Below, piece by piece: positions 1-64,000 of a DNA stretch of 64,000 nt. The DNA lies in assembly GCA_946894095.1 (NCBI GenBank), contig OX335657.1, forward strand, positions 18,600,001-18,664,000. Direction: 5' to 3'. Position 1 is the first letter of the stretch. Each line of letters starts with the position of its first letter. A model generated the notes under the pieces. That model had not been told where the DNA came from, did no database searches, and was given only the letters and a program-made list of their open reading frames with translations. Source of the stretch: Incurvaria masculella. Lineage: Eukaryota; Arthropoda; Insecta; Lepidoptera; Incurvariidae. A program made the position numbers and the translations under genes.

Positions 1-180
1 TTCAGGAATATTTGGAAATCTCCAGGGATCTTTGGAAATCTCCAGGAATACTTAGAAATGTCCAGGAATCTTTGGCAATCTCCAGGAATCTTTGTAAATC
101 ACCAGGAATATTTAGAACTGTTCAGGAATCTTTGAAAATCTCCAGGAATCTTTGGGAATCCTTAGGAATTTTGAAATCAC
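1..180. repeat. 20-bp minisatellite, about nine imperfect units
   Basis: The unit resembles CCAGGAATCTTTGGAAATCT and repeats with a period of 20 bases. Units differ at a few positions each. The array begins before the window edge. The open frame across it is a by-product of the repeat. Confidence 0.85.
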
Positions 181-214
181 AAGGTAATCCTGGTATTTTT
201 GATTACGGGTGATC

Positions 215-420
215 TTGTGACTGACCTCTCGGGCGGCGCGCGGCGCGGTGGAGGCGGCTGCGGTCGCCTCATATCTTTTTGGCAGCCGCGCCGGGAGCGG
301 GAGGTGCGCGGTGGCGCTGGGCGCGGGGAGGGCGGGTGCGGGGTGAGGACGGACGGACATCAAACGCGGCTTTGATGTAGCCGCCGCGCGCCGCGGCCGC
401 CAGCACCGCCGGTGGACGAT
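215..420. other. GC- and CpG-rich patch
   Basis: A short block dense in CG dinucleotides lies in AT-rich surroundings. It could be a CpG-rich promoter or the edge of an exon, but no reading frame with recognisable protein features or a convincing splice-site pair was found. Confidence 0.3.
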
Positions 421-599
421 GAACTATTCGCATCCAGCGACGTCACGACGCGTCGTCGTTTCCCCATACAGAAAGTCGGGCGATTCTCGCGTACCCACCT
501 ATAAGTATATACTATACGTACCTGTTCAACACTGCGTACTTACTGCATACGTAAAACACATTCACGGAGACTTGAATAAGAAGAAATCTGAATGTCAGC

Positions 600-745
600 A
601 CTGAGGACAGAGTGCACGAAAGGACAAAACATCAAAATCAACGTAAACGTTTGATGATCCCTTTTTTATGAGCAGTATATGTAGAAGGGAGCTGAGTCGA
701 CTCCATGCTGTTCATAAAAAAAATGTCGTGTTTGAACACTTCCCG
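600..745. repeat. MITE-like element, family M1 (degenerate copy)
   Basis: It begins with GAGTGCACGAAAGGACAAAA and contains CGTGTTTGAACAC near its end, as in the better copies at 21,511-21,672 and 56,841-57,003. The right end is poorly preserved. Confidence 0.5.
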
Positions 746-924
746 CAATCGGCGCTAAGAAGCGTTCATCATGACTACCTTATAACTAACTCTTACACAT
801 ACGTGTATATCCGGATAGGTATATCAGCTCCTGCACCCAGCGATGGGGTTTTATGCATATCTGTGGATGTAGGGCTGTAGCGGCTGGAGAGTCTCTCTCT
901 GTGATTTTATCGTATCTAACGTAG

Positions 925-1060
925 AGAATGCTGTGCTGTCCCTCCGTCCGCATGCTACCGTCGCTAAACGCGGAGTTGGCAGGGGATGCACCTCCGTGGG
1001 ATGCACCCATTCACTGTCGACATTCCAAAAAAAAGATCCGATCCTTTTCCCTGTTACTAA
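925..1060 (+). repeat. Dispersed repeat D, 5' part
   Basis: It shares the blocks CCGTCGCTAAACGCGG and CCCATTCACTGTCGACATTC with the copy at 44,110-44,375. Longer copies of family D carry remnants of a reverse-transcriptase C-terminal region, so the family is probably derived from a LINE. Confidence 0.45.
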
Positions 1061-1513
1061 TAAACTCAGATCTTCGCCTGAATACTTATACAATAAGGGA
1101 AAAACATAGTACATATAACAATTCAGACGATGATCTGGGTTTATTAGTAACTAGCAGCCCGTCCCGGCTTTGCACGGGCATAATTAAATTTAAAAAATAT
1201 AATTTTTACACAATGATACACAAATAAACCCTTATTACGTAGAGTTCCTAAAAAAAGAGCATATACCTATATTGAAATATTTGAAATAAAAATAACAAAT
1301 TTTGTGATTTTTTTTTTTCTATTTCTTACTTTTATGTATTTTTCATACTATTTATTATTGTAAAAAGGTCATAACCACAAAACAAAAGCCATTAAATAAA
1401 TAATTTATTGCGTTAAAGCCAGGGAGTAAACACTATTTGATGTTGTTTTATTTTTCACTAAATAATTAGCTTAACTGTTATTATGATACTTTTTAGATTA
1501 CCGCGGTCGTTAG

Positions 1514-1604
1514 ACATGTTTGAAAAATGTTACGGCTTTTGAGAATGTCTTTGGAGAATGTATCTTCCTGCCGCGTGAAAAGCCGTAACATTTTTCAAAC
1601 ATGT
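1514..1604. repeat. Perfect 27-bp inverted repeat (hairpin)
   Basis: Arms 1,514-1,540 and 1,578-1,604 are perfect reverse complements separated by 37 bases. About 25 bases at 1,494-1,519 recur inverted at 61,797-61,822, so the hairpin is probably part of a dispersed element. Confidence 0.8.
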
Positions 1605-1704
1605 TTAACTGTTATTAGCTACCTACAACTACTACTATAACCTACAACTAAAAAGTATTTAATCGAAAATCATAAAAACTATTTAAGTCACTTATTTATT
1701 AGGA

Positions 1705-3475
1705 CTAGCTGCGGTACCCGGCTCCGCTCGGGTTAGTGTCGGCTAAATTATCTCATGGATAAAAAGTAGCCCACATGACTGGTCCAAAATAGGGTCAATC
1801 CCATTTAGAGCTTCGTTGACGTTTGGTGGCTATTTAAAAAAAAAACATTTGCCGCCAGAACCTTTCTGCACTTTCACTGCTACATTGCCTACCTAGTAAG
1901 TAACGTGTAACGTAGGTAAGTTCACCACAGCCAGCCTCAACATCGAAAAGAGTAACCCATCTCGAACCTGACTGCTCCCAGAGATGCTATACATTGACAA
2001 AATACGCACACCCTTCTGGTAATGGGGCGTTATATTATGTAGCCTATAAGTTTTTAGTAGAATCAGGCTAGACGTAGATACAATCCACGTCTAAATCGAG
2101 TAATTGGTTCTCAAGGATTTTATTCTATTGGTCGCACATCCGGCGATTTAGCGTGATGCCAAGTAGTGCTAAAGTTGCGGGAAATACCAAGCCGTACTTC
2201 GGTACAGTTAGTAAAAGTAAGCGCTGCCGCCGCGCCGCATGCACCCATTCCCAGCCGACACTTAAAAATAAATACCATCCGATCCTTTTGATCCTTTATT
2301 TATAGGGTCGCTAAACTATGGAATCGACTCCATACCGATTTATTTCCCCCAAAGTCCCCCGGGGTCGTTGAAACATGGGGGAAAGAGCACCTGGCCGGCC
2401 GGCATGGTTTTCGTATCCCCCGTGAAAGTTCGAAATGCCGCGCTTGGCTTAGTACCTACTAATCTACCAAACAAAAATTAAGAAACCATTCAACTGAAAC
2501 CGTAATATCCTAACAATACGCGATTAAACAATCAACCTAAAAAGCCCAAACAAATGCGTGTAGCTAGGAACGGCTGTCGCTAAGTTAGCATACCGCGCGG
2601 GTTGGTAAAAAGAATACAAAGAATTTACGTAAAAAATCTCATACTAATCCGTGTAACACACGACCACGGAGCGCCACTGCGCGTATTACGCAGTAACATT
2701 ATATTATCTATGACTGCGCGTCTTGACTGAGGCGGCGCGGGAACCGCGGCCGGCGAGACGTTCGTCGCCAGCGTTTAGTTATTCTGTGCCAGCGTCGCCG
2801 ATCGCTCCCCGATTCCCCGAATCACGGGAAATTTGAGGTATTGCGGGGAAAATGGTGGGGAATGCAAGCGTTGGGAAATTTGCGGGGAATTGGCCAATCC
2901 GTGGGGAATTTAGTTTTTTTGCCTTTATATTTACCATTTTTTCTTTGCTCATTCGAAAAATATATCGAACATTAAAGCAATCGGGGCAACTTTGGATTTA
3001 TCTTCTCCCGAAAGTTGTTCGGACGGCCGTCGACTGCACGACCTTTTTTTTGGTCATTCGAAATTTTCGATGAAAATTTGGTTCCTATTCCGGATTCTTA
3101 CGGAATTCCGGGAATCCTAAGAACGTTTTTGGGGAATTGGAGGAGTGGTTATCGGCAACGCTGTTTGCCGTTTCGCGCGCTAGCGCGTAGGTACCTTCGG
3201 CTCGACTCGGCAATACTCGGTCCTCGTCGGGTGGCCACCGCCGTCACGGTCCTCGCCGCGCTATTATTTCGTTTTCGCTCCGCGCCCTCTGACTATTTTT
3301 CTTTTTGTTCGGCTCCTTAGGGTCGTTACGTGATGTTCAATAGCTTAAAGCCTTCCTTAAGAATTAGGCTATCGAATTTAATAATATTTTTTCAAACCTG
3401 ACTGGTAGTTCCAGAGATTAGGGCGTTCAAACAAAAAAACAAACAAACTCTTCAGCTTTATTATATTAGTATAGA
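1705..3475 (-). mobile_element. Non-autonomous Helitron (inner)
   Basis: On the minus strand it starts with TCTATACTAATATAATAAAG after an A. It ends with an ACCCG...CGGGT hairpin and CAGCTAG followed by T. It is 1.77 kb and encodes no protein that I recognise. Its 3' half matches the copies at 9,655-15,353 and 21,985-23,152. A family D fragment lies inside at about 2,225-2,460, and about 2,460-3,330 holds nothing else I recognise. Confidence 0.7.
2225..2460 (+). repeat. Dispersed repeat D
   Basis: It contains the family blocks TATGGAATCGACTCCAT, TATTTCCCCC and CACCTGGCCGGCCGGCATGG. The conceptual peptide has the W-N-x-L spacing common near the end of LINE reverse transcriptases. Confidence 0.5.
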
Positions 3476-3716
3476 TAACTAAATGTGCAACATATACAAT
3501 GGGTCTAGTTCTGAAAAGAACTTTTTGAATGCCTTTAGTTACCTACTAAACTAATTATCATCAAGCGACAATTTCTTAAATTCCGCACACGGCTGCTGCG
3601 TAGGGAGCCGACTGACTCCCCTCCCGTACCTCTGAGTGACGCCTAGAAACTCTAAAACGCATAGTTGGCCGAGCGGAGTTTTTTCTAATTTTTAAACTCA
3701 TGATATCTTTCGAATG

Positions 3717-3741
3717 AAATTGTATTGTATTGTATTGTATA
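3717..3741. repeat. Short (TATTG)n microsatellite
   Basis: Four to five copies of a five-base unit, inside the outer Helitron segment. Confidence 0.7.
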
Positions 3742-4404
3742 TCATTTTGTCAAATTGGTAGACAAGCTACACTCAGACAGGTCATTTTTTCTTATTTTAG
3801 GGCATGCAGGCAAACATAGATTCAGCTTACAATTTCTGGCATATACCATCGTCAAATTTACTAAACAATTAAAACTAAGCTAAATATGTCAACTTAATAA
3901 ATGTCCGAATCGAATAATTCCAAAAGTAATATAAAGGTATTGAAACAGTCTTAAATAATAATTTATTTATTTTGATAAGAATTAATATTTAGGTACAAAT
4001 AAAGAGCCTTTCCTAGCGGCGGTGTTTAAATTTTTATTTTAAAATAAATGCACACTTATTGTGACATAACTATAATAGTTAGATGTATGCTGTCGCGACA
4101 TTTTTTGTAGATAATAATGTGTTTTATAAAATTGTATTACATCATTTTGTTCTATCGTGAATAGTTTTCGCAGCGTACGCGATGTAAGGAACATTCTTGG
4201 TAATTTTTTTGCACCTTGGGTTACGTTATAGGAGTTTTGGTAAGGATCCCTAATTTTTTTAAAATATAACATAGCCTATGTCCCTCGGATAGAGTGTAGC
4301 TTTCCAACGGTGAAATAATTTTTCAAATCCGTTCTGTAGTTTCAGAGCCTATTCGGTTCAAATAAACAAACAATCAAACCTTTCCTCTTTATATAATAGT
4401 ATAG

Positions 4405-4560
4405 ACATAGATAAACTATGGAATGCTGGGATATTTCCCTCAAAGTGCAAACACGGTGTGAAGAAGCACTGCAGCCCCTCTGAAAGTTCGACAGCCCATG
4501 GACGTCGTCGAGCAATGGACGCGGTCCTGGCGTACGCCATAGGCCGCACTTCACATAGAA
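4405..4560 (+). repeat. Dispersed repeat D
   Basis: Aligned by eye with the other D copies through TATGGAATGCTGGGATATTT, GTGAAGAAGCAC and GTACGCCATAGGCCGC. Confidence 0.5.
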
Positions 4561-4779
4561 AATATATAGATTTTTATAGAGATTACTGATAGATTTTTTC
4601 ATAAGATATTTTCAATCAATAATTCCCTGTATGTAGGGACGGTCGTCCCCCAGAACGGGCTATCTGTATGTACACACATTATGTATCCACGTATACTTTC
4701 AAATATGTTACAAAAAGCTAGGAAACTCGACATTTCAGCATCGAGCGCTCTTCAAACGAATAAATTGAGTCGCCGATTC

Positions 4780-4930
4780 CGCCCAGCCCTTTCATCGCGT
4801 CGCCCCTCCGCGCGCCCGCCGCCGCCCGTCGCGCCGCCCGCTCGCCGCTCCCCGCGCCGCCGCCGCCCGCTCGCGTCCCGCTCGCGTCCCGCTCGCTCCG
4901 CCCGCGGCGCTTATTTCCGTGCGCCACTTG
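4780..4930. other. CpG-rich island
   Basis: About 150 bases are dominated by CCG and CGC, including a near-tandem CGCTCGCGTCC. It may be a promoter or first-exon region, but no initiator, TATA box or convincing reading frame could be tied to it. Confidence 0.3.
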
Positions 4931-5069
4931 TCGTTTTTGTCGCCGGAGCACAAAGGCATTTTGCGGCGTTGTCTATTTGCTGCAATCTACACGCGTATTT
5001 ACGGATGGCAAACTTCGAGACGAGTTGCACCAGTTTCAGTGTTCTGCGACTGTTACTTGATTAAAATTG

Positions 5070-5076
5070 AGCGAAT

Positions 5077-5118
<42 letters not shown>
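5070..5118. repeat. (TA)n microsatellite
   Basis: An almost pure TA run of about 40 bases. Confidence 0.9.
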
Positions 5119-5119
<1 letters not shown>

Positions 5120-5382
5120 TAGCTTATTTGAAAACTGGTGCATCCCGTGTGGTCCCATTTCAATTGGTTTAGTTCTGACGATGGCATCCATGAGAAAATC
5201 ATATAGTCTTAAATTATGTGCGCGACAAATGGACGAATAACTCGATATAACACCAACCTATCTTGATGATTTTTTTATTAGAAAGGACGTGTACAAATTA
5301 GTTATTGCACTTCAGATACACTAAACATAAACAAATTAAAAAAATACCGACTTTAAAGAAAAAGCACTAAAAAGGAAAAAAA

Positions 5383-5526
5383 AATTTCCATTTTTGTAGT
5401 TACAATTATTGTTATTTTTTGAGTCGGTTTCAGCCAAGGTAGCCACGGTTCGCTTGACTGGCGCAGCGCGTGCCCGGCTGACACCGACTCAAGAAATAAC
5501 AATAATCGTAACTACAAAAATGGCAA
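5383..5526. repeat. Foldback element with the GAGTCGGT motif
   Basis: Two arms of about 45 bases face each other around a GC-rich loop: one runs from CATTTTTGTAGTTAC to GAGTCGGT, the other from ACCGACTC to GTAACTACAAAAATG. A second, shorter copy is at 62,087-62,210. This looks like a palindromic MITE. Confidence 0.65.
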
Positions 5527-5735
5527 TTATTTTTTTACTTTTTAGTTTTTTTTAAGTCGGGTAATTTTTCCTGTTAATTTTTTTTAAAGTCGGTTAATTT
5601 ATTTTTAAGATATTTTATTTTCATTGCCAGGTCTTTTAAAAACATGGAAAAACTTTTTCGCTTTAAATGAACCTAAATAATATTTGTTAATCTTTGGACC
5701 ATAACCACATTACTTAAAAATAAATAAATAAAAAG

Positions 5736-5960
5736 AGTTGGTAAACTGTGGAATCAACTCCATGCCAATGTATTTCTCCCAAAGTACATTTTTTTATGTA
5801 ACCTGACATGGATGGCATACCCACCACACAACTACTAATCTGGGAACCTTGAAACGTTATGTGAAGAAGCACGTGGCCGGCTTCTTGTTTGCAAGCCCAT
5901 GGGCGTGTTCGGTCGCCCCTCCGCTGAGAGTGCAGACCTCGGTGCAGACAGTACGCCATA
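5736..5960 (+). repeat. Dispersed repeat D
   Basis: It contains GTGGAATCAACTCCATGCCA, TATTTCTCCC and GTGAAGAAGCACGTGGCCGG. The frame encoding LKRYVKKHVAGF resembles a LINE C-terminal remnant. The sequence to 6,200 is GC-rich and unassigned. Confidence 0.5.
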
Positions 5961-6340
5961 TGTCGAGGATGTCGGACTATGTCACCCCGCACGCCGCGGC
6001 CCGCACCCCGCGACTGTTCACAAATGTCGTGGGAACCGAACATGGGTCCTGCCTGGGTCCCGCCCGACACGATTCGACCACTTGAGACGGCTTCACTGCC
6101 GCGACACCAACAACGTTACGAGGACATGCCGTCAACGTTACATGGCTCATGTGTTTAGTCCATCTTCATACTGTTTCTTCGCTTAGTCTTAGTGCTGCAT
6201 GTTAATTTAGGTAAAACCTTTATACAAAATATTTTTTATAGAAATTGCTTATACCAACTCGAAAGTATACCCTTTCGAACAAAAAAGGAATTTTCCATAT
6301 CGGTCCAAGGGTCTTCGAGTAATCGGTAAACATACATTAA

Positions 6341-6536
6341 AAACCGGGCAAGTGCGAGTCGGACTCGCACACGAAGGGTTCCGTACCATCAACACCAAAA
6401 AATAATTTGTGAAAATTTCAGCTGCCTACCTATTAAGGTTCATGAGATACAGCCCTGTGACAGACGGACGGACGGACGGACAGCGGAGGCTTAGTAATAG
6501 GGTTCCGTTTTCACCCTTTGAGTACGGAACCCTAAA
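6341..6536. repeat. Dispersed repeat with GGGTTCCGT termini
   Basis: It runs from CCGGGCAAGTGCGAGTCGGA through a (GGAC)n tract to TACGGAACCCTAAAAA. The same family occurs at 37,914-38,196 (opposite orientation) and, truncated, at 55,108-55,215. It is a short non-coding element, very common in Lepidoptera. Confidence 0.65.
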
Positions 6537-6679
6537 AAAGATTCCGACGAATTAAGAACCTCCTCCTTTTTTTTGAAGTCGGTTAAAATAAGACTGTAGG
6601 GGGCTCGTTCAATACTAAATGTACCCTTTGATTATTTTCTTTTACTTGAAACTATATATATATACTGACCAAAAAATAC

Positions 6680-8601
6680 GGTGACCTACGACCAATTGCA
6701 GTGGGAAATACATTCAGGCGACTCACTGCTAAGCTGTGCTGCAAATTACCAAGAATACATCTAGAACAATATTTTAAGCCGATTCAAATGGGATTTGCAG
6801 TAGAGAAAGGATGCGAGGCAGCAATCCATGCCACGAGGGCTTATATATCAACTTAAATGGTTCCAAAGATAAAGTTTTGCTTCAAATAGATCTTCAAAAT
6901 GCCTTCAATTGCGTAGAAAGAGATTCGATGCTGGAAGCAATAAAAAATAAAGCACCAAAGCTTTTTCCTTTTTTATGGCAGTGCTACGCAACCCCATCAA
7001 TTTTATTTTTTGGTACAAATACCATAGATTCCCAAGTTGGAGCACAACAAGGAGATCCTCTGGGGCCCCTCATCTTCAGCCTATCAATACATCCAATAAT
7101 TGAAGCACTAACATCCGAACTTAATATTTGGTACCTGGATATACTGGGAGGTTCAGCGGAAGATGTTTTAAAAGACCTATCAAAATTAATTGAAGAATTC
7201 AAATCCATTGGGCTAGAATTTAATACTAGCAAATGTGAACTAATATTTTTATCAAATTACGACAACGATGTGCATTCGCAATTTAAAGATGTTTTGCTAG
7301 ATGTCAAGATCACTGATCTTAGCAATTTATGTTTACTAGGCGCACCGATTACCATTGAGGCAACGCCTGATTTTCTTGAAAACAAATTAAGTATTTTAGA
7401 ATTAACTTTTAGTCGCCTACGCTTGCTGCTTTCCCATATGGCATATGTAATTCTTAAGACTTGTTTCGGTATGCCTAAGCTCATATACCTTGCCAGAACA
7501 ACTCCTTTTTGGCTATTTCAGGAGAACATTTTGAAAATTGATAGTACAATCAAACAAGCTCTAGAAGATATTTTAAATATCAGTTTGAACGAAGATCAAT
7601 GGCTGCAAGCTTCATTGCCTATATGGAATGGTGGCCTTAGAGTACGCCGGTTCACTAACATTGGAATACCTGCATTTTTGGCGTCAGCATTTGGAGTCGC
7701 AGATCTTGTCACAGCCATATTAAACACAAATAGTGACGAGAATGTGATTTGCCATTTGAACGAAGCTTTAAATGCATGGAAAAGCTTGTGCCCAGGTGAA
7801 GAACTCCCATCAAATCTAAGCTCACAAAAACTTTGGGATGCATCCGTTGTAAAACGATTGCACAACGTACTTTTAAATTCCGACTCAATTGTAGAACAGG
7901 CGCGTATCCGCGCAGTGTCCACACCAGAGGCTGGTGCATGGCTTCACGCCATACCTTCATCGCACACCGGCACTTTTTTGGATAATAATTGCCTAAGAAT
8001 TGTCATCGCCCTTCGCCTTGGTTGCGACATGTGCCTGCCGCATAAGTGCAGTTGCGGCATTATGGTCGATACCAAAGGACGCCATGGATTAAGTTGCCTG
8101 AAATGTGCAGGCAGATTTTCACGTCATGCAACCCTCAACCAATTAATTAAAAGAGCACTTTCCTCTGCAAATATTCCAACATTATTAGAGCCGGTGGGCC
8201 TGAGTAGGGATGATGGAAAGAGACCAGATGGCATGACCATAATTCCATGGGACAAAGGCAGGGCTCTGGTGTGGGACGCCACATGCGCGGATACATTGGC
8301 GGCCTCATATGTTAGTTCGACCGCTCGCACGTCAGGAGCAGCAGCAGAAACTGCTGCAAGATTAAAACACTCAAAATATTCGGCAATTAAAGTTAATTAT
8401 GAGTTCGTTGCTTTTGCCGTCGAGACTTTAGGTGTTTGGAGTAAGGGTACAAAATTATTTGTCAAAAACTTGAGTTCTAAATTAAAACAATGTTCAGGGG
8501 ATTACCGATCTGGAAGATATTTTCGACAGAGGGTCGGATTGGTTATACAGCAAGCAAGGAAATGCAGCGAGCGTAATGGCGTCTACAAAATTGCTTTCTA
8601 G
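6680..8601 (+). pseudogene. Broken reverse transcriptase with restriction-like endonuclease domain
   Basis: This is a decayed non-LTR-type element. The first RT motif (LRPIAVGNTFRRL) is at about 6,690-6,760 in another frame, and a frameshift near 6,845 precedes the long frame 6,811-8,601. That frame has LQIDLQNAFNCVERDSM (RT motif A) and GAQQGDPLGPLIF (motif B). The catalytic box reads YLDI, so the second aspartate of YxDD is missing, apparently through a small in-frame deletion. The C-terminal part has a Cys/His cluster (CLPHKCSC, HGLSCLKC) and a KRPDG...LVWDATC block, matching the pattern of a PD-(D/E)xK restriction-like endonuclease. The 5' end is missing. I cannot assign the family. A fragment of a relative lies at 26,100-26,405. 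The copy should be inactive. Confidence 0.75.
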
Positions 8602-8639
8602 AGAAAAATTGGATGAAATCTTTTATATTTTGTAAGTTC

Positions 8640-9400
8640 TCATTAATTAATAAATTTTCATGTTGATTTAAAAAAATATATAATGTAATAAATATTTCAT
8701 GTTATTGATAATTACAATCGAATATCTTTGGTCCGATGTAGGTCATCGGTTAAATGTTCACATGTGACGGCGAAGAGTTTGCGGCGGGCTATGTTTACGC
8801 AAGAAATAGTTTGATTTAATATCTACCAGTTCATTACTGGGAAGTGTGAAATTAAACTAAACTAAGGCAAGTACAGATAAAACCGCACACATCAAAGCAC
8901 ACGCGCTGCTTCCGCCCGACGCGGCGGAGCGGGGCGCGGCGGGGCGGAGCGGGGCGACGCGATGCGGCCCGCTGCTGCTGCCACGTGCGGCTGCTATCAA
9001 GAGATGAGCAGCGCCGATGCTGTAAATATGTTATTTCAATTTGCAGTACAACTGAGATCGCTAATCATGAAAATACTAAGCAGAAAATAAACGATCTGCC
9101 CTCAAGATATTAGTCCAAAACAGCACATTCCGGAAGAAATGAGTGCCGACAAAAGTTTTAAATTACGCCGCGCCTAATTCTTCTAAACCACGCAACGAAT
9201 ATTTTTTTATCTTTTTTTTACGCGTGATATTACGTGTCTTACCTCCTAAGGGAGTGTATCTAACATAAAACCATTTTTAATCGATTGCAGATTATTAAAA
9301 ACATATTAACTATAATTTATTTGCGGAGCTTTTTTCTATAATTATTAATCCTTATTCAGATACATTTGTCACTTACCCTTTGCATTCAATATTAGATTAA
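8640..9400. other. No recognised feature; short GC-rich patch
   Basis: AT-rich sequence apart from a CpG-dense block at about 8,900-9,000. I saw no gene here. Confidence 0.3.
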
Positions 9401-9404
9401 AGTT

Positions 9405-9560
9405 TACTTGTACACTACCAACCCCTGTTTTGACCACCTTCTGTGGTGATATCCGTTCCGATAAGTAACTTTCGGTTACATGGCATATTTACATGGTGTA
9501 ACCGAAAAGTAACTTTGGGATTTTTGTAGCTTGACGTGGTGGAAACGGACATATTCAAAA
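9405..9560. repeat. MITE-like element, family M2
   Basis: It shares ACCAACCCCTG, GTAACTTTCGGTTA and TAACCGAAAAGTAACTTT with the fuller copy at 17,888-18,182. The centre is a small palindrome. Confidence 0.5.
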
Positions 9561-9863
9561 TAATAGTATAAAAGATATCAAGTTAGGGATCATCAACCCC
9601 TTATATTTAGGCATTTGATACCAATTATCCGATTTCGATGCTAATTGTACCAAAGAATGGCTTGGTATTTTCCGCAACTTTAGGACTACTTGGCATCAGG
9701 CTAAATCGCAAGAGGTGCCACCAGTGGAATAAAATACTTCTTACTTGAGAATCAATTACACAATTTAGATGTGGTTTGTATCAATGTCTAGCCTCATTCT
9801 ACTAAAAACTTACAGGGTACATAATATATCGCTTCATTACCAGAGTAGCTAGTGTTAAATTCT

Positions 9864-10207
9864 TATAATAGTGTTATACTCTCCGCATAGAAATAATGAA
9901 ACAAAGACGTAATTGCGTTTCTCTGTAAAACGAAAGTTTTAATTATAATTTGTGCATTCGGTTTTTAACCAATTAAGTGCATTATATGTTAACAAAAGAT
10001 GGACTTACCTGTAAAACGAAAGAAACAACATTTAAAGCCTTTATTTCAGGTCTTTTTGTATCTTTAGGTAAGTTAATTCTTCACGACAATAACAAACCCA
10101 CTTTCATATTTAGTTGAGTGTCATGACTGTCAGAGTTGACATCTCAGAGGTTTTTTGAATAATGCAGCCAGTATTAACCTAAGAAAAGCTAAGTGGTTTT
10201 CTTTACA
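9864..10207 (-). repeat. 3' LTR (344 bp)
   Basis: In element orientation it begins TGTAAAGAAAACC and ends CACTATTATA. AATAAA is present in GAAATAAAGG, just before the inferred RNA start AAATGTTGTTT (10,033 down to 10,023). A TATA-like ATACAAAAA lies about 28 bases upstream of that start. CTTTCGTTTTACAG occurs twice, 86 bases apart. Confidence 0.92.
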
Positions 10208-10219
10208 TCTCCCCCCCTA
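10208..10219 (-). promoter_or_regulatory. Polypurine tract
   Basis: In element orientation TTAGGGGGGGAGA abuts the 3' LTR. This is the expected plus-strand primer for reverse transcription. Confidence 0.9.
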
Positions 10220-10256
10220 AAGAGAAACAATTCCAAATGACAATGTAGGTAATTGT

Positions 10257-11336
10257 TCATTCACTAACAAACACTGGAGATAGCTTTGTAATGTGGTAAA
10301 GGTTTGATTCCGCCTTCTTGTGTCCAGCATCAACTTCATAAATTGAATTCGAAATCTTCTTTAGAATTTTGTATGGTCCAATCCTCAATTCATCAATTTT
10401 CTTCCTATTTAGTCGATTTCCGTTTTCAACGTAGACTTCGTCTCCAGCTTTAAATTCATATTCTTCCCTATGCCGGTCGAAATATTTTTTATTATAATTA
10501 TGAGATTTTATTGTGTTTTCAACTGCAAGTTTTCTATCTCTTTTCAGATCTTCTGTTGTGAATCTTGATTTCAATTCATCCGGTAGAATATTCACAGTTT
10601 CTCCTTCCAAAAGGTATTTTGGAGCAAACTTCGTGACTGTGTGTTCTGTTTCGTTATATTTTTCTACACATTTCTGTGCAATAGTAGACCACGCCGTTTT
10701 CGTATTATTTTCATTTATTTTACATCTTATCTTATTGACTAAAGTTTGATTTAGCCTTTCATTAAGCCCGTTTGAAAATGGTGCATCTACAGCAGTGAAC
10801 ATCATCCTTATATTTTCCTTCTTTAGAAATTCTTTAAATTCCTTTGAATTTATACCAGGATATTGGTCTGTTAATACCATATCAATATTGTAGTTTTGTG
10901 TCACATTTTTCATTAGTTTAATAAAATCACTGGCGTTTTGATTTCTTGATGTGGAAATATAAGCATATCTTGTGAAATGATCAACCAGAAGATGTAAGTA
11001 TTTTTTTGTTGATCGTGATCCTCCAAAACCTCCAATGGTATCAATAGAAGTAATTTCAAAAGGTCGTGTTGCCGGACCTAAATGTGACATTAAGCCAAAT
11101 TTTGACTTCCTTCTTGATTTGTTTTTTATACAAATTTCACATTCATCACAAATTTGTTTAATGTTTGAGATGATATTCTTTGCAGTGTAGAATGGTGTTA
11201 TTTTATTTGTCATTTGGGTTCTCCCAATGTGGCAGTAAGTATTGTGGACATCTTTTATTAGAGTTTTGCTAAGTTCTTCCGATATTAGGATTTTTTTTCT
11301 TCTTTTATTCTTTTTGTAATAAATTTCGTTCTCCAA
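10257..11336 (-). CDS. Integrase of the LTR retrotransposon
   Basis: This frame encodes the integrase that inserts the cDNA into the host genome. It has an N-terminal zinc-binding region (CHIGRTQM, then CDECEIC), then the DDE core: D in ITSIDTIGGFGG, D in MVLTDQYPG and E in NGLNERLNQTL. A C-terminal region with FKAGDEVYVENGNRLNRKK resembles the usual integrase C-terminal fold. It has no ATG of its own at the start: the open frame begins with a non-ATG codon and overlaps the end of pol by 52 bases in the -1 frame. It is therefore probably made as a Pol fusion through a frameshift at the A8 run near 11,290. A one-base mutation in that run is the alternative. Confidence 0.9.
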   Translation of the reverse strand: MENEIYYKKNKRRKKILISEELSKTLIKDVHNTYCHIGRTQMTNKITPFYTAKNIISNIKQICDECEICIKNKSRRKSKFGLMSHLGPATRPFEITSIDTIGGFGGSRSTKKYLHLLVDHFTRYAYISTSRNQNASDFIKLMKNVTQNYNIDMVLTDQYPGINSKEFKEFLKKENIRMMFTAVDAPFSNGLNERLNQTLVNKIRCKINENNTKTAWSTIAQKCVEKYNETEHTVTKFAPKYLLEGETVNILPDELKSRFTTEDLKRDRKLAVENTIKSHNYNKKYFDRHREEYEFKAGDEVYVENGNRLNRKKIDELRIGPYKILKKISNSIYEVDAGHKKAESNLYHITKLSPVFVSE

Positions 11337-13423
11337 TACAAGTTTGCCTTTTGTAGGTTGAGATTTGTTTGTTGGTCTTTTTTTATATCTTCCAGCTTTA
11401 TTAAATTTACTACTTTTAAGAAATCATCAGTATTATCATAAGTTTGTAGAACTGGATTTCTACTTAAACAGTCCGCTTCTTGGTTAAGTTTTCCTGGCAA
11501 ATATTTAATTTTAAAATTATATTGGGATAAATAGTATGACAAATCCCCTAGTTCCTCATCAGTTCTAGCCTTGATGTTCATATTTTCCAATGGTTTATGA
11601 TCTGAGTATACCATAAATTCTTTTCCTATTAGCCAGTGCTGCCAATATTTCACAGCTTCTTTTACTGCCAGACATTCTAGATATATTGCCTTCTTCTTTT
11701 TTTGAGCTTCATTTAATTTTTTTGAGAAATAAGCAACTGGCTTAGAGTCCCCGTTTTTATTTACTTGTTTTAACACCGCTCCCACTCCTTTGATACTAGC
11801 ATCCGTGTAAATGTTTATTGGTAGTTCAGGGTCAAAGATGTTCAGAATTGGTTCCGTACATAGCAATGCTTTTATTTTATGAAACGATTCCTGACATTCT
11901 GCATTCCATTTAAATTTCACATCCTTCCGTAGTAAATTGTGTAATGGTTCCAGGATAATTGCACTGTGTGGTATAAATTTATGATGGAAATTCACTTTTC
12001 CTAGGAACTGTCTTATATTTTTTCTTGTTTCTGGAATCGGAAAGTTTTTGACAGCAATCAAATAATCTTTCAGAGGTCTGACTGAATTATTTTCTATTAT
12101 ATGGCCCAAATATTTAGCGTAATTATTTGCAAAGGCACATTTTGAAAATTTCAATCGAAAGCCTTCTGTTTGTATTGCCTCCAGTAGTCTTGATATATGT
12201 AGTAGATGTTCTTTAAAAGTTTTTGAAAAAATTAAGATGTCATCTATAAAATTTACTGCAAAACTAGATAGTTCATATTTTCTTATGATGTTGCTCAATA
12301 TTCTTTGGAAAATAGCTGGAGCAGTCTTTAATCCAAATGGGAGACACGTCCATTGAAAATGGCCTTCTTGTGTTACAAATGCAGTTTTGTCTCTATCTTG
12401 AATCTTTAAAGGAATTGACCAAAATGCTGAATTTATGTCAAAAGTGGAAAAATATGTGCAATTAACTGTTTTTACCATTAAATCTTCAATCAATGGAAAC
12501 GGTTGTGATTGAGGAACAACAATTTTGTTCAACTCTCTAAAATCTATACATAGTCTTGTTTTTCTGTCATCTTCCTTTTTATATGCCAGAGTAACTGGAG
12601 CGGCAAATGGACTATAAGATTCCTCAATCAAATTCTTTTTTAATAGTTTTGATATTTGATTTTCTATTTCTCTTCTATCTTCAGCTGAGCATCTGTATGG
12701 ACGCTTATAACAGTATTTATCCACCATCAAGTCAATATGAGCTTCATAATCGCGTACAGTCCCGATGTCATATTTATCCTTTGCGAAGACTGATTGATAT
12801 TTTTCTATCAACTTATCAATTTCCGATTGTTGATTTAAATCTAGATGGTTCACTATCATTTTAAATTCATCGATGTGTACATGTTCATTGAAATTTATTT
12901 CACATTTGTTAATATGTGCATTTTCTTGTTTTAACACTTCATAGTGTAATTGTTTTATATTTTTGTCACCTAGTACATCAGGAATCTCGACATTTATTAA
13001 ATTTGAAGTATCATTTTTTGAGTGGTTTTTATTTTTCAGATCCACTTCATTTGATGTTACCTTCTTTTCTTTTAGTTTGTTACATTGCATGATCTTTAAT
13101 TCTTCATTTTGTATTAAATTAAATTTTTTTATGCAATCCAAACCAATTAGAAAATCGTAATGAAAATTATCATTTTCTATTACGAAAATATCCATATTTC
13201 TTTCAATATCGTATATCTTTATTTTTAGGGTTACCAGACCTTTTGTTTTCTTCTCACCATTAATAGTTTTCAAGTTTACTATTTGTATATCATTCGTATT
13301 TTGTTTTGGTTGTATCCTCAATAATTTTGCATTAATTAATGACACATTGGAACCTGAATCATAAATTCCATAAACCTTTAAGGTATCGTTTAATAGTAAC
13401 TTTACTTTTATTAATGGTGGCAC
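11285..13423 (-). CDS. Pol: protease, reverse transcriptase and RNase H
   Basis: The polyprotein matures Gag and copies the RNA genome into DNA. Aspartic protease: YDSGSNVSL (Asp at about residue 22). Reverse transcriptase: RLCIDFRELNK, FSTFDINSAFWSIPL, LPFGLKTAPAIFQ and the catalytic FIDD (Asp394 and Asp395, counting from the first codon of the listed frame). RNase H: INIYTDASIKGVGAVL (Asp near 537). The frame is intact for 712 codons. It has no good ATG: the frame is open up to the gag stop, so translation by -1 frameshifting at 13,429-13,435 is the natural reading. It ends just after RNase H, which is unusual because integrase normally follows in the same frame. Confidence 0.93.
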   Translation of the reverse strand: MPPLIKVKLLLNDTLKVYGIYDSGSNVSLINAKLLRIQPKQNTNDIQIVNLKTINGEKKTKGLVTLKIKIYDIERNMDIFVIENDNFHYDFLIGLDCIKKFNLIQNEELKIMQCNKLKEKKVTSNEVDLKNKNHSKNDTSNLINVEIPDVLGDKNIKQLHYEVLKQENAHINKCEINFNEHVHIDEFKMIVNHLDLNQQSEIDKLIEKYQSVFAKDKYDIGTVRDYEAHIDLMVDKYCYKRPYRCSAEDRREIENQISKLLKKNLIEESYSPFAAPVTLAYKKEDDRKTRLCIDFRELNKIVVPQSQPFPLIEDLMVKTVNCTYFSTFDINSAFWSIPLKIQDRDKTAFVTQEGHFQWTCLPFGLKTAPAIFQRILSNIIRKYELSSFAVNFIDDILIFSKTFKEHLLHISRLLEAIQTEGFRLKFSKCAFANNYAKYLGHIIENNSVRPLKDYLIAVKNFPIPETRKNIRQFLGKVNFHHKFIPHSAIILEPLHNLLRKDVKFKWNAECQESFHKIKALLCTEPILNIFDPELPINIYTDASIKGVGAVLKQVNKNGDSKPVAYFSKKLNEAQKKKKAIYLECLAVKEAVKYWQHWLIGKEFMVYSDHKPLENMNIKARTDEELGDLSYYLSQYNFKIKYLPGKLNQEADCLSRNPVLQTYDNTDDFLKVVNLIKLEDIKKDQQTNLNLQKANLYWRTKFITKRIKEEKKS
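11288..11297 (-). promoter_or_regulatory. Possible -1 frameshift site between RNase H and integrase
   Basis: In the pol frame the codons are GAA AAA AAA TCC TAA. A AAA AAA is a permitted X XXY YYZ slippery heptamer and a -1 slip enters the integrase frame. It could equally be a one-base length change in a homopolymer. Confidence 0.45.
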
Positions 13424-13425
13424 TT

Positions 13426-14538
13426 CTAGTTTTTTGGATTTTTCTCATTTAATTCAATTTCAAGTTCTGAGTTGTTAACCGTTTTCACAACAGCTTCTTG
13501 GTTTTTCACTTTAAACCAGCAATTTTCCTCAGCATGGTAACATTTCTTTTTTTTCTCGTTGAAACAGATTTGACATGGTTGTTTTTCTGGATTTTTTTGG
13601 TATTTATTGTCCGAATATGTAATATTTTTTTTATCATATTTATTCTTTCCAACAAGATGTTCCAATCTTCCTATTTCATTGTATAGATCTTTTTCTCTGT
13701 CAATTTTATCAGCCACAAAATTCGGTAAGCCAAATGCTATAAGGTCTATAAGTGTCCCAGTATCAATCGATTTTCTTACTTCCAGTAATAATTTCTCTTT
13801 TTTTAAAGCATACTCAAGTAACGAACCTGCTTGATATTTAAAGGCAAGGGCATATCTAATGGGTGACCATCCTTTATTTGCAAACGTCTCACAAAAAAGT
13901 TTCTCCCATTTGTCCCAATCTGATTCCATTGTAAATTTCATTAGCATGCAGTTGTACCAATCTTGACTGGAATATTCCATAAAAAATTTTAAAATTTCAA
14001 TTTTCTTCTTGTCTTCATCGATTTGGAAACGTTCACATTCTTTATTGAAATCTTTGATCCACTGGTGAGCATTCGAGTTTCTGCCAGAGAATTTCTTAAT
14101 CATGAAATCATTTGCAATTCTTCCCAAGTTTTGAGTTTCAGATTTTTTTTGTTTATCTTCAAGTAACTTTTCTAATAGTTTTTCCAAACTCTGATTTGAG
14201 CCACCAGGTATAGATTCATCATTAGTTGTTTTTTCCAGAATTTCTTCTAGGTAAAAATCATTAAACTGTAAGTTTTGTTCTTCATCCAAATATATTTTTG
14301 ATAATTCATCTGTCAAGTTAATCCATATATTCCTCGTTTGATGTCTTTTATTTAATGTTTTTTTTATTTTGGCATAATTGGGTGTATTTGTAATTTCTTG
14401 GTGTAGATTTGCAGGTTGGAAGTCATTTGGTATTCCAAAAATCTGTCCATGAGGTGTAGCTATTGAGGTTACACATATGATGTTCGATTTTCCGTCTGCT
14501 GTGGATTTCACAGCAAAATCAAACCTTAACTTTTCCAT
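13426..14538 (-). CDS. Gag of the LTR retrotransposon
   Basis: The 370-residue structural protein starts at an ATG in a favourable context (GAAACATGG), only about 32 bases after the 5' LTR. The middle is a charged, helical retrotransposon Gag region (WIKDFNKECERFQID, WDKWEKLFCETFANKGW). Near the C-terminus a zinc-knuckle-like set of Cys and His residues (CQIC...CYHAEENCW) is spaced more widely than the classical CX2CX4HX4C. It ends in TAG directly after the slippery heptamer. The frame is intact. Confidence 0.88.
   Translation of the reverse strand: MEKLRFDFAVKSTADGKSNIICVTSIATPHGQIFGIPNDFQPANLHQEITNTPNYAKIKKTLNKRHQTRNIWINLTDELSKIYLDEEQNLQFNDFYLEEILEKTTNDESIPGGSNQSLEKLLEKLLEDKQKKSETQNLGRIANDFMIKKFSGRNSNAHQWIKDFNKECERFQIDEDKKKIEILKFFMEYSSQDWYNCMLMKFTMESDWDKWEKLFCETFANKGWSPIRYALAFKYQAGSLLEYALKKEKLLLEVRKSIDTGTLIDLIAFGLPNFVADKIDREKDLYNEIGRLEHLVGKNKYDKKNITYSDNKYQKNPEKQPCQICFNEKKKKCYHAEENCWFKVKNQEAVVKTVNNSELEIELNEKNPKN
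13429..13435 (-). promoter_or_regulatory. Gag-pol -1 ribosomal frameshift heptamer A AAA AAC
   Basis: In the gag frame the codons are CCA AAA AAC TAG. The canonical slippery heptamer A AAA AAC ends at the base before the gag stop, and a -1 slip continues into pol. I did not establish whether a stimulatory structure follows. Confidence 0.8.
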
Positions 14539-14559
14539 GTTTCTTGAAATATTTGCAGA

Positions 14560-14570
14560 AAATGTTGTTT
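14560..14570 (-). other. Putative self-primer binding site (11 nt)
   Basis: Immediately downstream of the 5' LTR the element reads AAACAACATTT. This is perfectly complementary to AAATGTTGTTT inside its own LTR (14,740 down to 14,730), and the match stops at 11 bases on both sides. No tRNA 3'-end complement of the usual TGG type is seen. Confidence 0.65.
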
Positions 14571-14914
14571 TATAATAGTGTTATACTCTCCGCATAGAAA
14601 TAATGAAACAAAGACGTAATTGCGTTTCTCTGTAAAACGAAAGTTTTAATTATAATTTGTGCATTCGGTTTTTAACCAATTAAGTGCATTATATGTTAAC
14701 AAAAGATGGACTTACCTGTAAAACGAAAGAAACAACATTTAAAGCCTTTATTTCAGGTCTTTTTGTATCTTTAGGTAAGTTAATTCTTCACGACAATAAC
14801 AAACCCACTTTCATATTTAGTTGAGTGTCATGACTGTCAGAGTTGACATCTCAGAGGTTTTTTGAATAATGCAGCCAGTATTAACCTAAGAAAAGCTAAG
14901 TGGTTTTCTTTACA
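14571..14914 (-). repeat. 5' LTR (344 bp)
   Basis: It matches the 3' LTR base for base by eye, at a constant offset of 4,707. The inferred transcript start is at 14,740. A consensus splice donor (CAG|GTAAGT, at 14,715) and an acceptor-like TTTTACAG|AG (at 14,630) lie downstream of that start. Confidence 0.92.
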
Positions 14915-15369
14915 TTCTTATAACTTGCGAACCATTCACCTGATTTATATGCGTATTTTATCAACGTATAGCATCTCTGGGAGCAGTCAGGTTCGGAATG
15001 GGTTACCGTTTTGGATGTTGAGGCTGGCTTTGGCTTGGAGTCACGTAAAACTTTAGTCCCCTTTGTTACTTACTTACTTGGAACGCAATGTAGCAGTGCA
15101 AGTGCAGATAGGCTCTGGCGATACATGCTTCTTTTTTAAATAGCCACCACATCTTTACGAAGCTTTACATGGAAATGATTGCATGCTTCTCATTAAATCA
15201 TGCCATATCGGTTCAAACGATCTTAATTAAATTTGGAAGATGCATACATTGTCCTGGACCAGCCTGTTGGGCTACGTTTTATTCATGAAATAATTCAGCC
15301 CAACATCAGTCCGAAACAATATTCATCCGAGCGGAGCCGGGTACAGCAGCTTGTTCTAAGAATAAAATT

Positions 15370-16750
15370 ATGTATTTCATGAAGTACATTTCACACGTAA
15401 ATCTAGCGAAACGGTTTTATTTCAAATAAATTGAATAATGTAATAGCCTGAGAGGTTTTATTTTCTTCTGTTTAGAGAATTTAAATAAAAGCATGTTTAA
15501 AAAAAAAAATATGATTTTACTCAAATTTGAACCATTCTGATCCTCTGTGGTCCTTACCGAAGCCATACATTATTTACAGTCTTTGGCGAGTACCTACATT
15601 TCATAAGTCAAATGAAGTGGATATAGAGATGACACAAAAGTACTTATCATTTTTAACTCCAAGAAAGCACCGTGTACAGCAATGAAGTATTTCGTCTTGA
15701 CTTTAACTGCATGGGAACCTGGTGGCAAGCCAGGACATTACTTTATACGCACGAACACGTCGAACTGCCAGCAAGCCTCGGGAATCTGCCAAGAGATTCC
15801 CCGCACGCCCCGCACACCCCGCACCGCGAGCGATTGTCCCCATGCTAATGTCGTCAATTCGTCGAATTATTCGTCGTTAAATCAAGTCACGTCGCCGGGC
15901 GCGGAGTAGTGTCGCGGACCGCATTCAAATCGGTGCATCGCATTGCATGCTGAGGTGCTGGCACTCGTCTTGGGGAGGTGGGGGAGGTGAGGTCACGGAG
16001 GAGGGAGGGACAATGGTGCGCCGAGCCCTAGCGACGATTACACTTGCACGAACGCTATTCGTTACATTTAAATTTCATTGCAACACGGTATGGGAGGTTT
16101 TAATGCAATGCGTTGTACCATAACTGGAATTATTAAAATGTTCTGGGTCATTTATCTAAACCATTGTTATTCGGTTTGTGATGGAGTGTTGGAATATCGC
16201 GGTCCCGTCTTACGGTTTTGTACCAGGTTTTTTTACCCTCCCTTCTCCCTGGAGAGAAATGGTGAGGTATCTAGGGCCCCCTCAACCCCAGACCTGCCTC
16301 CGCGTTATTTTTAAAATGGTCATGACAACTCAAAATTATTTGTACAGACCACTAGTAATGTAATAAGTCTGTAAAGTTACTTCATTAACATTTTTTATAC
16401 TCGTAGCATACATCTTTGTCCTCGGGCTCACTTGATTGCTTCACGCACCCAACAGTGTAATCAGACGATTTCAGTAATCTTAGCCAGAGTTACACGCAAT
16501 CTCAGCCTCATCACCAGTCGGCAGTGGCAAATTCTGTTAAGCTGTGAGGGCCCAAATGCTGCAGCGAAAAAATACACGTGATATCTGGCAACACTCTCGC
16601 GCAACGTTACCACAGACCGAATTCAATACGGGCACTTGCTGCTGATCCCAAGTGTTTTAATTGAGAAAGAAGAACGATTAGTTTCGCTGGATATCGATGG
16701 CGAATATCACAAGTTTCATGTTACTACCCAAAAACACCTTAAAATAGGAA
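15370..16750. other. No recognised gene; moderately GC-rich stretch
   Basis: It is mostly AT-rich. A CG-dense segment with short direct repeats (CCCCGCACGCC, CCCCGCACACC) lies at about 15,780-15,910. I see no splice-supported coding sequence. Confidence 0.3.
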
Positions 16751-16840
16751 CTAGGTGCCATGCCAGGACATTCCTACTATCCTTACATTGCACGGTTGCA
16801 TTGAACTGGATAACACACGTTCACTACTTCGATCTGCAAT
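16751..16840 (-). repeat. SINE fragment, body only
   Basis: It contains the body blocks GGTGCCATGCCAGGACATTC and TTGCACGGTTGCATTGAACT (reverse complement of the body) and is truncated on both sides. Confidence 0.65.
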
Positions 16841-16892
16841 TTTAAGATACGAAAACATTTGGTTTGAATAAAAATACGTTTTCAAAAGTATC

Positions 16893-17030
16893 GTGGTCAG
16901 TGACAGCTCGTGGTGTAGGGGCTAGAGGACTTGCCTTTCATGCGAGAGGTCTCGGTGCAAATCCTCACCCCGGTCATACACCACTTTCATTCTTTTTCTG
17001 TATGTGCATTTCGTTTACGAATGCTAGCTG
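16893..17030 (+). repeat. 5' part of a tRNA-headed SINE, interrupted by Harbinger
   Basis: The head has an A-box-like TGGTGTAGGGG and a B-box-like GGTGCAAATCC, the internal promoter of a tRNA-derived SINE. It reads on to GCATTTCGTTTACGAATGCT and stops at CTG, the 3-bp target duplication of the Harbinger element. The SINE resumes at 30,724. Confidence 0.8.
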
Positions 17031-17205
17031 GGGGTCTACCATGGTAAGTTTATTCGCCGAGGGAATTAACAAGTCAGGGAATAAAGCTGACGACTAGTAC
17101 CATCCTCGCTGTCAAATGACGTAAGTTCACTCGTCGCTCGTTTATGCAGTGTCGGTCAAACAAATTCATTGGAAAATGTAACATATTTGTACCATCTTAA
17201 TAATT
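17031..17205 (+). repeat. Harbinger terminal inverted repeat, left
   Basis: It aligns with the reverse complement of 30,546-30,723, with a few substitutions and small indels (for example a four-base CTCG/TTCG difference near GTTCACTCGTCG). Confidence 0.85.
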
Positions 17206-17289
17206 TGATAGCTCACTGTAAAATGAAATTCTGATAAACTCGTCTACCTTACATCAACTTGTTTAGAGAAGTGAATGGGAAATACATTG

Positions 17290-17765
17290 TATAAGTATAC
17301 AACAGAGACTTTCGGAAGCTCCGCCGCCTCACTCCGGACCTCTTTGAGGAGCTACGCCGGGCGTTCGTGACACTGCTCCCTCAACCAAGGAGATCCGACA
17401 GCACCTCCCCAGCCAGCAAGTAAGAACATTCATGAATGCAATATCAATAATTGTATAGGGAGCCGAGGGATTCTTTCTACCTTATAGATGCTCTTTGTGA
17501 GAGATTGCATGCAATATAAATTGATTGGCGGGTAATTGCCTACCCACTCGTCAAAACATTCTCCAATCTAGTGGGTGTGCCAACTAGAATCAAATTTGTA
17601 TATAAGTACCTACTATGAATCCAGATTGAGAACTACCTATGATTTACTTATTGTTTGTTTTGCTTACAGATTATCTCTTGCATTTTTTGCGAGCGGTGAC
17701 TAGCACCGTGGACCTGCATCGCTCAACATACATCAAGTGATTTCAGCCTTCTTTCGTCAGAACTA
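17290..17765 (+). pseudogene. Truncated inverted copy of the Harbinger transposase 5' end
   Basis: 17,300-17,420 repeats the end of transposase exon 1 (FRKL.RLTPDLFEEL, LLPQP.RSDS.SPA) and 17,670-17,765 repeats the start of exon 2, with intron 1 between them. It lies on the plus strand, opposite to the full gene at 26.5-30.0 kb. One base is missing before the exon 1 donor compared with the intact gene, and the copy stops within exon 2. It extends the homology of the two transposon ends well beyond the terminal repeats. Confidence 0.75.
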
Positions 17766-17887
17766 GTGCGAAAGGGAAGAAATAAAACGAGGGTTAATTT
17801 TGAAGCGGTTTTATTTATTTGAAATACTTTTATTTAGTTAACAAAATATTTTTGAATAAACAGTATTACGATCATCGCTTACTTTTC

Positions 17888-18182
17888 TAGTCTACTGCTG
17901 AGATTCATAAAGCTTACTTGTACTTGGCCAACCCCTGATTTCACCGCCTCCAACTACCTGAAATCCGATAGTTAACTTTCAGTTAAATTGCATTTTTGTA
18001 TGATGTAACCGAAAGATAACTTTGGAATTTTTGTAACTGGAGGTGGTGGAACCGGGCGTAAGCCAAATTATGCCTTCCAACTGTCAGTTTTGACAAAATG
18101 TACGGAACTAATGTCAAATTTGACAGCCGGAAGCTATACTTTGACTTAGCCAAGCACGAAAAAGGTCTACGAATCTCAGCAT
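17888..18182. repeat. MITE, family M2
   Basis: Terminal inverted repeats are TGCTGAGATTCATA on the left and the complement of TCTACGAATCTCAGCA on the right. The interior has the paired GTTAACTTTCAGTTA and TAACCGAAAGATAACTTT shared with 9,405-9,560. Confidence 0.65.
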
Positions 18183-18609
18183 ATGTTTCGTCCACCTTTT
18201 TGTTAGTAAAATCCTAAACGTTAAATTAAATAAGTAAGCGATAAATATAACACTGTTTATCGAAAAACATTGTACTAATATTATGTAACAACAGTGAAAG
18301 TTTAAATAAACATACTTTTATTTGGATCTTTAATACTTATTAATATGAAACAAGAACACATATCACTTACCTAAACGCTCGCCCATGCATAACCATACCA
18401 TACAAACATAATAAATTATACCGACTCTTTCAGATTTTTCCACATTGGACCTTGCCTGAAATTGGTGCCTTTTTATCAAGGTTTTTTTTTTGTTTGCACG
18501 GCCATAAACCAAACTTAGTTATTTTTGTTAAGAATAATGTTACAAACAAAATTTGTTACGACATGTTTATGCCTAGACTCAGTCCAAATGAAGTTATTTT
18601 GTAATTTTG

Positions 18610-18810
18610 TATTTTGTGGTATTTGCCATCCATGTCAGGTTGCATAGGTATTTCCCCCACAAGTACAACAGGGTCCTTCAAACTTGGTTTCAAGAAGCAT
18701 CTGGCCGGCCAGCATGGTTTTCGGAGCCCCACTGAAAGTTCAAAAAGTCACTCACTCACAAAGTTCACTTTAACACGCGTACACCATATGCCGCGCTCTA
18801 CATAAGAACG
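18610..18810 (+). repeat. Dispersed repeat D
   Basis: It contains TATTTCCCCCACAAG, CATCTGGCCGGCCAGCATGG and GTACACCATATGCCGCGC. The frame reads FKLGFKKHLAG, a LINE C-terminal remnant. No gene is seen from here to 19,300. Confidence 0.5.
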
Positions 18811-19303
18811 GTGTATATATTACGGTTAAAATCCGATGCTACTGAGCAGTCCCCTCAAATGCCATCCTTGCATATAAAGGATCCGCTTATGGTTGACAAA
18901 CCCATTGCAAATAGAAAGATACACAACAAAAAAAACTCATAGGAGTTTAATGTATATAATTAATACATTTTTCCCTTATTTTTTTTAAATTCAGTTTTCC
19001 ATACATAACAACCTCTCAAGATAAAAGAAATCAGTAAACAGCCCCTCTATACAATGACAAGGAAATGGCACCATCCGTCTCTCGGATGCTTGCCTCTTGG
19101 ACATCCACGAGCCTCGGTCCTGAAAAGGACTTTTGAATAGCACGACGGTGATGGGAGGAAGAATGTTGGCAGCAGAGCATTAATTATTAAGCCCCTGCAG
19201 CAAAGTCTGAAAAAAAAATTACATTTTTATTGCTTGTATTATTGAAATGGCTGAGTTAGTCTGAAAATACTATAATAGGTATAATTAATTTGCATAATAC
19301 ATT

Positions 19304-22300
19304 TCACAATAGGGAACGTTGAGCGGTGAGGCCAGCAGGCCAATGCCTGTCAGGATAGGCTAGCGCTAGATTAACCTCGAATAAATCGCCCAGCCGGTGC
19401 GTTTCATCGCCCAGCCGGTGCGTTTCATCGCCCAGCCGCTGCGTTTGCTGAATAAGCTGCCTCAGGAGCTCCCGATTTTGCTGCGCCTCATCGGCTTGCA
19501 CCCTCTCACGCTCCACAATCAAGTCTAGCAGCTCTCTATAGCCACTTCGATTGGGAGCATGACGGCGTTGGAGACGCTGATGTGCAGCGTGCAGACCTGA
19601 AATGTATGAATATGGTGGTTTTTTTTACTATGTGAATGGTAATTTTTATGGAAATACTATTAAATAGTAATAATTTTGTATATGATGGCCATTACATGGC
19701 CATATATAATAGAGTACCGTTTTGAATGCAAACACCTTTGCGGATTCTGAGAGGATAAAATAGGTACATTGCCGGCACCTTTAAAAATAGTTCTGAAATC
19801 GATTACAGTTAAATCATCACAGTTTCCATATATTGCATCAATGCATTGTTATACGACATGATTTTAGGGAAAAAATGTACTTTAGCAAGTACAATTATGT
19901 ATCGAGAATCAACCCCTGCAGTTTTTGTGCAACACATTTCAAATTGGTGGTGCGTGGGTTACGACTCAAAAGAAAATAAGTGCATGTCGCAGGTGGAGTG
20001 AGGTTAGGTTAGGTTCATTCGTGGTTCCAGATTCCTCGAAAAACTGGATTCATCGCATTGAATAAATGATGGACAATGAAAGTTTTCGGAGTTTTCCATC
20101 CAGATTAATGTAGCCATGCAATGTTATAGAGCCTGGCATAGCACCTACTTCCCATGTGAGTTTGACAAATATCGTCGCTCAATATTAGCTATCCATTTAC
20201 AGTTCAAAAAATTAACCCCTGCGCCCTTGGCCAACGGTTCGCGGCAATGGCTGCTGATGTGGCGATGGCGGATGCAGCGATGGAGGTTGCGGCGATGGCG
20301 GCAGTTGCGGCGGGGGCGGCAGTTGTAGCGATGGTGGCAGGTTTGGCGGTTGCGGTGATCGCGATAGAATGCCTGGTTGCTCGGCATCAAGAGGCATTTC
20401 CTCAATGAGGTCATAATCTTCTTGATGCACAACGGCCACAACCGTCACATTATTTCTCGACTCCTATAAAGTAATTAATTTAAGCTCACATAAACCCTCT
20501 TTATCACATTATGCTTAGCAATGCAAAATCGCCTGTTACACAACTACGGAAAAGCTTACAAGTAGTTTAATCTGTGCTTTTGGAAGATTATCCTAATAAT
20601 GTATGAGTGGCAATTGAAAACACTTTGAAACAGATGATAATCACAAATAAAAAGGCTCAATTTTCCATGGTACCTACAAACACAAAAAAAAACATTTACC
20701 CTTAATCTTATATGCTTACTCATTTAAAATAATCTTAACATGTATGATTTCCTCATGACGATTAATAAAATCACTGTTAATTCAATTAATTGATTACCCA
20801 AATAGTGACGGAATTAAATCAGCCAATAAGATTATAAGCATTGGTTTGTAGGTACTTTGTGTGTATTCTATATTTATCATCTATAGAATGTACACTGAAC
20901 TAAAACTAGTCATATTTTAACATTTAGCATTTAGCCAGTTTAATAATCGTAGAGAAGAATAATATAATAATCATGTTAATAAAATATTAATATTTGCGAT
21001 TGTTTTAATATTTATTGTGATAATAGAGCGCCATACGGTACAATCTCAGCACACCTCTTTCGCTTGATCTACAGACACACATTGTTTCATACATTCTCCA
21101 CGATGAAATATATAGGCTTACTATATTACGGCATCGACTAAACAGGATTAGTTAATTGTTCTTCATTGGATAACGACAAAATGGAATGTAAATTTATTTC
21201 AAAAGTATGCAAACACAGTTAACTCACTGATAGAGGGGGGAGCACCAAAATATCGGATTCCGGTTGCCCAAAGCCTTCCCCCATTACTGCCAACATTCTT
21301 TTCTCCCATTCCTCAAACGGGGGAGAATCGACAGGTGGCCCACCACCAGTTCCAGTGACATTTCTCTGGTGCTTTGCAGCGAGCGCTTTTAGGTATTTTT
21401 TTTTATCAGTCCAAAACTGAAAATTCATTAAACGAGCATTACAAAAAGTAAAACCCTGTGCCTGCATTACATTTCATCCCATCCCAATCCCAACTCGTAA
21501 GAGTTGACTAAGGGCCGAGTGCACGAAAGGACAAAAAATCAAAATCAACGTCACAGTATGATCAAACACGTCACTTTGTGTGGACAGTATGGAAGGAACT
21601 CTATGCGGATCACTAAAAGTGACGTGTTTGAACATTGATTAACTCGGCCGTCTCTTCGTGCAACCGCGGCTAAGTGTTTCACGATTCGGAACTCCCCATT
21701 TACTGCAGGGTTTTACCCGCCGTGTAATTTTCTTAACTAGTTGTAGTGCGGCATATAGGGCACCGTTTACCGACGCTATAGATAAAGGATTTAGGGGATC
21801 AGTTACTTCTTAATAGGAAGAATGTGGACTATGAATAGGTGCAATATTTTCCTTTTGAAAGATGTTAGAAAGGGAATGGAGTGATGGCGTTATGGAGAAT
21901 AGCATTTCTGTGGCAGAGACTATATAGGACAAAAAAACCCTACGTCTCTGCAGAGTTTGAGGGTCTCTTATTCTATGCATATCTAATAATCTAATCTAAT
22001 ATCTAATATCTAATAATCTAATAAATAATATAAAGGGGAAAGTTTGTAATAATGGATGGATGGATGGATGGATGGATGGATGGATGTTTGTTACTCTTTC
22101 ACGTAAAAACTACTGAATGGATTCTAATGAAACTTTACAATAATATAGCTTATACATCAGAATAACACATAGGCTACAATTTATGTGCCCATGGGCTTTA
22201 GAACTTTCACGGGGCTGCGAAAACGATGCCGGTAGCGATACTTCACACTAGGGGGAGAGGAGCCGGGGGCGGTGGCGGGGAGCGGCGGCGGGGGGAGGGC

Positions 22301-23643
22301 AGACGTCGTGACTGTTTGGTATCCGTTTGGCGAATGTTCAAGGAACTAGCGATTTGTAAAACTTAGTACATGTACATTTAACTACCCGGGAATTAGGATT
22401 GGCTAAATAGAATTCAGTTCCGCTTACGCTAAGATGGGGCTGTCATACAAACTGCAATGCTATGCACGGCGCGGCTTTGCGGCGGCAGCGCTTACTTTTA
22501 CTGAAGTACGGCTTGGTATTTCCTGCAACTTTAGGACTACTTGGCATCACGCTAAATCGCCGGAGGAGCGACCAACAGAATAAAATCCTTGAGAACCAAT
22601 TACTCGATTTAGATGTGCATTGTATCTACGTCTAGCCTGATTCTACTAAAAACTTATAGATTACATAATATAACGCTTCATTACCAGAAGGGTAAGTAGT
22701 GAGTCTTAAAGTCTTATAACATGCGAACCGGTTACCTTATTTATATGCGTATTTTATCAATGTATAGCATCTCTGGGAGCAGTCAGGTTCGAGATGGGTT
22801 ACTGTTTTCGATGTTGAGGCTGGCTGTGGGTTGGAGTCCACGCAAAACTTACCTACGTTACACGTTACTTACTAGGTAAGCAATGTAGCAGTGAAAGTGC
22901 AGAAAGGTTCTCGCGGCAAATGTTTTTTTTTTAAATAGCCACCAAACGTCAACGAAGCTCTAAATGGGAATTATTGGATGTTTCTCATTAAATCATGCTA
23001 TTTCATCTCGAACGATCTTGATTAAATTTGGTAGATGGATACATTGTCCTGGACCAGTTTGACACTATTTTGGATCAGCCATGTCGGATACTTTTTATCC
23101 ATGAAATAATTTAGCCGACGCTAACCCGAGCGGAGCCGGGTACCGCAGCTAGTACATAATATATTTACACCTCTAGTTCATCAACGAGACGCATAGCACG
23201 ACGCTGTATGAACCCAAAGGAATGTCGTTGCATTGAAATAAATATGGACGAAGCGTCCCGTGTATAGGCGTGTCAGCTCGCATGACACCTAGTTCCTTCG
23301 GGAATGTGTTGTGTTGTGCTACCATCACGATAGTGGGTGTGATCTTAGCCTTCCAATTTAAATAGATCGGTTGATTAGGTAGTAAAAATCTCTGTATGAA
23401 AAAACTGCTTACCTTTCTCCACTCTTTCCAAGTTTTTGTGCACCCTCCGGATGCATTTAATTGTTCACTCAATTGTTTCCAAAAGTCGGAAGCTCTCCGC
23501 GCGGCGTTTGGGCCTAATAGCCGTCCCCGCGCTATCCCCGGATTTCGTTCTAAAAAGTCCGCCAACAATGCTCTCTGCAATGTTGACGGTGTACGTCCTC
23601 TGGGACGGCGGCCCTGGGACGAAGAAGCTTCGGAGGACTCCAT
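19304..23643 (-). CDS. Harbinger Myb/SANT-like DNA-binding protein, four exons
   Basis: This is the second gene of the transposon; in PIF/Harbinger such proteins bind the element ends and help the transposase. Exons on the minus strand: 23,643-23,413, 21,416-21,228, 20,463-20,217 and 19,596-19,304. They join in frame to about 320 residues. Exon 1 carries a helix-rich Myb/SANT or zeste-type domain (QRALLADFLERNPGIARGR, TKTWKEWRK) that continues in exon 2 (FWTDKKKYLKALAAKH, then TGTGGGPP). Exon 3 is acidic, then very proline-rich. Exon 4 is a polar coiled-coil-like tail with a tandem RLGDETH repeat. Donors are GTAAGC, GTGAGT and a weak GTTAAT; acceptors TTTTCAG, TTTATAG and ATTTCAG fit. Intron 1 contains a Helitron. 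An upstream in-frame start at 23,706 is possible. Confidence 0.7.
20055..20160 (+). repeat. SINE body fragment
   Basis: It contains TTTTCCATCCAGATTAATGT and GCCTGGCATAGCACCTACTT, matching the SINE body. It lies in intron 3 of the Myb-like gene. Confidence 0.55.
21511..21672. repeat. MITE, family M1
   Basis: It begins GGCCGAGTGCACGAAAGGAC and ends CTTCGTGCAACCGCGGC, which are imperfect inverted ends. The interior has the paired CACGTCACTTT and AAAGTGACGTG. It is close to the copy at 56,841-57,003. Confidence 0.7.
21985..23152 (+). mobile_element. Non-autonomous Helitron
   Basis: The 5' part has the leader ATAATATAAAGGGGAAAGTT, a (GGAT)n run at 22,052-22,087 and TTGTTACTCTTTCACG. The 3' end has the ACCCGAGCGGAGCCGGGT hairpin and CAGCTAG followed by T. 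The exact first base is uncertain among repeated ATCTAAT units. It lies in intron 1 of the Harbinger Myb-like gene. Confidence 0.7.
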
Positions 23644-24189
23644 ATGGCCCGCAAGACAAAGTTCACACCGACAGAGTTCAAACGTAACAGCAACGAGCCC
23701 GCGCACAGAGATAAAATAGTTTGACAGACGTTAACCACGCGCACAACATTGAAGTAGACCATAATTGGTTAATAATGTAACTTCCGTATTTTTTTGTTAT
23801 CGAAGTGAAAGATGCAGGTAAGTCGATAAAATATTTCTTAGATTTTACGAAATAAAGGTTTAACTTTCTGATTGTTATCATAAACCAGTGGTTCTCAAAC
23901 TTTTAAGATAGCTAAATATTTGATGGAGCCCTTAAATAATCAAAACATAGTTTATTGTATTTTTAATTAATAATCGTGTTGCATAATAATCAATGGTCGT
24001 ATTCAGAGTGAAGTGTCAAAATTTAATACTCAAATTATCACCGGACTTAACGATACAAAATGCGATTTGGTACGGAGATTCGTCTCTTCGTGCAATCGGA
24101 GCTAGTATGGCTGTCATAGACAATAGACTACACATGTGTCGGCAGTTTGATTAGTCATTTAATCGTTTGATTGATTAATCCTAATATTT

Positions 24190-24824
24190 CACTCTGTATA
24201 TATATAAACGAAATCCATTCACGCATCACGATATCTCCGAAACCATTGAAACTAGAAACTAGAAATGTTTACTTTGGTATCCTTTAACGGCGAAAACTCT
24301 CACTAAGAAAGGATTAAAGGGGAAAGAGGCCAGAATGTACACATTTTCATATAACAATACATCATCAAGGCATCAAACACCGATTATCCGTAACCGGTTA
24401 ATCTGGGAGTGTTAAACCTTTAGAGTAGCTTTATTTTAAGTAGTAAATGCTTTCTGAACAAGGATTTTAGCTCTTAAAAGCGGGGTAAAAGAGGCCAAAA
24501 TGAACGACTTTTCATCTAACACTTGAAATCTCTAAAACCATTGAACCTAGAAATGTAAAATTTACACAGTGGCTTTTTGTTAAGATGGGAACACTTAATA
24601 GGTAAAGATTATTTAAAATTCGATTTTTAAGGGAGTAAAAGAAATAAAAAATTACGCATTTTCATGTAACACTTTTCATACTAAACACAAAATCTCCGAC
24701 ACAGTTTAACATAGAAATGTAACATTTTCACAACAAGCTTGTTTTACGATCGAAATTTTCGCCAAGAAAGATTTTTTTATTTCTCCGTAGTAACTCCATC
24801 CGGCAAAGGCGCGGGGCCAGCTAG
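24190..24824 (+). mobile_element. Helitron-like remnant
   Basis: A TATATATATAAACGAAATCC leader, repeated 'AACCATTGAA.CTAGAAATGT' blocks and a GC-rich end in CCAGCTAG suggest a decayed Helitron. The hairpin is poor and the base after CTAG is A, not T. Confidence 0.4.
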
Positions 24825-25063
24825 ATCTTTGAAGAAGAAACACGAAATAAATTTGAAATTAATATACTAACAATCTAACAAAAACAATTTAAATTAATAA
24901 TCTAACAGTAAAATTTAAATTAAACTAAAGCAAAGAAAAATGTGGATCGGTGAGCGATCCAATGAAATATGTTGCGTTAAAGCATAAGTCATATTTCATT
25001 GAAGACAGCCGATGTTTTCCCCAAAGTGCCTAGAACACTCGCCGCGTTGCCTCTTTGAATTTC

Positions 25064-26106
25064 GAGAGCGATTCTACGGATAAAAAAGGCTTTTGCACGA
25101 CAATCGCCAGACTTCTCCACTACAATGGTCGGAAAGGTTTGGTCTTCAAGTTAATCCATCAAAAACACAGGTCATGATTGTTGGTATCGGCAAGCTCTTG
25201 GCAAAGATTGATAAGAGTAATCTCCCACCTATCCTATACAATGGTATTACTATACCCTATAGTTCAAGGGTTAAACATTTAGGTATTTTCCTTGACGAGT
25301 CACTATCGTGGGTTTATCATACGGGTCAAGTTTGCAGGAAAATATATGAAGCCATGCACACTCTCTGGCGTCTCCATCGCCTTATACCAATCGAAACTAA
25401 AATCAAGTTGTTTCAGTCGCTAGTTCATCCTATATTAGATTATGGTGACATCTGTGTAATCTAAACAAGGAGCTTCTGGACAAACTAAATCGCTTGCTTA
25501 ATTATGGAATTCGTTATATCTTTGGTTTGAGGAAGTTTGATCATATATCCAACTATCGTGCGAAACTAAAATGGCTCAATATTCGCCAGAGGCGTAATAT
25601 GCATGTTCTCTCTCTTCTTTACTTCATCTTAAATGATCCCAAATCCCCACTTTATCTTAAAGAACGCTTTAAATATCTCTCTTTTCATGTTGTACCACTT
25701 AGGTCTGCAGATAATCTCCTGCTCCTTATTCCGTCACATTCTTCCACTGCTTATTCGGGTTCTTTTACAGTTCACTCAGCACGATTGTGGAATCAATTGC
25801 CTCTTACTATTAGGGAAAGTGCTTCTTTGTCTATTTTTAAGGTAAAATTAAAATCTTGGTACTTGACATGTTAAAACAATTAAATCAATCAAATATTTTC
25901 TGTTTATATAGTCTTAAGTTATCTAATGTTTTCTAAGTGTGATTATGGTGCTTAGTTTTAATTAATTTAATGTTTCTTGCTACCTCTTAATATATTTTCT
26001 AATATAAAGGTTAGCTGTTAGAGATTGCCTTTGGCAATAAGCTCGCCTTTGCGTACTATGTAATAGTTGTAAGCAATAAAGAATATTTTAATTTCATTTC
26101 ATTTCA
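25064..26106 (+). pseudogene. 3' fragment of a LINE reverse transcriptase
   Basis: The frames 25,093-25,464 and 25,494-25,874 carry the end of an RT ([44 protein letters not shown]) and its C-terminal region (ARLWNQLPLTIRES). A stop and frame change separate them near 25,460. The 3' end is AATAAA plus a (TTTCA)n tail. Everything upstream of the last RT motifs is gone. Confidence 0.8.
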
Positions 26107-26405
26107 GGAGTTTTCCGATGTCATCTGCCTTTAGCGTCCGGTGACCAAGGTCCAAAGGTCTCGACGGCGAAAGGCTGAAATTCAAAACGGTCAAGCAGCG
26201 ATGTGTACTTAGACATGTTAAGAATGGCTGCCTTTGTCGCGGCCGTTTCGGCCACTCGGGATGTGTCGTGCACATGGGACGGTGCCAAGGTATCAACGCA
26301 CGTCGCATCCCATATTAAAGGTGTGCGCCTCGACTCCATGGTACCAAGGTCATTCCATCCGGTCTCTTCCCTTCATTGCGGCTTATGCCGGGTGGCTCAA
26401 TAATG
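26100..26405 (-). pseudogene. Fragment of a restriction-like endonuclease RT element
   Basis: It contains GKRPDGMT and IWDATCVDT, the same endonuclease blocks as the element ending at 8,601, with AVETFGPWS further on. A one-base frame change lies between the two blocks. It lies just downstream of the Harbinger transposase stop and is unrelated to that gene. Confidence 0.7.
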
Positions 26406-26462
26406 CATGGTATGTTAACAGACGCCAAGGAGGGTTTTATGATTTTTCTTGTTGGGCCAAAG

Positions 26463-29400
26463 TTACACCTGTCTTAGCGCCTGGACCAAGTGTGCTTGGA
26501 CCTGCTGTCCGGCTTGCAATTCAGCGGCGGCAGTCCGACGTAGTACAACTACCTCGGCACGGCGTTGTTGGAGATATTGCTCAATGCGGCGTTCCCTCGG
26601 TGTCAGTCGCGGCGCACGCAATGCATGCTGTGTATTGCAAAAGTTGTGCAATACACAACATGCGTTGACGATTTTACCAACAGTCACCGGATCGTAATGT
26701 AGCTCGCGCGCAGCAAGCAGACATCTCCATCGTCCTTTCAGGACCCCAAATGTGCGCTCAATCGTGTTTCTTGTGGATTTCTGTAATCTATTGTAATGTC
26801 CTTCAGGTGTATTGTCAGCTGCATTATTTATTGGAGTCATTAAATATTTTCTCAATGGGTAGCCAGAATCACCTAAAACAACAAAATTATACTTTAAACT
26901 TGTATAAACATAAAATAAATTACGGCCTATTTAACATGTTACCAAAAATATGTTCATAACTAAGCATGGCATACTTACCGCTACGCATCACGTACATGTT
27001 TTCTGCACATAGATTTGTTCCACCTATTTCTAATTGCAATACTTAACAATGAACCCATGAATAGTTGTGTAGCCACCCAGACCATTAAATTTGTTTACAA
27101 TAACAGCAATTGGCTGGGTTTTATTTTTCAAAACCTCTATTTTCTTGAATTCAACCTACCACTTGGTGGCACATCGCACTGAAAAATTGTCCGTGTTTTC
27201 CATCCAATCAATGTATGGAAGTTCTGGCATGATATCTCATTCCTGCAGGAGTTAGGTGTGTTTGGCTATGTCTGGTATTATCCATTCATGAAGAGTTATA
27301 GAAAAAAAGGTTCTTAAAAAAATTAAATTAATTTCATAAATTATATTATTTCAAAAGTATTAGAGGTGGATAAAACCAGAAACATTGAAACCAAAATGGT
27401 TTCAAAAATAGTTATTTTTTTATGATTTTGCAACATGTTGAAGCAAGTGATGCTTATCACCTCATGGATCGGATACAGCTACGGGGTCCTTTATACAATT
27501 ACGTGTGTATAAGGTAGTACTTTAAGTTTTGCCATACTTATGTTACGGAAGAGTTTATGGAGTGATGGTAAAATAGGTCCTTAGACACATAAGACAAAGC
27601 ATACCACATTGTAGAATTATTAAGAATAGATATTTGTATTTCAGTAGAGTGCTCTTATTTACCTAAATACATAGTTTACATATATCGTAACAATGTCATT
27701 TGTCTAAATGTTATGAAAGGTTTAGTGAAATTGGCATAAACATTTATTAGAATTGAAGTTTTCATACCTAGCAACCAGGAATTATCTTGTAGCTCTTCAA
27801 TGATACGCTTCACTGTGCTCTGTTGGAACACAAAGCTGTCATGACTAGCCCCACCATAGCTTGCGTCCACACTTATAATTCGCATGTTAGCGTCGCATAC
27901 CTGAGGATGTTTTTTTTATTATTAATATATGTCGGAGCGTCACAGGTGTGGGCTGAGGTTTCTTGAGGGTCCATCTTGCAAGCACTGGAAAAGCGTAGAT
28001 AGGTTCGTGTCCTCCGAGTACACACCACCGTTCGAGCCGATCGCCGCCGGACAAGTGCGTGTGTGGCCCGCGACCACCGCTGCTAGTGCTATTGCATTCA
28101 CTCGAGCTATAGTCTTGTCTCGCTCACTCGACTTTCTCCGTCTCTTTTACTCTAGGAACACGACTCCATCCGAACGCACACACTTAGGCGTTCCACTTTT
28201 CATATTACAAGGCGCAGGGCTGCAGAAGCCCGCGCGCCGACATATATATAAAATGGTTTGGTCATTTAGAGCAAACGGATGATTAAACAAATTATTACAG
28301 AGCAAAAGCGAAATCTTATGTCATGCCTTGACATAAGAGAACGTAATGATTACTTTTTAAATGCACCTACGAGTATAATCGTAAAGCATGCCTTTCTATG
28401 GTACCTGACATGGATGGCTAATACATAAATACCGTCATTACATATATTAGTACAATACACATACTGTCGTATTCAGAGTGGGCGGACTAACTTTAGTGTG
28501 TGCATGATTGTCAGACTAAGCCGGTTTTTGTATGGTTAGTCCGGTGCTAATCCCGTACTAAGTTATGCAAGGTTCACTCTGAGTACGACTATAGAATAAA
28601 CATTCACGACGGTATTAGGTGCCATGCCAGGACATTCCCTTTATGAGCACGAGTGCATTGATTTATGGTTAATACGGACACTTTCTTATTGTTGTTTAAC
28701 CATAGTTTCATCCAATGCGGTGGTAGCAATCCGGGCAGGCTTAACCCTACCACCTAGTAGGGTCCCCCTGCAGTTTTACATGGGTTTAGAATCATGGAAC
28801 AGCTCAACTATGCACGTAAATTCACTTATTCAAAAAGAGAATGAAAGTGGTGGAAATAAAATGGAAACCCCTTTAGTGCCTATACCACTTAGAAGAAGCA
28901 AAAAAGTATGCCGCGATCTAATCTAATCTCTGCTTACCTACTTATAGACTTAACATTATTTGATTATTTGAAGCCAATTCAATTTATGTAGATGTGTTTA
29001 TTTTCAAAAGTTATTGAGGAAACTTACATTACATTACATAAATTGTTTGGGTGTCTGAGCCATATTTACTATGTTTTATTCGAAGAATGTATCCTTGAAA
29101 CCATAGTTATTAACTTACATACGTAGGTATGTAATTAGATACTAACTATTTGCACATTTCGGGAGTGGTAGTATTTCCTGTTGAAGTACCGCTCTTCATT
29201 TTCTCGTGGCCTTATCAGTGCAACATGCGTGCAGTCAATGCAGCCCACAACGCCTGGCATGCCAAATTTTTGGAAAAATCTGAAATAATCGGTATAATTA
29301 CTTTTATTTGTACAGTATAGTTTTGCATGGGCGAGTTTGCTTAGGTAAGTGATATATGTTCTTCTTTCATATTGATAAGTATTAAAGATCAAAAAATAAT

Positions 29401-29982
29401 AATAATAATAATAATATAAGTAATTCTAAACTAACCCTTGTTTTATTTCATCCCTTTCGCGCTGGTTCTGAGGAAAGTGGATAAATTTTGTAAGAATATG
29501 CGGGTTGTTGAGGGCTGCAATAACTTGATGCATCGCCACAGATACAGTCTGCTGAGCGATGCATGAGTCTACGGTGCTCCCACACATGCGTTGATAGTCA
29601 CCACTCGCCAAAAATGCAAGGGTAGTCATTATCTGTAAGCAAAACAACTCTCTCTCTCTCTCTCTCACACACACAAAGAGCATCTATAAGGAAAAAATAA
29701 TCCCTCGGCTTCCTTTCAAATCAATGATATTACATTCATGAATGTTCTTACTTTTTTGGCTGGGGAGATGCTGTCGGATCTCTTTGGTTGAGGGAGCAGT
29801 GGTACGATCTCCCGGCATAGCTCCTCAAAGAGGTCCGGAGTGAGGCGGTAGAGCTTCCGAAAGTCTCGGTTATCGGCGGCGATATCATACTCACAACGCA
29901 GTCGAAGGCTTCTTCGCCAATAACGAGACCTTCGGCGCTCTTCGCGTCGCAGCTCCCACAAACACAATAACCAAAGATCCAT
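26463..29982 (-). CDS. PIF/Harbinger transposase (HARBI1-like), five exons, intact
   Basis: This is the DDE nuclease that moves the element. Exons on the minus strand: 29,982-29,752, 29,632-29,436, 29,279-29,147, 27,900-27,768 and 26,872-26,463. Together they are 1,104 bases, giving 367 residues and a stop, close to the usual HARBI1 length. Phases agree at all four introns; donors are GTAAGA, GTTAGT, GTTAGT and GTATGA, with AG acceptors throughout. The N-terminus has LTPDLFEELCREIVPLLPQP; exon 2 has IMTTLAFLASGDYQ and FPQNQRERDEIKQG. The catalytic triad is visible: D in GVVGCIDCTHVAL (exon 3), D in ISVDASYGGASHDS (exon 4) and E in RNTIERTFGVLKGRW (exon 5). The start at 29,982 was preferred over 30,009 because MDLWLL is followed by family-like sequence. 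Intron 1 has a TC/AC microsatellite and intron 3 a SINE with a MITE inside it. Confidence 0.9.
27165..27290 (+). repeat. SINE body fragment
   Basis: It contains GAAAAATTGTCCGTGTTTTC followed by CATCCAATCAATGTATGG and a degenerate GTTCTGGCATG. It lies in intron 4 of the transposase. Confidence 0.5.
28393..28840 (-). repeat. SINE copy interrupted by a MITE
   Basis: The reversed body blocks (CCTGACATGGATGGCTAAT, GGTGCCATGCCAGGACATTC, CAATGCGGTGGTAGCAA) are in the family order. A MITE at 28,466-28,592 splits it. It lies in intron 3 of the transposase. Confidence 0.7.
28466..28592. repeat. MITE, family M3 (GTATTCAGAGTG ends)
   Basis: Ends are GTCGTATTCAGAGTG and CACTCTGAGTACGAC, near-perfect inverted repeats. 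Relatives are at 57,810-57,935 and 57,085-57,240. Confidence 0.75.
29645..29680. repeat. (TC)n(AC)n microsatellite
   Basis: A pure CT run followed by CA, in intron 1 of the transposase. The truncated copy at 17.5 kb lacks the expansion. Confidence 0.85.
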
Positions 29983-30545
29983 TTTTACAATGTAGCTAGT
30001 TCCAAACAAGTTGATGCTCGGCTGGCGAGTTTGTTCGATTATCTATTCGTTTGATTTCATTCCCTTGTGCCACAGAATACGCAATAGTGCTACGAAAATT
30101 TGATATTCGGCTGATTCCCTAACACTCTTTTGATTTTATTCACTCCAACCACAGAATACGTTTGAGGTTTTCTATGAATGTCTAAACTGTTTCTGTTTAA
30201 TGCAGTGTTGGTTAGAGCTATTAATCGGTATACTTTGGGGTTATTTGCTGTCATTGGCGTTCAAAGACCAATGAACACCTACACTACGAAAATATAAACG
30301 ACTCCAAATTACACTAAACAACTCCAACAATAACACCAAAGAGCCTAAAGAAGACCACATAACACCCAAAATACCTAAAAGCAGCAAACATAACCAAACA
30401 TCTATACAACCTTAAACTATGCCAATACCAAACACACGGACAATATAACAGAACTTAACAAGGAACCAACCATGGCCTACATTCTTATTTATTACAGAAT
30501 CATCAACTTTTCGGTAGGATATTCCGGCCCGGGAAGTGCTGCAGC

Positions 30546-30723
30546 AAATATTAAGATGGTACAAATATGTTACATTTTCTTATGAATTTGTTTGACCGAT
30601 GCTGCATAAACGAACGAACGACGAGTGAACTTACGTCATTTGACAGCGAGGATGGTACTAGTCGTCAGCTTTATTCCCTGACTTGTAATTCCCTCGGCGA
30701 ATAAACTCACCATGGTAGACCCC
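30546..30723 (-). repeat. Harbinger terminal inverted repeat, right
   Basis: The outer end is GGGGTCTACC read inward on the minus strand. It pairs with 17,031-17,205. Between it and the transposase start (29,982) lies about 560 bases of presumed promoter and leader. Confidence 0.85.
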
Positions 30724-31010
30724 CTGTTCTATGGTTCGAAGCCCATTAAAAACGGTTAGTCCCCTTCCCCTACTAGATAGTAGGGTTAATCCCACCCGGG
30801 TTTGTACCATTCTATTGGATGAAACTATGATTAAATTGTCAATGAAAAATTGTCCGTTTTTTCCATCCAGTTCAATGTAGCCGTGATCATAAAGGGAAGG
30901 TCCTGGCATGGCACCTAATTCCTTGGGGAATGTGGTGTATTAGGCTAATATCATAACGGTAATTGTTTGGTATTAGCCATACAATGTCAGATTGCATAAA
31001 AAAACAAAAA
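30724..31010 (+). repeat. 3' part of the SINE split by Harbinger
   Basis: It resumes with CTGTTCTATGGTTCGAAGCC and carries the full body: CACCCGGGTTTGTACCATT, CCATCCAGTTCAATGTAGCC, GTCCTGGCATGGCACCTAAT and an A-rich end. Confidence 0.8.
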
Positions 31011-31540
31011 TGTCAAGCTCAGTCATTTAATCCTTTAGGGTACTTCCCGTAGACCTAGAATCATACAATTTGGCAAAAACCAAGGCCTTACAGCACCCAT
31101 AACAGAAGCACAATAATGATAATCTCGTGGCGTACGACAATGACTGAATTATAATCTAGAAGTACGACCTTGTTGCCACTGAGGCGCCGCCGTACTACTA
31201 CTACAGCCCACAGCCACTTCTCGAAAACAGTAATTTCACGCTGAACCTGTGTGGGTCCGCAGCAGGAGATGACCCGCTGGTGTTCTGCGGGGGCAGCGAA
31301 AACGGAAGGACGGGAGATGATCGAAACCGACGGGCTTAGCTTAATATTTTGATTGCTTTGAACCGGAGCCATTAATAATTGATGTACACTTTAATTTGAG
31401 AACCGTTTCCGATAAAAGGGTCTCGTCGGACGGACGGACAAACCATCGGTTGCTCGTTGGCTCGTTTGCATAGAACAATCGTTTGATCGGTGGCTCCAAC
31501 ATTAATGTAGTACGATGTAGTAAGGAGGTTGTTGTTGCCG
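31011..31540. other. Unassigned sequence upstream of the exon array
   Basis: It is moderately GC-rich. I looked here for the missing first RECK exons (signal peptide and first Cys-Cys) and found no supported candidate. Confidence 0.3.
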
Positions 31541-31544
31541 ACAG

Positions 31545-34500
31545 ATGTCGCTGGCGGACATCGCGGCGGACGGCGCCATGCGCGACGACCGCCTCCGCCA
31601 CATCTACAAGTTCTGCTCGCCGGCGCTCGTGAGTACTCTACACGACCCACCCTTTCTCTTCCTCTCCGACCCCTCTCTGACCCCTCGCTCTACAGATGTC
31701 GCTGGCGGACATCGCGGCGGACGGCGCCATGCGCGACGACCGCCTCCGCCACATCTACAAGTTCTGCTCGCCGGCGCTCGTGAGTACTCTACACGACCCA
31801 CCCTTTCTCTTCCTCTACAGATGTCGCTGGCGGACATCGCGGCGGACGGCGCCATGCGCGACGACCGCCTCCGCCACATCTACAAGTTCTGCTCGCCGGC
31901 GCTCGTGAGTACTCTACACGACCCACCCTTTCTCTTCCTCTACGAACCCTCGCTCTACAGATGTCGCTGGCGGACGGCGCCATGCGCGACGACCGCCTCC
32001 GCCACATCTACAAGTTCTGCTCGCCGGCGCTCGTGAGTACTCTACACGACCCACCCTTTCTCTTCCTCTACGACCCCTCGCTCTACAGATGTCGCTGGCG
32101 GACGGCGCCATGCGCGACGACCGCCTCCGCCACATCTACAAGTTCTGCTCGCCGGCGCTCGTGAGTACTCTACACGACCCACCCTTTCTCTTCCTCTACG
32201 ACCCCTCGCTCTACAGATGTCGCTGGCGGACGGCGCCATGCGCGACGACCGCCTCCGCCACATCTACAAGTTCTGCTCGCCGGCGCTCGTGAGTACTCTA
32301 CACGACCCACCCCTTCTCTTCCTCTCCGACCCCTCTCTGACCCCTCGCTCTACAGATGTCGCTGGCGGACATCGCGGCGGACGGCGCCATGCGCGACGAC
32401 CGCCTCCGCCACATCTACAAGTTCTGCTCGCCGGCGCTCGTGAGTACTCTACACGACCCACCCTTTCTCTTCCTCTCCGACCCCTCTCTGACCCCTCGCT
32501 CTACAGATGTCGCTGGCGGACATCGCGGCGGACGGCGCCATGCGCGACGACCGCCTCCGCCACATCTACAAGTTCTGCTCGCCGGCGCTCGTGAGTACTC
32601 TACACGACCCACCCTTTCTCTTCCTCTCCGACCCCTCGCTCTACAGATGTCGCTGGCGGACATCGCGGCGGACGGCGCCATGCGCGACGACCGCCTCCGC
32701 CACATCTACAAGTTCTGCTCGCCGGCGCTCGTGAGTACTCTACACGACCCACCCTTTCTCTTCCTCTACGACCCCTCTCTGACCCCTCGCTCTACAGATG
32801 TCGCTGGCGGACATCGCGGCGGACGGCGCCATGCGCGACGACCGCCTCCGCCACATCTACAAGTTCTGCTCGCCGGCGCTCGTGAGTACTCTACACGACC
32901 CACCCCTTCTCTTCCTCTCCGACCCCTCTCTGACCCCTCGCTCTACAGATGTCGCTGGCGGACATCGCGGCGGACGGCGCCATGCGCGACGACCGCCTCC
33001 GCCACATCTACAAGTTCTGCTCGCCGGCGCTCGTGAGTACTCTACACGACCCACCCTTTCTCTTCCTCTACGACCCCTCGCTCTACAGATGTCGCTGGCG
33101 GACGGCGCCATGCGCGACGACCGCCTCCGCCACATCTACAAGTTCTGCTCGCCGGCGCTCGTGAGTACTCTACACGACCCACCCTTTCTCTTCCTCTCCG
33201 ACCCCTCTCTGACCCCTCGCTCTACAGATGTCGCTGGCGGACATCGCGGCGGACGGCGCCATGCGCGACGACCGCCTCCGCCACATCTACAAGTTCTGCT
33301 CGCCGGCGCTCGTGAGTACTCTACACGACCCACCCTTTCTCTTCCTCTACGACCCCTCTCTGACCCCTCGCTCTACAGATGTCGCTGGCGGACATCGCGG
33401 CGGACGGCGCCATGCGCGACGACCGCCTCCGCCACATCTACAAGTTCTGCTCGCCGGCGCTCGTGAGTACTCTACACGACCCACCCTTTCTCTTCCTCTA
33501 CGACCCCTCTCTGACCCCTCGCTCTACAGATGTCGCTGGCGGACATCGCGGCGGACGGCGCCATGCGCGACGACCGCCTCCGCCACATCTACAAGTTCTG
33601 CTCGCCGGCGCTCGTGAGTACTCTACACGACCCACCCCTTCTCTTCCTCTCCGACCCCTCTCTGACCCCTCGCTCTACAGATGTCGCTGGCGGACATCGC
33701 GGCGGACGGCGCCATGCGCGACGACCGCCTCCGCCACATCTACAAGTTCTGCTCGCCGGCGCTCGTGAGTACTCTACACGACCCACCCTTTCTCTTCCTC
33801 TACGACCCCTCGCTCTACAGATGTCGCTGGCGGACGGCGCCATGCGCGACGACCGCCTCCGCCACATCTACAAGTTCTGCTCGCCGGCGCTCGTGAGTAC
33901 TCTACACGACCCACCCTTTCTCTTCCTCTACGACCCCTCGCTCTACAGATGTCGCTGGCGGACGGCGCCATGCGCGACGACCGCCTCCGCCACATCTACA
34001 AGTTCTGCTCGCCGGCGCTCGTGAGTACTCTACACGACCCACCCCTTCTCTTCCTCTCCGACCCCTCTCTGACCCCTCGCTCTACAGATGTCGCTGGCGG
34101 ACATCGCGGCGGACGGCGCCATGCGCGACGACCGCCTCCGCCACATCTACAAGTTCTGCTCGCCGGCGCTCGTGAGTACTCTACACGACCCACCCCTTCT
34201 CTTCCTCTCCGACCCCTCTCTGACCCCTCGCTCTACAGATGTCGCTGGCGGACATCGCGGCGGACGGCGCCATGCGCGACGACCGCCTCCGCCACATCTA
34301 CAAGTTCTGCTCGCCGGCGCTCGTGAGTACTCTACACGACCCACCCTTTCTCTTCCTCTACGACCCCTCGCTCTACAGATGTCGCTGGCGGACGGCGCCA
34401 TGCGCGACGACCGCCTCCGCCACATCTACAAGTTCTGCTCGCCGGCGCTCGTGAGTACTCTACACGACCCACCCTTTCTCTTCCTCTACGACCCCTCGCT

Positions 34501-36577
34501 CTACAGATGTCGCTGGCGGACGGCGCCATGCGCGACGACCGCCTCCGCCACATCTACAAGTTCTGCTCGCCGGCGCTCGTGAGTACTCTACACGACCCAC
34601 CCCTTCTCTTCCTCTCCGACCCCTCTCTGACCCCTCGCTCTACAGATGTCGCTGGCGGACATCGCGGCGGACGGCGCCATGCGCGACGACCGCCTCCGCC
34701 ACATCTACACGTTCTGCTCGCCGGCGCTCGTGAGTACTCTACACGACCCACCCCTTCTCTTCCTCTCCGACCCCTCTCTGACCCCTCGCTCTACAGATGT
34801 CGCTGGCGGACATCGCGGCGGACGGCGCCATGCGCGACGACCGCCTCCGCCACATCTACAAGTTCTGCTCGCCGGCGCTCGTGAGTACTCTACACGACCC
34901 ACCCCTTCTCTTCCTCTCCGACCCCTCTCTGACCCCTCGCTCTACAGATGTCGCTGGCGGACATCGCGGCGGACGGCGCCATGCGCGACGACCGCCTCCG
35001 CCACATCTACAAGTTCTGCTCGCCGGCGCTCGTGAGTACTCTACACGACCCACCCCTTCTCTTCCTCTCCGACCCCTCTCTGACCCCTCGCTCTACAGAT
35101 GTCGCTGGCGGACATCGCGGCGGACGGCGCCATGCGCGACAACCGCCTCCGCCACATCTACAAGTTCTGCTCGCCGGCGCTCGTGAGTACTCTACACGAC
35201 CCACCCCTTCTCTTCCTCTACGACCCCTCTCTGACCCCTCGCTCTACAGATGTCGCTGGCGGACATCGCGGCGGACGGCGCCATGCGCGACGACCGCCTC
35301 CGCCACATCTACAAGTTCTGCTCGCCGGCGCTCGTGAGTACTCTACACGACCCACCCCTTCTCTTCCTCTCCGACCCCTCTCTGACCCCTCGCTCTACAG
35401 ATGTCGCTGGCGGACATCGCGGCGGACGGCGCCATGCGCGACGACCGCCTCCGCCACATCTACAAGTTCTGCTCGCCGGCGCTCGTGAGTACTCTACACG
35501 ACCCACCCTTTCTCTTCCTCTACGACCCCTCGCTCTACAGATGTCGCTGGCGGACGGCGCCATGCGCGACGACCGCCTCCGCCACATCTACAAGTTCTGC
35601 TCGCCGGCGCTCGTGAGTACTCTACACGACCCACCCTTTCTCTTCCTCTACGACCCCTCGCTCTACAGATGTCGCTGGCGGACGGCGCCATGCGCGACGA
35701 CCGCCTCCGCCACATCTACAAGTTCTGCTCGCCGGCGCTCGTGAGTACTCTACACGACCCACCCCTTCTCTTCCTCTCCGACCCCTCTCTGACCCCTCGC
35801 TCTACAGATGTCGCTGGCGGACATCGCGGCGGACGGCGCCATGCGCGACGACCGCCTCCGCCACATCTACAAGTTCTGCTCGCCGGCGCTCGTGAGTACT
35901 CTACACGACCCACCCTTTCTCTTCCTCTACGACCCCTCGCTCTACAGATGTCGCTGGCGGACGGCGCCATGCGCGACGACCGCCTCCGCCACATCTACAA
36001 GTTCTGCTCGCCGGCGCTCGTGAGTACTCTACACGACCCACCCTTTCTCTTCCTCTACGACCCCTCGCTCTACAGATGTCGCTGGCGGACGGCGCCATGC
36101 GCGACGACCGCCTCCGCCACATCTACAAGTTCTGCTCGCCGGCGCTCGTGAGTACTCTACACGACCCACCCCTTCTCTTCCTCTCCGACCCCTCTCTGAC
36201 CCCTCGCTCTACAGATGTCGCTGGCGGACATCGCGGCGGACGGCGCCATGCGCGACGACCGCCTCCGCCACATCTACAAGTTCTGCTCCCCGGCGCTCGT
36301 GAGTACTCTACACGACCCACCCCTTCTCTTCCTCTCCGACCCCTCTCTGACCCCTCGCTCTACAGATGTCGCTGGCGGACATCGCGGCGGACGGCGCCAT
36401 GCGCGACGACCGCCTCCGCCACATCTACAAGTTCTGCTCGCCGGCGCTCGTGAGTACTCTACACGACCCACCCTTTCTCTTCCTCTACGACCCCTCGCTC
36501 TACAGATGTCGCTGGCGGACGGCGCCATGCGCGACGACCGCCTCCGCCACATCTACAAGTTCTGCTCGCCGGCGCTC
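31545..36577 (+). repeat. RECK: Tandem array of 36 copies of one RECK exon with its intron
   Basis: Each unit is a coding exon starting ATGTCGCTGGCGGAC and ending GCGCTC, preceded by a pyrimidine-rich tract and TCTACAG and followed by GTGAGTAC. Starts are 31545, 31696, 31821, 31961, 32089, 32217, 32356, 32507, 32647, 32798, 32949, 33089, 33228, 33379, 33530, 33681, 33821, 33949, 34088, 34239, 34379, 34507, 34646, 34797, 34948, 35099, 35250, 35401, 35541, 35669, 35808, 35948, 36076, 36215, 36366 and 36506. Exons are 84 nt (23 copies) or 72 nt (13 copies); the short form lacks 12 bases in frame. Spacers are mostly 67 or 56 nt and once 41. Exons are nearly invariant; one copy has Lys to Thr (34,646) and one Asp to Asn (35,099). 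Confidence 0.95.
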
Positions 36578-39500
36578 GTGAGTACTCTATACGACCCACC
36601 CCTTCTCTTCCTCTCCGACCCCTCTCTGACCCCTCCATAGACCTAGCATGCGCGCGCAGCGCGCTGACCCCTCGCTCTACAGATGTGATCCCTGTTATAC
36701 ATTGATGTAATGGGTATTCATCTCCGACCCCTGCAATTCAATTCATAAGCAATTCAATTCATGACTACAAAATATTGAAAAAATATTAGTGGATCCAAAC
36801 CAATGTAAGCTGGCGAAATGGTCCCAAATAAAAGGATCAGGCAGGTGGCTGCTCCTATTGAAATAACAATCAAAGGCATCCCCTAAGATACATTCAGTCG
36901 GGCATGAAAGCTATAAAAATTTAAAAAACAGAAATATATAAACGCTTGGTGCAGCAGGATAATAAAGCCATTAGAAATATTTGTCTCTGCTCATTTTAAA
37001 CCTACTCTCATATTCCTTACTAATACTTTAATCGATTTCTTAATTATATTTTTACGATAAAATATACGAATACAAAAAGCTCCGTTCTCAGATAATAGTT
37101 TTTATGCGATCCAGTCACAATACGGCTGATATCCGCCTCGCCAGGGTTGGCACTGCGAGGGTAGCGAGTGTAATGCGAGCCGGCCCGGCCGAGTTCCGCG
37201 ACGTAAGCGGACACTGCGTTCTGTGTGGTGTTGTCTCCGCTGTCTCCGCGCGCCCCCGCCGCCGCGCGATGAATGGGCGGCGGCGGAGGAGGAGGCGTTC
37301 TGTTGTCGTGGTGGTGCGCGGTGATCAGGTTACGGCTGGGGCGGCGCGGGGCGGGCTGCGTCGGCGCACAGACTACAAACAGCGGGAGTCTCCATACAAA
37401 CTCTTTGTCCCTCAATTTGAAAGTACATAGTATGTAGTAGAAAAAAGACTAGCGAAGATGTGATCGGGTACACAGACAAGATTAGGGGGCCGAGCTTGTT
37501 TGGATTAGCGATCATGTGTCACTGTTAACCTCCACCGCCGCCGCCACCGGGGCGCCCGCGCCGTCGCGCCGGAGACTTGTTGCCACCGTTTCAGTATCCT
37601 AGAGCCAGCCTGGAGCTACGTTTGATAAAATTGGACCAATGTTATTTTAGGATGACCCTTTTAATCGGTTTTCGGTTGGTCTAACGTCTGAGCTTCGGTT
37701 ATTATATCTGTGCAGTTTGGAAGAACTAAGAGGACACTTACAAAAAGAAGTGAAATCTCACCCAACATTTATAATTTGAGAATGGAACCAGGTCTCGTTA
37801 CGCTTTAGCCATAAAGAGAAGTGGGATAAACACTATCATGAAGATCTGTTCTTGTTGCAGATAGACTTCTGGATCTGCATGAACGAGACTATTCAAGGTA
37901 CGCATATTTCCTTTTTAGGGTTCCGTACCCAAAGGGTGCCAAACGGAACCCTATTACTAAGCCTCAGCCGTCCGTCCGTCCGTCACAGGGCTTTATCTCA
38001 TGAACCGCAATATGTAGACAGCTGAAATGTTCACAGAGTGTCTGTTTTTGTTGCCGCCATAATGAGAAATAGTAAAAATAAAAAATAAAAGAGGTTACCA
38101 TACAAGAAACGTGATTTATTTCGGTCAAATATTGTATAATCGTACGGAACCCTTCGTGTGCGATTCTGACTCGCACTTGGCCGGTTTTTTTCAATGTATG
38201 TAATTCGAAACGGATGGTACCCACAGAACAAAGAAAAGATGTACCACACCCGCCGTCATGATATTGGCCCCGACACGCCGCCGAATTCCCGGGGGAATTG
38301 GGTGTCATGCCAAGCCCTATCCTTGCACGGCTGCGTTGGATGGAAAACATAGAAACATTTTCATTGCCGCTTCGAGGATCACTCTATCCGATGCGGTGAT
38401 AGCTGTCCGGGCGGGTTTGATTTACCCTCTCACCAAGTAAGGGAAGAAGACCTGAAGTTTTACATGGATTCCAAAGCATGGAGCAGCTCGCATTTCTAAC
38501 GAAATGCACTTATTCAAGTCAGAAATGTAAAGAACGTTGTGTAAAGAACGGAGCGGGGATTGATCATCTGTGTCATGAACATATAGATAGATAGTTAGAA
38601 CATAGAACAGTGGAATTCAATACGATTAGTACTGATAAACAAAACCATATACGCGGGCGCAGCTATTTCTATGTACTTCCTATTTCTATGAACAAAACTA
38701 AGGGTCGAGTGCACGACGCCTCGTAAAGTGTTATCCGTTACTGATTACATTTGACGATGATGTGACGGCTAATCGCCCATCATATGAAATTGAGTTGCAC
38801 GTAACATATTTTCGTCAATGTTAGCTTGCCAGGCGTCAGACTACAAATAGTCCCTCGAAACAATCGGCAAAAATGTTTGCTGTATGGCAACTCTCAGAAC
38901 CGCTGAGCTGACATAGTACCGTCCTTCTCCCACAGTATAGAATCAGAAAGGGGCAGGGAAAATTAAAGCACCATCTAGCGTCAACCATTCGTACTAACAA
39001 ACAAAACAGATGCTCTTGGAGCCGCGGGGTGGCGCTACTAGCGCCCAATATGTCGGCTTGCCATCAGCTGTTGGTAGCACCACAGATTACATAGATATAG
39101 CGCCGAAATTTTTAATCTTTAGAACCGGGTGTCAGGCTAATAATTATGAAAAACAAAGCATTGTATTTTATGAATGGCAACGTTTGCCTATTATGTAAGG
39201 TCCAATAAAATTGCAAAAAAGGGACTTTTGATTTGGACAACAGGCTAAAGCCGACAAACATAATCTTACACTTCAAAAGACTTACAAACGTTACAGAAAC
39301 ACATGCATCAAAGCCACAAAGGTCGCAAAGGAACTTTACATAAATAAAGACTTACACAACAATAGACATAACCCGAAGAAGGTATGGAAAATAATAAAAG
39401 ATGTTGCTGCATTACCTTCCAAACAAAAAAACCACAGTGAAATCAGTGGACCGGACTGCATTAACTTATATTATGCTAACGTTGGACAAAAACTTGCAAA

Positions 39501-42500
39501 TATTACTTTGACTAAACTTAACACTACCGAAGCTTCCCTTACCTCTAGAGCAAGAAGGCAAAACCCAAAAGCACCTTTCTCTTTCTTCATGTACCCAACT
39601 GACGAACAGGAAATATATAATACCATTAATGCCCTTAAAACTGACAGTGCCGCAGGATGGGATGATATCACAGCAATATTTCTAAAAAAAATGCACAACC
39701 ACATAATAGAACCCTTAGCCCACATCATTAATACGAGTATCTCTACTGGCACTTTTCCTAATTCCTTCAAAAAATCAGTCATAGTCCCTATTTACAAAGC
39801 CGGTGATAAAACATTAGTCTGCAACTATCGACCAATATCCCTGCTAACAACGCTGTCCAAAATCCTAGAAAAAATCGTAAAAAGAAGGCTTAGTAATTTC
39901 CTAGAGACTAACAATCTACTTGCTTCTAACCAATATGGTTTCCGAGTAGATAAATCTACGGAAAAAGCTGTTGCAGATCTAACTCACCATGTGTCAACAA
40001 ACTTGGACTCTGGACGGCGCTGCCTTGGAGTTTTTCTTGACTTGGCAAAAGCCTTTGATACCGTCTCACTCCCAATACTGCTTGCCAAACTTGAACGCTT
40101 AGGTATCAGAGGAGGTCCACTAAAATGGTTTGAAAGCTACCTATGCGAGAGAAAGCAACAAGTACGCGTCAATGAAGTAGCAAGCTCTCACATAAACGTA
40201 GAATACGGTGTTCCACAAGGAAGCGTTTTAGGACCAGTCTTATTTCTTATCTACATTGATGACATGTGCTCAAAAATAATCAAAGGATGTAAAATAATAA
40301 CATACGCAGATGACACTGTATTAATCTTCACAGCGTCTACTTGGGATGAAGCATATACTCTTGCAGCCAATGGTCTCGCAAAGATTAAAAACTGGCTATC
40401 CAATAACCTCCTAACGTTAAACATAAATAAAACTAAGTACATGAGTTTTAGCATAACAAAGGCAACTCAACCTGACTCAACACACTCCCTGTGTATTCAC
40501 TCTTGCGACATGAACGCCACACAAAGAAACTTCGCTCAGTGCTCCTGCGAAACTCTAGAAAAGGTTACGCAGATCAAATACCTAGGAGTAATTCTAGATG
40601 AAAACCTGTCTTGGCGGGCGCATATCAGAACATTGGCATCAAGAGTGAGGAAACTTATTTATGTTTTTCGCAATATTCGCAATATTTCTGACAAATCCAT
40701 CTTGAAGCTAGTTTACACATCTCTATGCCAGTCTATACTCACGTACTGTATTACTTCTTGGGGAGGTGCTGCCAAAACCCTTATGCTAGAGGTAGAAAGA
40801 GCTCAACGAGCTGTGCTAAGGGTAATGCAAAAAAAGCCATACAGATACCCAACGCACAATCTACACAATGAGAGCAATCTCTTAACATTAAGGCAACTTT
40901 TCATTTCTTCTATACTAAACGAACAGCGCTCTAAAGGTTTCCAAGCAAGCGTACTAACTCGTTTCACACGTTCTTTAAATCAAAGGTCAGTTCCCAAAAC
41001 TGAAACTCGTTTCGCTCAGCGTTTCGCTTACTTTCTTGGCCCGTACATATATAACAGAATATTACTTTACAACAAATTTACTAGGACTAACAAGCACGAT
41101 TTTAAACAGCAGGTAAATGGGTGGCTACTAGCACAAAACTATGAACAGACAGAAAATCTACTCTGTATAGTTAGCTAGTAACGACTTTATAAAGCCAACT
41201 ATTTTCTACGAGTCCCCTCCCTTCCCTCACATTACACCACACCACACATCCTATCACCTTACACACATATACCAACATCACACACAATACCTATACACAT
41301 ACACTAACACAAAATCATTTCATAACATCCAAATCACAACTTCGGATCGATGTTCATGTATTTGTTTATTATTTTTTTTAATGCGCAACCTCTTTCCCAT
41401 GATACAGTCAAGCACTAGTTTGGGAAAGAGGGAACATAACTGTTTTTCTACTGTACCTTTATAAAATAAAATTTGATTTGATTTGATTTGATTTGATACT
41501 TTGAATTATTATTTGATCATGATTTCGACGGTGGTCAATGGGTCGGGAGTGATTACGATTAGAGGTTAGCTTTAGCGATCAACGTAATGTTTAAATTTCG
41601 TGCAACGCAAAATTTGCCTGATCCGGCCTTAATCATACTGTTACGAGCGCGCCATCTGTTGGAGTTCGGCTGCAACGTCGATGCGTTTCGTCAACAGATG
41701 GCGCTGCTTACAACTTCTATCGCGATAGTGATTTGGCAGTGCTGGTACAATATAATAAAAATGTTTGGCGCATCTGGCTGAGAGCAATTTCTGGAACGGT
41801 CGGGCGATTCCCGATGGAGATTGTTCTCGGCTGGCCCGCCAGGTGGGGGGCGCCTAGAATTCGGTGGAGTTTTCTAGAAAGAAGCTCCACCGATATAAAA
41901 GGCGCCTCAGCCAGCACTGCCGCCAGTCTATTTTTGGAAGCGAAGTGAGCGACAACAAGCGATATAGAAGTGCAGTGAACTAGCTCTCAGTGATACAGTT
42001 CAGCGATAATTAGAATTTGGTGATCGAAGTGACACAAAATTGTCGTTGTTTGTGTTTCATTTGTGAATTGTTTTCAATAAAGGATTATTTGTTAACTTTT
42101 GGTGTTTCTACTCTAATCCGCACCCTACCAGCGTAACAATACTTTGACGGTGATGTTGACGTGCACGAGCGTACGTGCAACCGGCCCTAAATATTTGCAG
42201 GTTTATATTCGAGTAGTATTAATAGTATTCTTAGGCCTACGTTCTGCGAATACTATTTCTCATTATGTGGTTCTACTCATAGAAGAGTTTTGCATCAAGT
42301 GGGTCCTCGCTCAGACAACATCAAGTGCGTCACTCCGATTATTATGCACGGGAAGGGAAAGATTGAACTCAAGTGCTGCCAAGTGTCAGTACGAGGAGAC
42401 TAAAGAAGAGCGGGCAAAAAGTACCAATAGCGTTCACCATATTTAAAGGGTCTTCCTATGTAAATAGTAGTGTAAATAGTTATGGTGGAACGAATATGTT

Positions 42501-45500
42501 GAATAAATCTGACGTTTAGTTGCATTTCGTAGAATACTAACTGGCAAATGACTTGTTATTCGACCAAGGAGGTATATAAAGGGGAGGGGGGGGGGGGTTC
42601 AAACCCCGACTCGATGCGTTTCTTATTTTGGTAATGTCGACAATGAATGCGTGCATTAATTCCCCGCCTGTGCCGCGTCGAGCGATGGTATAAAGGGGTA
42701 GGTACGAACGAGGGACAGCATTATGCAGCTCCGAGGAGCATTATCCATGACAGAGACAATAGAACACGGAGAGAGACCCTAAACTTTCGGAGTGGAGGGT
42801 CGGGATACCTCGGGGTCGTCGACGTGACGCACGGCTCGGCGCCGCGCCGTATAGTACTCAGCAGAGCCGTCCCATAAATGCGAACAATACTCCATGCATG
42901 ACCTTGTAGAGGACCTTGTAGAGGAGGAAGGAACTGACATGGATGGCTAATAACACGCAACTACCGTTATGATATTAGCCCAATACACCACATTTCTGAA
43001 GGAATTAGGTGCCATGCCAGGACTTTCCCTTTATGAGCACGGCTACGTTGAACTAGATGAAATTTTTTATTGCCGCTTCGATCATCTTTTCATTCAATGC
43101 GGTGGTACCAACCCGGGCGGGCTTAAACCCTATAAGAGGATCCACAGTTTTACAGCTGCAGCTCGCATTCATAACGAAATGCGCTTATCCAACTCAGAAT
43201 GGGTAAGAAAGTGGTGCATGCGAGGATTTGAACCGAGACCTCTGGTATGCTCATAGACCTAGCATGCGCGCGCACATCCTATTTCTATGGGTATGCTAGA
43301 CAAATCCCCACGTCTTTAGGCCACAGTTTAGGCTACGAGCCGCTCAAACAACACACAGGTCAGTATTGCTATGTATAGCCATGGGCGTATTATTGTATTG
43401 TGGTCATCGACGTACCATTGTGGTCCATAGCCTCATGGTTAAGCCAAAGCAAGGCGGTTTGGTTGAAAATAATTTCTGAGCTTTCTTCTGTAAGCGGGTC
43501 GATGAAGAAGTGGCAACGATTTTGTAGTTTTAAATTTAGTTTAGTTAACTTGTGTGATGTCGCGCGGCAGAGGTGATGGCGGGAGACGAGTGGTGGGGGC
43601 GCGCGTGCTGCTCGCTGCCGCGCGGCGCGGAGTGTCGGCGCGCATGCGCGACCGGCCGCGACGCGAGCGCCGCCGCCGCCGCCTGCCGCCGCTCCGACGA
43701 GCTGGCCTTCTTCGACTGCGTGCGGCGGCAGGAGGACGCACAGTTCTGCTGCTGTAAGTATAGTTATGTCGTGCGTGCGAGGTGTGATGGTGGTCAGTGC
43801 ACGGAGGTTCGGGCAGTACAGGCGATTCTTTTCGTGTTGCAGCGCAGACGCAGTCGCTGTCGTGCCACGCGGCGTGTCGCGAGCTGTTCTGGCGGTCGCT
43901 GCGGGGCGGCGGCGGGGTGGGGGGCGCGCGCTCGCGGGCCGCGGCCGCGTGCTCGCCGCACTCGGCGGCCGCGGCGCACTGCGCGCACAACCTGACGCGC
44001 GCCGCGCCCGCCACCGACCCGCTCAAATGTCAGTCTTCTACTCTACCTGGAGTCGGCAGTTATTCTACACGCGCTTACGAAACACAAATATAGAGTCATT
44101 GATGTGATGCATGACGCTGTACCTCCGTCCCCTTTCTACCTTCGCTCAACGCGGAACAGGGACAGAATGCACATATTCACAGTCGACTTTCCAAAAATTA
44201 GAACCCACCGATCTTCTAGATCCTTCATCTGTTATCCTTCAACCTGTTGTGAAGAAGCACCTGGCCTGCCGGCATGCTTTTCGCAGCCCCCCTGTAAGTT
44301 CGATATCCCATGGGCGACGTCGGGTACCTTAAGAGGTCCTGGCTTACGCCATATACCGCGCTTAACATATTTTTTTTTTATATGTTTAAAAAAATAAGCG
44401 TTGGAAGCGCGCACCTAGACGGCAGGTAGCGTTGGCGGGGCAGGACTCCTGAATGTGCGAGTGTTGCCGCAGACGTGGAGTGCTGCCGCGTGTCGGCGAG
44501 CGCGTCGTGCCGCGCGTCGTGCCGCCGCGTGCTGGGCGCCGCCGCCTCCCCCCCCGCGCCGGCCGCCACCGACCCGCACGAGATTATCGACGCGCTGCTG
44601 GCGGGCGGCTGCGGAGCGCCGCTCCCGCACGACGCCTTCTGGCAGTGCTTCCTGCGCAAAGACTCGCCCGAGCCGTCCGCCGCCGCCGCCGCCGCCGCCC
44701 TCGACCGCCTGCCCGTCGACTCCGCCAAACTTCACTGCTGCCACAAGGTGGGCCCTCTCTTCATTTGACAAAACCACGGATGCGCGAGATTATCGACGCG
44801 CTGCTGGCGAGCGGGTCCGCGCGTCGCTCCTGCACGACTCCTGGCAGTGCTTCCAAGTCTTCGCCGCCATTCTCGACCACCTGCTCGTCGACTCCCCAAA
44901 CTACACTCTTCTTCTTTTTAATAAAACTTATATACGAATCTGCCATTCAGGCCAATATTCCGGATTTTTATGAAAACTATTTAAAATTAGTTTGGAGTTT
45001 GTAGAGTTAGTGTAGAAGGGCTACCTTCTCGACGGGACCAACCAAAACCATCCACCTTCTCTCTAGTCGGCCATGGACTAACTCATTCGTGGGCACAGCA
45101 CAAAATCGTTCTGTTGCGCTCTGGCACTGTCTCTGTTTTAAAGCATGTTATGTTGCTCATGTTACGGTGTATGTGTATTTCGACCGTTATCGACTGTGCC
45201 AACGTTACACGGGCCCCACTGCGGCTATGGCCCCAATACTGGATTTCTGAATAATTTCCTTTCACATCAACCTGAAAGTCTTCAACGTCGCTGAAGTTTG
45301 ATGAAGCTGAGCCGTCCGGCAAGTCGTGGGTGTGGTTGCGTGTTGCAGGCCCGCAGCGCGCAGTGTCGGCGGCTCTGCTTCGACACTTACAACCGCGACT
45401 GGGTGGACAACTGGCGGCCCTTCGAGATGGAGTGCCTGCGCGGCGCGCGCGAGCCGCACCTCGCCGACTGCCTGCTCGAAGGTGATACCTTGCGCCCTCC

Positions 45501-48500
45501 GCGCCCTCCGCGCCCGTCCACACATCGACAGCGCACCGGATTATGCGATATGAAAAAATACTTTATCCCCTACATTTGAATGTAACTACGCGAGTTAAAT
45601 TTAGCGAGGGCTTGGTTTGCCACATGCGGTTTGTAGAGTAACTCAGTCTATTGTACAGGTACTACCACATACTTTGTTCTGTGGAAGTTATATCCCTTAT
45701 TCCTCCCTGTTCAACCTTTATCCGGAGTACTTGCCGCAGACAATCAGAGCACCCATCCATTGTAGAAATCAGGCTTTTGAGAACCCACCGTTTCTGAAAT
45801 GTGTCTACGGGCGAGTACTTTTCCTTTTGTCTTCAACCTGGGGCTCTTCAAATCTAGAATTGACAGCTTGGATAGCACTATGATAGTCCGCAAATCGGCT
45901 GGTGTGATGCATCGCTGAGCATGGTTTTGCGAGAATGTATGAATGTATGACATGTAGAATGTGTGTCTGTAGAAGAAGCGAAAAATTTGCATATTCTTTC
46001 GTTGTGTATGGCGTTCTTATCATCTCTGCCCATCCCTTCAGGGAAACGGTGTAATGGTATGCATATAGGTATATATGTACCAGTATGTGATGCTCGTTTA
46101 ATTAATTTTTTGTTTGATCTTTGAGAGTAAAACATACATGATGTTGTAACGCGTGTGTACATGTGTGGATAGTGGAGGAGCCATGCACGCTGGGCTGCGA
46201 CGGGCTAGCGTACTGCACGAACTTCAACAACCGGCCGACATCTCTGTTCCGCGCCTGCGCAGCTCCCGCCGACCTCACCGCGCACCAGGACGTCAGCACA
46301 CAACTCTCACGGGGAGGGTACGTTACCTACCTCACGCCTTCACCCCTCGCACGTTTTATCTTATTTCACCTCGTTAATATAATTCTAGTCAACCTTTTCC
46401 TGGTTTTAATAAAACGTTTCACAAATCTGGTCATGGTTCATACGAGGGTCTGGGCCAGACCCCCCACCGCCGAGCTCTTAATTACGGTCAGTTTAAAATA
46501 TTTGTGATCTCGACAACAGCGCCATCAATCGGGTCCAGCATCGGTCCAAATATCCTCGGATTTCGTGCATGTTAAAAAAATATATTAACCGGATTGATAG
46601 AGCAATTATTTTTGCTCTTAAACATTAAGGCATACATTTTTACTATATACATTATTGTATGCTATACTTCGTTCAGACGTGTACAGTATACGACGCGCGT
46701 AGCGGGCGTAATGCAAGCAGGCAGGCGTAGTGGTTGCGCGTGACGTCACGTTGCAATGTGTTGTAAGGTGAAGGTGTCTGTGTGCAGGTACGTGACGCTA
46801 GAGGCGCTGCGGCTGCCCGTGCACAACTCGAGCCGCTGCTCGCCGGAGCTGTGGCGGGCGGTCGCCTGCGTGCTGCAGGTCAAGCCGTGCTCCCACGAGG
46901 TGAGCACACGATCCGCCGCCGCCGCCGCCGCCGTCCAGGCAGACGGGAACCTGAGCCCTCGACGTGTTGAAATGTATCATGAAGCAGACTCTATTGTAAA
47001 TCAATAACGATCCTAGAAATTGTAAGCCTGCTCCATGCTGAAATCTTGGTCTCCATGAGCCAATGCTACACATTCAGCAGTTTTTTTAAATTCAAGGAAT
47101 CAAACAGTATTATAAAATACAATTGACAGCAAGGAAGGAAGGCTAGAATGCGGTAGTGTTGAGTGACGAGGAGGCGCGTGTTCCCGGCAGGGCCACAGCA
47201 GCCGGCTGTGCCGCGAGGACTGCTACCGGCTGGTGTCGGCGTGCGTGCGCTGGGAGGAGGCTCGCGCGCTGCACGGTGACGTCACGGCCGCCTCGCTCTG
47301 CGCGGCGCTCACCGCCGACGCACCCGACGCGCCCTGCGTCTCGCTCGACACCTTCCTCGTACCCAGTCAGTCTCACTCTGCTCTCTGCTATAGAACACTT
47401 TTCTTGTATCCCGCTTAACTCAGCAATCCGTCATGGACATTTTGCTGTTTCTTTGTCTGAGCTATTAGGTTATTTTAATCTTTAGGCAGGGGGAGTTGCC
47501 CATTGACCACTCTCACTATTCTTTGGCGAATCGTTTCATGAGATTTGGAACGCTATTCCTTCTCAGTTCTGTGTAAATGGTACTTTCAGAACCGGTTAGT
47601 GTAGCAGCTGGTAAACTGGTTTCAAAATTGTTTTGTAAACTGCTATTTTGCTTTCATTGGTTAACTGAGGCTTTTTAAGAATCAATCAATACATAGATCG
47701 AAGTTTTGCATCCAGGGCTTTTCTTTTGCTCCAAATATGTTTCTGCCGCGAAATGCCAAAAGGTCCTGTGGAATTTTTACACATATAAATAGCTTATTCG
47801 CACTACACCATACTGCTGATGCGACTAGGTGCCTATCACAAACACTCGGAACGAGCACTGCAAGTCAGCCTCAGTGGCCCAGTGGCGCGACACTTCGGCG
47901 ATCGCTCTCCGAAGTTAAGCAACGCTGGGTCCGGTCTGGTCTTGGACGGGTGACCATTCGACCGTTGAGAGAGGCTGGACGTGGTTCGGATTCCACGTTA
48001 AGCTGTAGGTCCCCTTCCTTACTTACTAGGTGGTAGGGTTTATCCCGCCCGGGTTGGTACCATCGCATTGGATGAACGATGGTCGAAGCGGCAATGAAAA
48101 TTGTCCGTGTTTTCCATCCAGTTCAATGTAGCCGTGCAATATAAGGAAGGTCCTGGCATGGCACCTAGTTCCCATGTAGTGTGTTGGGCTAATACCATGA
48201 CAGAACGTGTGGTATTAGCCATCCATGTCCAGTCACATAAAAAAAATGCTAATTTCAATCTAACACGCGAAGGAGTGAAGATGTGCACACCCTCGGTCGA
48301 CACAACCTAAGGAGGCTGCGTGCGTATTCTATCTCCACTCCTTGTGCTGCGATGAGCTAACAGCCGGCGGCGGTGGGTGCAGGCTCGGAGGAGGCGCCGA
48401 CGTCGCTGGCGGCGCGCGTGACGTCACCGTGCGCAGGCGCGCCGTGCGCCGCGGGCCGCGTGTGCGTCGTGAACTCCGCCTGCGCGGACGGCAGTTCCTG

Positions 48501-51500
48501 CGCTCGCTACCTCTGCCTGCCCGGCTGCCCAGTCGGTGCGTCATGCTCATTTTAAAATATTCAATTTTACTTTACTTTTGGAAAAGTGAATCAACCTATT
48601 GCTAAAAATATCCTGCTGTACCTTATTTTCTCCTCAATAACATACCTCAAATAATGCTTACAATCAAATCAATATTTTGCTATCTCGGTCGTACCCCTTG
48701 GCATTCACTCGAGACCTATGCATATGGTTGTCTTTACTCATTAACTAGACCATAGATAAATGATAATAGGGAAAGATTGCTAGCGTCATACAAATATTGA
48801 ATAGGGATAATGAAAGTCAACAGATGGCGTTGAAATTCACATGTGAGAATACATTAAATACAAACCAATGAATATCAATGATATTTTTTATTAACCATTC
48901 ATACTTAATTTATACTTAAAATGCAACGTTTTCATCATTCTTGCCTAGGTAAAATTTTAAATTAAGCTTAGTTTAATCGTGTAACTAGTTCTGGTAGTGA
49001 CGGGAGATGGCGCTGGTTAGAAATGTCATAGTAACATTAAAAAAAAGAAGTATTGAGCGAGTTTTGTACATTGTACGGCGTTAGCAGTCTATCCCTGCTA
49101 TCCTTTGTCTATGCCTAGACTGATAGGCACATACCTAGTAGCATTTTGCTAATTAATCCTTGCATAGTCGTTTGTGCTACAAGTTTTCCATACTATGTTA
49201 GCTCGCAGTACACTCGCATGATACTTGCAAGTATCTATATGTATATATATTCTCTGACTGATATGTCACGTAAAGAGGAATTGAAAGAGAGCATTGATGA
49301 CAGGTAATTTTTGGGAACATGTACACCTAGCGTAATATGACGTAAGAATCGGCATCGGCTCGACTTCGCTCGAAACTGAGAAGTTCTGTTGTGATTTAAC
49401 CCCCTCCATGCTCGCCCTCCAACGTCACACGCTTTTGATAAAGTGTACATTACTTTGGGAGGCGATCATGTTAATCTTAACTGGGTGCATCGAAATGCAC
49501 ACCTACGTGATTATTTAGTTTGCGTTCTAGGGTCTGCAGTGGCATAGAATGTGAAGCGGGCTATCCATTTCCACGCAACATACCGTATCAGAGTCTCATA
49601 GTAAAAATGTTCTCGTTTCTTCTGCCGAGCTCTGTTCTGTTACTTTCGTGTTAAGATTTCGAGTGAGGTGACGTCAACATGTGCCGGGGTCACAGGTGAG
49701 GCGAGCGAGTTCCTGGTGCCGGCGGGCGCGCTGGTGCGGGTGCCGATGGTGGGCGGCGGCGGCGGCGGCGGCGGCGAGGGCTGGGGAGCGGGCAGGAGGG
49801 GCTGCATGAAGATCTGCGCGTGCGGCGCGCGCGGCGTGCTGGAGCGCTGCCAGCCGCTGCCTTGCTTCTCCTACGACAACTGCACTCTCGGCGACAAGGT
49901 CATACTGCACGGTCGGTACTCCTCCCGTCTCACGATCAAAGTCTGCTTTATACTTATAACCATTCATCGATATGACTAGTAAAATTTCTCCATGTATTAC
50001 GCGTCGCGACGTAGGTCGAAATCATCACGTCGTCAGACCAGGAGCGATACTCAACTGTGTGGGGCCAAACTTCCACTGACATCGTCTGTGGTGCAGGCTG
50101 GGGAACGTCCCCGGTTGAGGGTAGTGGGAAATTTTGGGGGTTATAGGGGCACTCCCACAGAGCATATGCGGCTTAGTTGACAGCGGAGGTGACAGTGTCG
50201 GTTGTCTGTTCGCAGGCGACACATACTACATGGAGTGCAACGAGTGCAAGTGCTACGCGGGCGAGCGCGTGTGCTCGCGGCGCGCATGCGCTGTGGACGG
50301 CGGCGGCGCGGCGCTGCTGACGCGTCTGCCGTGCAACTGTCCGGCGCACTACCTGCCCGTGTGCGTCGCCGGCCGCACGCTCGCCTCCGCCTGCCTCGCC
50401 AAGTCAGTGCCGATTCCTACCTGTCTTGTCTCTTCCTCGTGAGATGCATTTCTTTCTGGCAAGCTAAGAGATTTCCCCATGTAACAGTTTCGTAATTTCG
50501 CATTTCCGCAGCAGTGTCGCCCTGAATTGGCTCTGTATGCATTGCACTTTCATTTCTGCGACTGCAATTTGTCACTTCACTTATACTGGTCACTTACCCT
50601 TTTCGGGCCTCCTAAAGGCGCCGCTCGTTACGAATATTTTTGAAGTGTTTAAGCAACAGAACATTTGAACGATAAATACTGTTATAGGTGTAGCGGCTAC
50701 AACGACGCGGACGTAGAGGAGGGAGCATGCATGTTACACTCCGCGTGCCAGCGGGCGTCGTGTCCGGCGCAGAGCGTGTGCGTACCGCGACCGAGCGTGT
50801 GCCTCTCGCTCCTGCAGCGACCCTGTCCGCAGCACGTCTGCGGTGAGACACACTCTCTTACTCCGCAAAATGTATGCATTTTACAGTACTTGTGGACCAA
50901 ATATGTAATGAAAATATTATATATTTGCTCGTTTTACAGAAAACAATGGCAAAAGGAACACTTCATACCAAATGGCATTCTCTATATCATATATATAATA
51001 TCGACACGGATGCAGAACATGACGTAAGATCTTCGCACGACGCGTACCAGTAGGGGCCCAGTCAGTCGAAGGAGATATGGCATTAAGCGCGCCTACTATA
51101 AGAACCGCCATCTCCAATTTTCAAAAACTACCAACCCAACTTAAACGTACATGCCACATGCAAGTATAGTAGCGGACGTAATGGAGGGTTTGTGTGTGTG
51201 GGAACTCACGCGACGAACACATTCGCGCGCGGTGGCGATGTTTTGACTGTGCACGTGAGAGCATGCGCGTGCCCCCCCCCAGCGTGTGTCTCTCGCTCGT
51301 GCAGTGACCCTGTCGGCAGCACGGACGAGTATAGTAACCACGGAGGAGGGAGGTAGAGAGGAGATGGTCTAAGCAAACTGGGTCTGTGTCCACCAAGTGG
51401 GTCTCTACGTCACAGCCACGTGATAAGAAGGCGTGGCTTAGCGTCATTTTTTTTGTTTTTTTATTTCAGGTTTATCAACAGTGATATATTTCAAAACATA

Positions 51501-54500
51501 TTAATAAAAATGAAGCAAGAAAACAAGATGGAAATATTCACTAATTAAAGATAAACACAACACAACATGTCATTCGCGACATGCCGCTGGCGATGTTAGG
51601 TTGTAAGACAATATTATGGTCTGCGGGGCAATTTTCAGCGAACAGTCGATTACACGACGAGATTTTGTGTAAAATGTTGCAAACATTCCACAGGACAAAA
51701 TAATCTAAAGTTTGTAGGTGGTATTAACTTTTATTTGTCAGTAAAACACCTTATATTTTATAATTTGAGTCAATATTCGAGCATTGTATCGATGTATCGC
51801 TCCTCCTATGTGCTGATAGATGGCGCGCAATCATTTTTTTGTACGGTAAGAAATGTTGATGTCATGATTAAAATTATTTGAATCAGCGCGCGGTTAAGAT
51901 TTAAATTTGGAAGGTATTTTTATAAATAAATTTACAGTAAAATGCAAAAGGCGCCATCTAGTTGTAGTCTTGTAACCACTAAGAACAGCTCTCGGAATAG
52001 CTGCTAACAGAATACCGGTTCTTCCGGTAGATGGATTTAGCACAAAAGGCGAAGCTTGAACCCCCACCATGAAATGTTTTTCTCCCCGCTTCCCTGCGCA
52101 GTGTCACGCTGCGTTCCTTAGTAATATAAGCTAACAACACCTCTCTATCCCTCCTCCGTGATAGTAACCGTCGACGTGTTGCAGTGCCGGTGGGCGAGGA
52201 GTGCGACGTGGGACAGGCGCCGGGTCCGGTGTGCGACACGGAGCGCCGCACGCACGGCAGCGTGTGCGAGCTGGTCGCGCGCCGCCGCACGCTCGCCTAC
52301 TACGGAGAGTGTCTCACGAATTGCCGAGAAAAGGTACTCGACAGGACAGTGTTCCTTCAGCCCTATGCAAGATGATTTGCGGCGTCGAATATATGTTTTC
52401 GGTCACAGTTTGGGTAAATTTGCGTATGGTTTTTAAATATAATTTACACGATCTTTCAAATTCGAGACTGATAAATACATGATTGCCACTAGACGGATTG
52501 TCCCTGTGAAAAGAAGAAGAAACTACATTCTTACAGCCTCCACCTGCTGGCTGCAATATATCTGACTAACGGTAGCGTGGACCGTTAGCGTGAACCGTTA
52601 GCGTTCGAGTTTTGACATACTGAAATCGGTATTAGTGGGCGAAATACCAGACGGACATTACAGTTTCGATTTTTGTAGAAACGCATTGAGCTTTGTATCT
52701 TAGCATTATGTGTTGATTTTACGATGTTCTATAATCTAGATTAAGGGCCTGGTACTAGCCAAATCGCAAAGTTAGACGAGGCACCCCAAGTAAACTAACT
52801 AAGTCTGACGATTATAAGTGTCATCCTTACAATATATGATTCCTTGTCTAGGAATCGAATGATTTTCGTTAATGTATGTTTCCTTTTTCTATACAAAATA
52901 CATTGTGGAAACGGTGTCCATTTCCGAACTTTTTTGACTAAATGTAGAAATCTAAAAGCAAATGGAATTTTTTGTTTATGCATATATGCTGTTTTTGCTT
53001 ATATCTAGAAATCAAATGACTTTCAGATTTCTAATGAGAAAAATCAACTTTTTTTATTTTTATTATTATTTAAATAAATGATGGAATAAAAAAATATTAA
53101 CAATCCATTATCAGTCTGGAGTTCGATTTGGATTTGCTGAAGCGTTTCACTACATATTATTACATTTGTTAAAAAGTGCATTTGTATGGCGCGAGTAGTT
53201 GGCTAGTCCTAGCGCCTTAAGCGTGTTGCTTGGGTCCGGTTAGGTTTTCGACAGGTGACCGTCCAATGGGGGCCGTTATTAGGATTAACGAAAAACTGTG
53301 TGTTCCCTGAATGGGAGGATTACTAATCCTGCCTGTCCACCTATGCAAACATCGCATTGTATAAAAGGCGGTCGAGGCGGGAACGTAAACTGTCTGTGTT
53401 TTCCAACTAATGTCATTACAATCGGTGTGGTATTAGCCATCGATGTCCAGTTTCATAAAAACAACGCTAGAAGCGCATCGAGCGTTTTGCCTTAAATAGA
53501 TGATTGAATGTTCGGCAGGAGGAGGGCGCGGTGTGCGGCGCGGACGGACGCACGTACGAGTCGGAGTGTGCGGCGCGCGGCGCGCTCGCCGGCGTGGACT
53601 ACGCGGGCGCATGCGCGGCCGTGGGCGCCGTGCAGGCGGGAGCGCGAGCGCGCTGCTCGCTCGAGCGCGTCGTGTGCGAGCGGCTCGCGCGCGCGCGCTG
53701 CGTCGCCTACGTGCCGCCGGGCGCGTGCTGCCCGCGCTGCGGCGGCGCGCTACGCGTGCTCTACTCGCGCAAGCAGCTCGACCGCGCTCTCTACGGCGCG
53801 CGCGACTCCGCCGCCGTGCTCAACGTGCGCGCCGTGCTCGCGGCTCTCGCGCGCCAGGTAACCTAACATCGCCTCAAATAGAACATATTCCTCGTGCGAC
53901 ACCCACTCTCTTCGGAGACGTCCCTTGACTGATCCTGCGTTTTACCAGCGGTCCGGTCAAAATCGGTATTTTGCTTTGAGGGTGAAATGAATTAAACTAT
54001 ATTACTCTTTACAGCGGTAAGGTTATCGACGCCGAACGGTTTACATTGGTTGGAGCAGAAGTTTCTGATTCTGCTTCTTACGGCTCCTAAAATATATACT
54101 TAAGTGAACCTTACCTTTCAGGTTATTTATACTTCCTAATATACGCAATGTATACGATGGCTCATTTCGATATTCCTGACCAAACCTCACACTTTTGTTT
54201 GATTGTTCTATTGATTCCAGGCAATAAAACACAATAATTATATTTCTCTGTGAGCTCAACGAGCGCACTGCGGTGGGTGATGATGGGCCCTGGTTTTTAT
54301 GGTTGTGGTTGTATGCACGCAGGTCACGGTGGGCGAGTGCTCGCTGCGCGGACACCTCACGGTGGAGGGCGAGCTGTTCGTGTCGCTGGAGAGCGCGGCT
54401 CGCGAGCCGAGCGAGCTGCAGCTGCGGCTGTGCGTGCTCGAGGCCGAGCGGCTCGCGAGCCTCGTCAACGCGGAGAGTGCGCGGCTCGCGGCGGACCTCG

Positions 54501-54637
54501 CGCTCAGCGCGCTCACGCTGGCGCTGCCCGCACACGAACTGTACGACTCGTCCGCCGCCTCACCCTCCCCCTCCCTCCCTAACGCCGCCGTCACTACCTC
54601 CGCCGCCGCCGCCCTGCTCCTGCTGTGTGCCAGATAG
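31545..54637 (+). CDS. RECK: RECK, GPI-anchored cysteine-rich Kazal protein (5' end not found)
   Basis: RECK is a cell-surface glycoprotein that restrains matrix metalloproteases and, in vertebrates, acts as a Wnt7 co-receptor with GPR124. Visible coding exons: one member of the array, then 37861-37897, 43571-43753, 43843-44028, 44473-44747, 45349-45481, 46173-46317, 46788-46899, 47191-47365, 48383-48535, 49696-49911, 50216-50402, 50688-50842, 52185-52333, 53519-53857 and 54323-54637. All phases match, and the fifteen single-copy exons total 2,760 bases (919 codons and a stop), against 971 residues in human RECK. The order is Cys-Cys knot repeats, the conserved CTNFNNRPTSLFRAC block, cysteine-rich middle, three Kazal motifs, and a hydrophobic GPI-type tail. 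The signal peptide and first cysteines are missing. Exons are extremely GC-rich with Ala and Gly runs. AATAAA follows at 54,851. Confidence 0.93.
36578..37860. other. RECK intron after the array; GC-rich patches
   Basis: The last array spacer (36,578-36,681) carries an insertion, CATAGACCTAGCATGCGCGC, before its final TCTACAG. A CpG-rich block lies at 37,140-37,400 and another at 37,530-37,580. No further exon was identified. Confidence 0.45.
37861..37897 (+). CDS. RECK: RECK micro-exon, end of the first cysteine knot
   Basis: A 37-base exon encodes IDFWICMNETIQ plus one base. It corresponds to the EIWNCMN segment of vertebrate RECK. The acceptor is TTGTTGCAG and the donor GTACGC. It joins in phase 0 to the end of any array copy. 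Confidence 0.88.
37914..38196. repeat. Dispersed repeat with GGGTTCCGT termini (reverse copy)
   Basis: It runs from TTAGGGTTCCGTACCC through (CCGT)n to GACTCGCACTTGGCCGG, the reverse of the copy at 6,341-6,536. It lies 17 bases after the RECK micro-exon. Confidence 0.65.
38240..38530 (-). repeat. SINE copy
   Basis: Reversed body blocks are TGGGTGTCATGCCAAGCC, TTGCACGGCTGCGTTGGATG and GTCCGGGCGGGTTTGA, then CATTTCTAACGAAATGCAC toward the head. The promoter head is missing. Confidence 0.7.
39240..41497 (+). mobile_element. 5'-truncated LINE with intact reverse transcriptase
   Basis: An open frame runs from about 39,270 to 41,178. Upstream of the RT it has the linker typical of CR1/L2-like LINEs (VWKIIKDVAALPSK), then NYRPISLLTTLSKILEK, FLDLAKAFDTV, VPQGSVLGPVLF and the catalytic ITYADDTVL. 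KYLGVILDENLSW and a long C-terminal region follow. The endonuclease domain is missing through 5' truncation, as usual for target-primed insertion. The 3' end has a (TTTGA)n tail at 41,471-41,497. It lies in a RECK intron in the gene's orientation. It resembles the LINE at 57,946 in layout, but the two belong to different families. Confidence 0.88.
41639..42138 (+). mobile_element. Solo LTR, 500 bp
   Basis: It starts TGTTACG and ends CGTAACA, with the direct repeat ATAC on both sides (41,635-41,638 and 42,139-42,142). A TATA box (TATAAAA, 41,894-41,900) and AATAAA (42,076-42,081) are in the expected order on the plus strand. No internal retrotransposon sequence remains, so it arose by LTR-LTR recombination. 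The orientation follows the TATA/AATAAA order. The frames predicted inside it are not genes. Confidence 0.85.
42935..43258 (-). repeat. SINE copy with tRNA-derived head
   Basis: Read on the minus strand, a B-box GGTTCAAATCC lies near 43,230 and leads into the standard body (CGCCCGGGTTGGTACC, TCCTGGCATGGCACCTAATT). The A-box side is truncated at the 5' end. Confidence 0.78.
43571..43753 (+). CDS. RECK: RECK exon, second cysteine knot
   Basis: It encodes DEWWGRACC, then AECRRACATG and DELAFFDCVRR, ending QFCC. This parallels vertebrate GWVGLGCC...ECRQACKQ...NALFSCISR. The acceptor is CGCGCGGCAG and the donor GTAAGT; phase 1 at both ends. Confidence 0.9.
43843..44028 (+). CDS. RECK: RECK exon, third cysteine knot
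   Basis: It encodes SLSCHAACRELFWRSL, a Gly/Arg/Ala-rich insert, then AHCAHNLTRAAPATDPLK. The insert GGGGVGGARSRAAAA is richer in Gly and Ala than in vertebrates. Only 89 bases separate it from the previous exon. Confidence 0.88.
44110..44375 (+). repeat. Dispersed repeat D
   Basis: The most complete copy, with TTCACAGTCGACTTTCCAAA, GAAGAAGCACCTGGCCTGCC and CTTACGCCATATACCGCGCT. It lies in a RECK intron. Confidence 0.55.
44473..44747 (+). CDS. RECK: RECK exon, fourth cysteine knot
   Basis: It encodes VECCRVSASASCRASCRRVL, then EIIDALLAGGCG, HDAFWQCFLRK, an Ala-7 run and KLHCCHK. This matches vertebrate YCCDRAEDHACQNACKRIL, PLWQCF and KLHCCSK. In vertebrates this region is implicated in Wnt7 binding. 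A decayed partial duplicate follows at once. Confidence 0.9.
44784..44906 (+). pseudogene. Decayed partial duplicate of the fourth-knot RECK exon
   Basis: It repeats GAGATTATCGACGCGCTGCT, then CTGGCAGTGCTTCC and CTGCTCGTCGACTCC in the order of the parent exon. Small indels break the frame, and the alanine tract and splice donor are lost. It starts 37 bases after the parent exon. Confidence 0.8.
45349..45481 (+). CDS. RECK: RECK exon, fifth cysteine knot
   Basis: It encodes SAQCRRLCFDTYNRDW and FEMECLRG...HLADCLLEG, corresponding to vertebrate TCRELCTKLYSMSW...VSMLTCL. Phase 0 at the start and phase 1 at the end; the donor GTGATA is weak. Confidence 0.9.
46173..46317 (+). CDS. RECK: RECK exon with the conserved CTNFNNRP block
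   Basis: It encodes EEPCTLGCDGLAYCTNFNNR and then PTSLFRAC. This is the best-conserved stretch against vertebrate RECK and the firmest basis for the gene call. The acceptor TGTGGATAG has a poor pyrimidine tract. Confidence 0.93.
46788..46899 (+). CDS. RECK: RECK exon, CRD-like middle region
   Basis: It encodes YVTLEALRLPV, then SPELWRAVACVLQVKPCSHE, matching vertebrate KCQPEMWKAIACSLQIKPC. The acceptor is GTGTGCAG and the donor GTGAGC. Confidence 0.92.
47191..47365 (+). CDS. RECK: RECK exon, CRD-like middle region, second part
   Basis: It encodes LCREDCYRLVSACVRWEEA, ASLCAAL and APCVSLDTFLVP, matching vertebrate ICKSDCVEILKKC...SICELLS...NCIPLDTYLRP. Phase 0 at the start, phase 1 at the end. 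Confidence 0.92.
47864..48247 (+). repeat. SINE copy with 5S-rRNA-derived head
   Basis: The head carries CCGAAGTTAAGCAACGCTGG and TGGTCTTGGACGGGTGACC, matching the internal promoter boxes of 5S rRNA. It is followed by the same body as the tRNA-headed copies (CCGCCCGGGTTGGTACCAT, GTCCTGGCATGGCACCTAGT). This is the arrangement of a SINE3-class element. Confidence 0.8.
48383..48535 (+). CDS. RECK: RECK exon, cysteine-rich region
   Basis: It encodes TSPCAGAPCAAGRVCVVNSA, then CADGSSCARYLCLPGCPVG, matching vertebrate HPCNPNPCPANELCEVNR...FCVQGC. Phase 1 at both ends. Confidence 0.92.
49696..49911 (+). CDS. RECK: RECK exon with a (GGC)8 glycine run
   Basis: It encodes EASEFLVPAGALVRVP, a run of eight glycines (49,754-49,777), CMKICACGARGVLERCQPLP and CTLGDK. 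This corresponds to vertebrate GEASDFIVRQGTLIQVP and CYKICSCGQSGLLENC. The glycine run is an in-frame triplet repeat absent from vertebrate RECK and probably variable in length. Confidence 0.92.
50216..50402 (+). CDS. RECK: RECK exon, cysteine-rich region and first Kazal motif
   Basis: It encodes YMECNECKCYAGERVCSRRA, then LPCNCPAHYLPVCVAGRTLA and SACLA. The PVCVAGRTLASAC core is the first Kazal motif, completed in the next exon. Phase 1 at the start and phase 2 at the end. Confidence 0.92.
50688..50842 (+). CDS. RECK: RECK exon after the first Kazal motif
   Basis: It encodes SGYNDADVEEGACM, CQRASCPAQSVCVPRPSVCL and QRPCPQHVC. It corresponds to vertebrate NPCQKNQRCIPKPQVCLTTF. A decayed duplicate of its 3' half lies at 51,250-51,335. 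Confidence 0.9.
51250..51335 (+). pseudogene. Decayed duplicate of the RECK exon at 50,688-50,842
   Basis: AGCGTGTGTCTCTCGCTCGT, GCAGTGACCCTGTCGGCAGC repeats the end of the parent exon with scattered substitutions, including a stop (TGA for CGA). The donor is lost. Upstream, GTAGCGGACGTA near 51,168 may be a remnant of the exon's first bases. Confidence 0.75.
51450..52184. other. AT-rich RECK intron sequence without recognised features
   Basis: No coding sequence or named repeat was recognised. A sequence related to 51,336-51,363 returns in inverted form at 52,138-52,168. Confidence 0.3.
52185..52333 (+). CDS. RECK: RECK exon, second Kazal motif
   Basis: It encodes EECDVGQAPGPVCDTERRTH, GSVCELVARRRTLAYYGEC, then LTNCREK, matching vertebrate ACDQVQDPVCDTDHMEHNNL and YKGPCQPFC. 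The Kazal pattern PVCDT...VCEL...YYGEC is complete. The donor is GTACTC. Confidence 0.93.
53188..53468 (+). repeat. SINE copy with degenerate 5S-derived head
   Basis: GGGTCCGGTTAGGTTTTCGA and AGGTGACCGTCC resemble the 5S box C region. The body is partly deleted but keeps CTGTCTGTGTTTTCCAAC and GTGGTATTAGCCATCGATGT. It ends 50 bases before the next RECK exon. Confidence 0.65.
53519..53857 (+). CDS. RECK: RECK exon, third Kazal motif and CCPLC-like region
   Basis: It encodes GAVCGADGRTYESECAARGA and VDYAGACAAVG (third Kazal), then YVPPGACCPRCGGALRVLYS, matching vertebrate PVCGHNGETYSSVC and IIPPGACCPLCAGMLRVLF. It is the longest visible coding exon (113 codons, phase 0/0) and almost entirely GC at third positions. 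Confidence 0.94.
54323..54637 (+). CDS. RECK: RECK last coding exon with GPI-anchor signal
   Basis: It encodes VTVGECSLRGHLTVEGELFV, LCVLEAERLASLVNAESARL and LALSALTLALPAHEL. A Ser/Pro/Asn linker and the short hydrophobic end AAAALLLLCAR before the TAG fit a GPI-attachment signal. This matches the end of vertebrate RECK (EAEKIESLINS, PLSALIIS). Confidence 0.92.
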   Translation, partial: VTVGECSLRGHLTVEGELFVSLESAAREPSELQLRLCVLEAERLASLVNAESARLAADLALSALTLALPAHELYDSSAASPSPSLPNAAVTTSAAAALLLLCAR

Positions 54638-54850
54638 CAGGATCGGACCTACATACTGCAGATTACATTAATTATTTCGGTTATAGATAATTGAAAACGA
54701 TCAACCAGCGTTTCGGTATTATATGATTTAAAAGCGATTATAAGCAAGTTATGAAGTTATGGTTATTTTTTGTAGTATAAAATCGAAATTTCTGTTAAAC
54801 GAGGCGAGTATACATATTATACGATGATCATAATAAGCACAGTATACCGG

Positions 54851-54856
54851 AATAAA
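54851..54856 (+). terminator. Polyadenylation signal AATAAA after RECK
   Basis: The first canonical hexamer on the plus strand, about 215 bases after the RECK stop codon, so the 3' UTR would be short. Confidence 0.5.
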
Positions 54857-55107
54857 AAACGAAATTGCGGCCTTGTTGGGATTTTAGTCCCTCGCAAATG
54901 TGGGTAGTGACCAAGAATTTCGTTTCGCAACAAAATCGTCTGTGTAAACTCAGCTAACGGCACACTACCCTCATCCGCAGCTGAACCTACCCACAGCTAC
55001 GACCGACGACCTGCAGTTGACATCTGACTAGGCGAAGCGTCAGAGGTCCTTCAGGTCGCGTCGCGAATCATATCGATGTCCACAGCGTGGTGGACGAAAC
55101 ATCGAGC

Positions 55108-55215
55108 AAAAAAAAACCGGCCAAGTACGAGTCGGACTCGCACACGAAGGGTTCCGTGCCATCGTACAGGATTTATGGCGTTTTTTGTACGGGGACCCCC
55201 TTTAATTGGTTACGG
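55108..55215. repeat. Truncated dispersed repeat with GGGTTCCGT
   Basis: It contains CCGGCCAAGTACGAGTCGGA and CACACGAAGGGTTCCGTGCC, then diverges. Confidence 0.6.
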
Positions 55216-56840
55216 TACCCTTAAAAGTTAGCTGAATACTGTTTATCTGTAAATCAAAATAATATTATATTTACCTGTCTTTATACCTTCATTTATATTG
55301 ACGAATTCTTATTTATTTGTAATTCATTTATACAACGAATTCCTTAGACGCCTCTTACGACATAAATTCTGGCCATTTGTATTATTTTTACGTGCCGGAA
55401 CCCACACAGCACTTGTCTGCTTAGCCGCAGCCTGCAAGCTATGTATACCCCTGATGTACAAATCATGTTACTAAAAAGGTGCTCCTTGTTAACTATAAGA
55501 ATTAGGTACAGAATTTGTTGAAAAAATAATTTACCAGAATGTTTTAATTAGTCATTCGCACGTACATTTATTAACCTGTATTTAGGTACCTTCGGTAAGT
55601 AGTTGTATTGGAAGACTGTTAATTAAAAATTCATTCCAAAGACTTTGTTATCAACATTAAGAATATTGGCCTACGAGTGCAACCTGTTGTCACACGAGGG
55701 CAAATAGTATGTAAAAATAACGAGGGAATTGTGCAAGTGCCATTGCGGCTGGAATAGCTTCCAGCTTTGTGTAAATATGTCTATGCAAAAATGTGTATAT
55801 GTATGAATACTGCAGATCTTTTTTCAAACCAACTGACAAAGTGGCTAAGCAAATGGTTCAACCAAAGATATAAAAATGCTATTATTTGCTAACATTTCTC
55901 CTAGCTGTCATGAGTCGGTGGGGTGGATAGTGAAATGGAATCCTTGCATACTTAGGTATAATGAGTGCACTAGAGTTCTAACATAGGTTCTAAGGCCCCG
56001 TTTCCACGAGGAAGTAAACTTCTGCGAGAAATGTCGGACAGACTGTCCGTTTAACACGTCTTGCAGAGGCGTCTACACGGGCGACAATGTTGTCTGACAG
56101 TCGGTCCGACATTTCTCGCGGAAAGGGCATATTCAGGTGCAAACATGTATTTAAAATGCTTATCCTTCCACTTGAAATAATTTATTTCAATAAATAAACA
56201 TAGATAACTGACTACAGAGGTAGGTAGGTTATGTTAGGTTGTGAGTGCCCCTTATAATTTAATTTAGGGTGGTGTTGTCAGCGTAATGGGAAAACTTTAG
56301 TGTCAAAGAATATGTAATATGTAATCATACTCATCTGAATTATTCTTAATTAGAGCTTATTAACCTCAGTTCAATCCTCCACTCCAGGAAGCGGAGAGAA
56401 GTAGCTAACTAAACTTTCACATACTTACCTCCTATGCATGTACATATAAGTTCACCAAATTATTGGTTACCGTTTTGCCTTTGTTGCATGTAAGAAATAT
56501 TATATCATATTTAATGTTGTGAGTAGGTTATGTACCTAACCAATCATTTTTTTTTATTATTAAAATCATTTATTTTATTATGTTTTTGTAAATATTTGTA
56601 TAATTACATACTGCTACATGTGGCTACTATCAATGTTATTAACTGTAGATATGTCTATGTAGGTACCACCCGAAATCTCATTAAGTTGTAAGACGTGTAC
56701 CTCAGAATTTTGTTTAGTAAAATAAATAGTTTTTGTTGGATGTTGAAGTATTTAATTTAAAATACCTACTTACCGGAAACACGCCCCATATTTTTATATC
56801 TTATTTTTTAAATTATATTTCTGATACAAAGACAAGATTT
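55216..56840. other. AT-rich intergenic sequence
   Basis: No gene seen. A small inverted pair (GTCGGACAGACTGTCC...GACAGTCGGTCCGAC) at about 56,030-56,115 suggests a short palindromic element with TTCTCGC flanks. Confidence 0.3.
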
Positions 56841-57003
56841 AGGGCCGAGTGCACGAAAGGACAAAAAATCAAAATCAACGTCAACGTACAATTAAACACG
56901 TCACTTTGTATGGACAGTATGAAAGGAATTTTATGCGGTTCACTAAAAGTGACGTGTTTGAACATTGATTAACTCGGCCGTCTCTTCGTGCAACCGGGGC
57001 TTA
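56841..57003. repeat. MITE, family M1
   Basis: Ends are GGCCGAGTGCACGAAAGGAC and CTTCGTGCAACCGGGGC. The interior matches 21,511-21,672 closely. Confidence 0.7.
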
Positions 57004-57084
57004 CTCTGGATCGACCGTTTTGTGCGCGGATTTAGCCGGCACCAAAGAGTATGTAAACGCTTGGCCGAGACTGTTGCCGTATTA

Positions 57085-57240
57085 AGGAAAATGGTATTCA
57101 GAGAGCGGGATTAGTGTTAGTCCTCGTAATGGCACTCGACTTACCGCCAAACTAAGCCCGTACTATGTTCTGTGCCGCCATTTTACAACTGTCAGTCGTA
57201 TTCAGTGAGCTGTCAAAGCTATGCTAGGATATTATATGTT
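57085..57240. repeat. MITE-like element, family M3 (divergent)
   Basis: It contains GGTATTCAGAGAGCGGGATT and CAGTCGTATTCAGTGAGCTG, the terminal motif of family M3, around AACTAAGCCCGTACTA. Confidence 0.5.
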
Positions 57241-57809
57241 CTGTGAGCTATGCAACAGCGGCAGTCGCACAGAACATAACGGATAGCAGTCGTAGAAAGC
57301 GTAGGACCCGTAGAAAGAGAATCAGCGACTTCTCCAAACTCTTTGTTTGGCTAATTGTTGGGCCGCGGTCCGAATGGCGCTCAAACACTGACAGCGTGCA
57401 ATATTTTCTTTCCCACGACTTCTTAACTATGATTATGATTACGCTAATCAGTTATTAAAAACAATTTATGTTCGGAATAATTTGGAGAACATTGAGTCAT
57501 TTCAATTACATAGATTGAGTAATTAAAATGTTTGATTTTGTATGATATCTGACAGCTTTGACAGATCTTTTGGGTGAGCTCGCTTAGACGCCATCTGTCG
57601 TGATAAATGAGGAGTTTTCTTTCCCATCTCGCCATCCGCTGCATACCCATAATTTGGAATTATATAGTAATCAATACCTCCACTAACGCATGCTCTTATT
57701 CAGAGTGTCCCGAATATTCCCTTATTATAATGCCGTTTTTACTGATCTGCAATATTAATCACGGACTAACTTATACATTGTGGTTTAGCACTAACTGGCA
57801 ATATTAAAA

Positions 57810-57935
57810 CTCGTATTCAGAGAGCACCTGTCAAAACGAGTACGAGATTAGCAACGGACTAACCATACAAAAACCAGTTTAGTTCGGCGGATTAAAGTTA
57901 GTTCGCCCACTCTGAATACAGCTGTAAATACTTAC
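57810..57935. repeat. MITE, family M3
   Basis: It runs from CTCGTATTCAGAGAGC to GCCCACTCTGAATACAG. The interior GGACTAACCATACAAAAACC matches 28,466-28,592 in reverse. It directly precedes the truncated LINE. Confidence 0.7.
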
Positions 57936-57945
57936 AAGATGAGAG

Positions 57946-59890
57946 ATGATGCATCGCAATGATGCATGCAACATCTCAAGACCTCTAGCGCACATTTGCA
58001 ATCTAAGTCTGTCAAGTGGTATCTTTCCAAATGCACTTAAACATGCAATAATCATACCGGTTTATAAATCTGGAGATCCATCTGATATGTCTAACTATAG
58101 ACCAATATCTATACTAAGTTCTATCTCTAAAATCTTGGAAAAAATAGTTAAGAAACGCCTCAACACCTATCTTGTAAATAACAATTTGTATTCCAATAAT
58201 CAATTTGGATTTAGAGAAAATCTTTCAACAGAAGATGCTGTTGTAGGACTAACTCAGGCAGTCATAGGCAAAATTAACGAAAAAAAAGAATGTATTTCCA
58301 TATTCCTGGACCTAGCCAAAGCTTTCGACACGGTATCTTCAAAGATTCTGTTAAAAAAAATCGAGCTCCTGGGAATAAGAGGAATAGCACTTAATTGGTT
58401 TGCAAGTTATCTTCATGATCGCATGCAAAGAGTACGAGTGGAGCACAACATAGGGGCAGCGCTCCCGGTAAAGTTTGGCGTCCCACAGGGTAGCATTCTT
58501 GGCCCTATACTATTTTTAATATACCTAAATGACCTATGCAGCTTGAATGTTCCCGGTATGCAAATATTTTCTTTTGCCGATGATACAGCTTTAGTATTTG
58601 ATGGCTTATCCTGGGGCGACATAACAAAAACATCTGAGGAAGGACTTCAATTGGTGAAATTATGGCTAGATTCCAATCTACTTACACTAAACACCACAAA
58701 AACTAAATACATTACATTTTCAAATATCCAATCAAGAAAAATCTACCCTCTCACTCATTTAAAAATACATGAAGCTACGTGTCTTTTCCACTCTCCTATT
58801 TCCGTTGCACCATCGAATTGCTCTTGCGAAACGATTGAAAGAACTAAAATTACAAAATATTTGGGTATTTTAGTAGATGAGCACTTATGCTGGGATGCAC
58901 ACATCGATAACCTAAAAAAGAGAGTAAGGAAATTGATTTATATTTTTAAACAAACTCGTAACATCTTAGACAAGAAGACACTCAAAACGCTGTACTATGG
59001 GCTCTGTCAATCAATTATAAACTATTGTATATTGGCTTGGGGAAGTGCACATAAAACTACTGTAAGACAACTTGAAATTGCTCAGAAAGCAGTACTGAAA
59101 GTAATGTTCAATAAACCGAATATATATCCCAGCGACAAACTTTTCGAAGAAGCTCAAATCCTATCCATCAAAAAGATTTATGTACTAAGGACGTGCTGTT
59201 TTTTTCACAGCAAAGGTAAAGCATTACTTAAAAGACCTGAGCACGACCATTACACCAGGGCAAAGCTAAAAGCTTATGTACGACCGACCACAACCTCTCG
59301 TTTCACTCAAAGATCTTTGATATGGCTCGGAACTAGAATGTATGGTGTTATTAACTCAGAAATTTCGGGAACTTTATATGCATACAAAAAAAAATTGGTC
59401 ACAACCTTGCTTCATATGTCAGAAGAAAATATTTATCAGTTTTTTGAAATTGAAATATAATAATTAATTAAATAAACATCTCCTAAAACTTACTACAAAT
59501 CACACACTTACACACCCTTACATTCACACATCCACACCAACACCCTTAAATTAAATGTCTTTAGAATTAAGTAATAAAACTAATATGTACTCTAAAACAT
59601 ACTTGAAATAACCCGCGACCTCGGATAAACTATTGCAGCCTATGTATAAATAAACCCACAGACGAAGAGCAACACAGTTTTAAGTAGTCAAATGACGAAA
59701 TCAGCTGCCTACTACTCAGAATGTATTCTTCTGTAGGCAGCAGTCTTACTTACTGTAATACATACGAGTTAACTTGTTGAATATATGTGACTTTTAGATA
59801 CAAGTATGTTATATATACTTTTCTTTGCATTGTATGTACTTTAGAGAATATGTTTTAAGAAGAAATAAATAAATAAATAAATAAATAAAT
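57946..59890 (+). mobile_element. 5'-truncated LINE with intact reverse transcriptase
   Basis: The frame 57,946-59,460 (504 codons) opens at the first RT motif and includes NYRPISILSSISKILEK, FLDLAKAFDTV, VPQGSILGPILF, the catalytic FSFADDTAL and KYLGILVDEHLCW. The C-terminal region matches the LINE at 39.2-41.5 kb in layout, but the two proteins differ clearly. The endonuclease and the region before the RT are missing. The 3' end has an (AAAT)n tail at about 59,862-59,890. Without its own promoter region it is a dead-on-arrival copy. Confidence 0.87.
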
Positions 59891-60262
59891 ATGTAATGCA
59901 GTAGCAATCGATCAAGTAGCAGGTACATACTATTTTATAACTATTTTGTAAGTATAAATAAAAAAAAATACAATGGCAAATAAAGTCATCGTTTGCATTC
60001 GTCATATTTTTCCATTCGGTTGACAGGAAAAATATGACGAATCTGAGGAGATTATCTAATGGAGAAAATAAAGAAACTGAAACTGAGGGTCACGCGGCCT
60101 CCAAGTCACGCTGCCTTCTAGCCGCGTAGTGGTCGAGTCGCGCGGCGTCTAAGAAATTGACGACGAATAAATAGGACACCAACTAAAGTCAAATGATTTA
60201 TTTAAAATAATCTGTGGTCAAGTCAGGAAATATTTCTGACTATTCTTTGATTTCTAACGAAA

Positions 60263-63155
60263 ATGGTTTCTTGGTCGTGCTTAGGGCGCTCTTTTGGAGC
60301 TGCCCTGTTGCGGAGCTCCGGAGCACAGCCTCCTATCTTGTCGCAACATGCGAAGTTCTCCATAGGCAGTGCACTTAAGGGAGACCATGGACACCGTACC
60401 ATGGCTCTCCAGCCGAGCAGGTAAAAAGCTGACGCGATTAGGTAACAGTGGGTAATATCATCTTTTTTAAGTATATTGATGACAACACAGAGTTATCGTG
60501 TGGGTTTTGGAAGAACTTGTAAAGGAAATTAAATTCATCATTTCTATCTAAATGCTGTCATGTTACGTTGGATAAGGAAATTCTTTAGATTAGTACATCG
60601 CAAATAAAAATAAAATAAAAATAAATACCTACTAAAGGCCTCAAAATACGTTATTCTAAATCAAAATTGGGGTCCGGAAATCGAAAAAAAGCATAAAAAA
60701 AATCTCACCTGTGAAAATTTCTGTCATTTGCATTACAAACACTGAATAAACACGAATACTGCGTCCTTTTCGCACAAATGAAAGTAAACCAGATGTGTCC
60801 ACTTTCACCATTCCCTAAATGTTATAAATGTGAAGACAGCATCCAAATCCCAACAACGCGCGGAACAACAGCAAGATATGCACTAGCACGATAAGCTTTG
60901 GTGATTTTTAGGTCTTAAAATCAGATTTCATTCAGTCACATAAGGGCGTAAGTAAAACAAGATTTATTTATATTTAAAAATAAGCGCAACGAATTTCGTA
61001 CATTTGTAGATTGATGGTCTAACCATAATTAAAGACAAAAATGTTAGAACCCGATGTTTTGACTGCTCAAACGGGGCAAATATGCTTACAAAGTTTGAAC
61101 AAATAATGGTAGCCTCAGATAAATATAATTATGTGATTAAAATATAGCTAAAAATAATTTTATCTTTTACGCCCTTATGGAACTGAATGTAATCCAGTGA
61201 TAACACCCCCTTAAGGTGGCCCAACCCGGCGGCCTCAAGTCATTTGCGGGCACGGTACAAAACCGTGCTGTTGCGCTCTGGGACCTTCTCTGTTTCTAAG
61301 AATAAGACAGGCTCCGTGATGAGGAAGATACAACCTGTCCACAAAAAAGATAATGTGCATAGTGTATGATTTGGTAAGATTTACGAAAATTTTAATTTCA
61401 AAACGACTTATAGCTAAAAGTAAACCACGACCGCTGTAGTCAGTAATCTAACAAAAACCAAATAGATTATACATTTTGATTAAATAAGCTATGTCTGATG
61501 ACTAATCTTTTTAAGATGTTCTTACTTTATCATAGCGTAATCCACCTCCAAAGTTATTGTATAAAACGCGCGAAAAAATCGATATTTCGGACCCTATAAC
61601 TTAGAAACCAAACACAATTTTACAATGCCAATGGTCATCAGACATCTAGTTCGATCAAATAAAGCTAATTTGAGCAAAATTTTGGATCTCTGACAAGAAA
61701 TATGGGCGTGATCTTCTTTCCCCTTTTTTATGGGGAGATGAGCGGGATGGGCCGCTTTAACTGGCCACAATACAATCTCTTGTGAATATGTGAAATACAT
61801 GTCTAACGACCGCGGTAATCTCAAAATTATAATTTTTGTTTTTGGTTCGATTTACTTAAAACTGAATATTTCAGAATTTTCTAAAATTCAACCTCTTAAG
61901 GGGTGAAAAGGGGTAGCAAGTTTGTATGGAAAATATTTTGTCTTTTGTCAGATTGACTTGAACAAAATTCAATTCAAATATTTAAGTCGGTATGGGTGCT
62001 GTTGATGAGGATTCAATGAAAGGTGATTACAAAAAAAATAACAAAAAAATAACCGACTTCAAAAAAAAAAGCACGAAATAGTAAAAAAAATATTTCCATT
62101 TTTGTAGTTACGGTTATTGTTATTTTTTGAGTCGGTGTCAGCCAAGGTAGCCAAAGTTCTCTTCACTGGCGCAGCTGACACCGACTCAAAAAATAGCAAA
62201 ATTTTTTTGTAAATTTTTTCATTTGTTTATTTTTAGTGAATCCGAAGTACACTAACTAATTTGTGCACGTCCTTTCCAATAAAAAAGAATCATTGAAATC
62301 GGTTGGAGTGATATTAAGTTATTCGTCCATTTGTCCCACACAAACTTAATGCAAATTGAAGATTTATTTGATTTTCTCATGGATATCATTGTCAGAACTA
62401 AACCAAATTTGAATATGACTCACCAACTTTCAAATAAAAAAAATATCATCAAAATTGGTTCACCCAGGCGAAAGTTCTGAGGTAACAAACATAAAAAAAA
62501 CATGCAGACGAATTGAGAACCTCCTCCTTTTTTGAAATTGTTTAAAAATTGCATCAATTATGAAATCTAACTCTAAATGTCATTACAAACCTAATAGCGG
62601 AGAATGGGTGGTTAAAATCGTTTATGGAGAAACAATGTTAATATCGGATGTTATTCAATCGTTTCTGGCGCGAGCGAAAGCTAGTTTTAAATAAATTTGA
62701 ATTTAGAAAAACTGGAATTTGCAAATCAAAAGCTAAATATGTGAGTTCAAAGTTGCCAGCATTGAGAATTGGCAATTTCATAGCTATCGGGCCAAATATA
62801 AATGAACTAAAGGTGCACTTTCAGGATGTGATGTGATGTGACTAATAAATGTGATTATACACGGCGCAACTGCTGCTCGCCTAACATGAATATGAAATTA
62901 ATAATTTGTGAGATAAACAAATAATTAGAGGTGTCACATTACAGATGGCAGTGGCACAAGTTCAAGGATATGTTCCACTACTACCTGATGGTGGGTCTGA
63001 TCCCAGTGTCGGCCATTATATTCTACACCAACGTGTTCATCGGACCGGCCACACTCGAGCCCATCCCCAGCGACTACGAGCCCAAGTACTGGGAGTACCA
63101 CCGACACCCCATCACCCGCTTCATCGCACGCTACCTCCACAACAACCCGCAGCAG
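60263..63155 (+). CDS. NDUFB5: NDUFB5 / ND-SGDH, complex I subunit (exons 1 and 2; rest beyond window)
   Basis: This is an accessory subunit of mitochondrial NADH dehydrogenase with a single membrane segment. Exon 1 (60,263-60,420) starts at ATG and encodes a basic, amphipathic mitochondrial-targeting N-terminus ending ALQPS plus two bases. Exon 2 (62,945-63,155) completes the arginine codon and gives RWQWHKFKDMFHYYLM, the hydrophobic LIPVSAIIFYTNVF segment, then IGPATLEPIPSDYEP and YWEYHRHPITRFIARYL. Donors are GTAAAA and GTGGGC; the acceptor before exon 2 is CACATTACAG. Phases agree. The sequence resembles the insect protein closely (WKF or WHKFKD, FIGPATL, PKYWEY, HPI.RFIARY). The C-terminal exons are not in the window, so only about 123 residues are visible. 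Intron 1 (2.5 kb) carries repeats. Confidence 0.92.
60421..62086. other. NDUFB5 intron 1, mostly unassigned
   Basis: AT-rich. At 61,237-61,300 GGGCACGGTACAAAACCG and CTGTTGCGCTCTGGGACC match a repeat also present at 45,090-45,140. At 61,797-61,822 it carries the inverted match to 1,494-1,519. Confidence 0.4.
62087..62530. repeat. Foldback element copy and associated repeat
   Basis: The arms CATTTTTGTAGTTACGGTTA...GAGTCGGTGTC and GACACCGACTCAAAAAATAG are a shortened version of 5,383-5,526. The following text to GAATTGAGAACCTCCTCC is the same repeat that flanks the first copy near 6,550. Confidence 0.55.
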
Positions 63156-63219
63156 GTGGGCGTCCCCGACTCTGTCCTCCCATCCTCACCTTTCCTCACA
63201 CTACTACCTCATGGTCATC

Positions 63220-63545
63220 CACGATTGCAAGTTAAAACTTTTAAATTGCATATTGAGCACATCACTTCCAAAGTGTTAAAAATGTTGGGATTTGTTTTTC
63301 GTATATGCAACGAGTATGATTGTCCAAATAAATACCTTTGATATATTATACACCTCTTTTGTTTGTCACCATCTTGAATATGCGTCAAACCCCCAGTACA
63401 ATCTTGAAAGGATCCAAAAGAAGTTCCTCAATTATAGAAGATTTAGAACTAGTGCTGATCGGAACAGTATTGAGTTAGTAACCTTCACTCGTGGACCGGC
63501 GCACGGTGAGACATTAGAGATCTTTCATTTCTATTTAAAATGACA
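63220..63545 (+). pseudogene. LINE reverse-transcriptase C-terminal fragment
   Basis: Broken frames carry KVLKMLGFVFRICNEY, then HHLEYASNPQYN and ERIQKKFLNYRRF, typical of the region after the RT in jockey or R1-like LINEs. Stops and frame changes separate them. It lies in NDUFB5 intron 2. The remaining sequence to 64,000 is AT-rich with nothing recognised. Confidence 0.6.
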
Positions 63546-64000
63546 CATTCCCATGTAGACTCAACTCGCCTTTTGGAATAAAGCAAATATAAGTGTTGCC
63601 GTTCACATGACACTTTCTATGTAAAGTGATGTAACATCAAATTATTAAAAAAAGATTTCATAAGAAGAAGTTTTACAATTTTTAATAATAAGGTGCTGAT
63701 CTTGATATATGTGAAAACATTTAAAAAGCTTTATTTGATTTATTTTTATGTCGCAAGTAGTATGTGTGTTCTTTAGTTCAATTATCTGGTTTTGATTTGA
63801 TCATTGAATCATTGAGTGCTTTTTTTCTATTTTTTTGAGTACTTTTATTGTGAAACTAGCTATTTCTAAACTAGCTATCTAATACTTTGCTGATTTGCGT
63901 GTATTTTTTTTAAAGTTATTTATATGTTTGCTTTGGAACTGTATGTGTCCTAAAGAAAAAAATTTTTTTACAAATATTTTGCGGAATTCTTAGTATGCAC

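Follow-up and report, generated by a model that had tools for sequence, protein, structure and literature searches.

How did one exon of a single gene in Incurvaria masculella come to stand 36 times in a row, and what becomes of its copies when the gene is spliced? The exon lies in a window of 64,000 nt (contig OX335657.1, positions 18,600,001 to 18,664,000), in which all coordinates below are given. The gene is RECK, as the preliminary description held, evidenced by matches above cut-off to the Pfam models RECK-like_N, CC4_RECK, FZ_RECK, and EGF1_RECK and by 51 RECK homologues; FnI_RECK and Kazal_2 score slightly under cut-off. From the array exon to the stop at 54637, the gene model comprises 16 exons and 947 aa with consistent splice phases, and its shortest intron outside the array measures 89 nt. 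Five CC domains, an FZ-like domain, EGF-like and Kazal domains, and a GPI-type C-terminus are present, as in RECK orthologues, with CC3 and the GPI signal recognised by inspection only. The exons downstream of the array are as follows.

37861..37897, + strand: 37-nt exon IDFWICMNETIQ, with the last cysteine of CC1; phase 0 to 1
43571..43753, + strand: CC2 exon (RECK-like_N)
43843..44028, + strand: CC3 exon (gene model)
44473..44747, + strand: CC4 exon (CC4_RECK)
45349..45481, + strand: CC5 exon, the second exon matched by the CC4_RECK model
46173..54637, + strand: ten more exons, with the FZ-like, EGF-like, and Kazal-like domains and the GPI-type C-terminus (by inspection); stop at 54637

Among the ten exons at 46173..54637 there is no tandem array with a period of at least 60, and the window gave no Rfam match at gathering scores.

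The array exon encodes the middle piece of the cysteine-knot domain CC1, which agrees with its earlier placement in the first cysteine knot, and the micro-exon proposed at 37,861 is indeed the 37-nt exon above. Homologous proteins agree with a phase 0/0 exon (...CRSVCEK/MSLVEIA...FCTPHL/IEFWICMN..., slashes marking the borders), and because each copy is 84 or 72 nt long, any number of copies preserves the frame, as had been claimed. In homologues this piece of 23 to 29 aa occurs once in all 29 proteins that could be parsed by pattern, out of 51 drawn from a search that covered proteins of about 521 to 1657 aa.

By direct count, 36 tandem exon copies occupy 31545-36577; 23 are 84 nt long and 13 are 72 nt long, and every one has an AG acceptor and a GTGAGT donor, as first described. 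The span originally reported holds for the exon copies, but the repeated sequence itself extends from 31541 to 36686. Likewise, a polypyrimidine tract had been ascribed to every copy, which is true of all but copy 1, whose different acceptor, GAGGTTGTTGTTGCCGACAG, lacks a strong tract.

31541..36686, + strand: full extent of the array, with 36 complete exon copies and the truncated start of a 37th
31545..31628, + strand: copy 1, 84 nt, the sole copy with a different, native-looking upstream acceptor
31696..36449, + strand: copies 2 to 35, 84 or 72 nt, acceptor ending CTCTACAG, donor GTGAGT
36506..36577, + strand: copy 36, 72 nt

Tandem Repeats Finder scores the array at 7105 over 31813-36635, far above chance. 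Its units of 125 to 151 bp total 5.1 kb, and the 35 introns measure 67 nt (20), 56 nt (14), or 41 nt (1, just before copy 3). Exon and intron lengths travel together: all 20 of the 67-nt introns are followed by an 84-nt exon, and 13 of the 14 introns of 56 nt by a 72-nt exon. Twelve unit labels describe mosaic differences among the copies, and in the resulting label string the block "hide" occurs three times. With head-to-tail units longer than 6 bp, high identity, and block duplications, the array has the properties of a minisatellite. The suspicion that an assembly error multiplied one or a few true copies is, in our judgment, barely credible, given the mosaic differences, the modest 5.1-kb length, and the several independent arrays (described below) that differ in unit and divergence.

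The edges of the array suggest how it began. Eight bases, ACAGATGT, stand at both, at 31541-31548 and at 36679-36686. The breakpoints read CCGACAGATGTCGC on the left, CTACAGATGTGATC on the right, and CTACAGATGTCGC at the internal junction, and a match of eight or more bases at two points of this kind would arise by chance at a frequency of 2.9e-4, as estimated from 180,964 pairs outside the array. After copy 36, the intron start extends for 105 nt, exceeding the 67-nt type by 38 nt, to an orphan ACAG acceptor, after which a truncated ATGT closes the array. These breakpoints are legible in the sequence itself, and they point to a tandem duplication born of microhomology between ACAGATGT copies, for which we reconstruct the following order of events. 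One 84-nt exon, together with the start of the following intron, would have been duplicated between two ACAGATGT copies, one spanning the native acceptor and the other in the downstream intron. The intronic ACAGATGT comes after a pyrimidine-rich stretch that ends in CTCTACAG, which would have given every new unit a ready-made acceptor, so that the duplication made exon and intron together. Unequal exchange would then have raised the number to 36, amplifying units both singly and in multi-unit blocks, as the block pattern suggests.

This proposed origin resembles an intron gain in potato, where duplicating an exon with part of an intron activated cryptic signals and yielded a new intron, as appears to be the case for the RECK unit. 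The potato case concerns one new intron, whereas the RECK array holds 35 near-identical introns in a row and a whole exon 36 times; in the yeast cases cited with it, a 24-bp exonic piece is repeated rather than a whole exon. Internal tandem repeats in human segmental duplications likewise alter gene structure by minisatellite expansion over exon-intron borders, although their units average 30 bp with about four repeats, compared with 36 units of 125 to 151 bp, each with a whole exon, in RECK (PMC2812944, in part).

Further arrays derived from exons exist in the same genome. The preliminary description recognised one amplified RECK exon; that array is real, but the account was understated, since the preceding RECK exon, CC1a, is also an array. 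CC1a was not found within the window and was located upstream of it.

Upstream of the window: RECK CC1a exon array, 98 bp, 14 copies, separate from the 36-copy array
Within 150 kb upstream of the window: Erlin exon array, 131 bp x 49
Within 150 kb upstream of the window: LIN54-like exon array, 168 bp x 10.5
Within 150 kb upstream of the window: SMYD-like exon array, 166 bp x 2.8
Within 150 kb upstream of the window: COPS4 exon array, 141 bp x 1.9
Another chromosome: ABCB exon array, 110 bp x at least 8.9

On the strength of these six arrays, a minisatellite that happens to contain an exon is the best supported of the four readings first offered for the RECK array. We propose, with a probability of roughly 0.58, that the array is an exon-seeded minisatellite, tolerated because it is neutral to the frame, and that transcripts carry one to several copies. 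Persistence would follow from an exon of 84 or 72 nt in phase 0/0, which keeps every splicing choice in frame; the one-copy form would be the working RECK, and surplus copies would be tolerated rather than selected. Exons seem to seed repeats here, as exons or exon edges have been multiplied repeatedly in this genome. More tentatively, and with the balance of probability somewhat against it, exons and exon-intron borders might be preferred birthplaces of minisatellites genome-wide in this lineage, with stacked exons or exon edges in many genes. RECK CC1 would then be an extreme case in which two successive exons were amplified independently, the second giving 36 splice-competent exons and a varying number of knot segments in transcripts. 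This extension draws on a sample of 334 kb from a genome of 552 Mb, and 214 kb of that sample surrounds the RECK array. Two exon arrays in one gene, together with a long end branch in the tree (1.01), might also be signs that RECK is dying at this locus, but the 16-exon model reads through in consistent phases to its stop and its domains are conserved, making decay very improbable.

Splice signals bear on what the copies do. According to a home-made scoring matrix, the 35 array acceptors score 1.4 to 8.7 (32 of them 2.4 or 3.9) and the native acceptor 0.0; those 32 score above 13 or 14 of the 15 remaining RECK acceptors. The common donor, CTC/GTGAGT, scores 1.3, and 8 of the 14 other RECK donors score higher. 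Every unit has a donor and an acceptor, as intron gain by tandem duplication would require. By inspection, the 67-nt introns contain CTGAC, which we take to be a branch-like motif.

If intron definition joined successive copies, mRNA would hold most or all of the 36, and RECK would gain an insert of up to 956 aa (2868 nt of summed exon, or 956 codons) of repeated helix-plus-cysteine units. The intact signals of all 36 copies and the strong acceptors are consistent with this outcome, as are the 20 introns of 67 nt, since intron sizes in Drosophila have their mode at 60 to 70 nt, also a local maximum of splicing rate (PMC5762160, in part). In human ATP7A, tandem exon duplications appeared in the largest transcript of nine of nine patients, with the wild-type single-copy form also present in all (PMC3240829, in part). 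The intron sizes and the ATP7A transcripts also favour the proposed mixture of one to several copies. Protein structure argues the other way: CC domains carry six cysteines (PMC6588345, in part), each exon encodes one, and each added copy would bring an unpartnered cysteine into a piece that is single in the 29 parsed homologues. A four-copy protein query gave no match at E<=0.001 among 7993 candidates, a search that weighed proteins of about 145 to 462 aa and in which a long RECK is undetectable. Wholesale inclusion is unlikely in our estimation; more generally, the array may be a source of isoforms.

The same conservation favours a single copy per transcript, chosen among interchangeable copies by competition or steric hindrance, whether as mutually exclusive exons or as a splicing buffer. 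Neighbouring COPS4 offers a parallel, as its 107-nt exon duplicate, whose length is not divisible by 3, resembles a steric pair, with a 34-nt gap that is under usual insect intron size. Counting against the proposed transcripts with several copies, array introns of 56 to 67 nt could be shorter than this lineage splices, given that the other RECK introns reach at least 89 nt. Drosophila introns that roughly match the neighbouring exons in length splice more slowly, as do introns of 40 to 50 nt; by that standard, 67-nt introns between exons of 72 to 84 nt have a slow-splicing length ratio, but 67 nt still falls in the spliceable range (PMC5762160, in part). Moreover, exclusion by too-short introns is regarded as effective only for pairs (PMC6071210, in part). 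Docking and selector pairing was not found between the unit and 29001-31540 or 36691-37855, the former being the array-proximal end of an upstream intron that extends a further 32 kb; four tests were run, and in every one 29 to 35 of 40 shuffles paired at least as well. A mutually exclusive cluster governed by competing RNA pairings was accordingly rejected for those two flanks. Strict choice of one copy is, on this evidence, quite improbable. Dscam-type clusters share with RECK tandem exons with splice sites and fixed neighbours, but their selection relies on competing RNA pairings, whereas the RECK copies are nearly identical and the flanks tested show no such pairing (PMC6071210, in part).

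Near-identical exons with the same donor, like acceptors, and fixed neighbours amount to a natural experiment on splice-site choice by position only, a factor difficult to separate out in other systems. The arrays also display exon duplication and intron creation in progress, with breakpoints still legible. Should exon-seeded arrays prove genome-wide, they would bear on the origins of gene structure and of repeats in proteins, and annotation errors would stem from them as well. A search of the open-access literature, which is not proof of absence, found neither a RECK exon array nor exon-seeded minisatellites in Lepidoptera. The kringle IV-2 VNTR of human LPA also repeats near-identical, exon-bearing units within one gene and keeps the frame, and their number varies, as that of the RECK units may. 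The units of LPA measure about 5.5 kb, each holding two exons and long introns, and are translated, whereas the RECK units, of 125 to 151 bp, are candidates for translation.

Finally, the exon copies differ in their integrity between arrays. In Erlin, 25 of the 47 non-final copies read contain a stop. It had seemed that the other arrays were harmless because their extra copies lack donors, an explanation weakened by cryptic donors within the Erlin (3.3) and LIN54-like (2.3, against 0.0 for its native donor) units. All 36 RECK copies have intact frames and splice sites, which, set against the stop-bearing Erlin copies, could mean selection on every RECK copy, although about four exon mutation events in the array are too few for a selection test. 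These comprise one type of 12-nt in-frame deletion and three single-base differences (34710 A>C, 35141 G>A, and 36289 G>C), two of which change an amino acid and one of which is silent.

An exact re-count bears out the preliminary description of 36 tandem copies of one RECK exon at 31545-36577 of the window (C17:18600001-18664000, in a genome of 552 Mb and 31 contigs), and also its claim that every copy carries an AG acceptor and a GTGAGT donor (36/36). The copies measure 84 nt (n = 23) or 72 nt (n = 13), and the 35 introns between them measure 67 nt (n = 20), 56 nt (n = 14), or 41 nt (n = 1). With one type of 12-nt in-frame deletion set aside, 33 of the 36 copies are identical, and each of the remaining three has a single base difference. 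The end of C17 lies approximately 173 kb from the array, and a 1.29-kb AGGTT (TTAGG) repeat opens the last 4 kb of the contig; the RECK locus therefore looks subtelomeric.

The identity of the gene is evidenced by a 16-exon spliced model, which starts with copy 1 and runs in an unbroken frame and with consistent phases to a stop at 54637, and by Pfam RECK domains above cut-off across 43.5-50.0 kb of the window. Among 7985 candidates scored, the model matched 51 RECK proteins (28 lepidopteran by name, 5 nameless, and the rest from other insects), the closest of these 51 at 51% identity. In a tree of 29 rows, made of the window and 28 hand-chosen homologues of the 51, the window is the sister of 20 lepidopteran rows (support, 100/100), although it has a long branch and a make-up unlike the others. 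This places the source within Lepidoptera or very close to it; the hits include no close relative. The window also contains the following.

6778-8601 (+), long open frame, retroelement-like
10257-14580 (-), long open frame, retroelement-like
39232-41178 (+), long open frame, retroelement-like
57943-59460 (+), long open frame, retroelement-like
62925-63338 (+), NDUFB5 exon downstream of RECK (Pfam NDUF_B5, E 2.6e-38)

By eye, we take the four open frames to resemble reverse transcriptase or gag-pol genes of retroelements.

In homologues, the array exon sits in the context ...CRSVCEK-MSLVEIASDSAMREERIQNIYKFCTPHL-IEFWICMNQT.... A pattern search, which returns the first match only, parsed 29 of the 51 homologues (the other 22 have truncated or different N termini); in these, the piece was found once and is 23 to 29 amino acids long. 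Exact 10-residue repeats occur in 3 of the 51 RECK proteins and, in the two of these that include the cysteine-knot domain CC1, lie outside it. The 24-amino-acid array copies are similar to the piece in Papilio, Parnassius, and Iphiclides, which is 23 amino acids long; the site of the 12-nt deletion is thus one at which length varies naturally. Each CC domain is reported to have six cysteines, and contact of CC1 with Gpr124 has been described (PMC6588345); of the six in CC1, the array exon supplies one.

The edges of the array bear on its origin. The left edge reads CCG-ACAGATGT-CGC, the right edge reads CT-ACAGATGT-GATCC, and the inner junctions read CT-ACAGATGT-CGC; the chance of such an 8-base match is 2.9e-4 (180,964 point pairs outside the array). 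This sharing of ACAGATGT indicates that the duplicated unit comprises the array exon and the first part of the intron behind it. Intronic CTCTACAG, behind a pyrimidine-rich stretch, would then provide the acceptor for all later copies, while copy 1 retains a different upstream acceptor. Labeled in order, the units read abcddeafghijgghidehidehhhkhideidehil; multi-unit blocks recur along the array, and intron type is linked to the length of the next exon. The order of the duplication events is one that we infer.

A second array involves the preceding RECK exon, CC1a (EMSGCCSKAEGSCRSVCEK), which forms 14 copies of 98 bp at L009:5356-6687 (C17:18595356-18596687), approximately 35 kb upstream of the 36-copy array and outside the window. 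An acceptor is present in copies 2 to 14. The native donor AAG/GTTCGT occurs in the last copy only, the other 13 showing AAGTG or AAGTT at that position, and no alternative donor scored above -0.6 with a home-made matrix in two units scanned. Other exon-derived arrays were found in the same genome, the first four below within the same 150 kb as the CC1a array.

C17:18549706-18556126 (99706-106126 of the concatenated upstream sequence), Erlin exon array, 131 bp x 49 (identity, E 2.9e-41)
C17:18510865-18512621, LIN54-like exon array (name tentative), 168 bp x 10.5
C17:18528258-18528716, SMYD-like exon array (name tentative), 166 bp x 2.8
C17:18470169-18470432, minus strand, COPS4 exon pair, two complete 107-nt copies
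L030:9023-10000 (C3:9009023 onward), ABCB (P-glycoprotein) exon-derived array, 110 bp, at least 8.9 copies

The last Erlin copy runs on into the full exon; 25 of the 47 nonfinal copies read contain a stop codon, and each of two units scanned has a cryptic donor, AAT/GTGAGG (3.3 versus 6.6 for the native donor). In the LIN54-like array, the last copy is complete, copies 2 and 3 of 10 are frameshifted, and the unit has a cryptic donor, GTG/GTGTGT (2.3 versus 0.0 native). The LIN54-like exon itself gave zero Pfam matches, and we take its tentative name in part from a nearby CXC domain. The first SMYD-like copy is complete, with a downstream Pfam SET match below cut-off (E 0.003). The two COPS4 copies, separated by a 34-nt spacer, have 8 differences and open frames in both, and are a candidate mutually exclusive pair. 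The ABCB array follows an ABCB exon, is built from its 3' part, and extends past the fetched piece. Elsewhere, L036:1-1211 (C25:6000001-6001211) holds 16 copies of a 75-bp repeat with a 25-amino-acid unit (NYAKLAPEVEIHKAFEDLPFLDALA), whose frame has one stop within the first 320 codons and several later.

Eight 3-kb loci (L001-L008) had zero arrays with a score of at least 100 and a period of at least 15. Counting TRF loci with a period of at least 60, at least 1.8 copies, and a score of at least 200, we found nine in a 214-kb C17 stretch (six exon-derived and three without an exon assigned by eye) and five in twelve 10-kb interior pieces (one exon-derived, two in partly open frames, and two without coding signs). 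Without the given RECK array, 6 of 13 loci are exon-derived, for which the binomial chance is 2e-5, 9e-4, 0.03, or 0.17 at an assumed exonic share of 5%, 10%, 20%, or 30%. Because this share is an assumption and the C17 stretch was picked on account of the finding, the excess is suggestive only.

How such arrays could be tolerated may depend on splicing. Extra copies in the CC1a, Erlin, and LIN54-like arrays lack the native donor, and exon definition could skip them, although skipping is not certain for Erlin and LIN54-like copies because of their cryptic donors. In COPS4 and RECK, the repeat is of a whole exon. The COPS4 exon is not a multiple of three, and its double inclusion is unlikely because the spacer is shorter than the usual insect intron; the RECK exon has equal phases and a length divisible by three, so double inclusion is frame-neutral, and we infer that extra copies are tolerated. 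These few cases suggest a frame-preserving filter, under which arrays would survive where splicing cannot break the frame.

For Drosophila, one study reports an intron length mode of 60 to 70 nt that coincides with a local maximum in splicing rate, slower splicing for introns of 40 to 50 nt or of about exon length, and the fastest splicing for long, exon-defined introns (PMC5762160). The shortest intron of the RECK model outside the array is 89 nt. Given the Drosophila rates, neighboring RECK copies could plausibly be joined, though perhaps inefficiently. In human ATP7A, tandem duplications that span at least two exons are described as yielding both duplicate-containing and single-copy transcripts (PMC3240829). 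Taken with the intron data, this leads us to expect a mixture of RECK transcripts, in which a one-copy form would do the work.

Gene predictions from other moths and butterflies contain repeated pieces in RECK exons other than CC1. LTGLPCNCPPHHLRVYSAHHLYPNVC occurs three times in Ostrinia nubilalis (P0027), against a single occurrence in O. furnacalis (P0020). An exon end is repeated in Chilo suppressalis P0048 but not in the conspecific P0037, and Iphiclides podalirius P0018 has a ten-residue repeat that is absent from P0014. These predicted proteins hint that the same process may act on other RECK exons.
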